Shown: positions 1 to 64,000 of the stretch, piece after piece
How positions within the stretch are numbered: position 1 is the stretch's first letter
Layout: each line of letters begins with the position of its first letter
Source: Pseudemcibacter aquimaris
GTDB lineage: Bacteria; Pseudomonadota; Alphaproteobacteria; Sphingomonadales; Emcibacteraceae
NCBI RefSeq assembly: GCF_028869115.1
Contig: NZ_CP079800.1
Location: forward strand, 434,001-498,000
Length of the DNA: 64,000 bases
Direction: 5' to 3'
Notes under the pieces: model-generated
Seen by the model: only the letters and a program-made list of their open reading frames with translations
What the model was told of the DNA's origin: nothing
The model's database searches: none
Position numbers and translations under genes: made by a program

Positions 1-159
1 ATAACGCATTGGTGTATGAAGAATACGGTCCACAAGGATAGTACCGCTTCGCTTATGCATTTCATATTTTACCGGTGCACCGCCTGCTGGTACTTCGATG
101 ATTACGTTGATTTCTTCCGGCGGGTTAAGGCCAGCGTTGATGTAGTCTAAATTTGGCAT
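1..159 (-). CDS. ppa: Inorganic pyrophosphatase, N-terminal part (runs off the window)
   Basis: Reverse-strand translation gives 53 codons starting at an ATG (157-159) and running off the window edge. The start ([19 protein letters not shown]) and the following '[12 protein letters not shown]' and '[11 protein letters not shown]' match the N-terminus of family I soluble inorganic pyrophosphatase. That enzyme hydrolyses cytosolic pyrophosphate and so pulls biosynthetic reactions forward. The catalytic aspartates lie beyond the edge and cannot be checked. The gene is divergent from the membrane pyrophosphatase gene, with about 170 bases between the two starts, so both pyrophosphate-consuming enzymes may share a regulatory region. 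Confidence 0.9.
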
Positions 160-330
160 TTTTAAAACCTGTATTTCATAAGTTGAATCATTTGGGCGCA
201 ATATAGCTAAAAATAGAATTTTGTCAGCAGTAAACTTGCTATTTCTAAATTCTTCGATTACCGTTTCATCACTAAGTTGAAGTAAGAAGAGGTTTTTAAA
301 AAATATACGAGAAAATAAGGGAGAAATAAA

Positions 331-2310
331 TTGGATTTAGCACTCATTCCACCACTGCTGGGGGCAGTTGGTCTGGTCGTCGCGTTTATATTGTACGGAT
401 TAGTAATGAAATACGACGAAGGAAATGAAAAAGTTGCAAAAATAGGGGATGCTATTCACCGCGGAGCCATGGTATTTATGAATAGAGAATATAAGATGCT
501 TCTTATGTTTAATATCGTACTTATCATTCCGCTTTATCTGGCGTTAGGTATGGAAACAGCGATATCATTTGCTGTTGGTACACTTTGTAGCGGTATTGCC
601 GGATATCTGGGGATGTTTTCAGCAACAAAAGCGAACGTAAGAACAACCACTGCCGCACATGAAGATGGCGCAGGTGCCGCGTTAACGGTGGCTTTCTTTG
701 GTGGTTCTATTATGGGGATGTGTGTTGCTGCACTCGGTCTATTAGGATTAGGTCTATTATATTATTTCTTCGGTGCTGAACATGCAGAAGCCGTTCATGG
801 TTTTGGTATGGGGGCTTCTACGGTGGCTCTATTCTCTCGTGTTGGCGGCGGTATTTATACCAAATCCGCTGATGTTGGTGCCGACCTGGTGGGTAAAGTG
901 GAAGCCGGTATTCCTGAAGATGACCCACGTAACCCGGGCGTGATTGCCGATAATGTTGGTGACAACGTTGGTGATGTTGCCGGAATGGGTTCTGATATTT
1001 TCGAAAGTTATTGCGGTGCGACGATTGCGACTGTTGCATTGGCTGCGACAATGGGCGTTGCCAATCAGGCGGACTTAATGTCATTACCACTGCTTCTTTC
1101 ATCAGTGGGTCTGATTTGTTCGATCCTTGGTATTATCCTTGTGAAAATGATGTCAAACAGTGCTGCTGAAAAGGCACTTCGTACTGGTACGATTGGTGCT
1201 GCGGTTCTTTTTGTTGCTGCGGCATATATGGTACTTCAACATTTTGGCATTGATATTGGTAAGTTCTACGCCATCGTGTGCGGTGCTGTTGGTGGCGTGA
1301 TCATTGGTCTTGTGACCGAATATTATACGGCTGCGGCGCCTGTTCGCCGAATTGCTGAATCCGGTGAAACCGGTTCTGCGACTGTCATGATTACGGGTCT
1401 TGCTGTGGGAATGCAGTCAGTGGTTTTACCGATCCTGACCATTTGTGGGATTATCTTTATCTCAACTCAAAGCGCTGGCCTTTATGGTGTTGGCTTGGCC
1501 GCGATTGCGATGCTTGCGACCGTTGGTATCACCATGGCGATTGATGCATATGGTCCGGTTGCGGATAACGCAGGCGGCATCGCTGAAATGGCGGGACTTG
1601 GTAAAGAAACCCGTGATATTACAGATAGCCTTGATGAGCTTGGAAATACAACGGCGGCGATTGGTAAAGGTTTTGCGATTGGTGCGGCGGCGCTTGCGGC
1701 GCTTTCGATTATTGCGGCATTCACCGCGACCGTTTCACAAAATATTCCGGATTTTAGTTTATCACTTGATAAACCAGCCGTTCTTATTGGTCTATTCATT
1801 GGCGGCACAATCCCGTTTTTGATTGCATCGATTACAATGACAGCGGTTGGTGATGCGGCCATGGAAATGATTGTGGAAATCCGTCGTCAGTTTAAGGAAA
1901 TCCCGGGCCTTCTAGAAGGTAATGCAGATCCGGACACAGAAAAATGTGTGGATATCGCAACAACAGCGGCCCTCAAGAAAATGATTATTCCTGGCGTGAT
2001 CGCGGTGAGCGTTCCGGTAATCGTTGGTCTTGGCCTTGGCGCGGAAAGCCTTGGTGGTATGCTTGGTGGTGCGCTGCTTGGTTGTGTGCTAATGGCGTTG
2101 ATGATGGCCAATGCTGGTGGCGCGTGGGATAACGCCAAGAAATACATTGAAAAAGGTAACCTTGGTGGTAAGGGTTCTGAAACCCATGCTGCTGCGGTGG
2201 TTGGTGATACGGTTGGTGATCCATTTAAGGATACATCTGGCCCGTCCATGAACATCCTGATCAATGTGATGGCAATTGTAAGCTTGGTTATTGCACCACT
2301 GCTTTCATAA
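331..2310 (+). CDS. hppA: Membrane-bound, ion-pumping pyrophosphatase (K+-dependent type)
   Basis: This 659-residue polytopic protein couples pyrophosphate hydrolysis to pumping H+ (or Na+) across the membrane. Family motifs are all present: [42 protein letters not shown] and, near the C-terminus, [17 protein letters not shown]. The determinant motif reads [10 protein letters not shown], with alanine at residue 442. The K+-independent subfamily has lysine there (GNTTKA), so this should be the K+-dependent subfamily. Whether H+ or Na+ is pumped cannot be read safely. The start is a TTG at 331, preceded by a purine-rich AAGGGAGAA ribosome site at about 317-325. A terminator follows directly. 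Confidence 0.95.
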
Positions 2311-2331
2311 TTATTACCTTTTAAAATGAAG

Positions 2332-2360
2332 AAGGCCTCCGATATTCGGGGGCCTTTTTT
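2332..2360 (+). terminator. Rho-independent terminator after hppA
   Basis: A stem of AAGGCCTCC with GGGGGCCTT around a 7-base loop is followed by a T run. It lies 22 bases after the hppA stop and touches the stop codon of the convergent ubiA gene, so it could serve both directions. Confidence 0.85.
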
Positions 2361-3315
2361 ATATATGGCCAAGTAATATACTGATAAAGACAATGGCACC
2401 AAAATGATGATTTGAACGGAATAGGTTTAAGCATAAATCCCGGTCATCAATATCTAATTTTTTAAGCTGATATGCCAGATGCGCACCAGCCGCGGCCATG
2501 CCGATAAAGAAAAGCATGCTTAAGCCAGAAAAATAGCCGGCCACGAGAATAAGCGTGAAGCAAATCAGGTAAAAACCTGTTAGCCATTTATGGGTATTAT
2601 CAGCAAGTCTTAATGCCGTTGATTTAACGCCAACCTGAATATCATCTTCTTTATCCTGATGGGCGTAAATGGTGTCATATCCGAGTGTCCAGAAAATACC
2701 TGCGACGTAAAGAATAACGGCGGGTAACTTAATTTCTCCACTAACTGCGGCCCAGCCCAGTAACGCACCCCAGTTAAATGTAAAGCCAAGGATCAATTGC
2801 GGCCAATATGTAATTCGTTTCATCAGTGGATAGATTACAATCAAAACAATTGATGCCGCCCCCACATAGATTGTGAACATATTTAACTGTAATAGAATGA
2901 GTAGCCCGATTAAGCAGAGCATCCCTAAAAATACAAGTGCACCGAATACACTGACGCGTCCACTTGGTAGTGGTCTTCCTTTGGTGCGTTCAACCATTGC
3001 ATCTGCCTCGCGGTCCCAAAGATCATTGACCACACATCCAGCACCACGCATTACAAAAGCACCAACAGTAAATAAAAGCATTAATTGCCAATTTGGAAGC
3101 ATTGAAGCATCACTATAATAATGACTGGCAAGCAAAATTGACCAAAGACAAGGCCATAGCAAAAGCCAGGTACCAATCGGCCTATCGGCGCGCATAAGCT
3201 GAAGATATCCAAGGGCAAAATCAGGTGACATTTTATTGACCCAATTTCGCTCTATTGTGTCTTCTGGCGCGTTTTTTATGCGCTCACTAAATTCACTTTT
3301 TGGTAATTTTGTCAT
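2359..3315 (-). CDS. ubiA: 4-hydroxybenzoate polyprenyltransferase
   Basis: A 318-residue integral-membrane prenyltransferase of the UbiA superfamily, which attaches the polyprenyl tail to 4-hydroxybenzoate in ubiquinone synthesis. Both aspartate-rich Mg-diphosphate sites are visible: NDLWDREAD in the first half and [12 protein letters not shown] in the second. The [18 protein letters not shown] segment is typical of the 4-hydroxybenzoate branch rather than heme O or menaquinone synthases. Several hydrophobic helices are evident. It is divergent from rsmE, the next gene, with about 60 bases between the starts, an arrangement common in alphaproteobacteria. Confidence 0.95.
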
Positions 3316-3373
3316 TTGCCTTTACGCATTTAATGCTATCATTAAGTCTATAGTCATAACTGAAATAAAAAAA

Positions 3374-4111
3374 ATGTCGAATAAAAGTTCAAGAACGCGT
3401 CTATTTATCAATGAAGCCTTTATCAAAGGATCGGAATTTCTGGTTGATGGTAATCAGGGGCATTATCTGGTGAATGTTTTAAGGGTGCGTGAAGGTGAAT
3501 TGGTCACACTTTTTAACGGTGATCAGGGTGAATGGCATGCTGAAATCACCAAAGTTAAAAAGGGGAAAGCTTTTTTAGTTATATTGGATAAGGTCGCCGA
3601 CCAAACCAGTGATCCTGATTTATGGTACATTTTTGCACCCGTTAAAAAAGCACGTGTCGATTATATGATCCAAAAAGCAACGGAACTTGGTGTAGGGTAT
3701 ATTCGCCCTGTGATGACACAGCACACCAATTTGGACCGTATCAAGGATGAAAAAATTATTGCCAATATGATTGAGGCTGCCGAACAATGTGGGCGTATGA
3801 CCGTACCGCAACTTGACGTCATGACGTCACTGGATGATTTACTTGAAAATTGGCCAGATGATAGAGGATTGATTTTCTGTGATGAAGCGGGCGATGCTAA
3901 ACCATTCATTCAAATAGAAAAGAAATTTGATAAGTGGGCAATTCTAATCGGCCCCGAAGGTGGGTTTTCCGCCGAAGAAAGAGCTTTGATCAGAGAACAT
4001 CAAAATAGCATTCCGGTCACACTTGGACCACGAATTTTAAGGGCGGATACCGCGGCCGTTGCGGCAATATCGTTATGGCAATCATACATAGGGGACTGGC
4101 AGCATGAATAA
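3374..4111 (+). CDS. rsmE: 16S rRNA (uracil-1498-N3)-methyltransferase
   Basis: This SPOUT-class methyltransferase methylates U1498 in the decoding region of 16S rRNA. Characteristic features are the PUA-like N-terminal half (HYLVNVLRVREGE), the KATELGVGYIRPV segment, and the trefoil-knot SAM-binding signature ILIGPEGGFSAEE followed by LGPRILRADTAA. The frame is open further upstream to 3236, but that extension would overlap the divergent ubiA coding region. The ATG at 3374 gives 245 residues, the normal family length, so I chose it. The stop overlaps the start of the next gene by 8 bases, implying translational coupling. Confidence 0.93.
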   Translation: MSNKSSRTRLFINEAFIKGSEFLVDGNQGHYLVNVLRVREGELVTLFNGDQGEWHAEITKVKKGKAFLVILDKVADQTSDPDLWYIFAPVKKARVDYMIQKATELGVGYIRPVMTQHTNLDRIKDEKIIANMIEAAEQCGRMTVPQLDVMTSLDDLLENWPDDRGLIFCDEAGDAKPFIQIEKKFDKWAILIGPEGGFSAEERALIREHQNSIPVTLGPRILRADTAAVAAISLWQSYIGDWQHE

Positions 4112-4835
4112 CGAACAATCACCATGGGGACGACCATCCAATGAAAATGAACCAGAGCCAGAAAAAGGCAATATGGGTTCATTTATGGTGATCGTGATTG
4201 GTGTTGTCGTTATTGTCGCCTTAATTGGTTGGGTATTAAGTGATGGTTTGACCAGTGGCCAAAGTGCAAGTCTTGTTTATGATTTTCTATTACTTGCTTT
4301 AATCGGCGCAGGTTTAATCGGGCATGTGATCGGTAACCCGGGGCAGGCACTTCGCAATATTGCGGGCTGGGTGATCATTTTTGGTATTCTTGGACTTGGT
4401 TATTCGATCTGGAATGGTGGTGGTATGTTATCCGGTGAACTTAACCCATCAAACGGAATGGCATCGGATCAGTCAATTACATTTCGCGCAGATAGAAGCG
4501 GCCATTATATGGTAAGAGCCTTTGTGAATGGGCAGGAAATCGATTTTGTTGTTGATACGGGGGCCAGTAGCGTCGTTTTAACCAAGGCGGACGCGGAAAG
4601 AATTGGATATAATCTTAATGATCTTTCGTTTATGGCGCCAGCGTCGACGGCAAATGGTACTGTATATAATGCGCCAGTTAGATTGAATGTCATGGAACTG
4701 GGCCCCATTAGATTGGAACGGGTCGAAGGGTTCGTTAATGAAGGCGAAATGGACACATCATTATTAGGCATGACATTTTTAAATCGCTTAAGTGGTTACG
4801 AAGTGCGTGACGGCCTATTGACATTATATCCTTAA
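4104..4835 (+). CDS. Membrane-anchored retropepsin-like aspartic protease (TIGR02281 type)
   Basis: A 243-residue protein with about three hydrophobic helices in residues 25-115, then a clan AA aspartic protease domain. The active-site triad reads VVDTGAS, with Asp151, and is followed by VVLTKADAERIGY. A second conserved block, LLGMTFLNRL, ends the domain. Only one DTG motif is present, as in retropepsin-like proteases that work as dimers. The catalytic domain probably faces the periplasm, which is inference from the N-terminal helices. It overlaps the rsmE stop and lies 71 bases before gshA, so the three genes may form one transcript. The substrate is unknown. Confidence 0.85.
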   Translation: MNNEQSPWGRPSNENEPEPEKGNMGSFMVIVIGVVVIVALIGWVLSDGLTSGQSASLVYDFLLLALIGAGLIGHVIGNPGQALRNIAGWVIIFGILGLGYSIWNGGGMLSGELNPSNGMASDQSITFRADRSGHYMVRAFVNGQEIDFVVDTGASSVVLTKADAERIGYNLNDLSFMAPASTANGTVYNAPVRLNVMELGPIRLERVEGFVNEGEMDTSLLGMTFLNRLSGYEVRDGLLTLYP

Positions 4836-4906
4836 TCACCACATGATGACTGTTCCGGCGGAACAGCAACTGATGAAGAGCAGGGTAATAATAAAAAGGC
4901 AAGGAA

Positions 4907-6268
4907 ATGAGCGACATATCAAAAAACGCCCCCATTGAAAGTAAGCAGCAATTAATCGATTATATCGCCTCTGGTGCGAAACCGAAATCGGACTGGACCA
5001 TTGGTACGGAACACGAAAAATTTGTCTATTGTGTCGATTCCGGTAAACCTGTTCCTTATCACGGTGAACGCAGTATTAAGGCGATTTTGGAAGCTCTGCG
5101 TGATGAATTTGACTGGTCTCCGATTATGGAAGGTGACAATATCATTGGCCTTAAAAAAGATGGGCAATCCGTGACACTTGAACCCGGTGGGCAGCTTGAA
5201 TTATCGGGTGCGATGCTCAAAACGCTTCATCAAACCTGCGCGGAAAGCACAAGCCATCTTAGGCAGGCACAAGCGGTCAGTGAAAAGCTTGGTATTAATT
5301 ATATTGGTATGGGTTTTAACCCGAATACCAAACGCGAAGATGTTCCGGTTATGCCAAAGGGGCGTTATAATATCATGCGTGCCTATATGCCGACTAAGGG
5401 TGACCTTGGCCTAGATATGATGCTTAGAACATCAACAATTCAGGTTAATCTGGATTATTCGTCAGAAGCGGACATGGTGAAAAAATTCCGTGTATCGCTC
5501 GCGCTTCAGCCGCTGGCAACGGCGATTTTTGCCGCTAGCCCCTTTACTGAAGGAAAGCCAAACGGTTTCCAAAGTTTCCGTTCCCATATCTGGACAGATA
5601 CAGACCCGGATCGTTGTGGCATTCTGCCATTTGTATTCGAAGACGGAATGGGATACGAAGCATATGTTGACCATGTGCTTGATGTACCAATGTATTTTAT
5701 CAATCGCGGTGACACATATCATGATGTCAGCGGTAAATCATTTAAGGATTTCATGAACGGAACCTTAGAAGGGTTTAAGGGCGAAGTCCCAACGATAAAA
5801 GATTGGGAAGATCATATGAGTACGCTTTTCCCGGAAGTCAGACTTAAAAAATTCCTTGAAATGCGCGGCGCCGATGGCGGTACTTGGAACCGAATTTGTG
5901 CATTACCTGCATTATGGGTTGGGCTTTTATATGATGATCAGGCCCTTGAAGAAGCATGGGATATGATCAAAGACTGGACCGCGGACGAGCATCAAGCACT
6001 ACGTGATAATGTGCCGCGTGATGCACTTAATGTGCCGTTTAGAAACACCAATGTTCAGGGACTTGCAAAACAAATGCTTGAAATTTCCGCAGGTGGTCTT
6101 GAAAGACGGGCAAATCTTAACAATATGGGTGAAGATGAACGTGTGTTCTTAAAACCACTTTTTGAGGTGGTGGAAAGCGGAAAAACCACTGCACAGCGGA
6201 TGTTGGATTGTTATCACGGTGCGTGGAATGGTGATATTTCAAATATTTTTAAGGATTGCAGTTTTTAA
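4907..6268 (+). CDS. gshA: Glutamate-cysteine ligase, plant-type
   Basis: A 453-residue enzyme making gamma-glutamylcysteine, the first step of glutathione synthesis. It belongs to the plant/alphaproteobacterial class of GCS2-fold ligases, recognised from WTIGTEHEKF near the N-terminus, LEPGGQLELSG in the substrate region, and ADGGTWNRICALPALWVGLLY towards the C-terminus. Length is typical for this class. The start ATG at 4907 follows an AAGGAA ribosome site. It is downstream of rsmE and the aspartic protease on the same strand. A cysteine-dioxygenase-like gene and a glutathione S-transferase elsewhere in the window also concern thiol chemistry, but no direct link is shown. Confidence 0.94.
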   Translation: MSDISKNAPIESKQQLIDYIASGAKPKSDWTIGTEHEKFVYCVDSGKPVPYHGERSIKAILEALRDEFDWSPIMEGDNIIGLKKDGQSVTLEPGGQLELSGAMLKTLHQTCAESTSHLRQAQAVSEKLGINYIGMGFNPNTKREDVPVMPKGRYNIMRAYMPTKGDLGLDMMLRTSTIQVNLDYSSEADMVKKFRVSLALQPLATAIFAASPFTEGKPNGFQSFRSHIWTDTDPDRCGILPFVFEDGMGYEAYVDHVLDVPMYFINRGDTYHDVSGKSFKDFMNGTLEGFKGEVPTIKDWEDHMSTLFPEVRLKKFLEMRGADGGTWNRICALPALWVGLLYDDQALEEAWDMIKDWTADEHQALRDNVPRDALNVPFRNTNVQGLAKQMLEISAGGLERRANLNNMGEDERVFLKPLFEVVESGKTTAQRMLDCYHGAWNGDISNIFKDCSF

Positions 6269-6348
6269 TTGAAAAATTACTTGCAACAGTAAACTTACCC
6301 CAGTAGTGTTTTGATCATAATGACAAAATAGTATTGGGGGATAGTTGC

Positions 6349-9300
6349 ATGCGTGCGCCTAATAAAGATAATAAACTTAAATCAAAACTTTCTAAAAAAT
6401 CATCTATTTTGATGACCGTATTACCACTTGCGGCATGTGGCGGCGGCGGAACAGCCGGCGGCGGTGGTGGCGGTGGAAATAATACACCAGCACCCGCACC
6501 AACATTGCCGGCTGAATTTATCGAAGATCCTGCTAACGTATTTATTGCAAGGGATAATCGCAACACCACACTTGACCAAAAAGTGGCGACAGCAGACCTA
6601 ACGGTTACCGGTAAAGGTGGTAATGACGTCATTAATACTGGTGCTGGTGCGGATACGATTGATGGCGCCAGCGGTAATGATTTAATAAGATCCGGCGCAG
6701 GCGCGGATACTGTGAATGGCGGCAATGGAAATGACGCTATTGTGTTGATCGGGACGACAACAGCGGGACAGTATGATAACGGTGACATTACAAATGCAGG
6801 AAATGGTTATAATTTATCATCATTAATTTCATTAGATGACATTAATGATAATGCCGTTAGCGATGTTGAACCGGGTGATGTCATTAATGGTGGACCAGGT
6901 ACCGATACGCTGTTCATTTACGGTACTGTTGATTTAACCGGTGTTACCATATCCAATGTGACTATTCTTGAAGTGCATTCTGTTGTTACACTAACACCAG
7001 AACAGCTCGCGCAATTCATCACAGTGGATGGTGATGGTAATTCGGTCATAAACATCGAAGTTCCAGATGGGGACACATATATCCTTGATTTATCAGTCAT
7101 TGATATGAGTGATATTGGTGAAATCAATATTGATGGCGATTTGACCGTTAAAGTAAGTGATGAAGATGATTTTGGCGGAATTACCGAAATCACTTCTACA
7201 GACGGCAGTACCGTAAAATTAGAAGTAATTGACGGTGGTACAGATACATCAATCGATCTTGATGTGATTGCGGATACTTTTGATAAAATTGATGAAATCA
7301 TCCTTGATGATCAGGTGACGTTGACTGTTACCAACCCAGCGACGGTCACGGATGTAGCACTTGGTGATATAAGCGGAACAGGTACTATTGAAACAGATGG
7401 ATCGTCTGCTGTGGATACGGCACTTGATGGTGTTACAATTGACCCTGCCGTGAATGGTGTCCCGTATGCGAATGACGACATAGATAAAAGCGGTGAAAAT
7501 GAAACCATATTGGTTGATGTACTCGCGAATGATAGTGATATTGATAATGATACCTTAAGCCTACAGTCAGTGTCTGTTCCAAGTGGCATGGGTAGCGTAT
7601 CGATCGTCGATGGTAAGGTGCAATTCAACCCGGGATCGGATTTTGACGATCTGGATGATACGGAAACGCGTGATGTTACAGTTACATACACGGTAACGGA
7701 TGGCAGTGATACGGATGAGGGCACGTTAACGATCACGGTGCACGGCGATAATGATGCGCCGACGGCACAAAATGATACTGGAAATACATTCGAAAATGAC
7801 AGTAAGTCATTCGATGTTCTTGCCAATGATAGCGATATTGAAAATGATACCTTGTCTATTACAGCAGCGTCAGTTGATAATGCGGGGCAAGGCAGTGTTT
7901 CCATAGTTGATGGTAAGGTTTTATTTAATCCGGGTACGGATTTTGATGATCTTGCGACGGGCGCAACCGAAGATGTGGATATATCCTATACCGTCAGTGA
8001 TGGTGATGATACGACGGATGGTAAATTAACCATTACCGTAACAGGCGTAAATGATCCTTCAATTGCCGTTGATGATACTGCGGATGCGGATGAAAATGAA
8101 ATAATTTTGATCGATGCTTTAGCAAATGACATTGATGAAGAAAATGATGACCTTTCATTCTTTGATGCTTACCTTGTCGATCCCGAGGGTGGTGGAAGTA
8201 TCGAAATTGTAGATAACAAGATAAAATTCGATCCGGGCACGGATTTCGATTATCTGGCCACAGGCGCAACCAAAGAGATCATAATTAATTATGCTTTATC
8301 TGATGAAAGTGAAGTGAATCTGGGATCTGTGACGGTTACTGTAACAGGTGTTAATGATGGACCGAATACGGTTGACGATTTTGATGAAATTTTGAATACG
8401 GAAACCACTACCGTTGATGTGCTTGCCAATGATGAAGATGAAGAGAACGATGTTCTCGTAATCAATAATGTTTCTGGGCCAGATGGAAAGGGTATAGCAT
8501 CAATTGTCGATGGGAAAATTCATTTTGATCCAGGCAGTGATTTTGATGGATTAGCGCCAGGTGAAAAAGAAGATGTAGTATTAGATTATGTCATCTTTGA
8601 TGGTCAAAAAACGGCCTCTGGGGCATTAACGATTACGGTTGTTGGCCCAAATGAAGCTCCTGAAACAACAAATGATACGGCAACTGCAGGTGAAAATGAG
8701 ACCATACTTGTTGATGTTCTCGCGAATGACACGGATGCAGATGGTCACGATTTAAGCATTTCCGATGTTTCTGTGGATGAAGGTAAAGGTTCCGTCAGCG
8801 TTGTTGATGGCAAAATTGAGTTTAATCCCGGCTCTGATTTCGATTATCTGAAGGACGGTGAATCTGTTGATGTCGATATCACATATTCTGCCGATGACGG
8901 TATTGATCAAACAGAAGGCACATTAACAATCACTGTTAATGGCGTTAACGATGATCCGATCACGGTTGCTGATGAAGGTGAGGTTAGAGAGGGCAATACA
9001 GTTTATATTGACGTTCTTTCTAATGATAGTGATCCAGAAGGCGGGGAACTGACGCTTGTATCGGCGGAAACTGACAAGGGAATTGTCACTGTAGAATACG
9101 GTCGCATTAAATATACTGCCGCCGATGATACAACAATTGGGGTTGGTGAAACGGGAACTGCAACTATTACATATGTTGTCTCCGGATTAAACGGCATTAG
9201 TGAAGGTACTGTGACTGTTACCATTAACGGCACAAATGATAATCCTGAAACTACGAATGATACAGATGATTTATTTGAAGGTAGCAGCAAATTAATTGAT

Positions 9301-11811
9301 GTGCTTTCAAATGATAATGATCCAAATGGCGATAATTTATCATTGTATGATGTAAGTGTTGTTGGTGGTCGTGGACAAGTATCAATTTCTGGTGACAAAA
9401 TCAATTTTGATACTGCAGGGGATTTCAACAGCCTTAATTTTGGGCAAAGTATTAATGTAACGGTAAAATATGTGACTATTGATGGATATGGTGGATATGC
9501 AGAAGGCACATTAACTGTAAGGGTAGATGGTCTCAATGATGATGAAGTTATTACTATCAATAATTTCACCGAGACTAGCTCAAACTTGTTTGAGGTGACG
9601 ACTGATGCTGCGGCTACCTATAACAATGTATATTCATATAGTAATACAATTGTACTAGGATGGACTTATTCGGATAATATAATCATGGGTTCCGGTGATG
9701 ACATTGTAATAGGGTATGATGGTGCCGATATTTTGGATGGTGGATTTGGCCAAGATCTGATTAGCTATTTTTATTCTGATGCAGCTGTTAACGTAAATCT
9801 GACTACGGGCACAGGAAGTGGTGGTACGGCTGCTGGGGATCGTTTATCTAATTTTGAGGGGCTCGAAGGTGGTGATTATAACGATACCTTAACAGGGGAT
9901 GAGAATGATAACTGGTTCTTTGGTGGTCTTGGTTCAGATAAAATTTATGGCTTAGGTGGCAATGATAGGGTCGAGGGCGGCGTAGGTCGTGATACGCTAG
10001 ATGGCGGTGATGGTATTGATCTTTTAAGTTATTATTATTCTGCGTCAGGTGTAACTATTAATCTTTCAACAGGTGGTGTTAGTGGTGGCGATGCAGAAGG
10101 CGACATAATATCAAATTTCGAAGATGTTAATGGATCTCAATTTGCCGATACATTAACTGGCGATGATAACGATAATTATTTTATCGGAAATGAAGGAAAA
10201 GATACGCTTTCCGGGTTAGGGGGAAGTGATAAATTTATCATTTATGAAACTGATGGTTCCGTGGAAGACATCATTGATGGTGGTGCTGGGTTTGACGGGC
10301 TATTCTTTTATGGAAATAGTGATACTTTTAAAATTGATTTATCAACACTTGATGTTTCTAATATTGAATTTATCAGTACCTATCCAAGTTTAGAGGCAGA
10401 AGAACTTACTTTCTCGGCACAAGATGTCATAAATATGACAGATGAATATAACGAGCTAATGATATTTGCGGGCCATAATGACAGTTTTAGAACAGGTGAT
10501 GAATGGACATATGTTACCGAAGGTGATGATGGGCAGTATACATATCAAGTTTATCAAAGCGGTGGTGCAACAATTTATGTTTATAACACAATTGGTGAAG
10601 AAAATTCATTTTTGGGTTTAAATAGTTCATTTGTTGAAGTGGTAAATAATTTATGGGTGCAAGAAGGTACAGATGAGAGTACCTTAGACTTATCTGACAC
10701 TTCAGAAGATCTTACTATTATAGCTAATGAGCTAACCAATGGACAAGCTACTATATATACGGGATCAGGTGATGATATCGTCTATATAGATGATACATAT
10801 GTTTATAGCAATGGAACCGATTATGCCTATACAGGAGAAGGAAATGATACAATTTATCTGTATTACACTGATTATGTAGATGGTGGAGAAGGAGTTGATA
10901 CTATTGTAGGATTAACTTCTGCTAATTTAGAAGAACCTACTCATGGTAAACTTCTAAATATTGAAAATATTATTGGAACTTCTAGTAAAGACATTTTTAA
11001 GGGGGATTCTAATGCTAATATTATTGATGGCCTAGAAGGTAATGATGTTATTCACAGCTCAGGCGGTGGTGATACATTATATGGTGGCGAAGGGGTTGAT
11101 ACATTAAGATTTGAAAGTTCCGAAAGTGCAGTATTCTTGGACATGTTTAATGAAACTGCAAGTGGAGGGCATGCAGAAAATTTAACTTTTTCTGGATTTG
11201 AAAATATCATCGGTTCTACATATTCTGATACATTAATAGGCAATAACGAGAATAATGAAATTGAGGGTAGTTATGGAAATGACATTATTTATGGTTTAGA
11301 GGGGAATGATATTCTAAACGGACAGTCTGGAGAAGATATAATCTATGGGGGACTGGGGCAAGACAGTATGTATGGAGGCCTAGGAAATGATATTATCTAT
11401 GCAGGTGATGAATTCGATCTGATGTCTGGCGGTGATGGAGACGATATGTTTTATATTGTTACTAATAATGGCGATATTAATGGTGGTTTAGATGAAGATA
11501 CTATTAATCTCGATAATTATGTGAATAGTGAAATAAATCTTGCTGCATTAGAATGTACTAACATTGAAATATTTGAGACAACAGATTCAGATGTGATAGA
11601 GATTACATTGACGGTAGATGATCTATTGGGTATTACAGATGACGATAATATTCTTCAGATTGATGGAAATGTAAATCAAACAGTCACCTCAACTGGTCAA
11701 GGATGGGTGCAGGGTGCTGATCAGGTAATTGATACAGAAACTTATCATACTTATACAGCTAGTGGTGCGACGTTATTGGTTGACACTGATATCATTCAGG
11801 ATATTTCGTGA
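6349..11811 (+). CDS. Giant RTX / cadherin-like (tandem-95) surface protein with a lipobox-like N-terminus
   Basis: About 1,820 residues, very acidic (Asp/Asn/Gly-rich). Order of parts: a basic N-terminus ending in a hydrophobic SILMTVLPLAACGGGG stretch that resembles a lipoprotein signal, then a glycine linker; a short RTX calcium-binding block (GGNDVINTGAGADTIDG, about residues 85-125); seven tandem cadherin-like repeats of about 98 residues, each carrying a variant of DVLANDSD; then a long C-terminal region with further RTX nonapeptides (GGNDRVEGGVGRDTLDGGDG and similar). Such proteins are usually calcium-stabilised adhesins, often exported by type I secretion. An in-frame TTG at 6334 is also open, but GGGGGA at 6336-6341 sits well for the ATG at 6349, so I chose that. 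No T1SS genes are in the window. Adhesion is inference. Confidence 0.85.
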   Translation: MRAPNKDNKLKSKLSKKSSILMTVLPLAACGGGGTAGGGGGGGNNTPAPAPTLPAEFIEDPANVFIARDNRNTTLDQKVATADLTVTGKGGNDVINTGAGADTIDGASGNDLIRSGAGADTVNGGNGNDAIVLIGTTTAGQYDNGDITNAGNGYNLSSLISLDDINDNAVSDVEPGDVINGGPGTDTLFIYGTVDLTGVTISNVTILEVHSVVTLTPEQLAQFITVDGDGNSVINIEVPDGDTYILDLSVIDMSDIGEINIDGDLTVKVSDEDDFGGITEITSTDGSTVKLEVIDGGTDTSIDLDVIADTFDKIDEIILDDQVTLTVTNPATVTDVALGDISGTGTIETDGSSAVDTALDGVTIDPAVNGVPYANDDIDKSGENETILVDVLANDSDIDNDTLSLQSVSVPSGMGSVSIVDGKVQFNPGSDFDDLDDTETRDVTVTYTVTDGSDTDEGTLTITVHGDNDAPTAQNDTGNTFENDSKSFDVLANDSDIENDTLSITAASVDNAGQGSVSIVDGKVLFNPGTDFDDLATGATEDVDISYTVSDGDDTTDGKLTITVTGVNDPSIAVDDTADADENEIILIDALANDIDEENDDLSFFDAYLVDPEGGGSIEIVDNKIKFDPGTDFDYLATGATKEIIINYALSDESEVNLGSVTVTVTGVNDGPNTVDDFDEILNTETTTVDVLANDEDEENDVLVINNVSGPDGKGIASIVDGKIHFDPGSDFDGLAPGEKEDVVLDYVIFDGQKTASGALTITVVGPNEAPETTNDTATAGENETILVDVLANDTDADGHDLSISDVSVDEGKGSVSVVDGKIEFNPGSDFDYLKDGESVDVDITYSADDGIDQTEGTLTITVNGVNDDPITVADEGEVREGNTVYIDVLSNDSDPEGGELTLVSAETDKGIVTVEYGRIKYTAADDTTIGVGETGTATITYVVSGLNGISEGTVTVTINGTNDNPETTNDTDDLFEGSSKLIDVLSNDNDPNGDNLSLYDVSVVGGRGQVSISGDKINFDTAGDFNSLNFGQSINVTVKYVTIDGYGGYAEGTLTVRVDGLNDDEVITINNFTETSSNLFEVTTDAAATYNNVYSYSNTIVLGWTYSDNIIMGSGDDIVIGYDGADILDGGFGQDLISYFYSDAAVNVNLTTGTGSGGTAAGDRLSNFEGLEGGDYNDTLTGDENDNWFFGGLGSDKIYGLGGNDRVEGGVGRDTLDGGDGIDLLSYYYSASGVTINLSTGGVSGGDAEGDIISNFEDVNGSQFADTLTGDDNDNYFIGNEGKDTLSGLGGSDKFIIYETDGSVEDIIDGGAGFDGLFFYGNSDTFKIDLSTLDVSNIEFISTYPSLEAEELTFSAQDVINMTDEYNELMIFAGHNDSFRTGDEWTYVTEGDDGQYTYQVYQSGGATIYVYNTIGEENSFLGLNSSFVEVVNNLWVQEGTDESTLDLSDTSEDLTIIANELTNGQATIYTGSGDDIVYIDDTYVYSNGTDYAYTGEGNDTIYLYYTDYVDGGEGVDTIVGLTSANLEEPTHGKLLNIENIIGTSSKDIFKGDSNANIIDGLEGNDVIHSSGGGDTLYGGEGVDTLRFESSESAVFLDMFNETASGGHAENLTFSGFENIIGSTYSDTLIGNNENNEIEGSYGNDIIYGLEGNDILNGQSGEDIIYGGLGQDSMYGGLGNDIIYAGDEFDLMSGGDGDDMFYIVTNNGDINGGLDEDTINLDNYVNSEINLAALECTNIEIFETTDSDVIEITLTVDDLLGITDDDNILQIDGNVNQTVTSTGQGWVQGADQVIDTETYHTYTASGATLLVDTDIIQDIS
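7456..9540 (+). repeat. Seven tandem cadherin-like repeats in the RTX protein
   Basis: Repeat starts lie near 7462, 7759, 8056, 8359, 8656, 8956 and 9241, a period of about 285-303 bases. Each unit begins with a proline/Asx-rich turn, carries DVLANDSD or a close variant, and most end with GxLTITVxGxND. They diverge at the DNA level, so they are old rather than freshly amplified. Confidence 0.8.
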
Positions 11812-11831
11812 TACTGGATTTTTATACAACC

Positions 11832-11867
11832 AAAAAGGCCGGATCATTTGATCCGGCCTTTTGTTTT
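11832..11867. terminator. Bidirectional terminator between the RTX gene and the M28 peptidase gene
   Basis: AAGGCCGGATCA and TGATCCGGCCTT form a near-perfect stem with a very short loop. T runs flank it on both strands, so it can end both convergent genes. Confidence 0.88.
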
Positions 11868-11881
11868 TTATGAATTAATAT

Positions 11882-13264
11882 TTATTCCTCGTATCCACCG
11901 AAGTTGCCCATTGGCCCGGGGAAAACGACGGGAGTTTCTGCGCCGTCTTTCGCAACTGCGACGACACCGAAGTAGTAATTATCAACCACTAAGTTTTCGA
12001 ATGTGTATGTTTCGACGTCACCGACAAATTTGCTGTGGGTCCATTGATTGGCATCTGTAAGGCGCCAGTAAACTTTGTATCCGGCCAGATTTTCTGCTTC
12101 TTTACCGGTTGGACGTTTCCAGCTGATGACGGCGCTGGCACGGACCGCGCCTTTTAATTCCACTTCTGCTGGGAATGGTGGTGCCGCAGCCATTTCAGCG
12201 AGCGAAACGATATTAAGTGCCGTCAGTTTTCTGGCATAATCGAAATCAACACCTTCTATCACATCGCCATATTCACGGCCATCTTCGACGCGGATGTCCT
12301 GATGCTGACGGTCATAATGTTCGTTAGTTTCCATGATACGCACACCAGGAATACCTACCGCGTTAAACGGGCGGTGGTGACCACCACGGCCAAAACGATC
12401 AAGGCGGTAAACCATCATCACATCAAGATTCGGGATATATTTATCGGCTTGTCTGTCGATAAACCTAGCAATGTTTCTGGATGGGCTGTCAACCTCACCG
12501 CCGCTGAAACGGCGGATGCGGGCCTCTTCCGGTGTTTCAACGTCACGTGTGCCTTCTGAAAAAACACGGGCCGTTGTATTGTTGGTTACACCATTAATGC
12601 CGGTAATATTGCCGATCATGTCATTATTCAGCACTGCTTTCACACGCCAATTGTTATCAAGTGCGTGCTGAGCGACAATCTGCCCCCCGAATAGGCCCTG
12701 TTCTTCGCCAGATAAACCCATATAGATAATAGATCCCGCAAATTTATGTTTGCTTAAAACACGTGCTGCTTCGATCGCACCCGCCATGCCGGATGCATTA
12801 TCATTGGCACCGGGGCTGTCATCAATACCATTTAACGGATCAGATACACGGCTATCAATATCACCGGACATGGCCACATAACGGTTCGGATCGCTTTCAC
12901 CACGCTGTATGGCAACAACGCTGACGATTTCGGTTGGTTCAGGAATGCGGTTACCGGTAACCGTATCGCTAACATACATAACTTCAAGACATCCACCACA
13001 ATCAGCACTGATTTTTTCAAATTCAGAAAATATCCAACGGCGTGCGGCACCAATGCCACGCGTTTCTGATTTTGTATCTGATAACGAGTGACGGGTTCCA
13101 AAACTTACCAGTTTTCTAATATCTGCTTCGATGCGTTCTGCTGATACATCCTTGACCAGTTCATGCAGTAGCGGTAATTCCTGTGGCGGTACATCCGCGG
13201 CTTGTGCTGTGGTAAATGCCATCGCAAACGCGGTTGATGCTATCGCCATTTTTTTTAACGGCAT
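11882..13264 (-). CDS. Secreted M28-family zinc peptidase with C-terminal fibronectin type III domain
   Basis: A 460-residue exported protein: signal peptide MPLKKMAIASTAFAMAFTTA ending at an AQA-AD site. The M28 di-zinc aminopeptidase core is shown by SGDIDSR, DDSPGANDNASG (metal-bridging Asp), GLSGEEQGLFGG (catalytic Glu pair) and NNDMIGN. Residues from about 370 to the end form a fibronectin type III-like domain (AVISWKRP, GYKVYWRL, YYFGVVAVAKDG). It probably hydrolyses peptides in the periplasm or outside the cell; the substrate is unknown. The gene stands alone, convergent with the RTX gene and divergent from the serine hydrolase. Confidence 0.9.
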   Translation of the reverse strand: MPLKKMAIASTAFAMAFTTAQAADVPPQELPLLHELVKDVSAERIEADIRKLVSFGTRHSLSDTKSETRGIGAARRWIFSEFEKISADCGGCLEVMYVSDTVTGNRIPEPTEIVSVVAIQRGESDPNRYVAMSGDIDSRVSDPLNGIDDSPGANDNASGMAGAIEAARVLSKHKFAGSIIYMGLSGEEQGLFGGQIVAQHALDNNWRVKAVLNNDMIGNITGINGVTNNTTARVFSEGTRDVETPEEARIRRFSGGEVDSPSRNIARFIDRQADKYIPNLDVMMVYRLDRFGRGGHHRPFNAVGIPGVRIMETNEHYDRQHQDIRVEDGREYGDVIEGVDFDYARKLTALNIVSLAEMAAAPPFPAEVELKGAVRASAVISWKRPTGKEAENLAGYKVYWRLTDANQWTHSKFVGDVETYTFENLVVDNYYFGVVAVAKDGAETPVVFPGPMGNFGGYEE

Positions 13265-13392
13265 CTTATCCTCCCTTAATTTTTATGATTACCCCTATAA
13301 AACCGTATCCTTGGGGGCCCGTCAACAGACATTTATTGCATTGCGGCTTGCGGCGTACTAAAAATAGTAAAATAAAAATATAGGGACGGAAC

Positions 13393-14502
13393 ATGAAAAA
13401 ATATTTATTGGTGATGTTGGGTATCATTTTATTACCCGTAGTATCGTTTGCAAACGACAAAGAACTGGATGCAACATTAACGCCCATGATTGAAAACATG
13501 ATGGCTGAAAGCAATATTCAGGGCTTTGTATTTTCTGTGGTCACAAAAGACGGGCCAATTTTAAAGAAAACAATGGGTATTAAAAATATGTATACCCGTG
13601 AACCAGAAACAAATGAATCTTTGTTCCACATGGCTTCTGTCACCAAAACATTCGTCGGTACTGCTCTTATGCAGTTACATGATGCGGGCAAGCTTGATAT
13701 TGATCAGCCTGTTGTTGATGTGGTTCCCTATTTTGTATTGGTGGATAACCGTTATAAAGACCTGACCATTCGCCAATTCGCGTCCCATATTTCCGGTATG
13801 CCGGATTTTGACAGTAACCCGTGGCATAACCCACAATATGATGAAGGGGCGCTGGAAAGATTTACCCGTAATTTTATTTCACATAAATTTCTGACCTACC
13901 CACCGGAAACCGAATATCAATATTGCAATACCGGATATGAACTCTTGGGTGATGTAATCGCAAAAGCATCAGGCATGAGTTTCGAAGATTATGTGCGTGA
14001 AAATATTCTGATTCCGGCAGGTATGATGAATAGTACGTTACTAATTCAGGAAGCGGATATGACAAAGCTTAATAGCCTTCATCAAAAAAGGGATGATAAA
14101 TGGCGCGTCGCAGATGTATTTCCATATAACCGAATGCATGGGCCAAGTTCGACACTGATTTCCAATATTGATGACATGGCCCGCTGGGTGCAGTTAAACT
14201 TGAATGGCGGTATGATTGAAGGCAACCAAATTTTAAAGAAAGAAACATTGGATCATATGTGGGCGCCAACGGTCGCATCAAACGGGAAAACATTTGACCG
14301 CGTTGGTGTAAGCTGGCAGCGTCGCAAGCAGGGCGATTATCAAACGATTTTCCATGGTGGTAGCGATGGATTTAGATCATATGTTGTGATGATACCGGAA
14401 CTTGACATCGGGTTCGTGTGGATGTCCAATACATCTGGCCAGCCGTATCATGATTTTTCACAAAAACTTGCTGATAAACTAATTGAATACAGGACGAAAT
14501 AA
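13393..14502 (+). CDS. Exported serine hydrolase, beta-lactamase class C / PBP4*-like family
   Basis: A 369-residue protein with signal peptide MKKYLLVMLGIILLPVVSFA. The class C beta-lactamase-like fold is indicated by the nucleophile motif SVTKT (SxxK) near residue 80, the tyrosine motif YCN in YQYCNTGYELLG near residue 176, and the HGGSDGFRS segment replacing KTG near residue 320. Members include D-aminopeptidases, esterases and PBP-like peptidases, so true beta-lactamase activity is unlikely but not excluded. Its stop codon directly abuts the ATG of the following cupin gene, so the two are almost certainly co-transcribed. Confidence 0.88.
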   Translation: MKKYLLVMLGIILLPVVSFANDKELDATLTPMIENMMAESNIQGFVFSVVTKDGPILKKTMGIKNMYTREPETNESLFHMASVTKTFVGTALMQLHDAGKLDIDQPVVDVVPYFVLVDNRYKDLTIRQFASHISGMPDFDSNPWHNPQYDEGALERFTRNFISHKFLTYPPETEYQYCNTGYELLGDVIAKASGMSFEDYVRENILIPAGMMNSTLLIQEADMTKLNSLHQKRDDKWRVADVFPYNRMHGPSSTLISNIDDMARWVQLNLNGGMIEGNQILKKETLDHMWAPTVASNGKTFDRVGVSWQRRKQGDYQTIFHGGSDGFRSYVVMIPELDIGFVWMSNTSGQPYHDFSQKLADKLIEYRTK

Positions 14503-15108
14503 ATGACAACAGTCGCAGAACAAAGAAACGCAGACATTGATGCCTTACTGAATAAAGCAAGATCACTTGCTGAACCATCAGCGGTCAGCCGTGAAAACTT
14601 GGAAGACATTAAAAATGATCTGATCGCCATTGCGGATAAATCCGAATATTGGGCGGAAGATCAATTTCCCGCCCCAACGGATGGCAAAGTTCATACAAGG
14701 TATCTTTTAAGTCAGGACGATGACGATAGTTATGCGCTATATTTGAATGTGATGCATACGGGTAAAAAGGCACCACCCCATAACCATACCACGTGGGCCT
14801 GCATTGCAGCGGTTGAGGGGGAAGAGTATAATTATCTTTATGATACAGTGGATGATGGGCCACTATTACCGGGTGATCGGGAAATTACACTTTCTGAAAC
14901 AATCGTCGTGAAGCCGGGGCAGGGCGTTGCCTTACTGCCGGATGATATTCATTCGATCGCCATTAATGATGGGGAAAGTACAAGACACCTTCATTTTTAT
15001 GGCCGTGGTTTAGAAACACTTGATAAAAGGCTTATGTGGGATAAGGAATTAAAATCCTGCAAATATTTTGTCATGGACGTTAAAACCACCCGGGATAAAG
15101 CCAAATAA
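14503..15108 (+). CDS. Cysteine dioxygenase-like cupin protein
   Basis: A 201-residue single-domain cupin. The iron-binding motif is read as APPHNHTTWACIAAVEGEEYN (two histidines plus a downstream Glu), with a third candidate histidine in LPDDIHSIAI. The spacing and HNH-W arrangement resemble type I cysteine dioxygenase and related thiol dioxygenases, which oxidise cysteine or other thiols to sulfinates. The substrate cannot be assigned from sequence. It directly follows the serine hydrolase gene (stop and start adjacent) and precedes the DUF899 gene by 37 bases. A 17-base tandem duplication covers its stop codon. Confidence 0.72.
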   Translation: MTTVAEQRNADIDALLNKARSLAEPSAVSRENLEDIKNDLIAIADKSEYWAEDQFPAPTDGKVHTRYLLSQDDDDSYALYLNVMHTGKKAPPHNHTTWACIAAVEGEEYNYLYDTVDDGPLLPGDREITLSETIVVKPGQGVALLPDDIHSIAINDGESTRHLHFYGRGLETLDKRLMWDKELKSCKYFVMDVKTTRDKAK

Positions 15109-15125
15109 AGGATAAAGCCAAATAA
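15093..15125 (+). repeat. 17-base tandem duplication over the cupin stop codon
   Basis: GGATAAAGCCAAATAA occurs at 15093-15108 and again at 15110-15125. The first copy ends in the TAA stop of the cupin gene and the second is non-coding, so it lengthens the gap to the DUF899 ribosome site. Confidence 0.9.
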
Positions 15126-15145
15126 TTTAAATTCAGGAGAGCATA

Positions 15146-15844
15146 ATGGGTATTTCGCGTAACATCGTTTCAAAAGAGGAATGGCAAGAAGCGCGGAAAG
15201 CCTTCCTGAAAAAAGAAAAAGCGCATTTAAAAGCGGCGGATGCCCTAAGCGCAGAACGCCGCGCGCTTCCGTGGGTGGAAATCACGGAAAATTATCAATT
15301 TGATGGGCCTGATGGAAAAGTCGGTCTGGCTGAACTCTTTAAAGATCATAATCAACTTATCATTCAGCATTTCATGTATGGACCAGAGTGGGAAGCAGGT
15401 TGTCCGGGCTGTTCATTAATGGCGGATAGCCATCAAGGCGTCCATACCCATCTTGAACAGGCGGGTGTGCGGCTTGTGGTGATATCCAATGGGCCACTTG
15501 ATAAATTGGATGCTTATAAAAAACGTATGGGATGGGGTTTTGAATGGTATTCCTCACTTGGGTCACCATTTAATTACGACTTTGATGTTTCATTTACCGC
15601 TGAACAAATTGAACAGGGTGATGGGCAATATAATTATGCCCCTAAGCAAGGGGATATGACGGAACTGCATGGGGTAAGTTGTTTTTATAAGGATGATGAT
15701 GGCAAGATTTATCATACTTATTCCACCTATTCCCGTGGCGTGGACACATTGATGGGCGTTTATCAATATATTGATCTTACACCGCTCGGCCGTCAGGAAG
15801 ATGGCCCCATGTCATGGCTAAAACGTCATGATGAATATGTATGA
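15146..15844 (+). CDS. DUF899-family thioredoxin-like protein
   Basis: A 232-residue protein matching the DUF899 family. Recognisable blocks are the N-terminal ARKAFLKKEKAHLKA helix, LPWVEITENYQF, the redox-like loop GCPGCSLMAD, RLVVISNGPLDKLDAYKKRMGW and the C-terminal YHTYSTYSRGVD. The fold is thought to be thioredoxin-like; the CPGC pair could be a redox site, but biochemical function is not established for the family. No signal peptide is seen. The start follows an AGGAGA ribosome site. It closes the serine hydrolase-cupin-DUF899 unit and is followed by a terminator. Confidence 0.85.
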   Translation: MGISRNIVSKEEWQEARKAFLKKEKAHLKAADALSAERRALPWVEITENYQFDGPDGKVGLAELFKDHNQLIIQHFMYGPEWEAGCPGCSLMADSHQGVHTHLEQAGVRLVVISNGPLDKLDAYKKRMGWGFEWYSSLGSPFNYDFDVSFTAEQIEQGDGQYNYAPKQGDMTELHGVSCFYKDDDGKIYHTYSTYSRGVDTLMGVYQYIDLTPLGRQEDGPMSWLKRHDEYV

Positions 15845-15848
15845 TTAA

Positions 15849-15884
15849 AAAAGGCCGGATCAGATGACCCGGCCTTTTCTTTTT
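15849..15884. terminator. Bidirectional terminator between the DUF899 gene and gcvPB
   Basis: AAAAGGCCGG and CCGGCCTTTT form the stem around a 10-base centre, with a T run after it on the plus strand and A/T-rich DNA on the other side. It closely resembles the stem at 11832-11867. Confidence 0.85.
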
Positions 15885-17431
15885 TATTCTTGCTCTTCTT
15901 TCGTCCAGCGTAACTTTGGCTTTCTAGCAGCGCCTGTTTCATCAAGACGTCTAAGCGGCGCATTATATGGTGCGCCAGTAAAGCGTTCTGTTTCGCCTGC
16001 TTTTGCCTTTTCACAAAGGAAACGCATCATACCGATGAATTGATCAACGGCTTGTTTGCTTTCGGTTTCCGTCGGTTCAATCAGCATTGCGCCATGGACC
16101 ACAAGTGGGAAATACATGGTCATTGGGTGATAGCCTTCGTCGATCATGGCTTTCGCGAAATCAAGTGTGCTAACGCCCGTATCTTTTAAGAAGCGATCGT
16201 CAAACAATGCTTCATGCATGCATGGCCCTTCAAATGGGGCGCTCATGATGTCTTTAAGGCTCGCAAGTACATAGTTAGCGTTTAGAACACTATCTTCTGC
16301 GACGCGTGCAAGACCGTCAGAACCGTGTGACATCATATATGATAGCGCACGAATGAACATTCCCATTTGACCGTGGAATGCGGTCATACGGCCAAAGCTG
16401 TTACCTGTATCATCATGTTCTTTGATGCTGAACTCTTCATCGCCGGCAACCACATATGGAATTGGTGCATATGGGGCAAGAGCTTCGGAAAGCACAACAG
16501 GGCCCGCACCCGGACCACCACCACCATGTGGCGTTGAGAATGTTTTATGCAAGTTAATGTGCATGGCATCAACACCAAGATCACCTGGGCGAACCTTACC
16601 AACAATGGCGTTAAAGTTCGCGCCATCACAGTAGAAATACCCACCAACTGCGTGAACAGCATCGGCAATTTCAATGATTTCGCGTTCAAAAAGACCACAT
16701 GTATTCGGGTTTGTGACCATTATCGCCGCAACATCAGGGCCAAGCGCTTCTTTCATTGCGTCAAGATCAACGCGGCCATCTTCTGTTGCTGGGATTGGTT
16801 TTACTTTATAACCACAAAGTGCCGCTGTCGCCGGGTTGGTGCCGTGGGCACTTTCCGGTGCAAGCACCACTGATCTTGCGTCGCCCTTTGCTTCAAGCGC
16901 CGCACGAATTGCCATCAGGCCGCATAATTCACCATGGGCACCTGCTTTTGGTGACATGGCAACGGCTGGCATACCAGTTAAAGTTTTAAGCCAATGGGCC
17001 AGTGTATCGATTAGATCCAACGCACCTTGAACTGTGCTTTGCGGCTGAAGCGGGTGAATATCACCAAGACCAGGCAAGCGCGCCATTTTTTCATTCAGGC
17101 GCGGGTTATGTTTCATAGTACATGAACCAAGCGGATATAACCCAAGGTCAATGGCATAGTTCTTACGGCTAAGACGTGTGTAATGACGCATGGATTCTGG
17201 CTCTGAAAGACCAGCAAGACCGATTTCATTATCACGTGTTACACCACCAAGACAGTCATCGAAATCTTCCACGTCCGGAAGATCAACACCTGTTCTTTGC
17301 GTGTCACCGATTTCGTAAATCAAACCCTCAACCTGTGATAAACCACGATTTCCGGTATAAGTTTCGAACTTAGTTGACTGTGTTTCGGTAATTTCCTCAA
17401 CACCAGTCGGGCGTCCCTGATTATTAAGCAT
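15884..17431 (-). CDS. gcvPB: Glycine dehydrogenase (decarboxylating) subunit 2
   Basis: A 515-residue C-terminal half of the split P-protein of the glycine cleavage system, which decarboxylates glycine and passes the aminomethyl group to lipoyl-GcvH. The PLP-binding lysine lies in [20 protein letters not shown]. Other family blocks are [31 protein letters not shown] and [11 protein letters not shown]. Its start overlaps the gcvPA stop by 8 bases, so the two subunits are translationally coupled. It is the last gene of the gcvT-H-PA-PB unit and sits under the glycine riboswitch. Confidence 0.96.
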
Positions 17432-18773
17432 TTAGCACCTCCTTAAGTTCGGCAACCAGAATATCAATGTCATCTTCCGATGTGGTTTCTGTCACTGCGA
17501 TCAGAAGATCATTTTTCAGTTCTTCATTATCAGGATAAAGCCTTGAAACCGGAAGGCCGGCAATAACGTCATGTTCAACAAGTGCTTCAACAACCTCTGC
17601 TGCGTCTTTATTTAAACGAACAGTAAATTCGTTAAAGAATGTCTTGTTCAGTACTTCAACACCGTCAACGTTAGCCAACTTGTTTTTAAGTTTCACTGCG
17701 CCAGCATGATTGATTTTCGCAAGTTTGCGGTAACCCGCTTCACCAAGAAGCGTCATGTGAATGGTAAAGGCCAGTGTACAAAGACCAGCATTGGTACAAA
17801 TGTTACTGGTCGCTTTTTCACGGCGGATATGTTGTTCACGTGTTGAAAGCGTTAACACAAACCCGCGCTTGCCATCCGCATCAATTGTTTCACCACATAG
17901 GCGACCCGGCATTTGGCGAACATATTTTTGGCGTGTTGCAAAAAGCCCCACATATGGGCCACCAAAGTTTAAACCGTTACCGATTGATTGTCCTTCACCG
18001 ACAACGATATCCGCACCCATGGAGCCGGGTGATTTAATCGCGCCAAGAGATACAACCTCTGTTGTTACAACAACAAGAAGCACTTTTCTTTCATGAAGTG
18101 CATCTGCAAGATCCGTGAAATCATTGACGTTACCGAAAAAGTCAGGGTTTTGAACGATCACACAGCTGGTATTTTCATCAACCTGATCAAGAAGGTTTTC
18201 TGATTTATTCACTGTCGGGTCATTTACCACGACCACATCATCGGTATATTTTGTCGCGCTTCTAACAACATCAATATACTGCGGATGTAGATTACCACTG
18301 ACAACAACGCGTTTCTTTCTTGTGATGCGTCTTGCCATAAGGGCTGCTTCACCACATGCGGTCGAGCCATCATACATTGATGCATTGGCAACATCCATTC
18401 CGGTGATTTGTGCTACCTGCGTTTGAAATTCATAAAGGGTTTGAAGGGTTCCTTGTGAAATTTCCGGCTGGTATGGCGTATAGGCCGTTAGAAATTCGCC
18501 GCGCTGTAGCTGATAGTCCACTGATGATGGTACGTGGTGGCGATATGCACCCGCGCCCACGAAAAACGGAACAGAACCGGCAGCAACATTTTTTGCAGCA
18601 AACGCTTCAAAATTTTGCTCAACTTCCATTTCTGTCATATGTGTCGGTAGATCAACCAGTCCTTTAAGAAGAGCGCCGTTTGACACATCAACGAACAGGT
18701 CGTTAACGTTGTCTACACCGATTTTTCCAAGCATTTCTGCACGGTCATCGGCTGATAATGGTAAATAACGCAT
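17424..18773 (-). CDS. gcvPA: Glycine dehydrogenase (decarboxylating) subunit 1
   Basis: A 449-residue N-terminal half of the two-subunit P-protein. It starts [20 protein letters not shown] and carries [30 protein letters not shown] and [19 protein letters not shown], all standard for the subunit. It pairs with GcvPB to form the PLP enzyme of glycine cleavage. It lies 24 bases after gcvH on the same transcript. The split P-protein contrasts with the single-chain form of enteric bacteria. Confidence 0.96.
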
Positions 18774-18797
18774 GAGGTTAAACCTTACTTTAAAATT

Positions 18798-19172
18798 TTA
18801 TTCAAGTCCTGCTACGAACGCTTTGTAACCATCCGCGTCCATAAGACCTTCAAGTTCATCAGCGTCAGCAATATTTACTTTGTAAAACCATCCGTCACCA
18901 TCTGGTGATGAATTAACAAGTGCTGCATTGTCTTCTAATTCTTCGTTTACGGCTGTAATCTCGCCGCCAACTGGTGCATAAATTTCTGAAGCAGCTTTTA
19001 CTGATTCAACAACGGCAACTTCGTCACCTTTTGCAAAATCATCACCAACTTCCGGAACTTCTACGAAAACGATGTCGCCAAGTGCGTTTTGAGCATAATC
19101 TGTGATGCCCACTGTTCCTTCGTTTCCATTTACACTAATCCATTCATGATCTTCTGAATAATATACGGTCAT
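18798..19172 (-). CDS. gcvH: Glycine cleavage system H protein
   Basis: A 124-residue lipoyl carrier that shuttles the aminomethyl group between the P, T and L proteins. The lipoylation lysine is in VAVVESVKAASEIYAPVGGE. The N-terminal EDHEWI and GITDYAQNALGDIVFVEVPE blocks are diagnostic. It is 12 bases downstream of gcvT. Confidence 0.97.
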   Translation of the reverse strand: MTVYYSEDHEWISVNGNEGTVGITDYAQNALGDIVFVEVPEVGDDFAKGDEVAVVESVKAASEIYAPVGGEITAVNEELEDNAALVNSSPDGDGWFYKVNIADADELEGLMDADGYKAFVAGLE

Positions 19173-19184
19173 AACGTATCCCTT

Positions 19185-20306
19185 CTACTTTGATTTACGA
19201 TAATATCTTTGTTCAACGAAAGGCATTGCTGCCACTTTTGCTTCTAGTTTCTTCTTACGGACCTGTAAGAATACTTCTGTCCCAACTTTTGAAAATTCTG
19301 ACTTCACATACCCCATGGCAACAGGGCCACCAAATGTCGGACCAAAACCACCACTGGTGATTTGACCGATTACATTGTCATCTGCATCCAGAATTTCTGT
19401 ACCTTCACGTGCGGGGGCGCGACCTGATGGTAAAATACCAACACGAAGTGTTTCTGTTTCACCGGAATTAATTTGTGCAAGAATTTTTTCTGCCCCCGGG
19501 AAGCCACCTTCTTCGCGGCGGCGTTTACCGATTGACCAGTTAAGCGCACCTTCTGCTGGTGTTGTTTCCGTTGTGATGTCATGGCCATAAAGGCAAAGAC
19601 CTGCTTCAAGTCTTAGGCTATCACGAGCACCAAGACCGATTGCTTCAACTTCTGCTTCTGCAAGTAATTTTCTGCATACGGCTTGGGCATGTTCAGCTGG
19701 AATTGAAATTTCATGACCATCTTCGCCAGTGTAACCACAGCGGCTGATGAAACATGCTACACCGTCAATTTCCGCTTCTGTGTATGACATAAACGGCATT
19801 TCATCTACACCATCCGCAAATCGTGCAAGAACGGATGCGGCAACTGGCCCTTGAAGTGCAACAAGCGCACGGTCAGTCAGTTCAGTTAGTTCCAGATGAT
19901 CTGGAAGAGCGGCGCGCATATGTGCGATATCTTGTTCTTTACATGCGGCATTGACCACCATGAAAATGTCTTCATTGCGTTTGGTGATCATAAGATCATC
20001 TAAAATGCCGCCATCTTCGTTGGTAAATGTCGTATAACGAATTCGGTTTTCTTTAAGGTCGATGATATTGCCCGGAACCAGTGTTTCCAGCCATTCATCC
20101 GCATTATTTCCTGTAATGACCACTTGTCCCATGTGTGAAACATCAAAAAGACCTGCTTTTTCACGGGTATGGTTATGTTCACCCATAACGCCAAGTGGAT
20201 ATTGAACTGGCATAAGGTAACCCGCAAATGGAACCATTTTACCGCCAAGTTCTTCATGTAAGGAAAAGAGTGGTGTTTTTAATAGGTTTTGTTCTTCTGC
20301 ACCCAT
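19185..20306 (-). CDS. gcvT: Aminomethyltransferase (glycine cleavage T protein)
   Basis: A 373-residue folate-dependent T protein that releases ammonia and forms 5,10-methylene-tetrahydrofolate. It carries FAGYLMPVQYPLGVMGEH, GLFDVSHMGQV, CGYTGEDGHEIS and the C-terminal GQITSGGFGPTFGGPVAMGY, all typical. The ATG at 20304-20306 follows a GGAGAAAAT ribosome site. This is the first gene after the riboswitch, so glycine binding should control the whole gcv transcript. Confidence 0.96.
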   Translation of the reverse strand: MGAEEQNLLKTPLFSLHEELGGKMVPFAGYLMPVQYPLGVMGEHNHTREKAGLFDVSHMGQVVITGNNADEWLETLVPGNIIDLKENRIRYTTFTNEDGGILDDLMITKRNEDIFMVVNAACKEQDIAHMRAALPDHLELTELTDRALVALQGPVAASVLARFADGVDEMPFMSYTEAEIDGVACFISRCGYTGEDGHEISIPAEHAQAVCRKLLAEAEVEAIGLGARDSLRLEAGLCLYGHDITTETTPAEGALNWSIGKRRREEGGFPGAEKILAQINSGETETLRVGILPSGRAPAREGTEILDADDNVIGQITSGGFGPTFGGPVAMGYVKSEFSKVGTEVFLQVRKKKLEAKVAAMPFVEQRYYRKSK

Positions 20307-20360
20307 CTATTTTCTCCAGAGCTAGCACGTTCAGTACGCAAACCCGTACCATCGGTGCCC

Positions 20361-20532
20361 CCTCTGTCATTGATGCCTGAGAGATTTGACCCATTTTGAA
20401 TGGGTTTACCCCGTCGGCGGAGGATTTAACCTCACTTTCCAGAGTGCATGTTTTCCTGGCGGTCCTTTTGCCTGAGAGTTTCCGGGGCGGTTGCTCCTTC
20501 GGCGTCACAAATGATCTCTCCCGCCGGGAAAG
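20361..20532 (-). ncRNA. Tandem glycine riboswitch upstream of gcvT
   Basis: On the reverse strand two glycine aptamers lie in tandem. Aptamer 1 (about 20458-20532) has the core strings GGAGAGA, GCCGAAGGAGCAA and ACTCTCAGGCAAAAGGACC. Aptamer 2 (about 20361-20446) has GCCGACGGGGTAAACCC and ATCTCTCAGGCATC before a closing P1 strand GACAGAGG. About 55 bases separate it from the gcvT start. I see no strong U-tract terminator there, so control may act at the ribosome site or by a weaker structure. Glycine normally switches such operons on. Confidence 0.95.
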
Positions 20533-20545
20533 TAATTGCGAGCCC

Positions 20546-20573
20546 ATAATACGTTTTAATCTTTATGAGTCAA
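20546..20573 (-). promoter_or_regulatory. Sigma-70-type promoter of the gcv transcript
   Basis: On the reverse strand TTGACT (20568-20573) and TATTAT (20546-20551) are separated by 16 bases. The expected transcription start near 20538-20540 is just before the first riboswitch stem. Confidence 0.65.
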
Positions 20574-20682
20574 TCAAAGTAGAAAAATATTTTCTCTTTC
20601 AATTTATCCATTGAAATTAAGAGATTATAAAGCAACAATGTAATAGATTGTTTTTCATGGAATAATAAACAGGTAAGCTCAG

Positions 20683-22533
20683 ATGCAACTCTTAAAATCC
20701 TTTTGGAAATTTATACAAAATTTACAATCCTTTGTTGGAACGTTACTGTTTTTGATCGTAATGATCATACTCTGTAGTCTTTTTATTGGTGGGGTCCTGT
20801 TTGATTCGTCCGAACAAAAAATAGATCAGAAAAATGCGGCGTTGCTGATTGATTTCAAAGGAACTGTGGTTGAACAAGAAGCTTACAGTAGTGATCCATA
20901 TGAACAACTACTCGCCGGTGAGGTTGAAGCCAATACCAGATTGCGTGATGTGGTGCAGGCAATTGAACATGCAAAGAATGATGACAATATCAGTTCAATT
21001 ATTCTGAATTTTAAAAAGTTTAATGGCGGTATGCCATCCAAGCTTCATTATATTGGCAGCAAGCTTGATGATTTTAAAGAAAGCGGCAAGAAAATTTATG
21101 CTTACGGCAATTTATATGACCAGGGTGACTATTTAATCGCGTCTCATGCCGATGAAATTTATATGCATCCGCACGGTGCGGCTCTTCTTTATGGTTATGG
21201 CGGATTTCAGAATTATTTTGCAGGGTTCCTTGAAAAAATTAAAGCCGAAGTTCAGTTATTCCGTGTCGGAAAATATAAATCCGCAATGGAACCATACACC
21301 CGCAGTGATATGTCAGATGAGGCTAAAGAAGCCAATATGGAATTATACGGTGGTCTTTGGGATCATTATGTCTCGGATGTTTCATCGCAAAGAGGGATAA
21401 GTGAAGATGCCCTTCGTTCGGCGATTGATAATTCAGATAGTGCACTATCTGCTTTGGGTGGTGATCTTGGGAAATTGGCACTGGAAAGTGGATTGGTTGA
21501 CGGGCTTAAAACGCGTGAGGAATGGGTTACATTTCTGCAGGATATTGTTGGTGAGGGACCAAACGATTCAGAGGTCAATGTTATTGGCTTTAGAAGATAT
21601 CTTATCGATAAAAATGGCCTTAATAATTTGAAAATTGGCGGCAATCAAATCGCCATTGTTTACGCAACTGGTACCATTATGGATGGTGATATGCCGCAGG
21701 GCACAGTTGGTGGCGATACCATGTCTCGTCAACTTCGTGAAGCAAGGCAGGATGACAATGTAAAAGCCGTGGTTCTTCGGATCGATACGCCAGGGGGCAG
21801 CGCATTTGCATCGGAATTAATCCGTCAGGAAGTGTTGCTTCTTAAAGAAGCAGGCAAACCAGTTATCGCATCAATGGCATCGGTAGCAGCAAGCGGCGGA
21901 TATTGGATCGCGGCTAATGCGGATCAAATCTGGGCTAGCCCAACAACCATCACAGGATCTATCGGTATTTTTGGCGCGGTTCCAAATATTGAAGGAACGC
22001 TTGCGGAAATTGGAATTAATACAGATGGTATTGGTACAACGGATCTGATCGCACCGGGACTTGTGAAACCATTACCGGAAAAGGTAAGCAATATTATTCA
22101 AAGTAATATTGAAAATGGCTATCAACGCTTTCTAAATATTGTTGCCGAAGGACGTGGCATGACCACGGAGCAAGTTGATGAAATAGCACAAGGTCGTGTC
22201 TGGACTGGTGAAAAGGCATTAGAGTTAGGATTAGTTGATAACATTGGAAATATTGATCAAGCGATCGCCGCCGCAGTCGAGCTCGCGGAACTAAGTGATT
22301 ATAAGGTCATTCATTGGGAAGATGAGCTACCATTTGAAATGCAGCTTATTAGACGCATTATGAACCAAGACGGCAATTTGCAAAATACACTGGATAAAAG
22401 ATCCATTAGTCCGGAACAGATTTTGTTAAAGAAAATAAGAGATAATTTATCACTTTTCAGCATGATGAATGATCCGGGACATGCTTATTTATTGTGCTTA
22501 ACCTGTGTGGACGGATTTAATCCTCAATATTGA
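20683..22533 (+). CDS. sppA: Signal peptide peptidase SppA, 67-kDa type
   Basis: A 616-residue membrane protease of family S49 that degrades signal peptides left in the inner membrane. An N-terminal transmembrane helix spans about residues 18-40. Two S49 domains follow. The catalytic lysine is read as Lys199 in VGKYKSAMEPYTRSDMS and the nucleophile as Ser404 in SVAASGGYWIAAN, matching the long-form Lys/Ser dyad held by two separate domains. Length agrees with the E. coli type. The last 20 residues after MMNDPGHAYL are not family core. The start follows CAGGTAAG. It may be transcribed with ispH. Confidence 0.94.
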   Translation: MQLLKSFWKFIQNLQSFVGTLLFLIVMIILCSLFIGGVLFDSSEQKIDQKNAALLIDFKGTVVEQEAYSSDPYEQLLAGEVEANTRLRDVVQAIEHAKNDDNISSIILNFKKFNGGMPSKLHYIGSKLDDFKESGKKIYAYGNLYDQGDYLIASHADEIYMHPHGAALLYGYGGFQNYFAGFLEKIKAEVQLFRVGKYKSAMEPYTRSDMSDEAKEANMELYGGLWDHYVSDVSSQRGISEDALRSAIDNSDSALSALGGDLGKLALESGLVDGLKTREEWVTFLQDIVGEGPNDSEVNVIGFRRYLIDKNGLNNLKIGGNQIAIVYATGTIMDGDMPQGTVGGDTMSRQLREARQDDNVKAVVLRIDTPGGSAFASELIRQEVLLLKEAGKPVIASMASVAASGGYWIAANADQIWASPTTITGSIGIFGAVPNIEGTLAEIGINTDGIGTTDLIAPGLVKPLPEKVSNIIQSNIENGYQRFLNIVAEGRGMTTEQVDEIAQGRVWTGEKALELGLVDNIGNIDQAIAAAVELAELSDYKVIHWEDELPFEMQLIRRIMNQDGNLQNTLDKRSISPEQILLKKIRDNLSLFSMMNDPGHAYLLCLTCVDGFNPQY

Positions 22534-22578
22534 TGCGGAATGTTGAATTTCCCTGAACTATGTGTATAAGGTCTTTCT

Positions 22579-23529
22579 ATGATGAATACAGAAATGAACC
22601 TTTATATTGCCAATCCGCGTGGCTTTTGTGCTGGCGTGGATCGTGCCATTCATATTGTTGAATTGGCACTGGAAAAATATGGCGCACCTGTTTATGTACG
22701 CCATGAAATTGTCCACAATAAATATGTTGTCGAGGGGCTTCAAAAACGTGGGGCAATTTTCGTTGATGAACTTGATGAAGTGCCAAACGATAAGCCGGTT
22801 GTTTTTTCCGCGCATGGCGTTCCAAAATCTGTTCCGGCTGAGGCCGAAAGCAGAAAAATGCTTTATATCGATGCGACATGCCCGCTGGTCAGTAAGGTTC
22901 ACCGCGAAGCAGAACGATATGATAAGCAAGGTTCAGAAATTGTTATGATCGGCCATAAAGGTCATCCTGAAGTCATCGGCACGATGGGACAGTTACCAGA
23001 AGGGGCAATTCATCTGGTTGAAGATACTTCTGATGTTGAAAAGCTTGAATTAAGCAATTCTGACAATGTGGCATATATCACGCAGACAACATTATCCCTT
23101 GATGACACATCAGAAATTATTGAAGCGTTAAAAGGAAAATTTCCATCCATTAAAGACCCGAAAAAAGAAGACATCTGTTATGCAACAACAAACCGTCAAA
23201 ACGCGGTTAAGGAGTTAGCTAAAAAAGCGGATATGGTTTTGATTATTGGGGCGCCGAATAGTTCCAATTCAAGGCGACTTGTTGAAGTTGCCCGTAAATA
23301 TGGATGTAGATCAGAGCTTATCCAAAGGGCGGCTGAAATAAATTGGGAATGGTTTGATGACATTAAATCTGTTGGGATTTCTGCGGGAGCTTCTGCACCG
23401 GAAATTTTGGTCGAAGAAGTGATGAACGCGTTTAAAGAAAAATTTGAAACGAAGGTGGAGAATATTCTTACCGTTGAAGAAAACGTAACCTTTAAAGTAC
23501 CGGCAATTTTAACGAAGGATGATGCATAA
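22579..23529 (+). CDS. ispH: 4-hydroxy-3-methylbut-2-enyl diphosphate reductase
   Basis: A 316-residue iron-sulfur enzyme for the last step of the MEP isoprenoid pathway, giving IPP and DMAPP. The three cluster cysteines are in [12 protein letters not shown] (Cys17), [11 protein letters not shown] (Cys101) and [10 protein letters not shown] (Cys200). [15 protein letters not shown] and the SAGASAPE motif are also present. An alternative ATG is the immediately following codon. The stop overlaps the thrB ATG by one base. Confidence 0.97.
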
Positions 23530-24497
23530 TGGCCGTTTATACACATGTGACAGCCAATGACATTGCAGAATTTTTGGAAGCTTTTGATGTTGGCGAGGTT
23601 GTATCCTTTAAAGGCATTGCGGAAGGCGTTGAAAATTCAAATTATCTTCTAGCCACGACCAAGGATAAATTCATTCTGACGTTATTTGAAAAACGTGTGA
23701 ATGAAGATGATTTGCCGTTTTTTATGAACCTAATGAAACATTTATCTGATAAGGGCATAAATTGTGCAGAGCCAGTCGCCGATAAAAATGGCGAGGTTTT
23801 AAAAACATTATGTGGTCGTCCAACGGCGCTTATTGGCTTTCTTAATGGACTGTCTGTCACAAAGCCATCTGCAAAAAATTGTCGTGATCTGGGCATTGCG
23901 ATGGCAGAAATGCATTTAGCCGTTGCGGATTTTGACATGAGCCGTGCCAATGATCTTTCGCTTGCTGGTTGGGTTGAACTTGCTGAAAAATGTGAAACTC
24001 GCGCTGATGAATGCAAGCAGGGTTTATCAGCCATCGTTCATAATGAAATGGAATTTTTAAAGGATGCATGGCCGAATAATTTACCGGAAGGGATAATCCA
24101 CGCCGACCTTTTCACTGACAATGTATTCTTCCTTGATGATGAGCTATCCGGCTTAATTGATTATTATTTCTCATGTCATGATGCGCTTGCCTATGATGTT
24201 GCGATTTGTATAAATGCCTGGTGTTTTGAAGAGGATGGATCATTTAACGCAACTAAGGCCGCAAACCTTGTTAAGGGATATCAAAGCATAAGGCCCCTGA
24301 CAGATGAAGAAATTGATGCTTTGCCAATTCTTTGTCGCGGCTCAGCAATGAGATTTTTGCTAACCCGTTTATATGATTGGTTAAATCAGGTTGAAGGGGC
24401 ACTAGTAAAAGTGAAAGATCCGCTTGAATATTTATCCAAGCTTCAATTTCATCAGAAAGTTAAATCTGCTGGTGAATATGGCGTGGAAACATCATGA
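23529..24497 (+). CDS. thrB: Homoserine kinase, APH-fold type
   Basis: A 322-residue kinase of threonine synthesis of the aminoglycoside-phosphotransferase fold, the form common in alphaproteobacteria, not the GHMP-fold enzyme of enterics. The N-terminus [16 protein letters not shown] and [10 protein letters not shown] are typical. The catalytic loop is [13 protein letters not shown] and the metal-binding segment [11 protein letters not shown]. It overlaps ispH by one base and rnhA by 4 bases, so ispH-thrB-rnhA form one transcript, an arrangement seen in many alphaproteobacteria. Confidence 0.94.
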
Positions 24498-24937
24498 TGA
24501 AAGAAGTGATTATTTATACCGATGGTGCATGTTCAGGTAACCCCGGCCCGGGGGGATGGGGTGCGCTTTTGATGCACGGTGATAACATCAAAGAAATCAT
24601 GGAAGGTGCGTTTGAAACCACCAATAACCGTATGGAACTTACCGCGGCCATCGAAGCGTTAAATGCTTTGAAAAAACCATGTAAGGTCATTTTACATACA
24701 GATAGCACATATGTGAAAGACGGCATTACCAAATGGATCGAAAATTGGAAGAATAACGGCTGGCGCACATCCAATAAAAAACCGGTTAAGAATGTTGAAC
24801 TGTGGCAAGCGCTTGATGAGGCGGTATCTCGTCATGACATAACCTGGAAATGGGTTAAAGGTCATGATGGCGACGAAGGAAATGAACGCGCTGATGAACT
24901 CGCCAATATGGGTATGAATAATTACAAGGTGTTATAA
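24494..24937 (+). CDS. rnhA: Ribonuclease HI
   Basis: A 147-residue type 1 RNase H that cuts the RNA strand of RNA-DNA hybrids. The four carboxylate positions are seen in [40 protein letters not shown] and [16 protein letters not shown]. Length is standard. It overlaps the thrB stop and is followed after 3 bases by the ankyrin gene. Confidence 0.97.
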
Positions 24938-24940
24938 TTT

Positions 24941-25564
24941 ATGCGTGATGAAGTTTTTAAAGCAATTGATGTTGCTGATAGCGTGGCCTTAAAGCTGCTG
25001 CTGGAACAAGATGCTAATCTGGCATCATGCCGCAGCAATGATGGTATGTCGGCGGTTTTATTTTCGCTTTATATCAATAGACCGGAAATCACTGAAGTTT
25101 TGCTTTCCTATGAACCGGATCTTGATATTTATGATCTGGCTGCACTCGGTGGGGCAGGGCAGATATCTGTGATACTCGCTACGGAACCAAAATCAGTTCA
25201 TGAATATAGTGGGGATGGATTTACCGCGCTTCATGTGGCTAGTTATTTTGGTCATGCCGATGTTGTGAAGCTATTATTGGATCATGGGGCAGAAGTGGAC
25301 AAACTTGCCATGAATGGCAGCGATCTTACGCCCTTACAAAGTGCGGTATCAAATTGTAATGTTGAGGCATTAAAGGTGCTGCTAGAATTTAATCCGGATG
25401 TGAATGTCAAAATGATGGGTGGTTTTACACCTCTTATGACAGCTTATGCCCTCGAAGATGAAGAAATTGCGGAGTTATTAATTACCGCGGGTGCAGATAA
25501 GGATGCAAAAGCGGACGATGGTAGGTCGGTTGCTGATTTCGCCAATTTGTCCGGCAATAAATAA
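24941..25564 (+). CDS. Ankyrin-repeat protein
   Basis: A 207-residue protein made almost entirely of ankyrin repeats, with clear units DGFTALHVASYFGHADVVKL, LTPLQSAVSNCNVEALKVL and GFTPLMTAYALEDEEIAEL. There is no signal peptide or membrane segment, so it is probably a cytoplasmic protein-interaction module. It begins 3 bases after rnhA and ends before a strong terminator, which makes it the last gene of the ispH-thrB-rnhA unit. The partner is unknown. Confidence 0.85.
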   Translation: MRDEVFKAIDVADSVALKLLLEQDANLASCRSNDGMSAVLFSLYINRPEITEVLLSYEPDLDIYDLAALGGAGQISVILATEPKSVHEYSGDGFTALHVASYFGHADVVKLLLDHGAEVDKLAMNGSDLTPLQSAVSNCNVEALKVLLEFNPDVNVKMMGGFTPLMTAYALEDEEIAELLITAGADKDAKADDGRSVADFANLSGNK

Positions 25565-25592
25565 GTTTTACATACATTTTTATAAATTAAAA

Positions 25593-25620
25593 AACCCCCC
25601 TTGATTTCTCAAGGGGGGTT
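25593..25620. terminator. Bidirectional terminator between the ankyrin gene and TonB receptor copy 1
   Basis: AACCCCCCTTGA and TCAAGGGGGGTT enclose a short loop, with T/A runs on both sides. A nearly identical stem sits after receptor copy 2 (29627-29653), so the terminator belongs to the duplicated unit. Confidence 0.9.
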
Positions 25621-25637
25621 AATTTTATCTTTTGTGT

Positions 25638-25661
25638 TGTGAGCCACCGAAGCAGCTCACA
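25638..25661 (-). other. Conserved 3'-UTR hairpin of receptor copy 1
   Basis: TGTGAGC and GCTCACA pair around a 10-base loop between the receptor stop and the terminator. A further dyad, CTTCTAAT with ATTAGAAG, overlaps the stop codon at about 25664-25682. Both recur in copy 2 and could protect the mRNA 3' end. Confidence 0.5.
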
Positions 25662-25675
25662 CTCTTCTAATAGAA

Positions 25676-28522
25676 TTAGAAGTTAGCTTTAACACGTGCG
25701 TAGTATTTACCACCCATCCAGTCCATGCCACCGAAGTCCATGTACTGACGACCACGTAGACCGGAACGCTCAACAACTTCAGGATTCTTCTTAGGGAAGG
25801 TATTCATGATGTTGTCAGCACCGATTGTTACAGAGAACTGCTCATCAACATCATATGTGATGGCTAGGTCAAAGTAAACGCGGCTTGGGTTTTCGTCAAC
25901 GCGGTAAGCAGATAGGTCAGAAGTTGTACCAATGTAGTCACCGTTGTTGTCGAAACCAGTTACACGACGCATTGTTGACCACCAACGAGCACGACCCATA
26001 ACACTCACATTGTCCATGTTCCAGTTAGCTGTGAACGTAGCTTTGTGAGGGAAGTTGTTTAGGTTTTCTTCGTTGAATAGGTCATAGTCACTCATAGCGT
26101 GCTCTGTCACGTTAAGTTTAACGTGAGCATAAGCAGCTGTCAGACGTAGTGTACTGTCTTCAAGATCGATGTTGTGTGTAGCAACGATTTCGATACCACG
26201 AACACGACGCGCACCTTCGTTTACAAGGAAGTCAACACGGTTAAGTGTTTCCGCACCTGGGATACCAAGAGCTTCGATTTGAGCAAATTCAGCTGGGTAA
26301 TCATCACGGTCAAATGTTGGTGAGTCTGTGATAGAGTTACGTAGCTTGATTTGGAAGAAGTCAACAGTGATGTTTGTGTCATCACCTGGTGTCCAAACAA
26401 AACCAGCAGAAAGGTTGCGAGCTAGCTCAGGACCAAGTACCACGCCACCGAAGATTTGTGCTACTGGGCTATCTGCTACGAATGTACCAGACTGAGTTTG
26501 CGTACCGTCAGCACGGAAACCTGTACGTACCTGTGTATTGTTGATCTGACCCACTGTCGGAGCGTGGAAGCCTGTTGAGGCAGCGCCACGGAAAGCAAGT
26601 GTATCTTCGATCAACTGGTAACGAGTTGCGATTTTCCATGAGAAGTTGTCACCGAAGTCTGTGAAGTCTTCGTAACGACCAGCGATAGCGATATTGAAGT
26701 CTTCTGTTACGTCAGCATCAATATCAAGGTAAGCAGCCCAGTTTGAACGACGAGCGTCAAACACAACGCCTGGTGCGAAACCGCCGAAGCCGTCAGAACC
26801 AACGTTTAGGTCACCTGCAAGTGGACCTGGTCTCCATGAACCCCAACCGCTGTATGTGCGGCCAGAACGTTCGATTTCACCAGCACCAGTAATTTTGTAG
26901 TATTGGTCAGTACGGTATGTACCACCAAACGCTACGTTTAGGTTTTCAACAGCGTCTGTGTCTACTGTGTAAACAAAGTCAGCACCAACTTGACGTTCGA
27001 TGTTCACAAGTGAACCAATGTAGAACGCAGTAGGAGCAGCACCATAGTTGATTGAACCATCATCATTCATAGGCGCGCCCATTGATGGGTTTGCTGTGTC
27101 ATAGATGTAGTTGTCAACGCGGTTACGACCAACAGAACCCCAGATATCCCAACCTAGGCCATTGTCAAGTTCGCCTTTGAAACCAAGGTATGAACCTAGG
27201 TCTTGTGAATCCATTTCAAACCAAGGTGTGAAACCGTTTGGATGGATGTTACGAGCTTGGAAACCACCATTTGGATTTAGAGTACTTGGATGTAGAGGAG
27301 CTTGTGGGGCGATTGTTCTTAGCAGGTATGAATATTGGTCAGCCGCAGCTTGGCCATATGCATCTCTGTATGAGTTATAATCGAAAGATACTACGTCAAA
27401 CACACCGAAGTTATCACGTGTTGAACCATCAAATGTCGCACCAGCACCACCAGCACCTGAACGGTATGTTGATGGGAAGCTTGGACGATAGTTGAATGGC
27501 TCTTTGTGATACTTACGTGAGAAGTTACCAAATGCATATACAGATGAGTTCTCACCGATTTCCATTTCTGAGTTCCATGTTACAGTGAACTGTGTCTCAC
27601 GGTTAATACCGTAAGGAGCTACTGTATCAGGGTCTAGATCGCCTGGATCAGCAAATTCATATTGCCAACCTTGTGAGCCGTCCATACCTGGAAGACTGTA
27701 ACCGCTTTCGCCGTCTAGGAAGAATTGGTCAGCGAATTCACCGCTGTTACCCCAGTCAAGAAGAGCATCGTTACGTGTTGCACCTGAGTTTGCAGCTAGG
27801 AATGCAGAAACGTGAGCTTCTTGTGCATTGTATTTTTCAATGTGGTCAAGAGCAAACAGATGGTTTGTTGCACGATCTGTTGGATCAGTTGCACCATATG
27901 AAGCTGTTACTGTTAGGAAACCACGGTCAGCAAGTGAGATACCAGCTTTAGAAGCAAGTACGTATGAGAAACCGTCGCCTTCATAGTATTGACCGAAGTT
28001 AGCTTCAGCAGAAATACCTTCTGAGTCGTCAAGTGTTAGGTTAACAACACCAGCAACCGCGTCAGCACCGTACTGAGCAGCAGCACCGTCACGTAGGATT
28101 TCAAGGCTCTTAAGAGCGTTTACTGAAAGTGAGCCAACGTCAGCAGCCTGCCAACCACCGTAAGTGATGATTGCAGAACGGTGCATACGCTTACCGTTTA
28201 GAAGTGTAAGAACTTCACCTTGGTGTAGACCACGAAGTGATGAACTACGAACTAGTGAGTCACCATCGGAGATCGCATCACGTTCCACAGAGTAAGATGG
28301 AGATACAGCTTGCATCGCATCTTTCATGTTTAGTGATGGTGTAGCTTGAAGTTCAGCAGCTTGGATAACGTCAACTGGAACGTTTGAGTCAAGAGCCGTA
28401 CGACCCTTCACACGAGAACCAACCACTGTGATTGTATCTTCTTCTTGACCGTCTTGCGCAACCGCCATATCAGCGATTACAAGAGCAGGTAGAGAAGCAG
28501 ATAGAAGTAGTAATTTTTTCAT
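25676..28522 (-). CDS. TonB-dependent outer-membrane receptor, copy 1
   Basis: About 948 residues from the ATG at 28520-28522, which follows a GGGAGGAA ribosome site; the frame is open 11 codons further upstream but without a better site. Signal peptide: MKKLLLLSASLPALVIADMA followed by VAQDG. The plug domain has DTITVVGSR (TonB-box-like region), SSLRGLHQGEVLTLLNGKRM and EILRDGAAAQYGADAVAGVVN. The beta-barrel ends with MDWMGGKYYARVKANF, with the usual terminal Phe. It imports an unknown large substrate using TonB energy. Codon choice differs from neighbours (many GTT, ACA and CGT), suggesting high expression. Copy 2 at 29710-32556 appears to differ by a single residue. Confidence 0.95.
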   Translation of the reverse strand: MKKLLLLSASLPALVIADMAVAQDGQEEDTITVVGSRVKGRTALDSNVPVDVIQAAELQATPSLNMKDAMQAVSPSYSVERDAISDGDSLVRSSSLRGLHQGEVLTLLNGKRMHRSAIITYGGWQAADVGSLSVNALKSLEILRDGAAAQYGADAVAGVVNLTLDDSEGISAEANFGQYYEGDGFSYVLASKAGISLADRGFLTVTASYGATDPTDRATNHLFALDHIEKYNAQEAHVSAFLAANSGATRNDALLDWGNSGEFADQFFLDGESGYSLPGMDGSQGWQYEFADPGDLDPDTVAPYGINRETQFTVTWNSEMEIGENSSVYAFGNFSRKYHKEPFNYRPSFPSTYRSGAGGAGATFDGSTRDNFGVFDVVSFDYNSYRDAYGQAAADQYSYLLRTIAPQAPLHPSTLNPNGGFQARNIHPNGFTPWFEMDSQDLGSYLGFKGELDNGLGWDIWGSVGRNRVDNYIYDTANPSMGAPMNDDGSINYGAAPTAFYIGSLVNIERQVGADFVYTVDTDAVENLNVAFGGTYRTDQYYKITGAGEIERSGRTYSGWGSWRPGPLAGDLNVGSDGFGGFAPGVVFDARRSNWAAYLDIDADVTEDFNIAIAGRYEDFTDFGDNFSWKIATRYQLIEDTLAFRGAASTGFHAPTVGQINNTQVRTGFRADGTQTQSGTFVADSPVAQIFGGVVLGPELARNLSAGFVWTPGDDTNITVDFFQIKLRNSITDSPTFDRDDYPAEFAQIEALGIPGAETLNRVDFLVNEGARRVRGIEIVATHNIDLEDSTLRLTAAYAHVKLNVTEHAMSDYDLFNEENLNNFPHKATFTANWNMDNVSVMGRARWWSTMRRVTGFDNNGDYIGTTSDLSAYRVDENPSRVYFDLAITYDVDEQFSVTIGADNIMNTFPKKNPEVVERSGLRGRQYMDFGGMDWMGGKYYARVKANF

Positions 28523-29358
28523 ATCTAAAAATTCCTCCCAAAAAGCCAGTAACATGTGTCACATGACTGATTGATAGTTTATACTTAAAGGCTGAGATCA
28601 ATATCCCAACCTCGCGAATGACAAGATTGTTGCAATTAAAATGATAACCAAAAGGATATCCAAAATAACAGCAATCCTGCCAATAGGTGTAATTAGCAAT
28701 AATCAGAAAGTTTATTCATAAGGACCATTCGAGATGTTCTTTTTATGATTATATAGCAATGCTAAATGTTTAATTTTTCTAATTAATTGCTAGCCGATAC
28801 CATAAATTAATCGCAAAATGTTGGCTATTGGGGGATTCACCCTAATGCATAACTATGTGTTTGTTTGTTAGAGTCAATCGTCTTTGCATATTAAGTATAT
28901 TTTCGTTTGATAGAAAATTCCTCCAAATGATTGTATAGAAGACATCTTACTACCGTAAACGGACGAGTTCATCTCGTCCGTTTTAGTTTATGAGAAAGAT
29001 TTTATAATCTCTCGCTAAAGAAAATGTAATTTGCAAAGCGTAATCTGCTTTATTACTCTTTAAACGGGTAGGGGGGGCGATTGTTTCAATCTCACGTTTA
29101 AGTGATACGGTTTGATTGTGTAGATACTGCCAGTTTCTCATATGATTCCTTCAAGTTATTTTAATTGTTTTAAACTTAATAGGAAATATGCAGTTTTTAA
29201 TAATTTCTTAATAGGGGGATTCCCCCAATTGAGATTTGAGGGAGCTGTCGTGTAAATTTATAAGAAGATTATATACAAAATACAAGATATGATATATGAT
29301 AGATAGGTTAATAGTAGGGAAGAATTAAAGATCTATAAACAAGGGAAGTTAAAGCAAC
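28523..29358. promoter_or_regulatory. Long AT-rich intergenic region upstream of receptor copy 1 and of the luxR-type gene
   Basis: About 840 bases without a convincing gene. It holds a dyad CATGTGTCACATG (28553-28565) close to receptor copy 1, a motif GGGGGATTCACCC (28830-28842), a strong orphan hairpin (28957-28983) and a related palindrome GGGGGATTCCCCC (29214-29226) upstream of the small HTH gene. Promoters could not be placed confidently. Confidence 0.5.
28957..28983. terminator. Orphan terminator-like hairpin
   Basis: AAACGGACGAG and CTCGTCCGTTT form a perfect 11-bp stem with a 5-base loop, followed by a short TTA-rich stretch. No gene ends here on either strand, so it might end a small RNA or be a remnant. 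Confidence 0.5.
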
Positions 29359-29370
29359 GTGGGGGTTGTT

Positions 29371-29580
29371 ATGGGACATAATATATTATTATCAAAACGA
29401 GAAAAGGAATGCTTGGAGTATCTGGCTCAAGGGTTAAGATATCAACAAATCGCATTCCAATTAGGCACGAGTGTACGTACGGTAGAAAAGCAAATTTCAT
29501 CTGCGAGAATTAAGCTTAAAGCAGCAACAATTCCGCAGGCGGTTGCTATTGCTGTGAGTGATTCTTTAGTGTGTCTATAA
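29371..29580 (+). CDS. Stand-alone LuxR/GerE-type HTH DNA-binding protein
   Basis: A 69-residue protein that is essentially a single LuxR C-terminal HTH domain: LSKREKECLEYLAQGLRYQQ, then IAFQLGTSVRTVEKQISSA with the recognition helix. There is no receiver, PAS or autoinducer-binding domain. The ATG at 29371 has GGGGG at 29361-29365 before it; a GTG at 29359 would add four residues and has AAGGGAAG upstream, so the start is uncertain. It sits alone between the two identical receptor genes, on the opposite strand. A role in controlling them is inference from position. Confidence 0.8.
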   Translation: MGHNILLSKREKECLEYLAQGLRYQQIAFQLGTSVRTVEKQISSARIKLKAATIPQAVAIAVSDSLVCL

Positions 29581-29626
29581 AACTTAAAATAAAGAATATG
29601 TAGCATTTATATGTTGCGGATAAAAA

Positions 29627-29653
29627 AGCCCCCCTTGATTTCTCAAGGGGGGC
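29627..29653. terminator. Terminator between the luxR-type gene and receptor copy 2
   Basis: AGCCCCCCTTGA and TCAAGGGGGGCT with a short loop. It is the counterpart of the stem at 25593-25620; a base-pair change at the stem base is compensated (A-T to G-C), so the structure is kept. Confidence 0.9.
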
Positions 29654-29709
29654 TAATTTTATCTTTTGTGTTGTGAGCCACCGAAGCAGCTCACATTCTT
29701 CTAATAGAA

Positions 29710-32556
29710 TTAGAAGTTAGCTTTAACACGTGCGTAGTATTTACCACCCATCCAGTCCATGCCACCAAAGTCTAGGTATTGGCGACCACGTAGACCGGAA
29801 CGCTCAACAACTTCAGGATTCTTCTTAGGGAAGGTATTCATGATGTTGTCAGCACCGATTGTTACAGAGAACTGCTCATCAACATCATATGTGATGGCTA
29901 GGTCAAAGTAAACGCGGCTTGGGTTTTCGTCAACGCGGTAAGCAGATAGGTCAGAAGTTGTACCAATGTAGTCACCGTTGTTGTCGAAACCAGTTACACG
30001 ACGCATTGTTGACCACCAACGAGCACGACCCATAACACTCACATTGTCCATGTTCCAGTTAGCTGTGAACGTAGCTTTGTGAGGGAAGTTGTTTAGGTTT
30101 TCTTCGTTGAATAGGTCATAGTCACTCATAGCGTGCTCTGTCACGTTAAGTTTAACGTGAGCATAAGCAGCTGTCAGACGTAGTGTACTGTCTTCAAGAT
30201 CGATGTTGTGTGTAGCAACGATTTCGATACCACGAACACGACGCGCACCTTCGTTTACAAGGAAGTCAACACGGTTAAGTGTTTCCGCACCTGGGATACC
30301 AAGAGCTTCGATTTGAGCAAATTCAGCTGGGTAATCATCACGGTCAAATGTTGGTGAGTCTGTGATAGAGTTACGTAGCTTGATTTGGAAGAAGTCAACA
30401 GTGATGTTTGTGTCATCACCTGGTGTCCAAACAAAACCAGCAGAAAGGTTGCGAGCTAGCTCAGGACCAAGTACCACGCCACCGAAGATTTGTGCTACTG
30501 GGCTATCTGCTACGAATGTACCAGACTGAGTTTGCGTACCGTCAGCACGGAAACCTGTACGTACCTGTGTATTGTTGATCTGACCCACTGTCGGAGCGTG
30601 GAAGCCTGTTGAGGCAGCGCCACGGAAAGCAAGTGTATCTTCGATCAACTGGTAACGAGTTGCGATTTTCCATGAGAAGTTGTCACCGAAGTCTGTGAAG
30701 TCTTCGTAACGACCAGCGATAGCGATATTGAAGTCTTCTGTTACGTCAGCATCAATATCAAGGTAAGCAGCCCAGTTTGAACGACGAGCGTCAAACACAA
30801 CGCCTGGTGCGAAACCGCCGAAGCCGTCAGAACCAACGTTTAGGTCACCTGCAAGTGGACCTGGTCTCCATGAACCCCAACCGCTGTATGTGCGGCCAGA
30901 ACGTTCGATTTCACCAGCACCAGTAATTTTGTAGTATTGGTCAGTACGGTATGTACCACCAAACGCTACGTTTAGGTTTTCAACAGCGTCTGTGTCTACT
31001 GTGTAAACAAAGTCAGCACCAACTTGACGTTCGATGTTCACAAGTGAACCAATGTAGAACGCAGTAGGAGCAGCACCATAGTTGATTGAACCATCATCAT
31101 TCATAGGCGCGCCCATTGATGGGTTTGCTGTGTCATAGATGTAGTTGTCAACGCGGTTACGACCAACAGAACCCCAGATATCCCAACCTAGGCCATTGTC
31201 AAGTTCGCCTTTGAAACCAAGGTATGAACCTAGGTCTTGTGAATCCATTTCAAACCAAGGTGTGAAACCGTTTGGATGGATGTTACGAGCTTGGAAACCA
31301 CCATTTGGATTTAGAGTACTTGGATGTAGAGGAGCTTGTGGGGCGATTGTTCTTAGCAGGTATGAATATTGGTCAGCCGCAGCTTGGCCATATGCATCTC
31401 TGTATGAGTTATAATCGAAAGATACTACGTCAAACACACCGAAGTTATCACGTGTTGAACCATCAAATGTCGCACCAGCACCACCAGCACCTGAACGGTA
31501 TGTTGATGGGAAGCTTGGACGATAGTTGAATGGCTCTTTGTGATACTTACGTGAGAAGTTACCAAATGCATATACAGATGAGTTCTCACCGATTTCCATT
31601 TCTGAGTTCCATGTTACAGTGAACTGTGTCTCACGGTTAATACCGTAAGGAGCTACTGTATCAGGGTCTAGATCGCCTGGATCAGCAAATTCATATTGCC
31701 AACCTTGTGAGCCGTCCATACCTGGAAGACTGTAACCGCTTTCGCCGTCTAGGAAGAATTGGTCAGCGAATTCACCGCTGTTACCCCAGTCAAGAAGAGC
31801 ATCGTTACGTGTTGCACCTGAGTTTGCAGCTAGGAATGCAGAAACGTGAGCTTCTTGTGCATTGTATTTTTCAATGTGGTCAAGAGCAAACAGATGGTTT
31901 GTTGCACGATCTGTTGGATCAGTTGCACCATATGAAGCTGTTACTGTTAGGAAACCACGGTCAGCAAGTGAGATACCAGCTTTAGAAGCAAGTACGTATG
32001 AGAAACCGTCGCCTTCATAGTATTGACCGAAGTTAGCTTCAGCAGAAATACCTTCTGAGTCGTCAAGTGTTAGGTTAACAACACCAGCAACCGCGTCAGC
32101 ACCGTACTGAGCAGCAGCACCGTCACGTAGGATTTCAAGGCTCTTAAGAGCGTTTACTGAAAGTGAGCCAACGTCAGCAGCCTGCCAACCACCGTAAGTG
32201 ATGATTGCAGAACGGTGCATACGCTTACCGTTTAGAAGTGTAAGAACTTCACCTTGGTGTAGACCACGAAGTGATGAACTACGAACTAGTGAGTCACCAT
32301 CGGAGATCGCATCACGTTCCACAGAGTAAGATGGAGATACAGCTTGCATCGCATCTTTCATGTTTAGTGATGGTGTAGCTTGAAGTTCAGCAGCTTGGAT
32401 AACGTCAACTGGAACGTTTGAGTCAAGAGCCGTACGGCCCTTCACACGAGAACCAACCACTGTGATTGTATCTTCTTCTTGACCGTCTTGCGCAACCGCC
32501 ATATCAGCGATTACAAGAGCAGGTAGAGAAGCAGATAGAAGTAGTAATTTTTTCAT
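29710..32556 (-). CDS. TonB-dependent outer-membrane receptor, copy 2
   Basis: About 948 residues from the ATG at 32554-32556, with the same GGGAGGAA ribosome site, signal peptide, plug and terminal-Phe barrel as copy 1. By eye the protein differs only in RGRQYLDFGG against RGRQYMDFGG near the C-terminus. Its upstream DNA beyond about 50 bases is unrelated to that of copy 1 and contains tandem TTGCA-N4-TGCA elements, so the two genes can be expressed under different conditions while making the same receptor. The ligand is unknown. Confidence 0.95.
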   Translation of the reverse strand: MKKLLLLSASLPALVIADMAVAQDGQEEDTITVVGSRVKGRTALDSNVPVDVIQAAELQATPSLNMKDAMQAVSPSYSVERDAISDGDSLVRSSSLRGLHQGEVLTLLNGKRMHRSAIITYGGWQAADVGSLSVNALKSLEILRDGAAAQYGADAVAGVVNLTLDDSEGISAEANFGQYYEGDGFSYVLASKAGISLADRGFLTVTASYGATDPTDRATNHLFALDHIEKYNAQEAHVSAFLAANSGATRNDALLDWGNSGEFADQFFLDGESGYSLPGMDGSQGWQYEFADPGDLDPDTVAPYGINRETQFTVTWNSEMEIGENSSVYAFGNFSRKYHKEPFNYRPSFPSTYRSGAGGAGATFDGSTRDNFGVFDVVSFDYNSYRDAYGQAAADQYSYLLRTIAPQAPLHPSTLNPNGGFQARNIHPNGFTPWFEMDSQDLGSYLGFKGELDNGLGWDIWGSVGRNRVDNYIYDTANPSMGAPMNDDGSINYGAAPTAFYIGSLVNIERQVGADFVYTVDTDAVENLNVAFGGTYRTDQYYKITGAGEIERSGRTYSGWGSWRPGPLAGDLNVGSDGFGGFAPGVVFDARRSNWAAYLDIDADVTEDFNIAIAGRYEDFTDFGDNFSWKIATRYQLIEDTLAFRGAASTGFHAPTVGQINNTQVRTGFRADGTQTQSGTFVADSPVAQIFGGVVLGPELARNLSAGFVWTPGDDTNITVDFFQIKLRNSITDSPTFDRDDYPAEFAQIEALGIPGAETLNRVDFLVNEGARRVRGIEIVATHNIDLEDSTLRLTAAYAHVKLNVTEHAMSDYDLFNEENLNNFPHKATFTANWNMDNVSVMGRARWWSTMRRVTGFDNNGDYIGTTSDLSAYRVDENPSRVYFDLAITYDVDEQFSVTIGADNIMNTFPKKNPEVVERSGLRGRQYLDFGGMDWMGGKYYARVKANF

Positions 32557-32608
32557 ATCTAAAAATTCCTCCCAAAAAGCCAGTAACATAAGTCACATGA
32601 CTGATTGT

Positions 32609-32987
32609 GTTTTAAAATTCAGGATAACGTCTTACTACAAACATTATCCCACGAAAGATTAGGATCAATAATCACCTAACCAATTACTGCGAAACGTAAA
32701 TTTAGAATATAACTCGTGCCCTATATAGTGGAGAATATTTGAGATAACTCCCCTGCGTAGAATACTATTATTTCCTTATTACGGATTCCACTGCGAATCT
32801 TTGTAAAAGATAATTCAGCATAAATCAAACAATTATGGGGGGTTTGACCTATATCAGTTCAATTTTTGTTGCATTTTTGCATTATGTTGCATTTTTGCAA
32901 CTAAATTCGCGTTTATTCCAATAAAAACAAGGTAGTAATTGTTTTTATAAAAGTTTAATTGTGGTTTTTTTGTAAAAAAATGTGAAT
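32609..32987. promoter_or_regulatory. Upstream region of receptor copy 2 with tandem TTGCA dyads
   Basis: This 380-base stretch has no gene. TTGCATTTTTGCA occurs twice with an 18-base period (32869-32882 and 32887-32900); the second is a perfect TTGCA-N4-TGCAA inverted repeat. Such dyads resemble LacI-family operators, but no binding protein is identified here. They lie over 300 bases upstream of the receptor start. Confidence 0.45.
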
Positions 32988-33569
32988 TTAAGCAGAGCCA
33001 GACTCTGAAGATAGCATGGATAGATCTACGCCCAATTTTGCCATCGCACGGGGATATTTTAGATCCAAATCCGTGCGAAAAACGAGTTCCTCATCGGCTT
33101 CGATTGAAAGCCAACTGTTTCTTTTAATCTCGCTTTCGAGTTGGCCGCGCCCCCAGCCGGAAAAACCAAGTGCGATAAGATAATCCTGCGGCCCTTCATC
33201 ATTTGCAATGGCTGTCAAAATATCAATAGTGGCAGTGAGTGCAATTGTTTCAGATATAATGAGTGTAGTTTCTTGAACATAATCGGCACTATGAAGAATA
33301 AAGCCTCTGCCTGATTCTACTGGGCCACCTTCGTGAAGTGTAATTTTTTCAAGGGGAATTTGTTTTTCAATGTCAGATGGTGTTGAGATGCTCAATTGAT
33401 TTAGAAGATCAGGGAAGTCAATGTTGTCACATAATTTATTAATCACAAGTCCCATGGCCCCTTCTTCTGTATGTGTACACATATAGATAACAGCATTAGC
33501 AAACCGTGGGTCTGTCATGGCTGGCATGGCGAGTAGTAATTGTCCGCTTAGATATCCTTGTTTTGTCAC
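32988..33569 (-). CDS. YqgE/AlgH (UPF0301) family protein
   Basis: A 193-residue cytosolic protein of the conserved UPF0301 family. Diagnostic blocks are GQLLLAMPAMTDPRFANAVI, HTEEGAMGLVINK, GGPVESGRGFILHS and ALGFSGWGRGQLESEI. The start is a GTG at 33567-33569 with an AAAGG ribosome site. The family is widespread in proteobacteria, but its function is not firmly known. It is divergent from the SPFH gene. Confidence 0.93.
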   Translation of the reverse strand: MTKQGYLSGQLLLAMPAMTDPRFANAVIYMCTHTEEGAMGLVINKLCDNIDFPDLLNQLSISTPSDIEKQIPLEKITLHEGGPVESGRGFILHSADYVQETTLIISETIALTATIDILTAIANDEGPQDYLIALGFSGWGRGQLESEIKRNSWLSIEADEELVFRTDLDLKYPRAMAKLGVDLSMLSSESGSA

Positions 33570-33807
33570 CCTTTATTCTCAGTCTTAAAAAATGTGAAAA
33601 ACTTATATTTTTATAATAGTTAGCGTTAATTCGCTGGTCAAGTTCAATAGTTTTAAATTCATGAAAGCCGAAGGAAAGGTAAATATAGTTGGTGATACTC
33701 AAAAGTGTGAAATTCGAATATATTGCAATTTATCATTTTAGACTTATATTTAAAGTATGCAGAAATTTCACACATACATTAAATATTTATAATTAAAGGG
33801 GAAAAAT

Positions 33808-34758
33808 ATGTTTATGGCTGAGCTTAATATTTTCGCGATAGGTCTTGTTGTACTTGTAATTTATTTATTTTTCGCAGGTGTAAAGACAGTATCGCAAGGT
33901 TATAATTATACTGTGGAACGATTTGGTAGATACACCAAAACTTTACAGCCGGGTTTTCATTTAATTGTACCGTTTTTTGACAAAATCGGCGCAAAAATGA
34001 ATATGAAGGAACAGGTTCTTGATATTCCATCGCAGGAAGTAATTACCAAAGATAATGCCATGGTAACGGCAAATGGTGTTGTCTTCTTTCAGGTGATTGA
34101 TGCTGCCAGAGCATCATATGAAGTGAATGATATGTATACGGCTATTCTCAATTTGACGATGACGAACTTAAGAACGGTAATGGGTTCAATGGATCTAGAT
34201 CAGCTTCTTTCCATGCGCGATCAGATTAATGCAAGGCTTTTGGATGTTGTTGATGATGCAACGCAGCCATGGGGCATTAAGGCAACCCGTATTGAAATTA
34301 AGGATATCGAACCACCCCGTGATATTGTTGATGCTATGGCCAAACAGATGAAAGCAGAACGTATTAAACGCGCCAACATTCTGGATGCGGAAGGTGAAAG
34401 GCAAGCAGAAATTTTACGTGCCGAAGGTGAGAAACAAGCAGCAATCCTTGAAGCAGAAGGCCGTAAAGAAGCGGCATTCAGGGATGCCGAGGCAAGAGAA
34501 AGAGAGGCCGAGGCGGAAGCAAAAGCGACTGACATGGTTTCAAATGCTATTGCAAGCGGTGATCCGCAGGCGATTAATTATTTCATCGCACAAAAATACG
34601 TTGATGCAATTGCCGGGTTTGCAAATTCAAATAACGAAAAACTTGTCTTTATGCCATTAGAAGCCAGTGGCGTAATTGGTGCACTTGGCGGTATGACGGA
34701 TATGCTTAAAAACTTAGACCTTAAAAAAGATGGCGGAAACGCCAAGCATCTTCCATAA
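33808..34758 (+). CDS. SPFH/stomatin-like membrane protease-associated protein (QmcA type)
   Basis: A 316-residue protein with one N-terminal transmembrane helix (IFAIGLVVLVIYLFFAGV), then an SPFH/prohibitin domain (VSQGYNYTVERFGRYTKTLQPGF, DKIGAKMNMKEQVLDIPSQEVITKDN). A charged Ala/Glu coiled coil follows from about 185 to 250 (AEGERQAEILRAEGEKQAA). Such proteins form membrane rings that organise microdomains or modulate proteases. It begins after AAAGGGG and is followed after 23 bases by an NfeD-type gene, the usual partner. A shared operon is nearly certain. Confidence 0.93.
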   Translation: MFMAELNIFAIGLVVLVIYLFFAGVKTVSQGYNYTVERFGRYTKTLQPGFHLIVPFFDKIGAKMNMKEQVLDIPSQEVITKDNAMVTANGVVFFQVIDAARASYEVNDMYTAILNLTMTNLRTVMGSMDLDQLLSMRDQINARLLDVVDDATQPWGIKATRIEIKDIEPPRDIVDAMAKQMKAERIKRANILDAEGERQAEILRAEGEKQAAILEAEGRKEAAFRDAEAREREAEAEAKATDMVSNAIASGDPQAINYFIAQKYVDAIAGFANSNNEKLVFMPLEASGVIGALGGMTDMLKNLDLKKDGGNAKHLP

Positions 34759-34781
34759 CCCGATAAGAGAAGGAAACATAA

Positions 34782-35225
34782 ATGTTTGATGATTTTGTTT
34801 TTAATCACTGGTTTTGGTTTATTTTATCCTTATGTCTGTTCGCACTAGAAATGGCGGTGCCGGGTGTGATTTTCATGTGGCTTGCTTTTGCAGGGATCAT
34901 TGTCGGTGGGGTGGTGTTAATTGACCCTTCTATGGGTTGGGAAATGCAGTTTATCATTTTCTCGGTTCTTGGCATTATTAGCGTTTATGCGGGCCGCACT
35001 TACCTGCGCAAAAACCCAATTGAAAGTGAAGATGACAAATTAAACGATCGTGGTGCTCGATATATTGGCAATAGATATAATTTGGAACGTCCAATGGAAA
35101 ACGGTGAGGGCAAAGTACGTATTGGCGATAGTTTATGGCTCGTGCGCGGTGATTTTACCGCCGATGTCGGCACGTCCGTTAAGGTGGTTGGTGCCGACGG
35201 GGTCGTTCTTTTGGTTGAGGAATAA
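34782..35225 (+). CDS. NfeD-family membrane protein
   Basis: A 147-residue short-form NfeD: two or three transmembrane helices in the first 75 residues (WFWFILSLCLFALEMAVPG, MWLAFAGIIVGGVVLI, FIIFSVLGIISVYAG), then a C-terminal OB-fold domain (GEGKVRIGDSLWLVRGD, VKVVGADGVVLLVEE). It lacks the serine protease domain of long NfeD proteins. It pairs with the upstream SPFH protein and presumably acts with it in the membrane. Confidence 0.92.
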   Translation: MFDDFVFNHWFWFILSLCLFALEMAVPGVIFMWLAFAGIIVGGVVLIDPSMGWEMQFIIFSVLGIISVYAGRTYLRKNPIESEDDKLNDRGARYIGNRYNLERPMENGEGKVRIGDSLWLVRGDFTADVGTSVKVVGADGVVLLVEE

Positions 35226-35633
35226 TTACTTTCCTATTTGAATAAGACCTTCTTCCAAATAATCAGGTAGCAGCGGAGTGTCCATTAGATATTCCGCTGT
35301 ATGCTGATTGTCAGATGATCTGGCGTTATTCATTGCTTTTTCCGCTTCATCAGGATTATAGGTACCACGTCCAATCCACATAAGCGCAACGAGGGCGTAC
35401 CTTTCTTCTTCGTTTAGGTTTTCGATAGCGCTTTTCAGCTCTTCATAGGAACTGTTCATGGCGTGATCTTCGGATGTGAAGCTTTCAACCATATTCGCGA
35501 CGGAATGTTCGGTATAATTATCAGCCGCATGGTTTTCTGATAATTCTTCGCTTACCATGGCCATTGAACCTTCGCGATATTCACGGGCCACTGAGATAAT
35601 AAATTCTACTTTGTCTTCGTTAATAGGAATCAT
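35226..35633 (-). CDS. DUF3775-family protein
   Basis: A 135-residue soluble acidic protein matching the alphaproteobacterial DUF3775 pattern: an N-terminal KVEFIISVAREY, LNEEERYALVALMWIGRGTY in the centre, and AEYLMDTPLLPDYLEEGL at the C-terminus. No catalytic motif or signal peptide is seen and the function is unknown. Its stop directly abuts the convergent nfeD stop. It is divergent from the XRE regulator across a 217-base region containing dyad operators. Confidence 0.78.
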   Translation of the reverse strand: MIPINEDKVEFIISVAREYREGSMAMVSEELSENHAADNYTEHSVANMVESFTSEDHAMNSSYEELKSAIENLNEEERYALVALMWIGRGTYNPDEAEKAMNNARSSDNQHTAEYLMDTPLLPDYLEEGLIQIGK

Positions 35634-35765
35634 AACAGCACCTCTTTATTAACTTATATAATATCATTTTTAAAAAATATCGCCAAGTCCTGCTAAATTT
35701 AATGATCTGGATCAAATTTCAGTTAATAATCAAAATGTAGAACACTTTAAAAATCATGATATTAT

Positions 35766-35789
35766 CGTGACATGTCACGACAGTGACGT
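35766..35789. promoter_or_regulatory. Palindromic operator candidate before the XRE regulator
   Basis: CGTGACATGTCACG (35766-35779) is a perfect 14-base palindrome. It overlaps a second inverted repeat, TGTCAC-GACA-GTGACG (35774-35789). The sites lie about 60-85 bases before the XRE start and could bind that regulator. Confidence 0.55.
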
Positions 35790-35850
35790 GTTTAATTCAT
35801 TTCATTCGGTTTAGATTGTAGTTACGCAAAGCCAATAAAAGGAAATAAAA

Positions 35851-36336
35851 ATGTCAGTTCGAAAATTACGTAAAGACAATGGATGGTCACAAGAACAGCT
35901 TGCTCAAATTTCAGGATTAAGCGTCAGAACCATTCAACGAATTGAACAAGGTGGAAAAGCAGGACTGGATTCACTTAAAGCATTGGCGGCTGCGTTTGAT
36001 GTAAATATTCGAGATTTAATAAATGAGGATGAAATGAACGAAGTCGAAGCAAGAAACGGTTCAAAAAAACTAAAAGACCGAAGAGAAGAAGAAGCCATTG
36101 AATATGTAAAGAACTTAAAAGGTTTTCACATTAGTTGGATGACTTATTTAATAATCATACCAGGGCTGTATCTGCTTAATATCTTTGTGACCCCAGGATA
36201 TTTGTGGGTGATTTGGCCGGCGCTTGGATGGGGCGCGGCTATCATTCTTCATGGGTTTACATTATTTGGTTTGTTTGGTGTCTTTGGCGCCGATTGGGAA
36301 CAGCGACAATTTGAAAAACGTATGAAGCGTGATTGA
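35851..36336 (+). CDS. XRE-family HTH regulator fused to a 2TM domain
   Basis: A 161-residue protein: an HTH_3 domain in residues 1-55 (LRKDNGWSQEQLAQISGLSV, TIQRIEQGGKAGLDSLKALA), a charged linker, then a '2TM' domain with two hydrophobic helices (MTYLIIIPGLYLLNIFV and VIWPALGWGAAIILHGFTLF) and the basic tail FEKRMKRD. It is a membrane-tethered transcription factor, known as an architecture but without an assigned signal. It starts after AAAGGAAAT and ends directly against the convergent GST gene. Confidence 0.88.
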   Translation: MSVRKLRKDNGWSQEQLAQISGLSVRTIQRIEQGGKAGLDSLKALAAAFDVNIRDLINEDEMNEVEARNGSKKLKDRREEEAIEYVKNLKGFHISWMTYLIIIPGLYLLNIFVTPGYLWVIWPALGWGAAIILHGFTLFGLFGVFGADWEQRQFEKRMKRD

Positions 36337-36984
36337 TTAATTGTTCGCGAATAGAATGATGTCATGACCGAGTTCCCATTTTGGGTATTTGGTCATTATG
36401 GATTTGAACAAATCACTTTCAAGATTTCTTTCCAGCCATTTTTGTAAATGCGGGTAAGGACGACTATCAAAATAATCTTTATCAACAAAGGCAAACTGCC
36501 TGATGAAGGGGAACACAGAAAGGTCCGTCACGGTTATCTGATCCCCATTTAGAAACGGTTTATCTTTTAATCGTTCATCAAGTAAGGCAAGAAAAAAGTC
36601 GCCGTTTTCACGGTGTTCTTCTTTGCTGAGTTCAGGGTGTCTGCTGGAATATTTATATTTATCAAGATGTTGTTTGAATTTATTATCGTTAATATCAACG
36701 AGCTCTTTTGTTTCATCAATAAATTTTGACCAGCCATGAGGATCATTTTGTTCAATGGCCCAGAACATCACATCGCGGCTTTCATCGATAACAGCGCCGT
36801 CTTGTAACTGAAGTACAGGGACCGTGGCTTTCGGTGAGATTTCAAGCATTTCTTCTGGCTTGTCTCTAAGCACGACTTCACGTAATTCGCATGTGATGCC
36901 ACAGGCATAAAGCGCGAGCCTCGCACGCATGGCATAAGGGCATCTTCTGAAGCTATAAAGAATAGGATAATTTGAATTATTCAT
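36337..36984 (-). CDS. Glutathione S-transferase family protein
   Basis: A 215-residue protein with an N-terminal thioredoxin-like GST domain: YSFRRCPYAMRARLALYACG has the CPYA motif used for thiol chemistry, with VPVLQLQDGAVIDESRDVMF as the glutathione-binding segment. The helical C-terminal domain contains QITVTDLSVFPFIRQFAFVD. Its substrate is unknown. It overlaps the end of thiE by 8 bases, so the two are co-translated. Confidence 0.88.
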   Translation of the reverse strand: MNNSNYPILYSFRRCPYAMRARLALYACGITCELREVVLRDKPEEMLEISPKATVPVLQLQDGAVIDESRDVMFWAIEQNDPHGWSKFIDETKELVDINDNKFKQHLDKYKYSSRHPELSKEEHRENGDFFLALLDERLKDKPFLNGDQITVTDLSVFPFIRQFAFVDKDYFDSRPYPHLQKWLERNLESDLFKSIMTKYPKWELGHDIILFANN

Positions 36985-37612
36985 TATTTGAAATGGCTTT
37001 ATTAATTAATTCAACTGCTTTCTGGGGACCATCATTATGGTCCCATACACCAGAACATATGGCGACAAAATCAGCACCGGCATTTGCGATGTCCGTGACA
37101 TTGTTTGCGGTGATGCCGCCAATCGCGACACATGGGACCTCAAACAATTCCTGCCACCATGTGAGCAGTTCGGGCCCCGCGACACTCGTCGTTATTTTAG
37201 TTGGTGTTGGGAAGAATGAACCAAAGGCCACGTAATCGGCGCCTTGTTCGCCGGCGGTCATGGCCAAATGTTTGCTATCTTTACAGGTAACACCAATGAT
37301 TTTATCTGGGCCGAGAAGTTCACGTGCTTTGGCGTAACTCATGTCTTCTTGTCCCACATGAACACCGTCTGCACCCACTTTGTTGGCAATATCTGGGCGA
37401 TCATTAATGATGAAAGCCACATCTTTTGCATGACAAATCGGCATTAATCGTTTCGCTGCCAGAATGATTTCTTCGTCATAGCTGTCCTTCATCCGCAGTT
37501 GAAGGCTTGCAACATCGCCACCTTCCAGTGCATTTTCAAGTTCACCGGCAAAGGCATCAAGATCAAATTTTGAAGGGGTGATTAGATATAAGCGTGTGTC
37601 TGTCATGGTCAA
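36977..37612 (-). CDS. thiE: Thiamine-phosphate synthase
   Basis: A 211-residue TIM-barrel enzyme joining HMP pyrophosphate and thiazole phosphate. The motifs LQLRMKDSYDEE, FIINDRPDIANKVGADGVHV, GPDKIIGVTCKD, VAFGSFFPTPTK and VAIGGITANN are typical. No TPP riboswitch is visible upstream, consistent with its position inside a larger minus-strand run rather than in a thi operon. It overlaps the GST gene. Confidence 0.93.
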   Translation of the reverse strand: MTMTDTRLYLITPSKFDLDAFAGELENALEGGDVASLQLRMKDSYDEEIILAAKRLMPICHAKDVAFIINDRPDIANKVGADGVHVGQEDMSYAKARELLGPDKIIGVTCKDSKHLAMTAGEQGADYVAFGSFFPTPTKITTSVAGPELLTWWQELFEVPCVAIGGITANNVTDIANAGADFVAICSGVWDHNDGPQKAVELINKAISNNE

Positions 37613-37644
37613 ACCTGATTGTTTTTATTTTATTGTATCAATAG

Positions 37645-38913
37645 CTATTCAGGGATCAAGTCATTATCACGAAGAACCTGACCAGCAAGATAAAGTGACC
37701 CACAAATAACCACTGTTACGGGGGCATCTGCATCAATTTTTTGAATAGCATCCAGAACATTATCTGCTGTTTCGGCCTTGATGTTGTGGCTCCATGCAAA
37801 TTTGACAATTTCTGTCGCGGGGTGACTTGCTTCCCCGTCAACATGAATGCCATAAAGTTGATCGGTCAGTGGTGCTAATGGTTTTAAATATCCTGCAGTA
37901 TCCTTATTTTCCATCATACCACAAATTAAAATAAGCCTTTTGTCACCAAATGAACTTGCAATAACATCACCAGCTGCCGGGTTATGACCACCATCAAGCC
38001 AAAGTTCTGACCCTTCTGGTAAAATTTCACCGAACCTGCTTTTACTGATATTTTGCATGCGCGCGGGCCAATTGGCGTTTGATATACCCTGATTGTAACA
38101 TTCTTCGGGGATGATGAGTGTTTCTTGAGATCTTAATGTAGCAATAGCAAGGGCCGCATTTGAAATTTGGTGAGGGCCATTCAGATTTGGGTTAGAAAGA
38201 TTTAATATGCCTTTCTCATCTTCATATGAAAAACCATCTTCTTTAATTTCATAGCCCCAGTTAGAAATAATATTCGCCCGTTTATCGTTTGCGGTTTTTA
38301 ATATCTGTTCACCCGCATCGGGCAATTGTTTTCCAATGATAAGCGGAGCATCTTTTTTGGCAATGTTAGCTTTTTCCATCGCAATATGTCTTATTTCAGA
38401 ACCTAGGAACTGTTCATGATCAAATGACACCGGCGTAATAACAGAAGCAAGCGGCTCATCAACTACATTGGTTGCGTCCAATCTGCCACCAAGTCCAACT
38501 TCAAGAATAAGCACATCCGCCGGATTGTCGGCGAATGCTTTGAATGCGGCAGCGGTTGTGATTTCAAAATATGTTATTGGATCGCCGTCGTTGACCTGCT
38601 CGCAATGTTCAAGTAGCTCTGAAAGGTAATCTTCATTAATCAGCTTACCACCTAGCCTAATCCGTTCGTTAAAACGCACGAGGTGTGGTGAAGTATAAAC
38701 ATGAACGGATAGATTTGCGGCTTCTAAGATCGAACGAAGATAGGCAATCGTGGACCCTTTACCATTAGTCCCGGCGACATGGATAACAGGCGGTAGATTT
38801 TTTTCAGGATTTCCAAGTCTTTGCAAAATGTCATGCATTCTATCCAAAGACAGGTCAATGATCTTTGGATGAAGATCTAATAATCTTTCCAGAATGGCAT
38901 CACTTTTTTGCAT
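37645..38913 (-). CDS. folC: Folylpolyglutamate synthase / dihydrofolate synthase
   Basis: A 422-residue Mur-ligase-fold enzyme that adds glutamate to dihydropteroate and folates. The ATP loop is IHVAGTNGKGSTIAYLRSI. Other family blocks are SPHLVRFNERIRLGG, EVGLGGRLDATNVV, HEQFLGSEIRHIAMEKANIA and WLDGGHNPAAG. It is 10 bases downstream of accD, as in many proteobacteria, and follows the trp genes on one minus-strand transcript. Confidence 0.95.
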   Translation of the reverse strand: MQKSDAILERLLDLHPKIIDLSLDRMHDILQRLGNPEKNLPPVIHVAGTNGKGSTIAYLRSILEAANLSVHVYTSPHLVRFNERIRLGGKLINEDYLSELLEHCEQVNDGDPITYFEITTAAAFKAFADNPADVLILEVGLGGRLDATNVVDEPLASVITPVSFDHEQFLGSEIRHIAMEKANIAKKDAPLIIGKQLPDAGEQILKTANDKRANIISNWGYEIKEDGFSYEDEKGILNLSNPNLNGPHQISNAALAIATLRSQETLIIPEECYNQGISNANWPARMQNISKSRFGEILPEGSELWLDGGHNPAAGDVIASSFGDKRLILICGMMENKDTAGYLKPLAPLTDQLYGIHVDGEASHPATEIVKFAWSHNIKAETADNVLDAIQKIDADAPVTVVICGSLYLAGQVLRDNDLIPE

Positions 38914-38923
38914 TTTGTTGGCC

Positions 38924-39781
38924 TTAGGCCGCCTTTTTCATCAGAAGTCCGATAAGCTGGCTTAATTTGTTCTTCATATCTCTGCGGTGAACGATCATAT
39001 CAATCATACCATGCTCAAGAAGATATTCACTGCGTTGGAAACCTTCTGGTAGTTCTTCGCGAATGGTATCTTTAATCACACGTGGCCCCGCAAAACAAAT
39101 TAGCGCGTTTGGTTCAGCAATTTGAATGTCACCAAGCATCGCATATGACGCTGTCACACCACCCGTTGTTGGGTCAGTCAACACAACAATATAAGGAATA
39201 CCAGCATCTTTTAATTTCTGCACAGCAACAGTACAGCGCGGCATTTGCATAAGTGAAAGAATGCCTTCCTGCATGCGTGCTCCACCGGCGGCGGTAAATA
39301 AAATAAGCGGTGCTTTTTTCTCAAGCGCTTGTTCTGCAGCGGCAATGATGCCGTTACCAACACCAATACCCATTGAACCACCCATAAACAGGAAGTTCTG
39401 AACGGCGATAACAGTTTCAACATTGCCCATTTTACCAAGCGCAACGGCAATCGCATCTTCATATTCGCTTTTGCTTCTGGCGGCTTTAAGGCGTTCAGTG
39501 TATTTCTTTTGATCTTTAAATTTAAGCGGGTCTTCATTTGCCTTTGGCAGTTCAACCAATGAATATTTACCTTCATCAAAAAGATGCTTAAATCTTTCGG
39601 TTGGGCCAATACGTTCATGGTGGTCACAATTTGGGCAAATGCTTTGATTTTTTTCAATGTCATTTACATAAAGAAGCTGTCCGCAGCCCTTACATTTATG
39701 CCAAAGATTGTCTGGTGTTTCTGATTTTTGTCCAATAATGCTTTGAATTTTTGGACGCACAAAATTTGTTAACCAGTTCAT
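38924..39781 (-). CDS. accD: Acetyl-CoA carboxylase carboxyltransferase subunit beta
   Basis: A 285-residue beta subunit that, with AccA, transfers carboxyl from biotin to acetyl-CoA to make malonyl-CoA. An N-terminal zinc ribbon has CKGC and CPNC pairs (WHKCKGCGQLLYVND, QSICPNCDHHERI). The crotonase-like core includes FMGGSMGIGVGNGI and AAGGARMQEGILSLMQM. It sits between trpA and folC, the standard trpFBA-accD-folC order. Confidence 0.96.
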   Translation of the reverse strand: MNWLTNFVRPKIQSIIGQKSETPDNLWHKCKGCGQLLYVNDIEKNQSICPNCDHHERIGPTERFKHLFDEGKYSLVELPKANEDPLKFKDQKKYTERLKAARSKSEYEDAIAVALGKMGNVETVIAVQNFLFMGGSMGIGVGNGIIAAAEQALEKKAPLILFTAAGGARMQEGILSLMQMPRCTVAVQKLKDAGIPYIVVLTDPTTGGVTASYAMLGDIQIAEPNALICFAGPRVIKDTIREELPEGFQRSEYLLEHGMIDMIVHRRDMKNKLSQLIGLLMKKAA

Positions 39782-39790
39782 ATTTTAACC

Positions 39791-40627
39791 TCAATCTTCT
39801 CTTGTTGCGGCTTTTACACCGTTTGAGAGTTCATTTACAAAAGATAGGACTCTACCTGTTAGTTCAGAATTTGCAACATTTTCTTGGTTCACATTCTGCT
39901 TAATTATATCAACAATTGCTGATCCAACAACAACGGCATCGGCAAATTCGGCGAACCTTTTTGCATCTTCCGGATCCTTAATGCCAAAGCCAACGGCCAT
40001 CGGAATATCCGTGTCTTCGCGGAAATTATCAAGCGCCGCTTTTACGGGCGTCAGGTCCGGTTTTGCAGTGCCGGTAATGCCAGCGATTGTAACGTAATAT
40101 AAAAAGCCCGAACCATTTTCCAGAATTTGCGCCAAGCGTGTTTTATCAGTCGTTGGGGTTGCAAGGTGTACCATACCCATGCCGGCTGCTTTTGCAGGAA
40201 TAGCAAGTTCTTGATCCTCTTCCGGGGGCAGATCAACAATAATCAATCCGTCAATGCCCGCACTAAGAGCGTCTGTTAAAAACTTATCAACGCCATAAAT
40301 ATAAATCGGGTTGTAATATCCCATCAGAATGATCGGTGTATCCTGATCATCTTCACGGAAAGCTTTAATCATATTCAACGTTTTGGTAAGCGTCATGCCG
40401 CCTTTAAGGGCGCGGATGCTGGCTTCCTGAATGGCAGGACCATCGGCCATCGGATCGGAAAATGGCATGCCGATTTCAATAATATCTGCGCCAGCGGATG
40501 GTAATCCTTTTAAAATTTCAAGCGATGTATCAAGATCAGGGTCACCCGCAGTGGTAAATGTAACAAGACCAGCGCGGTTTTCTGATTTTAATTTTGCAAA
40601 TCTTTTTTCAATACGATCAAGGGCCAT
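39791..40627 (-). CDS. trpA: Tryptophan synthase alpha subunit
   Basis: A 278-residue TIM barrel that cleaves indole-3-glycerol phosphate. The catalytic region is DIIEIGMPFSDPMADGPAIQ (Glu and Asp), with LIIVDLPPEED and VGFGIKDPEDA. It overlaps trpB at the stop/start (one base), so the two subunits are translationally coupled. Confidence 0.97.
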   Translation of the reverse strand: MALDRIEKRFAKLKSENRAGLVTFTTAGDPDLDTSLEILKGLPSAGADIIEIGMPFSDPMADGPAIQEASIRALKGGMTLTKTLNMIKAFREDDQDTPIILMGYYNPIYIYGVDKFLTDALSAGIDGLIIVDLPPEEDQELAIPAKAAGMGMVHLATPTTDKTRLAQILENGSGFLYYVTIAGITGTAKPDLTPVKAALDNFREDTDIPMAVGFGIKDPEDAKRFAEFADAVVVGSAIVDIIKQNVNQENVANSELTGRVLSFVNELSNGVKAATRED

Positions 40628-41841
40628 TAGATTTCCTCCCCAAGGGCGTCAGCCACAGTAAAGATATCTTTATCACCACGGCCGCTTAAGCCCATAACGA
40701 TAATATGATCCTTTGGAAGTTCTGGTGCCATCTTCATGACATGGGCAATGGCATGTGCACTTTCAAGGGCAGGGATAATGCCTTCAAGGCGTGTACAAAG
40801 CTGGAATGCCTCGAGCGCTTCTTTATCGTCAATCGGCACATATTTCACGCGGCCAATATCATGTAAATGGCTGTGTTCTGGGCCGATCCCCGGATAATCA
40901 AGGCCCGCTGAAATGGAGTGTGCCTCTAAAATCTGACCATCGTCATCCATCAATAGGAACGTACGGTTACCATGCAGCACGCCCGGCGCACCACCAGAAA
41001 GGGATGCGGCATGTTTATCTGTATTTACGCCGTGTCCCGCCGCCTCAACGGCAACAATATCAACATCATCATCAAGGAATGGATGAAATAGGCCAATGGC
41101 GTTTGACCCGCCACCAACACAAGCAACAAGGCTATCGGGCAGGCGCCCTTCTTTTGCGAGTATTTGTTCACGTGCCTCATCACCGATCACACATTGGAAA
41201 TCACGCACAAGTTCCGGATATGGGTGTGGTCCGGCTGCGGTGCCAATAATGTAAAATGTGTCTTTTACATTGGTAACCCAATCACGAAGCGCTTCATTCA
41301 TACTATCTTTAAGGCTTTCAGAGCCGGAGGTCACAGGGACAACTTCTGCACCCAATAATTTCATGCGAAATACATTTGGTTTTTGGCGTTCAATGTCTTT
41401 CGCACCCATGTAAACAACGCAAGGCATACCAAATAATGCACAAACGGTTGCGGTTGCAACGCCGTGCTGTCCAGCGCCCGTTTCCGCAATGATACGCGTT
41501 TTACCCATACGGCGCGCGAGTAGGATTTGACCGATGCAGTTGTTAATCTTATGTGCGCCCGTGTGGTTTAGCTCTTCACGCTTGAAATAGATTTTTGCAC
41601 CACCAAGATGTTCGGTCATACGTTTCGCATAATAAAGCGGGTTTGGACGCCCGACAAATTCTTTTAACAGTTCATGAAATTCCTGTTTAAAGGCAGGATC
41701 ATTTTTTGCTTCGTTATATGTTTTTTCAACATCAAGAATAAGCGGCATCAATGTTTCTGCGACGTATCTGCCACCGAAAATACCAAAATGTCCCTCTTCA
41801 TCTGGACCGTTACGATAACTATTTTTAATGCTATCAACCAT
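40627..41841 (-). CDS. trpB: Tryptophan synthase beta subunit
   Basis: A 404-residue PLP enzyme combining indole and serine. The PLP lysine is in [49 protein letters not shown] and [15 protein letters not shown] are standard. Start and stop overlap trpF and trpA by one base each, giving a tightly packed trpF-trpB-trpA block. No trp leader peptide or attenuator is visible. Confidence 0.97.
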
Positions 41842-42491
41842 TATTCAATTTCCTGTATCGCCTTCATAAAGGCGTTAATTTTTTCTATATTCTTTGTTCC
41901 CGGCGTCTCTTCTACGCCACTGGATACATCAACCATTTTTGCGCCACTGATTTTAATGGCTTGCGCAACATTTGTCTCGTCTAATCCACCGGATAATAGC
42001 CAGGGCACTTTCCATTCTTTTCCAGCAATCAGTTGCCAATCAAACTCAAGACCATTGCCGCCCGGTAACGCATTTTCCATATCAGTAGGTGGCTTTGCAT
42101 CAAATAAAAGCATATCAACATGATTTTCATATTCACGTGCCCGTGCAATATCACTGACGGATGCGACGGAAATTGCTTTGATCACTTTTTTACCAAATCT
42201 GCTTTTGATATATTGAATGCGTTCAAGTGTTTCTGTTCCATGAAGTTGTATGTAATCAAGATCCGCTTCTTTTAATACTTCACCAAGAAGCGCGTCATCA
42301 GGGTTTACGAATACACCCGCCGTTTGGATTTTCCCTTTGGCAGAATTACATAATTCTCCGGCAATTACTGGATCAACATTTCTTGGGGAAGGGGGGAAAA
42401 ATACAAAACCAATGATACTTGCCCCAGCATCAATGGCAGCATTCATTGTTTCAAGGTTTGATAACCCGCATATTTTGGCTTTGGCTGTCAT
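41841..42491 (-). CDS. trpF: Phosphoribosylanthranilate isomerase
   Basis: A 216-residue TIM-barrel isomerase of tryptophan synthesis. It begins with the typical [20 protein letters not shown] (catalytic Cys) and continues with [32 protein letters not shown] and [10 protein letters not shown]. It lies 2 bases downstream of pyrF, so pyrF may belong to the same transcript. Confidence 0.96.
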
Positions 42492-42493
42492 GA

Positions 42494-43228
42494 TTATCCG
42501 TTTATTTCGTCAGCGATTTTCTTTGCTGCTTCGGCTGGGTTGTCATCTTGTGTAATAGGGCGCCCAATGACCAAATAATCAGCGCCAAGGGCCACTGCCT
42601 CGGCCGGGGTCATTGTGCGTTTTTGGTCACCAATGGCGCTGCCCGCTGGGCGAATGCCCGGCACAACCAATTTGAAATCTTTACCGCAGGATTCTTTTAT
42701 TAATTTGATCTCATGTGATGAACAAACCACACCATCAAGGCCGCTTTCTTTTGCAAGGCGGGCAAGTTTCACCACTTGCATGGAAACTTTATTTTGATAA
42801 CCAATTGCACACATGTCTTCGTTATCGAGGCTGGTTAAAATCGTTACGCCAACAATAAGTGGGCGTTCACAGCCAACATTCTTGGCAGCTTCAGTTGCGG
42901 CCTCTGCTGCGGCACGCATCATTGTTGGTCCACCAGCTGTATGAATTGTCATGATTTTTGGTTTTAACGGCATTAATGAATGAATGGCCTTGGCAACCGT
43001 GTTTGGAATGTCATGAAGTTTTAAATCCAGAAAAATATTCTGGTCGGCATTTGCAACTTCATTAAAACCTGCTGGGCCATTGGCGCCAAAAAATTCAAGC
43101 CCCAATTTGACACCACCAACATGTGGACCAAGGTCACGGGCAAGCTTGGATGCTTCATCTGTACTGATTGTATCAAGAGCACACAGAATGCGTTCAGAAG
43201 GTTTTAATTCGCTCATCATTCGTTCCAT
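42494..43228 (-). CDS. pyrF: Orotidine 5'-phosphate decarboxylase
   Basis: About 240 residues of the OMP decarboxylase fold, last step of UMP synthesis. The catalytic block is IFLDLKLHDIPNTVAKAI (Lys/Asp charge network); GIRPAGSAIGDQKRTMTPAE and YLVIGRPITQDDNPAEAA are also diagnostic. The true start may be Met4 or Met5 (about 43214-43219): GGAACGA inside the first codons serves those better than anything serves the first ATG. It precedes trpF and follows the lapA-like gene. Confidence 0.95.
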   Translation of the reverse strand: MERMMSELKPSERILCALDTISTDEASKLARDLGPHVGGVKLGLEFFGANGPAGFNEVANADQNIFLDLKLHDIPNTVAKAIHSLMPLKPKIMTIHTAGGPTMMRAAAEAATEAAKNVGCERPLIVGVTILTSLDNEDMCAIGYQNKVSMQVVKLARLAKESGLDGVVCSSHEIKLIKESCGKDFKLVVPGIRPAGSAIGDQKRTMTPAEAVALGADYLVIGRPITQDDNPAEAAKKIADEING

Positions 43229-43234
43229 TAAAAT

Positions 43235-43558
43235 TTATGATGTGCTTTTGCCATGCTTTTTGTCATTTGACAATTCAATATTGCTTACGCCCATTGATTT
43301 TAACTTGTTTTCAAGCTCTTTAATCTTTTTATCGGCAAGTCTATGGCGTCGTGCGTGACGGATGCCAGAATATATTGAAACAAGCCATCCACCACCAAGC
43401 CCGATCAATATACCCATAAAGACAAGCATATAGGCAGGAAGATCAACAAGTACCGGTAATGGGAATAGGCTAAACGTAACATTGTCGCCGTTCGATACAG
43501 CGACAATTATACAAAAACAAGTGAAGAATATAAAACCAGCATAAAATATAAAGCGCAT
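43235..43558 (-). CDS. LapA-domain (DUF1049) small membrane protein
   Basis: A 107-residue protein with two hydrophobic helices, FIFYAGFIFFTCFCIIVAVS and YMLVFMGILIGLGGGWLVSI, followed by a charged, coiled-coil-prone tail (KIKELENKLKSMG). This matches the lipopolysaccharide assembly protein A domain family. A gene of this kind between ihfB and pyrF is a recurrent alphaproteobacterial arrangement. A role in envelope assembly is known for E. coli LapA but not proven here. Confidence 0.82.
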   Translation of the reverse strand: MRFIFYAGFIFFTCFCIIVAVSNGDNVTFSLFPLPVLVDLPAYMLVFMGILIGLGGGWLVSIYSGIRHARRHRLADKKIKELENKLKSMGVSNIELSNDKKHGKSTS

Positions 43559-43600
43559 GTTTGCCTCTTGAAATTATCCTATGCCGAGTAATCCGAACAA

Positions 43601-43882
43601 TTATTTATTGTTCAGCTTTTCTCTTAGGTCTTTGCCCGTTTTGAAATATGGGACACTTTTCGCAGGAACTTCGACAGCTTCGCCAGTGCGTGGATTACGT
43701 CCCGTGCGGGCAGGGCGGTGTTTAACGGAAAAAGCACCGAAACCACGTAATTCTACTCTGTTTCCATCTGCAAGTGTATTTGTAATTTCTTCAAATATAG
43801 TATTTACGATACGTTCAACATCGCGTTGATAAAGGTGGGGATTGGCGTCAACCAACTTAGCTATTAGCTCCGACTTTATCAT
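43601..43882 (-). CDS. ihfB: Integration host factor beta subunit
   Basis: A 93-residue HU/IHF-family DNA-bending protein. The N-terminus [20 protein letters not shown] and the beta-arm [20 protein letters not shown] with [10 protein letters not shown] identify the beta subunit. With IhfA it bends DNA at specific sites in transcription and recombination. It lies downstream of rpsA, as in most proteobacteria, but a terminator separates them here. Confidence 0.94.
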
Positions 43883-44097
43883 CGTTAGACCCCTATATGT
43901 AGTTAATATTGCTTTTTACTTTGTTCTAGTAAGTTGCCAGAGAGTCTTATGGGTGTCAAGGCTAAGTGCCTTCTGGATCACGATTTTTATGAAATTAAAT
44001 ATATTTTTTTTAAAATATGCCTCTTTAAGGCATGATTTTGGGTGAAAAAACCATGAAATGAAGAAATACAACCTGTGATCATGTAGAATCAATTCAA

Positions 44098-44130
44098 TAA
44101 AAAACCCGACAGGAATGACCTGTCGGGCTT
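44098..44130 (-). terminator. Rho-independent terminator after rpsA
   Basis: On the reverse strand AAGCCCGACAGG and CCTGTCGGGTTTT form a strong stem followed by T residues, 31 bases past the rpsA stop. It separates rpsA from ihfB. Confidence 0.88.
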
Positions 44131-44160
44131 AAATTGGATAAAACTAAAAGAGTTAAGAAA

Positions 44161-45948
44161 TTATTCTTCGTCTTTAGCAGCAGCTTTTTTCTTAGGTGCA
44201 GCTTTCTTTTTAGGGGCTGCTTTTTTCTTAGCTGGCTTTTCTTCTTCCGCAGGAGTTGCGTCAGCAAGAGCCGCACCAAGAATATCACCAAGGCTAGCGC
44301 CACTGTCAGATGAACCGTATTGTGCCACAGCTTCTTTTTCTTCAGAAATTTCAAGCTGCTTGATTGAAAGACCAATCTTGCGGTTCTTCTTGTCCATTGT
44401 TGTTACTTTAGCGTCAACTTTGTCACCTACAGAGAAACGCTCTGGGCGTTGTTCTGCGCGGTCACGGCTAAGGTCAGAACGACGGATGAAGGCTTTGAAG
44501 CCGTCTTCATCGTCTTCACCAAGTGAAACTTCAAGGCCGTTTTCGTTAACATCAGTAACAGTACAAGTAACAGTTCCGCCTTTCTTAAGGCCAGAAATGC
44601 TTTCTACTGGGTCAGAAGTTAGTTGCTTAATACCAAGTGAGATGCGTTCTTTATCTGTATCGATATCAAGGATAACAGCTTTAACCACATCGCCTTTTTT
44701 GTATTCTGCGATTGCTTCTTCGCCTGATTTGTTCCAGTCAAGATCAGAAAGGTGAACCATGCCGTCCATTTCATCTTCAAGACCAACAAACAGACCAAAT
44801 TCAGTGATGTTCTTAACTTCGCCTTCGATTTCTGTGCCAACAGGGTATTTGTCAGCAAATGTAAGCCATGGGTTATCCATGCACTGCTTAAGACCAAGTG
44901 AGATACGACGTTTTTCGCTGTCGATTTCAAGAACCATAACTTCAACTTCTTGGCTGCTAGATACGATCTTGCCAGGGTGTACGTTTTTCTTAACCCAGCT
45001 CATTTCTGAAACGTGGACAAGACCTTCTACACCGTCGTCAAGTTCAACAAACGCACCGTAATCGGTGATGTTTGTAATACGACCAGTAAGTTTTGAACCA
45101 ATTGGGTACTTCTTCGTGATTGTTTCCCAAGGATCTTCTGTAAGTTGCTTCATACCTAGTGAGATACGTTGTGTATCTGGGTTCAGACGGATGATTTGAA
45201 CGTCGATTGTGTCACCAATGTTCAAGATGTCTGATGGGTGGTTGATGCGTTTCCATGAAATATCAGTAACGTGAAGAAGACCGTCGATACCGCCAAGGTC
45301 AACGAATGCACCGTAATCAGTGATGTTTTTAACAACACCTTCAACAGTTTTGCCTTCAGCAAGGTTCGTGATGATCTCAGAACGTTGTTCAGCGCGTGTT
45401 TCTTCAAGGATAGCACGACGTGATACAACGATGTTGCCACGTTTGCGGTCCATTTTAAGAATTTGGAACGGCTGTTCGATATTCATAAGTGGTGTTACGT
45501 CGCGAATTGGGCGAACGTCTACCTGGCTACCAGGTAGGAATGCTACAGCGCCGGAAAGGTCAACTGTGAAGCCGCCTTTAACACGACCAAAGATAACGCC
45601 GTTTACGCGCTCTTCAGCTTCGTAAGATTTTTCAAGAACTGTCCATGCTTCTTCACGACGTGCTTTTTCACGTGATAGCATGGCTTCGCCTTTGGCGTTT
45701 TCGATGCGCTCTACGAATACTTCAACTGTGTCACCTACGTTTAGGTCAGCTGTTTGTCCGTGAGCTGCGAATTCTTTAAGAGGGATACGACCTTCAGCTT
45801 TTAAGCCGATGTCGATTGTTGCAGCTTCTTTATCAACTGCGATGATTGTACCTGTGACAACTTTACCGTCAAACTTGCCTTCAGGGCCAAATGATTCTTC
45901 GAGCATTGCTGCGAAGTCTTCAGTGGATGGAACATTAAGTTCAGTCAT
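44161..45948 (-). CDS. rpsA: 30S ribosomal protein S1
   Basis: A 595-residue protein with six S1 RNA-binding domains (units such as GVVKNITDYGAFVDLGGIDG and GRITNITDYGAFVELDDGVE). It unfolds mRNA leaders and aids initiation on the 30S subunit. After domain six the protein ends in a low-complexity lysine/alanine tail (PAKKKAAPKKKAAPKKKAAA) that enteric S1 lacks. The ribosome site is weak (ATAGGTAAATTATA before ATG). The 148-base leader contains three hairpins, as expected for autoregulation. It follows cmk on the same strand. Confidence 0.96.
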   Translation of the reverse strand: MTELNVPSTEDFAAMLEESFGPEGKFDGKVVTGTIIAVDKEAATIDIGLKAEGRIPLKEFAAHGQTADLNVGDTVEVFVERIENAKGEAMLSREKARREEAWTVLEKSYEAEERVNGVIFGRVKGGFTVDLSGAVAFLPGSQVDVRPIRDVTPLMNIEQPFQILKMDRKRGNIVVSRRAILEETRAEQRSEIITNLAEGKTVEGVVKNITDYGAFVDLGGIDGLLHVTDISWKRINHPSDILNIGDTIDVQIIRLNPDTQRISLGMKQLTEDPWETITKKYPIGSKLTGRITNITDYGAFVELDDGVEGLVHVSEMSWVKKNVHPGKIVSSSQEVEVMVLEIDSEKRRISLGLKQCMDNPWLTFADKYPVGTEIEGEVKNITEFGLFVGLEDEMDGMVHLSDLDWNKSGEEAIAEYKKGDVVKAVILDIDTDKERISLGIKQLTSDPVESISGLKKGGTVTCTVTDVNENGLEVSLGEDDEDGFKAFIRRSDLSRDRAEQRPERFSVGDKVDAKVTTMDKKNRKIGLSIKQLEISEEKEAVAQYGSSDSGASLGDILGAALADATPAEEEKPAKKKAAPKKKAAPKKKAAAKDEE

Positions 45949-45966
45949 TATAATTTACCTATTATA

Positions 45967-46074
45967 TCGGATGATAAAACATCCGAAATTTATGAAGAAT
46001 ATCTTCATAAAGGGGTTAGTGTTAATATTCATAAAGAAAGACAAATGCATCCCCAACCCATCCGATAGGATCGG
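45967..46074 (-). promoter_or_regulatory. Three-hairpin leader of rpsA, candidate autoregulatory element
   Basis: In transcript order on the reverse strand: CCGAT-CCT-ATCGG (46062-46074), TTATGAAGA-TAT-TCTTCATAA (45990-46010), and TCGGATG-TTTTAT-CATCCGA (45967-45986). The last one ends 18 bases before the rpsA ATG. The arrangement recalls the E. coli rpsA leader, where S1 represses its own translation. Confidence 0.55.
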
Positions 46075-46096
46075 TTGAAACTGACATTTGTTTGTC

Positions 46097-46756
46097 TTAC
46101 TTTACATTTTTGCCTGAAACATACTTAACGGCTGCTTCAAACACGGCCTCTATAGACGAATTTGAAGTATCTAGCAAGTATGCATTTTCATGAGGTTTTA
46201 AAGGGGCTTCGCTACGGTTCATATCCCGCTCGTCACGCGCTTTAAGGTCGAATAGAATTTTTTGATAGTCATCATTAGAACCATCAGGACCAAATTCTTC
46301 CAAAAAGCGCCGTTTTGCGCGGGTTTCAACGTCTGCTGTGATGAAAATCTTATAGGGTGCATCAGGGCAAATTACAGTGCCGATATCACGCCCGTCTAGT
46401 ATAGTGCCAATTTTGCCCAATGGGGGATTTACCGCAAAATTCCTTTGATATTCCAATAATTTCTGCCTGATGGCAGGCATGGCGGCCACTTTTGATGCGG
46501 CCGCGCCGGTTGATTCGCCGCGGATTTCAGGGCTTTTAAGAATTTCTTCGTTTAATTTTGACGCAGCATTAAGGGCATCTTTTTCATTTTCAGGATTGCC
46601 GCCTGCCTTTAGAACACCAAGACCAACCGCACGGTAAAGTGCACCCGTATCAAGAAGTGCAAGATTAAAATGTTCTGCCAGTTTCCTTGCAAGTGTTCCT
46701 TTTCCGGATGCCGCCGGACCATCAAGTGCAATAATGGTTGGTTTTTTTAACTGCAT
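46097..46756 (-). CDS. cmk: Cytidylate kinase
   Basis: A 219-residue NMP kinase phosphorylating CMP and dCMP. The Walker A loop is [20 protein letters not shown], followed by [12 protein letters not shown]. The nucleotide-binding block is [20 protein letters not shown] and the lid [10 protein letters not shown]-like segment reads [13 protein letters not shown]. It overlaps the aroA stop by 10 bases and precedes rpsA, giving the classical aroA-cmk-rpsA order. Confidence 0.96.
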
Positions 46757-48048
46757 ATATTAGCCCCAAGACCGTTCATTAAATCAGTAAATCCTGGGAA
46801 ACTGGTTTCAATAACGGAACCATCATCCGCCGTAATTGGATTTTCTGCGATCATTCCAAGCACAAGGAATGACATGGCAATGCGGTGATCAAGATGGGTT
46901 TTAATAACCGCGCCACCTGTTACATCGGATTTTGAAACGGTCATACCGTCTTCATGTTCTGTCACATTAACACCGCATGCTTTAAGCCCTTTGACCATAA
47001 CAGAAATACGGTCTGATTCTTTTACGCGTAATTCTTCTATGCCGCGCATCACTGTTTCCCCTTCTGCGGCTGCGGCAGCAGCACAAAGTACGGGATATTC
47101 ATCAATCATTGATGGTGCGCGTGATTCTGGCACAGTAATGCCGCTTAGTTCAGAATATTTCACATGAAGGTCGGCGACATTTTCGCCGCATTCTTCGCGT
47201 TTATTTTCAAAACTGATATATCCGCCCATTTCAGCTAGTGTGGAAAATAGACCGGTTCTTGCCGGGTTCATTCCTACATTTTTAATGACAATATCTGATC
47301 CCGGTGTGATAAGTGCCGCAACAACAAGAAATGCTGCGGATGATGGATCCGCCGGAACGGCCATTTGTTTGGCTGTGATTTCAGCTTGTCCGGTTACATG
47401 GATATCGTCCCCTTCAAGAGACGTTGGTACGCCGAAATATTTGAAAATGCGTTCTGAATGATCCCGTGTTGGAATGGTTTCGGTTACTGTTGTGATGCCG
47501 GGTGTATTAAGACCCGCCAACATCACCGCAGATTTCACCTGCGCAGAGGCAACGGGTAATTCATATTTGATAGGCATAGGATTAGACGTACCCTTAACTG
47601 TAATAGGTAAGGTACCGTCATCACTACCTTCAAATTCTGCGCCAAATCCGGTAAGTGGATCTGTTACACGTTTCATCGGGCGACTTTCGAGCGAATCATC
47701 GCCTGTAAATGTCACCGTAATCGGGTGTGTGGATACAAGTCCCATCAATAGACGAACACCCGTACCGCTGTTGCCCATATCAAGTGGTGCATCAGGTTGC
47801 TTTAAGCCACCAATGCCAACACCATGCACATGCCAATAACCATCATCATCTTTATAAATATCTGCGCCTAATGCTTTCATTGCGGCGGCTGTACCAAGCA
47901 CGTCTTCGCCTTCAAGTAAGCCGGAAATGACGCTTTCACCGATGGCGAGCGATCCCATGATTAGTGATCTGTGGGAAATAGATTTGTCGCCAGGAACAGT
48001 AATATTGCCGTTAAGTGGTCCTGATTTTGATGATGATAACTGATTCAT
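46747..48048 (-). CDS. aroA: 3-phosphoshikimate 1-carboxyvinyltransferase (EPSP synthase, class II)
   Basis: A 433-residue shikimate-pathway enzyme transferring enolpyruvate from PEP. It begins with [20 protein letters not shown] and carries [55 protein letters not shown] and [13 protein letters not shown]. The [12 protein letters not shown] form, rather than GNAGTAMRPL, places it with the class II enzymes common in alphaproteobacteria. It keeps glycine where the CP4 enzyme has alanine. Confidence 0.95.
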
Positions 48049-48104
48049 AATTTCTACATTTTTATTAGAAGTTAAATTTTTCCAAGTCAGATACCATAGT
48101 TTTA

Positions 48105-48117
48105 TGACAAAGTGTCA
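48105..48117. promoter_or_regulatory. Dyad TGACA-AAG-TGTCA between aroA and the TIGR02300 gene
   Basis: A perfect 5-3-5 inverted repeat followed by CTTTTT. The same 13 bases recur at 53434-53446 in front of the autotransporter, also followed by a T run. It is a candidate binding site for a shared regulator. Confidence 0.5.
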
Positions 48118-48269
48118 CTTTTTATCGTTAATTTCTCGGAAAAATACATTTTTTATCGCGATTGAGGGCTCTTTTATAAGAATAGGCTTTGACAGGGGGG
48201 CTATAAAATGGCAAATGATGTTTTTTTACGAAGTGACGAACAGTTTATAATGTTCTAAGGAGAAAAACT

Positions 48270-48623
48270 TTGGCAAAAGCTGAGTGGGGCGAAAAACGTC
48301 AATGCCCTAAATGTGGAACAAGATTTTATGATTTAGGCGAAGATGATCCAATTACGTGCATCAGCTGTGGGAATCAGTTCCAACCTGAGATTATTCTGAA
48401 AAGTAAAACGCATTCTATCGAACTTATCACTGACAAGAAAGAAAGTGATGAAGATGATGATGAAACAGATCTATTAGATGATGATGCGCTACTTAGCGAT
48501 GACGATGATGATGACATTGAATTAGAAGCAGATGATAACACTGTTGTGCTATCAGATGACGATGAAACCAATGTTGCAGATGTTGTTGATGCGCCAATTG
48601 CAAATCCAAACGCGGACGATTAA
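48270..48623 (+). CDS. TIGR02300-family protein (zinc ribbon plus acidic tail)
   Basis: A 117-residue protein. The N-terminal third is a zinc-ribbon-like unit, KRQCPKCGTRFYDLGEDDPI followed by CISCGNQF, with four cysteines in two CxxC pairs. The rest is a highly acidic Asp/Glu tail from about residue 65. The pattern matches a family found almost only in alphaproteobacteria; its function is unknown. The start is a TTG (48270) after AAGGAGAAA. A tRNA gene follows. Confidence 0.85.
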   Translation: MAKAEWGEKRQCPKCGTRFYDLGEDDPITCISCGNQFQPEIILKSKTHSIELITDKKESDEDDDETDLLDDDALLSDDDDDDIELEADDNTVVLSDDDETNVADVVDAPIANPNADD

Positions 48624-48726
48624 TTTTTTTAAGCTTTGTGCTTGATTAAAAATTAGACTGCGCATAGATTGCGCAAGAAATTTACCCGGATCATTTCAAA
48701 CCAGATAGAAATGAGAAAAGAATAAC

Positions 48727-48802
48727 GGGGCTATAGCTCAGCTGGGAGAGCGCCTCGCTGGCAGCGAGGAGGTCAGCGGTTCGATCCCGCTTAGCTCCAC
48801 CA
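48727..48802 (+). tRNA. tRNA-Ala (anticodon GGC)
   Basis: A 76-base cloverleaf with encoded CCA. The acceptor pairs GGGGCTA with TAGCTCC, the D arm is GCTC...GAGC, the anticodon stem is CCTCG/CGAGG with loop CTGGCAG (anticodon GGC at 48760-48762), and the T arm is AGCGG-TTCGATC-CCGCT. It reads GCC/GCU alanine codons. Confidence 0.96.
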
Positions 48803-48808
48803 AATAGA

Positions 48809-48845
48809 AAAGGACTTAGTCGAATTTGGCTAAGTCCTTTTTCTT
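48809..48845 (+). terminator. Terminator after tRNA-Ala
   Basis: AAAGGACTTAG and CTAAGTCCTTT form a long stem around TCGAATTTGG, followed by T residues. Confidence 0.85.
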
Positions 48846-48917
48846 TGTCGCGGGATCTTCTTTTATATGCGGCGCTGCGCGCAATGCGCTTTTGGCCCGC
48901 TTAGCGCTTTAATATTG

Positions 48918-48952
48918 AAAAAGCCCGCTCAATTTGAACGGGCTTTTTATTT
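48918..48952. terminator. Terminator at the end of the sulfotransferase operon
   Basis: AAAAAGCCCG and CGGGCTTTTT enclose a short loop just outside the stop codon of the 48955 gene. T runs occur on both strands, so it works for that gene and as a second stop for the tRNA transcript. Confidence 0.85.
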
Positions 48953-48954
48953 TT

Positions 48955-51114
48955 TTACACTGGAGAGGCATGTCCTAATGCCTTGATCAACGGGCCGAGA
49001 TATTTTTCATATCTGCGCCATTTTTCCATTGATGATTTATATATTGGTTTTCTGACCTGGGTCACGCTTGCTGTTCTGATTGAGCGTTTGTTTTTATGGA
49101 AATTTAGGCAGTCCTCGTGCCAATCAAGACCACAATGTGCGATCAGTGCTTTTGATTGTTCTTCTGGATTTGAAACCAGTTCTTCATAACAAAGTTCATA
49201 AAAACTACCCTCTGGCAGTACTGTACGCCAATGATCCATCAGTTCGACATAATTTCTGTAATATGTTCCCAGTTCGGTCAAATCATATGTTTGATATTGA
49301 TTGTGGCCAAACAGCCTTTGGAAACAAGAGATACATGTATCAAGGGCATTACGTTTAACATGAACGATTTTCGCATTAGGGAGTAACGTATGAATAAGCC
49401 CAACATAAAAATAGTTGGCGGGCATTTTATCCGTGATAAATTTTGCATCAGGTGCATGCGCCGTAATTCTTTTTACATATTCAACCGGGATATGTGAAAG
49501 CTGTTCGGGAGTTAAGGATGTCATTATATTTGGATAACGGTCCGTGCCTTCAAAATTAGGGATGCTTTCCAAAGATCCAGAAAAATCCTTCAATTCGCCG
49601 GCGCCAAATACATCCGGATGGCTGGAAATAATCTGTTCAGTTAGGGTTGTTCCTGATCTTGGTGATCCAAGAACAAAAATTGGTTTTGCAGATGGATCTG
49701 CATATTGTTTTAGGCTTTCTAGAAATTCCGGCGTAAAGACTTCTGCCGTTTTCTTGTAAGTCATAGTCATTTCTTCGCTGCTATATTCAAAAGTTTCCCG
49801 CTTCAAGGCGCAGGCTTTTAAATAATGCTCGAATGCTGTTTCATAGTTCTTTAAATCGTCATTGGTTTTGCCAAGCGCATAATGAAGCAACATTGTTTTC
49901 TTATCGGAAAGATCATCAATCTCTTTTTCGGCTTCCATAAGGGCAAGATATTCTTCGCTTCCTTCTTTCATTTTGATGGCGGAAACCAGATTGAAGAGGC
50001 TTTCAAGTTTTGCGCCATCTTCGGTTTCAAGTGCCATTCCTTTGCGGAAATTCTCTTCGGCTTCGCTCATTTTACCCTGATCAAGAAGCAATGATCCGCG
50101 CGCATTATAGGCGGACCCCAGTTCCGGATTAATTTTATTTGCGTTGTCGTAACATTCGTGCGCTTTTTCTTCCTCACCAAGGTTTACGAATACACGGCCA
50201 AGCATGGTATGGGCTTCTGCGCGATCATCTTCCGCGTTAATGGCGCGTTCGGTCGCAACCTTCGCAACGTCGTAATTTTGTTTTTCAAGCATAATGGCAG
50301 CAATTCCCATATGTGCGGAACAATGGTTGTTGTCTAACTTTGCTGCTTTTTGGAAAGCGGGAAGCGCTTTGTCAAATTCATCTTGTTGTAGCCATGCACG
50401 ACCTAGATTATTAAGTGCCTCTACATAATTCGGGCTTAAATTTACGGCCTTCTCCAAGTATGGAAGTGCTTCTTCAGCGCGGTTATTATCAACCAGCGTT
50501 GTACCCAGATTGTTCAAGCTTTCTAAGTAATTTGGATCAATTTCAAGTGCTTTTTTGTACCAAATTTCAGCATTTTCAAGATCCTTTTGTTCTTTATAAA
50601 TGCTGCCACGGTTGTTAAGTGATGAAAGCTGTTTTGGGTCAATTGTCAGGGCTTTCTTTTGATGGAGTTCAGCTTTTTCATAATTTTTCTGATCAAAATA
50701 TGCGATGCCAAGGTTGCCTTGGGCACTTGCTAATTTTGGTGCGATTTTAATGGCTTGTTTGCCATGATGAATGGCTTCATCAAGTTTGCCAATTTGTCTG
50801 AACATTTCACCGCGATTGCTATGGAATAGAGCATTTTTATTATCGCCTTCAATGGCCTTACCTAGAAGTTCAGTTGCCATTTCTGTCTTGCCAACCTGAT
50901 GAGCAATCACACCAAGCAAATTAAAGGCTGGCGGATATCCGGGACTTGCAGCCAGAATTTTGTTAAGCATTTGTTCTGCTTGTTGAAGCTGACCTTGCGT
51001 TTGAAGCTGGGAGGCATGTTGCATGGCCTGTTCAAGAGAAATTTGTTTGCTTGGTCCAGGGGTTGGAACCGTAGGTTTATTTGCTGGTGGCGCTTGCCAT
51101 TTACCTTGTGTCAT
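48955..51114 (-). CDS. TPR-repeat sulfotransferase, larger paralogue
   Basis: A 719-residue protein. Residues about 30-370 are some ten tetratricopeptide repeats (AQGNLGIAYFDQKNYEKAEL, EALNNLGRAWLQQDEFDKAL). A sulfotransferase domain follows from about 475: PIFVLGSPRSGTTLTEQIIS is the PAPS 5'-phosphosulfate loop, and HVKRNALDTCISCFQ the 3'-phosphate site. The C-terminus RKPIYKSSMEKWRRYEKYLG is shared with the paralogue at 51679. The family sulfates a bound polypeptide or glycan; the acceptor is unknown. No signal peptide is seen, so it is cytoplasmic. It overlaps the IalB-type gene stop. Confidence 0.9.
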   Translation of the reverse strand: MTQGKWQAPPANKPTVPTPGPSKQISLEQAMQHASQLQTQGQLQQAEQMLNKILAASPGYPPAFNLLGVIAHQVGKTEMATELLGKAIEGDNKNALFHSNRGEMFRQIGKLDEAIHHGKQAIKIAPKLASAQGNLGIAYFDQKNYEKAELHQKKALTIDPKQLSSLNNRGSIYKEQKDLENAEIWYKKALEIDPNYLESLNNLGTTLVDNNRAEEALPYLEKAVNLSPNYVEALNNLGRAWLQQDEFDKALPAFQKAAKLDNNHCSAHMGIAAIMLEKQNYDVAKVATERAINAEDDRAEAHTMLGRVFVNLGEEEKAHECYDNANKINPELGSAYNARGSLLLDQGKMSEAEENFRKGMALETEDGAKLESLFNLVSAIKMKEGSEEYLALMEAEKEIDDLSDKKTMLLHYALGKTNDDLKNYETAFEHYLKACALKRETFEYSSEEMTMTYKKTAEVFTPEFLESLKQYADPSAKPIFVLGSPRSGTTLTEQIISSHPDVFGAGELKDFSGSLESIPNFEGTDRYPNIMTSLTPEQLSHIPVEYVKRITAHAPDAKFITDKMPANYFYVGLIHTLLPNAKIVHVKRNALDTCISCFQRLFGHNQYQTYDLTELGTYYRNYVELMDHWRTVLPEGSFYELCYEELVSNPEEQSKALIAHCGLDWHEDCLNFHKNKRSIRTASVTQVRKPIYKSSMEKWRRYEKYLGPLIKALGHASPV

Positions 51115-51665
51115 TATTCGTTATTCATTTCCTGATTTTCAAGACGTGCTTGTCTTAGTTCATTTTGTCTTTGTATCATGGTGCTGTATGCCTGTCTAAA
51201 GCCACGCATGTTCAAGGCTACATTGGCAGTGTTTTGATTTAACAATGTATAGTTAAATTTCATTTCTGGTACCGATTGCATTGTGGCTAGCATATCATCT
51301 GCAATATTCGCTGTAGCCATACATCCATTTGCTAAGCATGTACGGTAGCCAATCTTCACTGGGTTATTTTCTCCGGCTTGTAATGTTAAGCCGCCCGCTA
51401 ACTGAATACCGAGGGGGACAGTGACTTGAAGAGTGGCAGGAGTGTCATTTGAAGCCTTGTTTACTGTCATTGATAAAAAAAGATGTTGGTTCTCGTCGGA
51501 GCGCATCGTTTGCGTTGCAAAACATCTAGGTGGTTGATTAGGTTGGACATTTGGACAATTAATGACCCATCTTACATTATTTTCTGATGTTGCATCTGTG
51601 TCTTGTGCATGTGCAAATGTTGTGAACATGGCACTTGCTACAATGACGGGTAAAAATATTTTCAT
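51114..51665 (-). CDS. IalB-family exported protein
   Basis: About 183 residues from the ATG at 51663-51665; the frame opens 10 codons earlier, but MKIFLPVIVASAMFTTFAHA is a clean signal peptide from this Met. The mature part has the 'invasion associated locus B' pattern: WVINCPNVQ with cysteines, RCFATQTM, VTVPLGIQLAGGLTLQAGEN and YRTCLANGCMATANI. These are periplasmic or surface-associated proteins of unclear biochemical role. It lies between two TPR-sulfotransferase genes and overlaps the start of the downstream one, so all three form one operon. Confidence 0.85.
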   Translation of the reverse strand: MKIFLPVIVASAMFTTFAHAQDTDATSENNVRWVINCPNVQPNQPPRCFATQTMRSDENQHLFLSMTVNKASNDTPATLQVTVPLGIQLAGGLTLQAGENNPVKIGYRTCLANGCMATANIADDMLATMQSVPEMKFNYTLLNQNTANVALNMRGFRQAYSTMIQRQNELRQARLENQEMNNE

Positions 51666-51678
51666 AACAAATTCATTT

Positions 51679-53367
51679 CTATTCGGGAGCAACAATATCT
51701 TTAAGTGGTTTTAGATGATCACCAAAATTTTTCCATCTTTCTACCGATGATTTATAAATTGGTTTTCTAACTTGTGCAACGCTCGCTGTGTGGACGGTGC
51801 GTTTGTTTTTGTGGAATTCCAGACATTTATCATCCCATTCCAAGCCCACAAATTTAATGATACGTTTTGCTTGATTTTCAAGATCATCAACGACTTTTTC
51901 ATAATGAACGTCAATCAATCTGTTTTTCGGTAATACGGAATGCCAGTGTTTTATTAAATCCTGATAACGATTGTAATATCGTCCTAGCTCTTCAAGGTTA
52001 TAGGCGAAATGCATGGTTTGGTTGAATAGGCGCCCGTAATTGGAAAGGCAACTATCCATAGGATTGCGTTCAGTATTTATTATATGGGCGCCGGGTAAAG
52101 CTTTGGCGATAATTCCCGCATAATGAAAATTAGCAGGCATTTTATCAACGATTCTTTTGGCATCCGGCTCAAGTAAACGAATTCGTCTAATGTAATTTTC
52201 ACCGATTTCTTTGATATCGTCATCACTTAGTTTTTCATAGTCATTTGGGAAAATATCGAGTTTTTCATTAATGACTTTTGACATGGTGTCTAATTCACCG
52301 GCGCCAAATACATTATCATGACTACACAGAATTTGTTCGATTAATGTTGAACCGGAACGTGGCATGCCAACTACAAATATCGGTGTTGGGTCATCACTTT
52401 TCTTTTTGCGACTGCCTTTGAAATATTCTTTATTGAAAATTGTTTTTAATTGTTCGGTTATTCCAATGGCGCGTTTTTCGTTGAATTTAAAGGTCCTGCG
52501 GTGAGCGGTATTGCCTTTTTCAAAAAGATCAAATGCAGCATCATAATTTCCAATATCTTCATATGCTTTACCAAGTGCAAAACAAAGTTTGACACGCTTG
52601 TCGGCGGGAAGAGCTGCACTGTTCCTTGCTATAGCTTCTAATTGGGTAATGTGTGCATCATCTTCTTCATAGTTTTTAATCGTGGACAAATTATAATGCG
52701 GTTCTACAAAGAGAGGACGAGCTTTAATCGCTGCTTCGAAGTGTATTTTTGCATTTTCGACATCGCCTTCGGCAAGCAAGATAGCTGCCAGGTTGTTTTG
52801 TGCTTCCGGGTGATTTGCATTAATTTTTACGGCGTTGGCATACGCATGTTTTGCGCGTTCTTGTAATCCGGAATTTTCCATAATCGATCCAAGATTATTG
52901 TATGCAAGACCGTTGTTTGGATTTAATTCGATGGCTTTGTTGTATGCGGTAATGGCCTTTTTCGAATTGCCAAGTGCTGCCAAGGCTGTGCCTGCAATAT
53001 AATGAAAATGAGAAACATTTGGGTTAATTTTTAATGCATGCTCAATGGCAATTAAGCCTCCTTTGGGATTGGCGTTGTTGCAGAGCACTTCCGCGAAGTC
53101 ACAATGATATTGTGCGTTTGAAGAATCAAGGCTTATGGCTTTGTTTAACATATCAATGGCAATTTTGTTTTTGTTAACACGCGCTGCCATTCGACCTAGC
53201 ATATGATAGGCTGGGTGAAATTTTTTATTTGCATTGATTATATCGTTGCAGATTTTTTCGGCTTGTGCCAATTGGCCGGATTCAGCGAGTGTTTTTGCTT
53301 TCGTGAAGGCGTCCTTAATACTGAGTATTTGCCCGCTACCCGTTGCAGAGTCTGCTTTCTTAATCAC
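51679..53367 (-). CDS. TPR-repeat sulfotransferase, smaller paralogue
   Basis: A 562-residue protein with about six tetratricopeptide repeats in residues 30-260 (LAYNNLGSIMENSGLQERAK, PEAQNNLAAILLAEGDVENA). The C-terminal sulfotransferase domain has the PAPS loop PIFVVGMPRSGSTLIEQIL, then NTERNPMDSCLSNYG and the end RKPIYKSSVERWKNFGDHLK. It is clearly a paralogue of the gene at 48955, with fewer TPR units. It is the first gene of the minus-strand operon. Its start is divergent from the autotransporter, 275 bases apart, with a TGACA-AAG-TGTCA dyad between. Confidence 0.9.
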   Translation of the reverse strand: MIKKADSATGSGQILSIKDAFTKAKTLAESGQLAQAEKICNDIINANKKFHPAYHMLGRMAARVNKNKIAIDMLNKAISLDSSNAQYHCDFAEVLCNNANPKGGLIAIEHALKINPNVSHFHYIAGTALAALGNSKKAITAYNKAIELNPNNGLAYNNLGSIMENSGLQERAKHAYANAVKINANHPEAQNNLAAILLAEGDVENAKIHFEAAIKARPLFVEPHYNLSTIKNYEEDDAHITQLEAIARNSAALPADKRVKLCFALGKAYEDIGNYDAAFDLFEKGNTAHRRTFKFNEKRAIGITEQLKTIFNKEYFKGSRKKKSDDPTPIFVVGMPRSGSTLIEQILCSHDNVFGAGELDTMSKVINEKLDIFPNDYEKLSDDDIKEIGENYIRRIRLLEPDAKRIVDKMPANFHYAGIIAKALPGAHIINTERNPMDSCLSNYGRLFNQTMHFAYNLEELGRYYNRYQDLIKHWHSVLPKNRLIDVHYEKVVDDLENQAKRIIKFVGLEWDDKCLEFHKNKRTVHTASVAQVRKPIYKSSVERWKNFGDHLKPLKDIVAPE

Positions 53368-53433
53368 TTAAATATTCCCTAATTCTAATATAAAGCTAAC
53401 TGTTTATGTTTATTGTCATAAATTAAAGTTATG

Positions 53434-53446
53434 TGACAAAGTGTCA
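53434..53446. promoter_or_regulatory. Dyad TGACA-AAG-TGTCA before the autotransporter and sulfotransferase operon
   Basis: It is the same 13-base perfect inverted repeat as at 48105-48117, again followed by a T run. It lies in the divergent region between the two surface-related transcription units, 67 bases before the sulfotransferase start. Confidence 0.5.
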
Positions 53447-53642
53447 TTTTTTTAACGGAAACTGAATAATTTTGTGAAGCTATCATTCAAAAATTTGAAT
53501 TTAAAGAAAAATTTCATATTTTAATGCTTGAAATTAGAATGATTATTGTTTTAGTATCCCGAACGATAAATGTATTATTTTTATAAAATTTTATACAAAC
53601 CGATAATAACACTAATTCCTGGTTAGGGGAGCATATATTCTA

Positions 53643-54101
53643 ATGTCTGATATTAAGAACACCACAAAGACATCAAAATCCGTAAAAACATTCATGATGG
53701 CGACTACCGCACTTGTTGCGGTGCCGATGGTTTTACCGGCAACGGTAAATTACGCGGCGGCGGATAGTTTTTCCGTTACGTCTGGTTTTACAAACTTGCT
53801 ACAGGAAAACCTTGGTGATGGTGAAACGGGTTATATCGAAAATGGGTCTGCGCAAAATGGCGATGTGACGATTTCCGGTAATACTAATGTGACGCTTACT
53901 AACGAAGGATTGGTTACTGGTAAGATTGTGGTGGATAACACTGGTGCAGGATCAACAGGTGTGTCGATTACCAATGACACCAGCGCAACGATTAGTAATT
54001 CACAACAAGCTATTCGTGTGACATCAGGTAGTGATATTTCCGGCGGCATTGACAATGATGGTGTAATCGTTGGTGACCAGCAGGCGATTTTGGTTGATTG
54101 A
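53643..54101 (+). pseudogene. N-terminal fragment of the autotransporter adhesin, ended by in-frame TGA
   Basis: It encodes 152 residues: a long basic N-region and a signal peptide (FMMATTALVAVPMVLPATVN, ending YAAADS), then the first passenger repeats (GSDISGGIDNDGVIVGDQQA). It stops at TGA 54099-54101. The same frame continues without another stop to 61694, and the residues on both sides (AILVD, then SGDISGG) read as one uninterrupted repeat. This is therefore the 5' part of one gene of about 2,683 codons split by a nonsense codon. It carries the only export signal of the pair. Confidence 0.85.
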
Positions 54102-57100
54102 TCAGGTGATATTTCAGGCGGTATAGCCAATAATTCCAGCGGTACGATTAGCGGTTTTTATGCGGTGGCTGTAATTTCTGGTGGTGATATTTCCGGTGGT
54201 GTGGTGAACAACGGAAATATTAATACAGGTCCAAGCGGTGTTTATAACGGTATTTATGTTGATGAAGCATCAATTTCTGGCGGTATTGAGAACTACGGCA
54301 CCATTGGTGGTGTTGTTGGTATCTATATGGATGGATCAACAAGTTCGATTTCAAACGGTATCGTAAATACTGGAACAATTAATGCATCAATGTACGGCAT
54401 TAGTATCGAAAGCGGTACTGTCAATGGTGGCGTATCGAATACCGGGCTGATTATGTCTGATACAGGTGTTAACGTTCTGGAAGGTGGCTCTATTGTTGCG
54501 CCAACGACTGGTCCTAACACTGGTGTTGCTATTAACAATGTGGGTTCAGGTTCGATTCTGTCGACAAAAACTGGTGTGCTTGTTGCAGGTGGTCAGATTG
54601 ATGGTGATATTGTTAACTCTGGTGTGATCGCGAACGGTGAATCTGGTATGGCTATCGTAGAAGATGGTCAAGTTGCGGGTGATATTGTTAATCATTCCAG
54701 TGGCGTTATTGCTGGTTCCGAGCACGGTATTGTTGTGGCATCTGGTTCTGGTGTTACAGGTGCAATTAATAACGCGGGCCGCATTGCGGTTAATGATCCG
54801 GAAGGTGTAGCCGTATTGCTCGCTGGTGATGCTTCAGTGAATAGCATCACAAATAGTGCTGGCGGCACGATTGCCGGTGGTGATAGCGGACCATTTGCAG
54901 GCGGTGTTTCTGTGTTGTTTGGTTCCGAAGTTACAGAAGGCATCACAAATGCTGGTGATATCTATGGTATGGTTGGTGTTGGAACTGCGATGGGTTCAAA
55001 TATTGGTAGCATCAATAACCAAACAGGCGGTGAAATTTACGGTGATCTTGCTGGTATTATTGTAACGGCTGGTTCAAGTGTTGGGACGGCAGATATCGAA
55101 GGTAATCCTGTCGGTAATGCGATTACCAATGCGGTTGGCGGTTCAATTGGTGTTGGCCATAATATTGATGACGGCACTAGATTAGCCGATATCGGTATCG
55201 ATGTTGAAGGTGGTGCGATCATCGGAAATATTGATAACTCAGGATTAATCGTTGGTGAAAGATCTGGTATTTCATTTGGCGGTGGTTCAACAATGGATGG
55301 CGATATTGTTAACCGCGGCACGATTGATGGTGAAGCCGGTATTGTTGTGGCGCAAAGCTCAACAATTGATGGTGATATTATCAACGAAGCTGGCGGCGCT
55401 ATTTCGGGTGGTACAGGTCCTGGAATTTATATCAGTACCTCTTCTGATGTAACGGGAACAATTATCAATAGCGGTTCAATCCAGGCAATTAATCCGGAAA
55501 GTGCGGATAATGCAATTCTGATTGATGGTGGTACATCTGGTTCCGATGTTGGTGTTACAAACAAAACTGGTGGTGACATCGAAGGTAATGTCACAATGGG
55601 TACAGGTGATTATCGCGCCGAGGGTGGTACTGTTGAAGGAAACGTTACTGGCCATGGTGGCGAATTTGTATTTGCTGACGGTGCGGCTGGTGCATCTGGC
55701 GTATCTGGTACGGTTTCTGGTTTTGGTTCAATTGGTATTGATGCGGATACAACGGTTACTAATAACGCAGGTGGCTTAAACCTAAACGGTTTTGCAGATG
55801 GCGAGATCAATATTTATGACGGTACTCTTGTTAACCAAACAGGCCCAGCTCTTGTAAGAGATATTGTTGTTGGCTCGGGCGTGACAAATGCTGGGATTTC
55901 TAACACAGGCACGATTTCTGCGGATATTTCTGTGATGGGTGGTGATCTTTCTGGTGGGTTAACAAACTCAGGTGTAATCAACGCAGGTAGTACGCATACA
56001 GCACTTTATGTGGATAGTAGCGGTGATGTTTCTGGTGGTATTACGAACTCAGGATTGATCACAGGTTACCGCGCTATTGTGGTTGATTCGTCATCCTCAA
56101 TTTCTGGCGGTATTGTGAATAATATTGGTGGTGCAATTCACGGGGATTCTGCTGGATTATTCATTAGTAATGCGTCCACTGTTACTGGTGGTGTTACAAA
56201 CCATGGGACAATCGGTTCTTACGGTACAGCGCCATCAAACCCGGCGCGATATGGTATAGTTTTACGCGAAGGAAGTGAAATAAATGGCGGTATCCTTAAT
56301 ACCGGTGATATTGATGCGAATAGCACAGCATTATTCATAGATAGCTCAACAGTGAATGGCGGCATCACCAACAGCGGTACAATTACTTCTAGTGTGTCGA
56401 TGGCAGTTAGCGTAAGAGGATCATCGGTTGGTACAATCACTAATGCAGAAGGTGGCATGATTTCCGGTACTTCAGGTATCGTTATCGAAAGTGGTTCAGT
56501 AGATGGTTCATCCGTAACAAGTATCATTAATGCTGAAGGCGGTATGATTCGAGGCACATTAGACAATGGGATCGATATAAGTGGTTCTGGAACTACTGTT
56601 GGCAGCATCACAAACGCGGGTACGATTTCCGGTGATGATCAAGGTATTTATGTTTCAAGACAAGGGTCAATCACAGGTGGCATCAATAACAGTGGTCGTA
56701 TCGAAGGTGATCATGCAATCCGCGTAGATGGCACCGATATCGAAGGTAACCCAACAACGGTTGCTGGCGGTATTATGAACCAAGTGGGTGGTGAAATTGA
56801 CGGCGATACAGCTGGTATCTTCGTGAGCAATGGCGGTTCCATCACGGGTGGTGTTACGAACTATGGTGATATTACAGGTGACCGTTACGGTATTCGTTTA
56901 AGTAATGACCTTGAAGGTATTCCGCTAAGTAGTCATACAACGGGATCATCTATCACGGGTGGTATCAATAATGCGCTTGGTGCAACAATTTCTGCGACAG
57001 ATACAGCAATTTCAATTGATGATGGCGCGTCAATCACAGGCGGCATCACAAACAGTGGTCGTATTGAGGCGGAATCAGGTGCGGCAATTAGTATTCGCGA

Positions 57101-59850
57101 TGAATCAACGGTTGATTTCATTACGAACGCTGAAAGCGGTGTGATTTATACACCGGACTATAACAGTGCAACTGGTATCAGAGTTGATAGCAGTTCAACT
57201 GTTACTGGTGCAATTACCAACTACGGCACAATCGATACCGAAGGTGTCGGTATCAAGATCGAAGATAGTTCACAGGTTCAAGGCGGTATCGCGAACCATG
57301 GCACAATCGATACTGAAGGTGCATCAATTGTAATTAATAGAAGTTCAGATGTTCTAAATGGTATTACAAACTCTGGTTTAATCCGTTCAGAAGATGATTC
57401 TGGTATTGTTGTTGATAACGAATCCGGTATCAGTAACGCATCCGGATACGGTATTAATAACAGTGGTACAATCGACGCATATTCAACTGGTATCGAAATT
57501 AGAGATGGTTCAACAGTTAGCGGCGGTATTAATAATACGGGTACGATCTTTGGTGATGATCGCGGTATTTATGTTGATACAGATTCAGAAGGTGGTGTTT
57601 CAAGTATCACTGGCGGTATTGCAAATGCAGTAAGCGCGACAATCAGTGCAACGAATACAGCCATTAAGATTAATGACGGCTCAACAGTAACTGGCGGTAT
57701 TACCAACAGCGGTAATATTAATGCTGAAGAACATGCAATTTACGTTGATGACGAATCATCAGTGGATTTCATCACCAACCATGGCAATATCTTCATTACA
57801 GGTTCATCGTCTTGGGATGCAGCGATCCTGATTGAGGATACAGCAACAATCACCGGTGCGATTACAAATAACGGTACAATTTCTGCACCTTCTGGTGATG
57901 CGGCAATTAGAATTGCATCTTCATCAGAAGTACTTGGCGGTATTGTTAATAATGGTAAGATTTATGGCGATGACTATGCCATCGACGTTGAAGGATCTTC
58001 AGTCGTAACAAACGGCATTACCAATAATGCATCTGCAACAATTAGTGCATCAAGCTCTGCGATCAGAGTTGCTAGCAATTCATCAGTAACGGGCGGTATC
58101 ACAAACAGTGGTGATATTATTTCAACTGATAATGATGCAATCCAACTTGATACTGAAGGTTCGGTTGACTTTATCCTGAATACGGAAAGTGGCCTGATTG
58201 ATGGTTACTCTGCTGGTATCGATATGGATGATACATCAACGGTTACTGGCGCCATTACCAACCATGGTGACATTATTGGTGAAAGTGGCGGTATTAATAT
58301 CCGTAACGGTTCAATGGTGGGTAATGCAGAATCTGGTGGTATTATTAATACTGGTCTAATTTCTGCGACTACATCTGGACAGGGTATCGATCTTGAAGAT
58401 GGTGCATCAGTTACTGGTGGTATCACTAACAGCGGTACGATCCAAGGTTACTCAACCGGTATCGAAATTGAATCCGCATCAAGCGTAACTGGCGGCATTA
58501 CCAACAGTGGTAAAATCATTGGTATGAATAGCCATGGTATCAAGCTAGAATCTGATATCGAAGGGACACCTTCAACGATTTCCGGCGGTATCAATAACCT
58601 TGCTGGCGGCACGATTTCTGGTAGCAGCAATGCGATCTGGATTACTAATGGTTCCGTTGTTAATGGCGGTATTACCAATAGCGGTTTGATTAAGGGTTCT
58701 TATGGTATCTATATGGATACTGAGGGCGGTGTCATTCTTCCGCCACCTCCTCCTCCGCCACCCCCAGCATCACTTGCTCCGGAAGCGGCACTAATTGGTG
58801 ATCCTGATCCTTCAGAATTGCATGGCGGTATTGTAAACCAAGTTACTGGTACAATTTCAGCAACGAATGAAGCGATTAAACTTGATGATGGTTCAATTCT
58901 GACTGGCGGTATTACAAACCATGGTACGATTGTTAGTTCTGATAATGATGCAATTGAAATTGATGATGGATCAACAGTAGACTTTATCACGAACGCAGCT
59001 GGCGGTGATATCACAGCCTATAGCACAGGTATTCAGATCGATTCTGGAAGTCGTGTTACAGGCGCGATTACCAATGCTGGCTACATTGATGCTGAAGTTG
59101 GTATTGCGGTAACAAGCAGTTCAAACGTCGAGGGCGGTATTGTAAACACCAATGTCGGTACAATCAGTGCCAGGTTTAATGGTATTTACACATCAAGTTC
59201 TACTGTAACTGGCGGCATTGTTAACAGTGGTTATATTAATGCAGAATCCGGTATCAATATTGATGGTCGTTCCATTGTCGACAGCGTTACGAACGCTGCT
59301 GGCGGTACGATTAATGCTGATATTGCTATTCACATTGAATCAGGAAGTACTGTAACCGGCGCTGTTTCAAATCATGGTACGATTAGCGACGGAAGCTCAG
59401 GCGTTGTCGTAAGCAGCACTTCAGATATTGAAGGCGGTGTCATAAATACAGGCATGATCGATGTTAGCTCTGCTGGTATTCGTGTTACGTCCTCTTCTGA
59501 TATTTCAGGTGGCATTAACAATAGCGGAACAATTTCTGGCGGACATTATGGTATCTACGTAACAAACACTTCAGATATCTCTGGTGGTGTAACAAACAGC
59601 GGAACAATATTCGGTGGTGATGCTGGTATCTCAGTAGATGATCCATCTGATATTTCTGGTGGTATTACGAACGAAGATGGCGGTGTCATTGATGGCGGCG
59701 CAGGAAGAGCGATCGAAGTGCTTGCAACATCTGATATCTCTGGTGGTGTTATGAATATGGCTGGCGGTGTTATTACCGGTTCAACAGCCATATATGTTGA
59801 TGGAACAAGTGACATTACTGGTGACATTGATAACTCCGGTACCATCAATG
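53860..59850 (+). repeat. Degenerate passenger repeats of the autotransporter
   Basis: Dozens of units on the pattern 'SxxxGGIxNSGTIxxxxxGIxVD', about 55-75 bases each, with a longer superunit adding FITNxxG. DNA-level variation is high and no two neighbouring units are identical by eye, so there is no sign of very recent expansion. Confidence 0.75.
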
Positions 59851-61694
59851 GTAACGGCGGCGATGCGATCTTGATTGATAATGCCGCAGCGGGTGTAAAT
59901 GTAGTGAACAACGCTTCGGGTATCATTAATGGTGATATCTCAATGGGTGCTGGTGATGTTACATCTGCTGGTATGATTAACGGCGATGTTATGATGAATG
60001 ACGGCACATTGACTGTTGATGGTGGCAATATCGTTGGCGCCATTACAGGTGGCGCAGCTGGTACATTTAACATTAACGCTGACCTAAGTGGTGCAACATC
60101 TGTTGATGGTTTTGGCACAATGAATGTTAATATGGGTAACCTGATGGTTGCTGGTGACTTTGGTCAAACAACAACAATCGGTGATGTTAATGTTGCAGCT
60201 GGTGCGAATATCGAAATGAATGGCGGTAGCTTCAGTTCTGCGTCCATCACTAACTCCGGCACGGTAACAATTCCTGCCAATGAAACACTTGATGTAACAG
60301 GTGATTATACTCAAGTGGGTGATGGTACGGTTAATATCGGTATCGATGGTACGGATCATGGTCAAATGACTGTAGGCGGAAATGCTGATCTATCAGCAAA
60401 TGATAGCCTTCAGGTATCAGCGGATAATCTTCCGTTTGCAGCGACAACAACATATCAAGATGTAATTGATGCAACGGATGTATTATCTGGTGACATTATG
60501 GTTGATGATCTAAATGACAACGTAATGTATACCTTCGAAGCGGTAGAAGATGCAGACGGTAATGTTGACCTTATCGCGACACTGAACGAAGTTGAAACAG
60601 TGCTGACACCAAATGCATCTGCACCAACACTTGACGTGGCTGATGCTGTTGATGATTTGGTTGATGAAAATATGGGAGATGATGAGGTCGGTGACCTGAT
60701 TAGTGCGTTGAATGATATTTCTGATGCAGGTGATCGTGAAGATGCAGTTGATACACTTCAATCAGTAATGCCAGGTGCTGACCTTCGTATGGGTGAAGAA
60801 AGCATCATGAATTTTGCTGGTATCATCAGCGGACAAATTGGTGTTGATATTGATCCTGGTAACAATCTATGGGTAAGACCATTTGGCGGAAGTGATAGAC
60901 AGAAAACTCGTCTTGGTGTCGATGGCTTTAAATCCAAAGATTACGGAGTAGCATTCGGTTTCGATAAAGATTTCGATGATATGCGTGTCGGAATCGCGGC
61001 TTCATTCGCTGAAACAACTGTTGATGGCGAAGGTAGCTTTACTGGTGGCAGACTAGAGGTTGAAACGAAGCAAATCGCGGGTTACGCACGTAAGAATATC
61101 GGTAATGCATACATTGGTGTGATTGCGGGTTACGGTGACAGTGATTATGAAAGCTCTCGTAGAATTCAAGTGGGATCATATGCTGCCACAGCAATGGGTG
61201 ATTACTCTGGCTCACAAGTTCATGCGAAAGCTGACATGGGTCATAGATTTGCCTTTGGTGACAATGGTTCATTTACTCCAATTGTGAGCTTGCACTATGG
61301 TAAAATCGATGTTGATACATACTCTGAAACAGGAGCAGGTAATTTATCACTGACAGTGCTTGAGCATTCACTAGAAACATTAAAGGCAAGTGTGGGCGGT
61401 AGATTTGTACCAACAATCACTGGTTCAGATAGCTCAACCATTACACCATATGTTGAAGCACATATGTCATACGACCTGCTGGATAACGGTGTTAATGTGA
61501 CATCACGCTTCACAAGTGGTACTGCAACATTCTTGTCAATTGGTAACGATAAATCCCGCTGGATGGGTACTGTCGGTGCAGGCTTGAATATTCAGACTTC
61601 AGAAAATATCTCAATTAACGTTGGATATAATGGTGACTTTGCAAGTGGCTATACAAGCCATAACGGTCAAGCAACATTTAGAGTTAAGTTCTAA
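54165..61694 (+). pseudogene. Autotransporter adhesin: passenger repeats and beta-barrel, downstream of the nonsense codon
   Basis: A 2,509-residue open frame, in phase with 53643-54101. The first possible start here is a GTG at 54165 inside a repeat, without a ribosome site or signal peptide, so it is unlikely to be a real start. Residues 1 to about 1,950 are degenerate GGI-x-NSGTI repeats expected to form a beta-helix passenger. Nine consecutive prolines occur near residue 1,526. The C-terminal 290 residues or so are an autotransporter barrel (LWVRPFGGSDRQKTRLGVDG, terminal FRVKF). No other disruption is seen, so the lesion is recent, read through, or a sequence error. Confidence 0.85.
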
Positions 61695-61716
61695 TAGACT
61701 AGAAAATAATAAGAAG

Positions 61717-61746
61717 AAAGCCGACCCATTGGGTCGGCTTTTTTTA
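61717..61746. terminator. Terminator after the autotransporter
   Basis: AAGCCGACCC and GGGTCGGCTT pair around a 2-4 base loop, with TTTTTT after it. It is positioned between the autotransporter and the convergent tldD gene. Confidence 0.88.
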
Positions 61747-61794
61747 TGGAAAAATTATAATGTGATTGAAATTAGATTTATATATTAAAGCTTA

Positions 61795-63240
61795 TTAAAA
61801 ATCTGTGCCGCCCACAGTAATACCGTTTAAGCGAAGCGTAGGTTGCCCGACACCAACTGGAACAGATTGTCCGGCTTTGCCGCAAATTCCAACACCATTA
61901 TCAAGTTTGAGGTCATTACCAATTGCGGTAATGCGTTTTAGAGCATCAGGTCCATTGCCGATCAGTGTCGCCCCTTTAACGGGTGCATCAATTTTACCGT
62001 TCTTTACCTTATAGGCTTCAGTACAGCTGAAAACAAATTTACCGTTGGTAATATCAACCTGACCACCCCCAAAATTAACGGCATAAAGGCCGTCTTTAAC
62101 ACCAGCCAAAATTTCTTCAGGTGATTGATCGCCACTTAACATATATGTATTGGTCATGCGTGGCATGGGTTGGTGTGCATAACTTTGGCGTCTTCCGTTG
62201 CCGGTTGATTCCACACCCATAAGGCGGGCATTCATGCGGTCTTGCATATATCCAACAAGAATGCCGTCCTCAATTAACGTTGTGCAATTGGTCGACGTGC
62301 CTTCGTCGTCAATACTTAATGAACCGCGGCGGTTTTCTAGAGTGCCGTCATCAACAACTGTTACGCCTTTTGCAGCGATTTGTTCACCCATAAGACCAGC
62401 AAAGGCAGACGTCCCTTTGCGGTTGAAGTCGCCCTCAAGGCCATGTCCGATGGCTTCATGAAGAAGGACGCCGGGCCATCCTGGCCCAAGAACAACATCC
62501 ATTTCACCAGCTGGGGCAGGAACGCTATCCAGATTTAATATTGCTTGTCTGATGGCATCATCGGTTTGTCTTTTCCAGTTTTCTTCGGATAAGAGTTCGG
62601 TGTATGTGTATCTTCCACCTGCGCCTTCGTAACCGCTTTCCATGCGGTCCCCGTCTTTTGCAACGACGCTGACATTTAACCTGACGAGCGGTCTGATATC
62701 TTGAACGCGATGACCACCAGGTCTGATAATTTCAACGACTTGCCATTCACCCGCTATTGAACAGCTGACTTGGCAAACTTTTGGATCTCTAGAACGGGCA
62801 TATTCATCAATTTCTTCAAGAAGTCTGATTTTATCTTTGAATGCTACACCCCCAAGCGGGTTTTCGTCGCTATATAGTTTTTTGTTAGTTCGGATCGGTG
62901 GAATGGCAAGTGTGCCGCCTGAACCTGACTTAATACTACTGACTGTGTCTGCCGCACGTTTAAGTGATTCTTTATTTATTTCCGAAGAATGTGCGAATCC
63001 GGTGACTTCGCCCAGTATACTTCTTAATCCAAAACCCTTTGACGTATCATATGCGGCATTTTTTAGCCTGCCATCATCAAATGAGAAAGTTTCAGATTGC
63101 GAATATTGTAAATATAGTTCGCCGTCATCCATGCCATGCAAGGCTTCATCGACAATGCGCTGTGTCTCTAATGATGAAATATCAGAATCATCGCTAGATT
63201 CTGCAAAAAAGTGAGAATTTTCGTCTGAAATTATGGTCAT
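61795..63240 (-). CDS. tldD: Metalloprotease TldD
   Basis: A 481-residue subunit of the TldD/TldE protease that processes modified peptides such as microcin B17 and assists CcdA degradation in E. coli. The zinc motif HEAIGHGLEGDF is at about residue 262. Other blocks are TSKGFGLRSILGEVTGFAHS, GYEGAGGRYTYTELL and CGKAGQSVPVGVGQPTLRL at the C-terminus. No TldE partner is in the window. It is divergent from coxB, across about 350 bases with two FNR-type boxes. Confidence 0.95.
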   Translation of the reverse strand: MTIISDENSHFFAESSDDSDISSLETQRIVDEALHGMDDGELYLQYSQSETFSFDDGRLKNAAYDTSKGFGLRSILGEVTGFAHSSEINKESLKRAADTVSSIKSGSGGTLAIPPIRTNKKLYSDENPLGGVAFKDKIRLLEEIDEYARSRDPKVCQVSCSIAGEWQVVEIIRPGGHRVQDIRPLVRLNVSVVAKDGDRMESGYEGAGGRYTYTELLSEENWKRQTDDAIRQAILNLDSVPAPAGEMDVVLGPGWPGVLLHEAIGHGLEGDFNRKGTSAFAGLMGEQIAAKGVTVVDDGTLENRRGSLSIDDEGTSTNCTTLIEDGILVGYMQDRMNARLMGVESTGNGRRQSYAHQPMPRMTNTYMLSGDQSPEEILAGVKDGLYAVNFGGGQVDITNGKFVFSCTEAYKVKNGKIDAPVKGATLIGNGPDALKRITAIGNDLKLDNGVGICGKAGQSVPVGVGQPTLRLNGITVGGTDF

Positions 63241-63389
63241 AGGTGTTTATATACTTCGTAATTTTTGGGAATATTATATAGACAAAATCAGTAATATCCA
63301 TTTGTTTATTGTATTTCAAGCATAGAAAAAGAGCGGTTTTGAGAATGATTCTACAACTGTGGTATGGCTAAAGGGGCGTAACTATTCAA

Positions 63390-63403
63390 TTGATATAGAT
63401 CAA
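63390..63403. promoter_or_regulatory. FNR/FixK-type box 1 upstream of coxB
   Basis: TTGATATAGATCAA is a perfect match to the TTGAT-N4-ATCAA consensus of the FNR/FixK family of oxygen- or redox-responsive regulators. It is 190 bases upstream of the coxB start. Confidence 0.7.
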
Positions 63404-63440
63404 AGGGGCAAAAATAATAATATTTTTTGCACTTGTAGAC

Positions 63441-63454
63441 TTGAGCTAGATCAA
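63441..63454. promoter_or_regulatory. FNR/FixK-type box 2 upstream of coxB
   Basis: TTGAGCTAGATCAA matches TTGAT-N4-ATCAA with one difference, 51 bases after box 1. It ends 8 bases before a TATAAA, so a bound protein could block or assist that promoter. Confidence 0.6.
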
Positions 63455-63593
63455 AATTCTGGTATAAACTCACCCGAAGGTCGTTTGATGTGGAGGAAGG
63501 GGAACATCTTTATATATTTATAAAGAGCTCTTTTCGCATACATTTTACGTCAAAATAATCGTTCATATCCGTATTTAAGGGGTAAAGAGGAAC

Positions 63594-64000
63594 ATGTTGT
63601 TCAAGAAAACATATTTGATGATTGCTGCAATGCTAGCAACATTTGTGGGTTCGATCTTCTCTGCTGTCGCAGCTGAAGACGGACTTTATAGTGCCGCGCC
63701 AGGCCAGCTTGGTTTTATGGAAGCTGCGTCACCGATTATGGAAGAAACTATCGCTTTCCATAATCTTCTGCTTTGGATTATTACTGCAATCACTATATTC
63801 GTGACTGCGATTTTGGCTTACATTCTTATTAAGTTTAACGCCAAATCTAATCCTGTGGCATCAAAAACAACGCACAACACTTTGCTTGAGATCGTTTGGA
63901 CAGCTGTTCCGGTTCTGATCCTTGTTGTGATTGCGGTGCCATCATTCAGACTTCTTTACAATCAGGACGTCCTTCCAGAAGCGGATGTGACTGTTAAGGC
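63594..64000 (+). CDS. coxB: Cytochrome c oxidase subunit II, N-terminal part (runs off the window)
   Basis: 135 complete codons from ATG 63594, open to the edge. A signal peptide (MLFKKTYLMIAAMLATFVGS) is followed by GQLGFMEAASPIMEETIAFH and two transmembrane helices, LLWIITAITIFVTAILAYIL and LEIVWTAVPVLILVVIAVPS. These belong to the heme-copper oxidase subunit II N-terminal hairpin, including the typical HNTLLEIVWTAVP. The copper A domain lies past the edge. It is probably the first gene of an aa3-type cox operon, judging from the promoter-like region before it. Confidence 0.95.
   Translation, partial: MLFKKTYLMIAAMLATFVGSIFSAVAAEDGLYSAAPGQLGFMEAASPIMEETIAFHNLLLWIITAITIFVTAILAYILIKFNAKSNPVASKTTHNTLLEIVWTAVPVLILVVIAVPSFRLLYNQDVLPEADVTVK

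Follow-up and report, generated by a model that had tools for sequence, protein, structure and literature searches.

A single in-frame TGA in an otherwise open giant autotransporter gene of Pseudemcibacter aquimaris

Two described systems come closest to the locus reported here. The first comprises the classical (type Va) autotransporters, for which the structures of pertactin and Antigen 43 have been solved. The second comprises bacterial genes that carry one in-frame stop; it has been proposed that single stops of this type are widespread in otherwise intact or conserved genes and that they are frequently tolerated, and most such events were concluded to be short-lived and likely deleterious (PMC7918605). 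Translation past stop codons has been quantified in E. coli reporters, where TGA is the leakiest stop, readthrough mostly inserts Trp, and basal TGA readthrough at one permissive position amounts to 0.7–6%, depending on stop and context (PMC11126739).

Here we analyze a 64,000-nucleotide stretch of the P. aquimaris genome (the window), in which a very long autotransporter frame is interrupted by one TGA. The initial annotation had offered three readings of this codon: a recent nonsense mutation, leaky readthrough, or a base-call error. Our results are best accounted for by the first and do not favor the second, and the third is the main rival.

The interrupted frame and its predicted product

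The whole frame occupies 53643–61694 on the forward strand. Its translation has 2,684 positions and contains stops only at positions 153 and 2,684, in agreement with the claim of a single in-frame TGA, located at 54099–54101 (forward strand); since the rest of the frame is open, the accompanying claim that the remaining codons carry no lesion is also upheld. An ORF list renders the gene as a 152-aa frame followed by a 2,509-aa frame starting at a downstream GTG. Codon scores are coding-like on either side of the TGA (12.8 and 19.3 bits over 60 codons). At the 3′ end of the frame, an autotransporter beta-barrel (PF03797; 60867–61631, forward strand; E = 6.5e-51) forms the C-terminal 255 residues of the protein, corresponding to residues 2256–2510 of the downstream part, and the match passes the cut-off and covers positions 1–255 of the 255-position profile. 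Given this terminal barrel and the 2,530 codons that stay open past the TGA, chance can be ruled out as an origin of the downstream frame.

By inspection, the N-terminal region (53643–53765, forward strand; MSDIKNTTKTSKSVKTFMMATTALVAVPMVLPATVNYAAA/DS) has the features of a signal peptide: a basic n-region, a hydrophobic stretch and an Ala-x-Ala motif near residue 40. The TGA separates this region from the barrel, as had been noted from the sequence. By architecture, the protein is a classical (type Va) autotransporter. It had also been called an adhesin; the autotransporter half of that description stands, while the adhesin role is a guess at function.

The passenger (53766–60866, forward strand) consists of about 46 degenerate repeats of roughly 25 residues, recognizable by anchors of the form GG[IV]xN, with no near-identical copies. 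Anchors at residues 134, 159 and 185 are spaced by 25 and 26 residues, so the repeat stays in phase across the TGA, as had been proposed. The residue that the other repeats carry at this point is variable, Ser (15/45) and Asp (12/45) being the commonest. The passenger repeat most similar to the one with the TGA matches it at 38 of 63 bases (at most ~60% identity), and TRF found no tandem array in the passenger. This divergence bears on two ideas about how the stop might be reversed. Intragenic repair from near-identical repeats was rejected, the passenger repeats being too divergent. Reversible switching, in which recombination between repeats would move the stop in and out, could in principle draw on ~46 related repeats within the same gene, but an identity of no more than ~60% over 63 bases and the absence of a TRF array leave too little for efficient homologous exchange, and we find this explanation barely credible.

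Residues 41–340 were modeled with AlphaFold2 without an alignment, the TGA being treated as an amino acid. The model is all-beta (pTM 0.79), and its confidence peaks around the TGA (pLDDT ~86–95), which is model residue 113 and falls just past a strand (107–111), in a predicted turn. A Foldseek search with the modeled piece gave no significant match (best E = 0.14); the low-scoring list consists mostly of beta-helix proteins and includes pertactin and Ag43. The passenger is thus predicted to be a beta-helix. Near codon 1700 (around 58750), nine to ten consecutive prolines (ILPPPPPPPPPASLAPEAALIGDPDPSELHGG) break the repeat array, a stretch unlike the remaining passenger in character.

The autotransporter is probably not the only giant exported surface protein encoded in the window. 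A gene at 6334–11811 specifies a protein of 1,825 aa with cadherin-like/Big domains and RTX calcium-binding repeats (Cadherin_4, Big_9, HemolysinCabind), and this product is probably a second one.

Readthrough and recoding of the TGA

We examined whether the TGA could be decoded as an amino acid. A selenoprotein was rejected: the SelB profile search of the genome returned nothing above cut-off, the tRNA-Sec search found none (the best match, just below threshold, is a tRNA-Ser-TGA), and a SECIS-like hairpin is absent. A recoding hairpin was likewise rejected, as the sequence downstream of the TGA shows no structure (z = +0.88; 168 of 200 shuffles fold at least as well). Reassignment of TGA is at odds with its use as a normal stop, which ends 6 of the 38 genes in the window and 13 of 94 long ORFs in a 464-kb sample of the genome; with an intact gene for RF2, and with no UCA-anticodon tRNA among those inspected (150 of 184 first-look candidates scored), this possibility was also discarded. 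Within the limits of this tRNA list, the genome lacks dedicated recoding machinery.

The RF2 gene is whole and encodes the catalytic loop RASGAGGQ, with Ala at the position of the less efficient Thr246 of E. coli K-12. The base 3′ of the autotransporter TGA is T, and a T following the stop raises termination efficiency in an E. coli reporter library, where it is the most favorable context (PMC11126739). There is no mark of a dedicated readthrough site at this codon. The suggestion of leaky or regulated readthrough accordingly finds no backing in the SelB, tRNA-Sec and (incomplete) UCA tRNA searches, the intact RF2, the TGAT context or the unstructured downstream sequence. Some background readthrough is always possible, and a trace of full-length protein could be made.

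A stronger proposal is that low-level readthrough is functional, the TGA being kept because it limits the amount of a surface protein that is costly to make, and Trp being the residue inserted. In support of this idea, the reporters show TGA to be the leakiest stop, decoded chiefly as Trp (PMC11126739), in-frame stops are proposed to be often tolerated (PMC7918605), and the predicted turn at this codon might accommodate a different residue. The TGAT context, the efficient-type RF2 and the lack of any suppressor tRNA or recoding structure seen here all argue against it, as does the verdict of PMC7918605 on the fate of most such stops, and conservation of the TGA has no support. We therefore regard functional readthrough as highly improbable. 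As for the TGA acting as a maintained leaky brake, by which a few per cent readthrough would yield few very large surface proteins, perhaps in some cells only, we consider it likewise highly improbable. Were readthrough to be shown, the gene would illustrate how a stop codon can meter a giant exported protein in nature.

Rarity, age and genomic setting of the interruption

The genome is a single contig of 3,369,470 bases, 100% complete with 0.45% contamination. Interrupted genes were surveyed coarsely in the window plus 20 evenly spaced stretches of 20 kb (464 kb in all), using a strict coding-score cut-off that retained 131 gene-like frames. Scanning for coding sequence on both sides of one in-frame stop returned the autotransporter TGA and one further site (L176 near 16244), which proved to be an ordinary boundary between two genes. 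No other gene interrupted like the autotransporter was found in the 464-kb sample; evidently, interrupted genes and errors do not abound in this genome. The genome's two other PF03797 autotransporters are uninterrupted, with open frames of 1,108 and 1,525 residues.

These results bear on the main rival, namely that the organism has an intact gene and the TGA is a consensus error in the assembly. One stray error would look much the same, as one substituted base in 8 kb of frame that is otherwise perfect and as the sole interruption of its kind found in the 464-kb sample, and mis-polishing can affect repetitive passenger sequence. Against this stand the quality of the assembly, with its one 3.37-Mb contig and intact sampled genes, and the rule that long-read consensus sequence contains fewer substitution errors than indels. 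Mis-mapping of the repeat that contains the TGA is also unlikely, because the repeats are divergent and form no TRF array. On balance, we judge a consensus error unlikely.

If the stop is real, the state of the rest of the gene limits its age. Stops would be made by 2.4% of all single substitutions in the autotransporter gene. Because no second lesion is present in 2,684 codons, neutral divergence since the TGA arose is bounded at less than ~1.5% (95% bound, from stops alone), or at 0.3–0.5% when indels are included and an indel:substitution ratio of 0.05–0.1 is assumed. Either the TGA arose very recently, or it is an error or a tolerated stop.

The gene lies in a variable 13-kb segment (48803–61794) that carries a TPR-sulfotransferase gene, an IalB-like gene, a second TPR-sulfotransferase gene and the autotransporter. 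The segment is bordered by a conserved tRNA-Ala (48727–48802) and a conserved tldD/pmbA gene (61795–63240), whose protein is 85–91% identical in the nearest Emcibacteraceae/Kordiimonadaceae metagenome genomes; these neighbors mark the host as a marine alphaproteobacterium, probably one of the Emcibacteraceae. In three relatives, the interval between these borders measures 0.8 kb (L049), 1.5 kb (L053) and 1.8 kb (L054), and it looks like a variable locus. Its cargo differs by relative, with a methyltransferase-like gene in L053 and an acyltransferase-like gene in L054 (both named by eye). Since the 13-kb segment is missing at the same interval in all three relatives, the autotransporter is accessory. 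Across 881 genomes spanning the genus, family, order and class, and in a set of named genomes, no orthologue was found; the matches are to barrels only, at ~20–32% identity, with the best barrel at ~32%. Searches with the barrel gave no identity above 28% among the plasmid matches listed and no match in viral contigs.

Two further features of the surroundings were observed. At 48955–53367, the two TPR plus sulfotransferase genes flank the IalB-like gene and are oriented divergently from the autotransporter; speculatively, the substrate of these genes could be a product that is exported or located at the surface. Elsewhere in the window, a TonB-dependent receptor gene occurs as two direct copies (25586–28573 and 29620–32607; 959 aa each) that lie ~1 kb apart. 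Their identity of 99.6% over 2,988 bases points to a tandem duplication that is very recent or has undergone gene conversion.

A proposed recent nonsense allele and its relation to known systems

We propose that the gene is a very recent nonsense allele of a full-length accessory autotransporter, which is the best explanation at a probability of roughly 0.7. One nonsense substitution would have been acquired very recently in codon 153 of a species-specific accessory gene. Translation would then end after the putative signal peptide and about 110 passenger residues; the barrel would not be produced from the original start, and any downstream re-initiation would yield a product without a signal peptide. 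For these two reasons, the strain is predicted to be null for the surface protein. We infer that the change to TGA is real and recent and that it abolishes the protein. Such a loss is expected to be cheap, because the gene sits in a variable segment. If the allele is real, a costly accessory surface protein has been lost through a single point mutation and caught before other decay. The finding matters mainly for annotation: pipelines will list a pseudogene or two ORFs, hiding an otherwise complete autotransporter of 2,683 residues.

Compared with the classical type Va autotransporters, the protein shares a long repetitive passenger with a predicted beta-helical fold and, at its C terminus, a PF03797 barrel that ends in FRVKF; its N terminus looks, by inspection, like the signal peptide of that class. 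It differs in that its passenger is very long. Neither Pfam nor NCBIfam holds a family covering the repeats, a sequence search of the PDB gave no match, and the Foldseek result above was not significant. Compared with the genes described in PMC7918605, the autotransporter is without orthologues, in the genomes searched, by which conservation of the stop or purifying selection could be judged. It resembles those genes in having one stop in a frame that is otherwise intact and free of frameshifts and deletions. Since single in-frame stops are documented there as widespread, the autotransporter TGA can be viewed as a further example of a known phenomenon.
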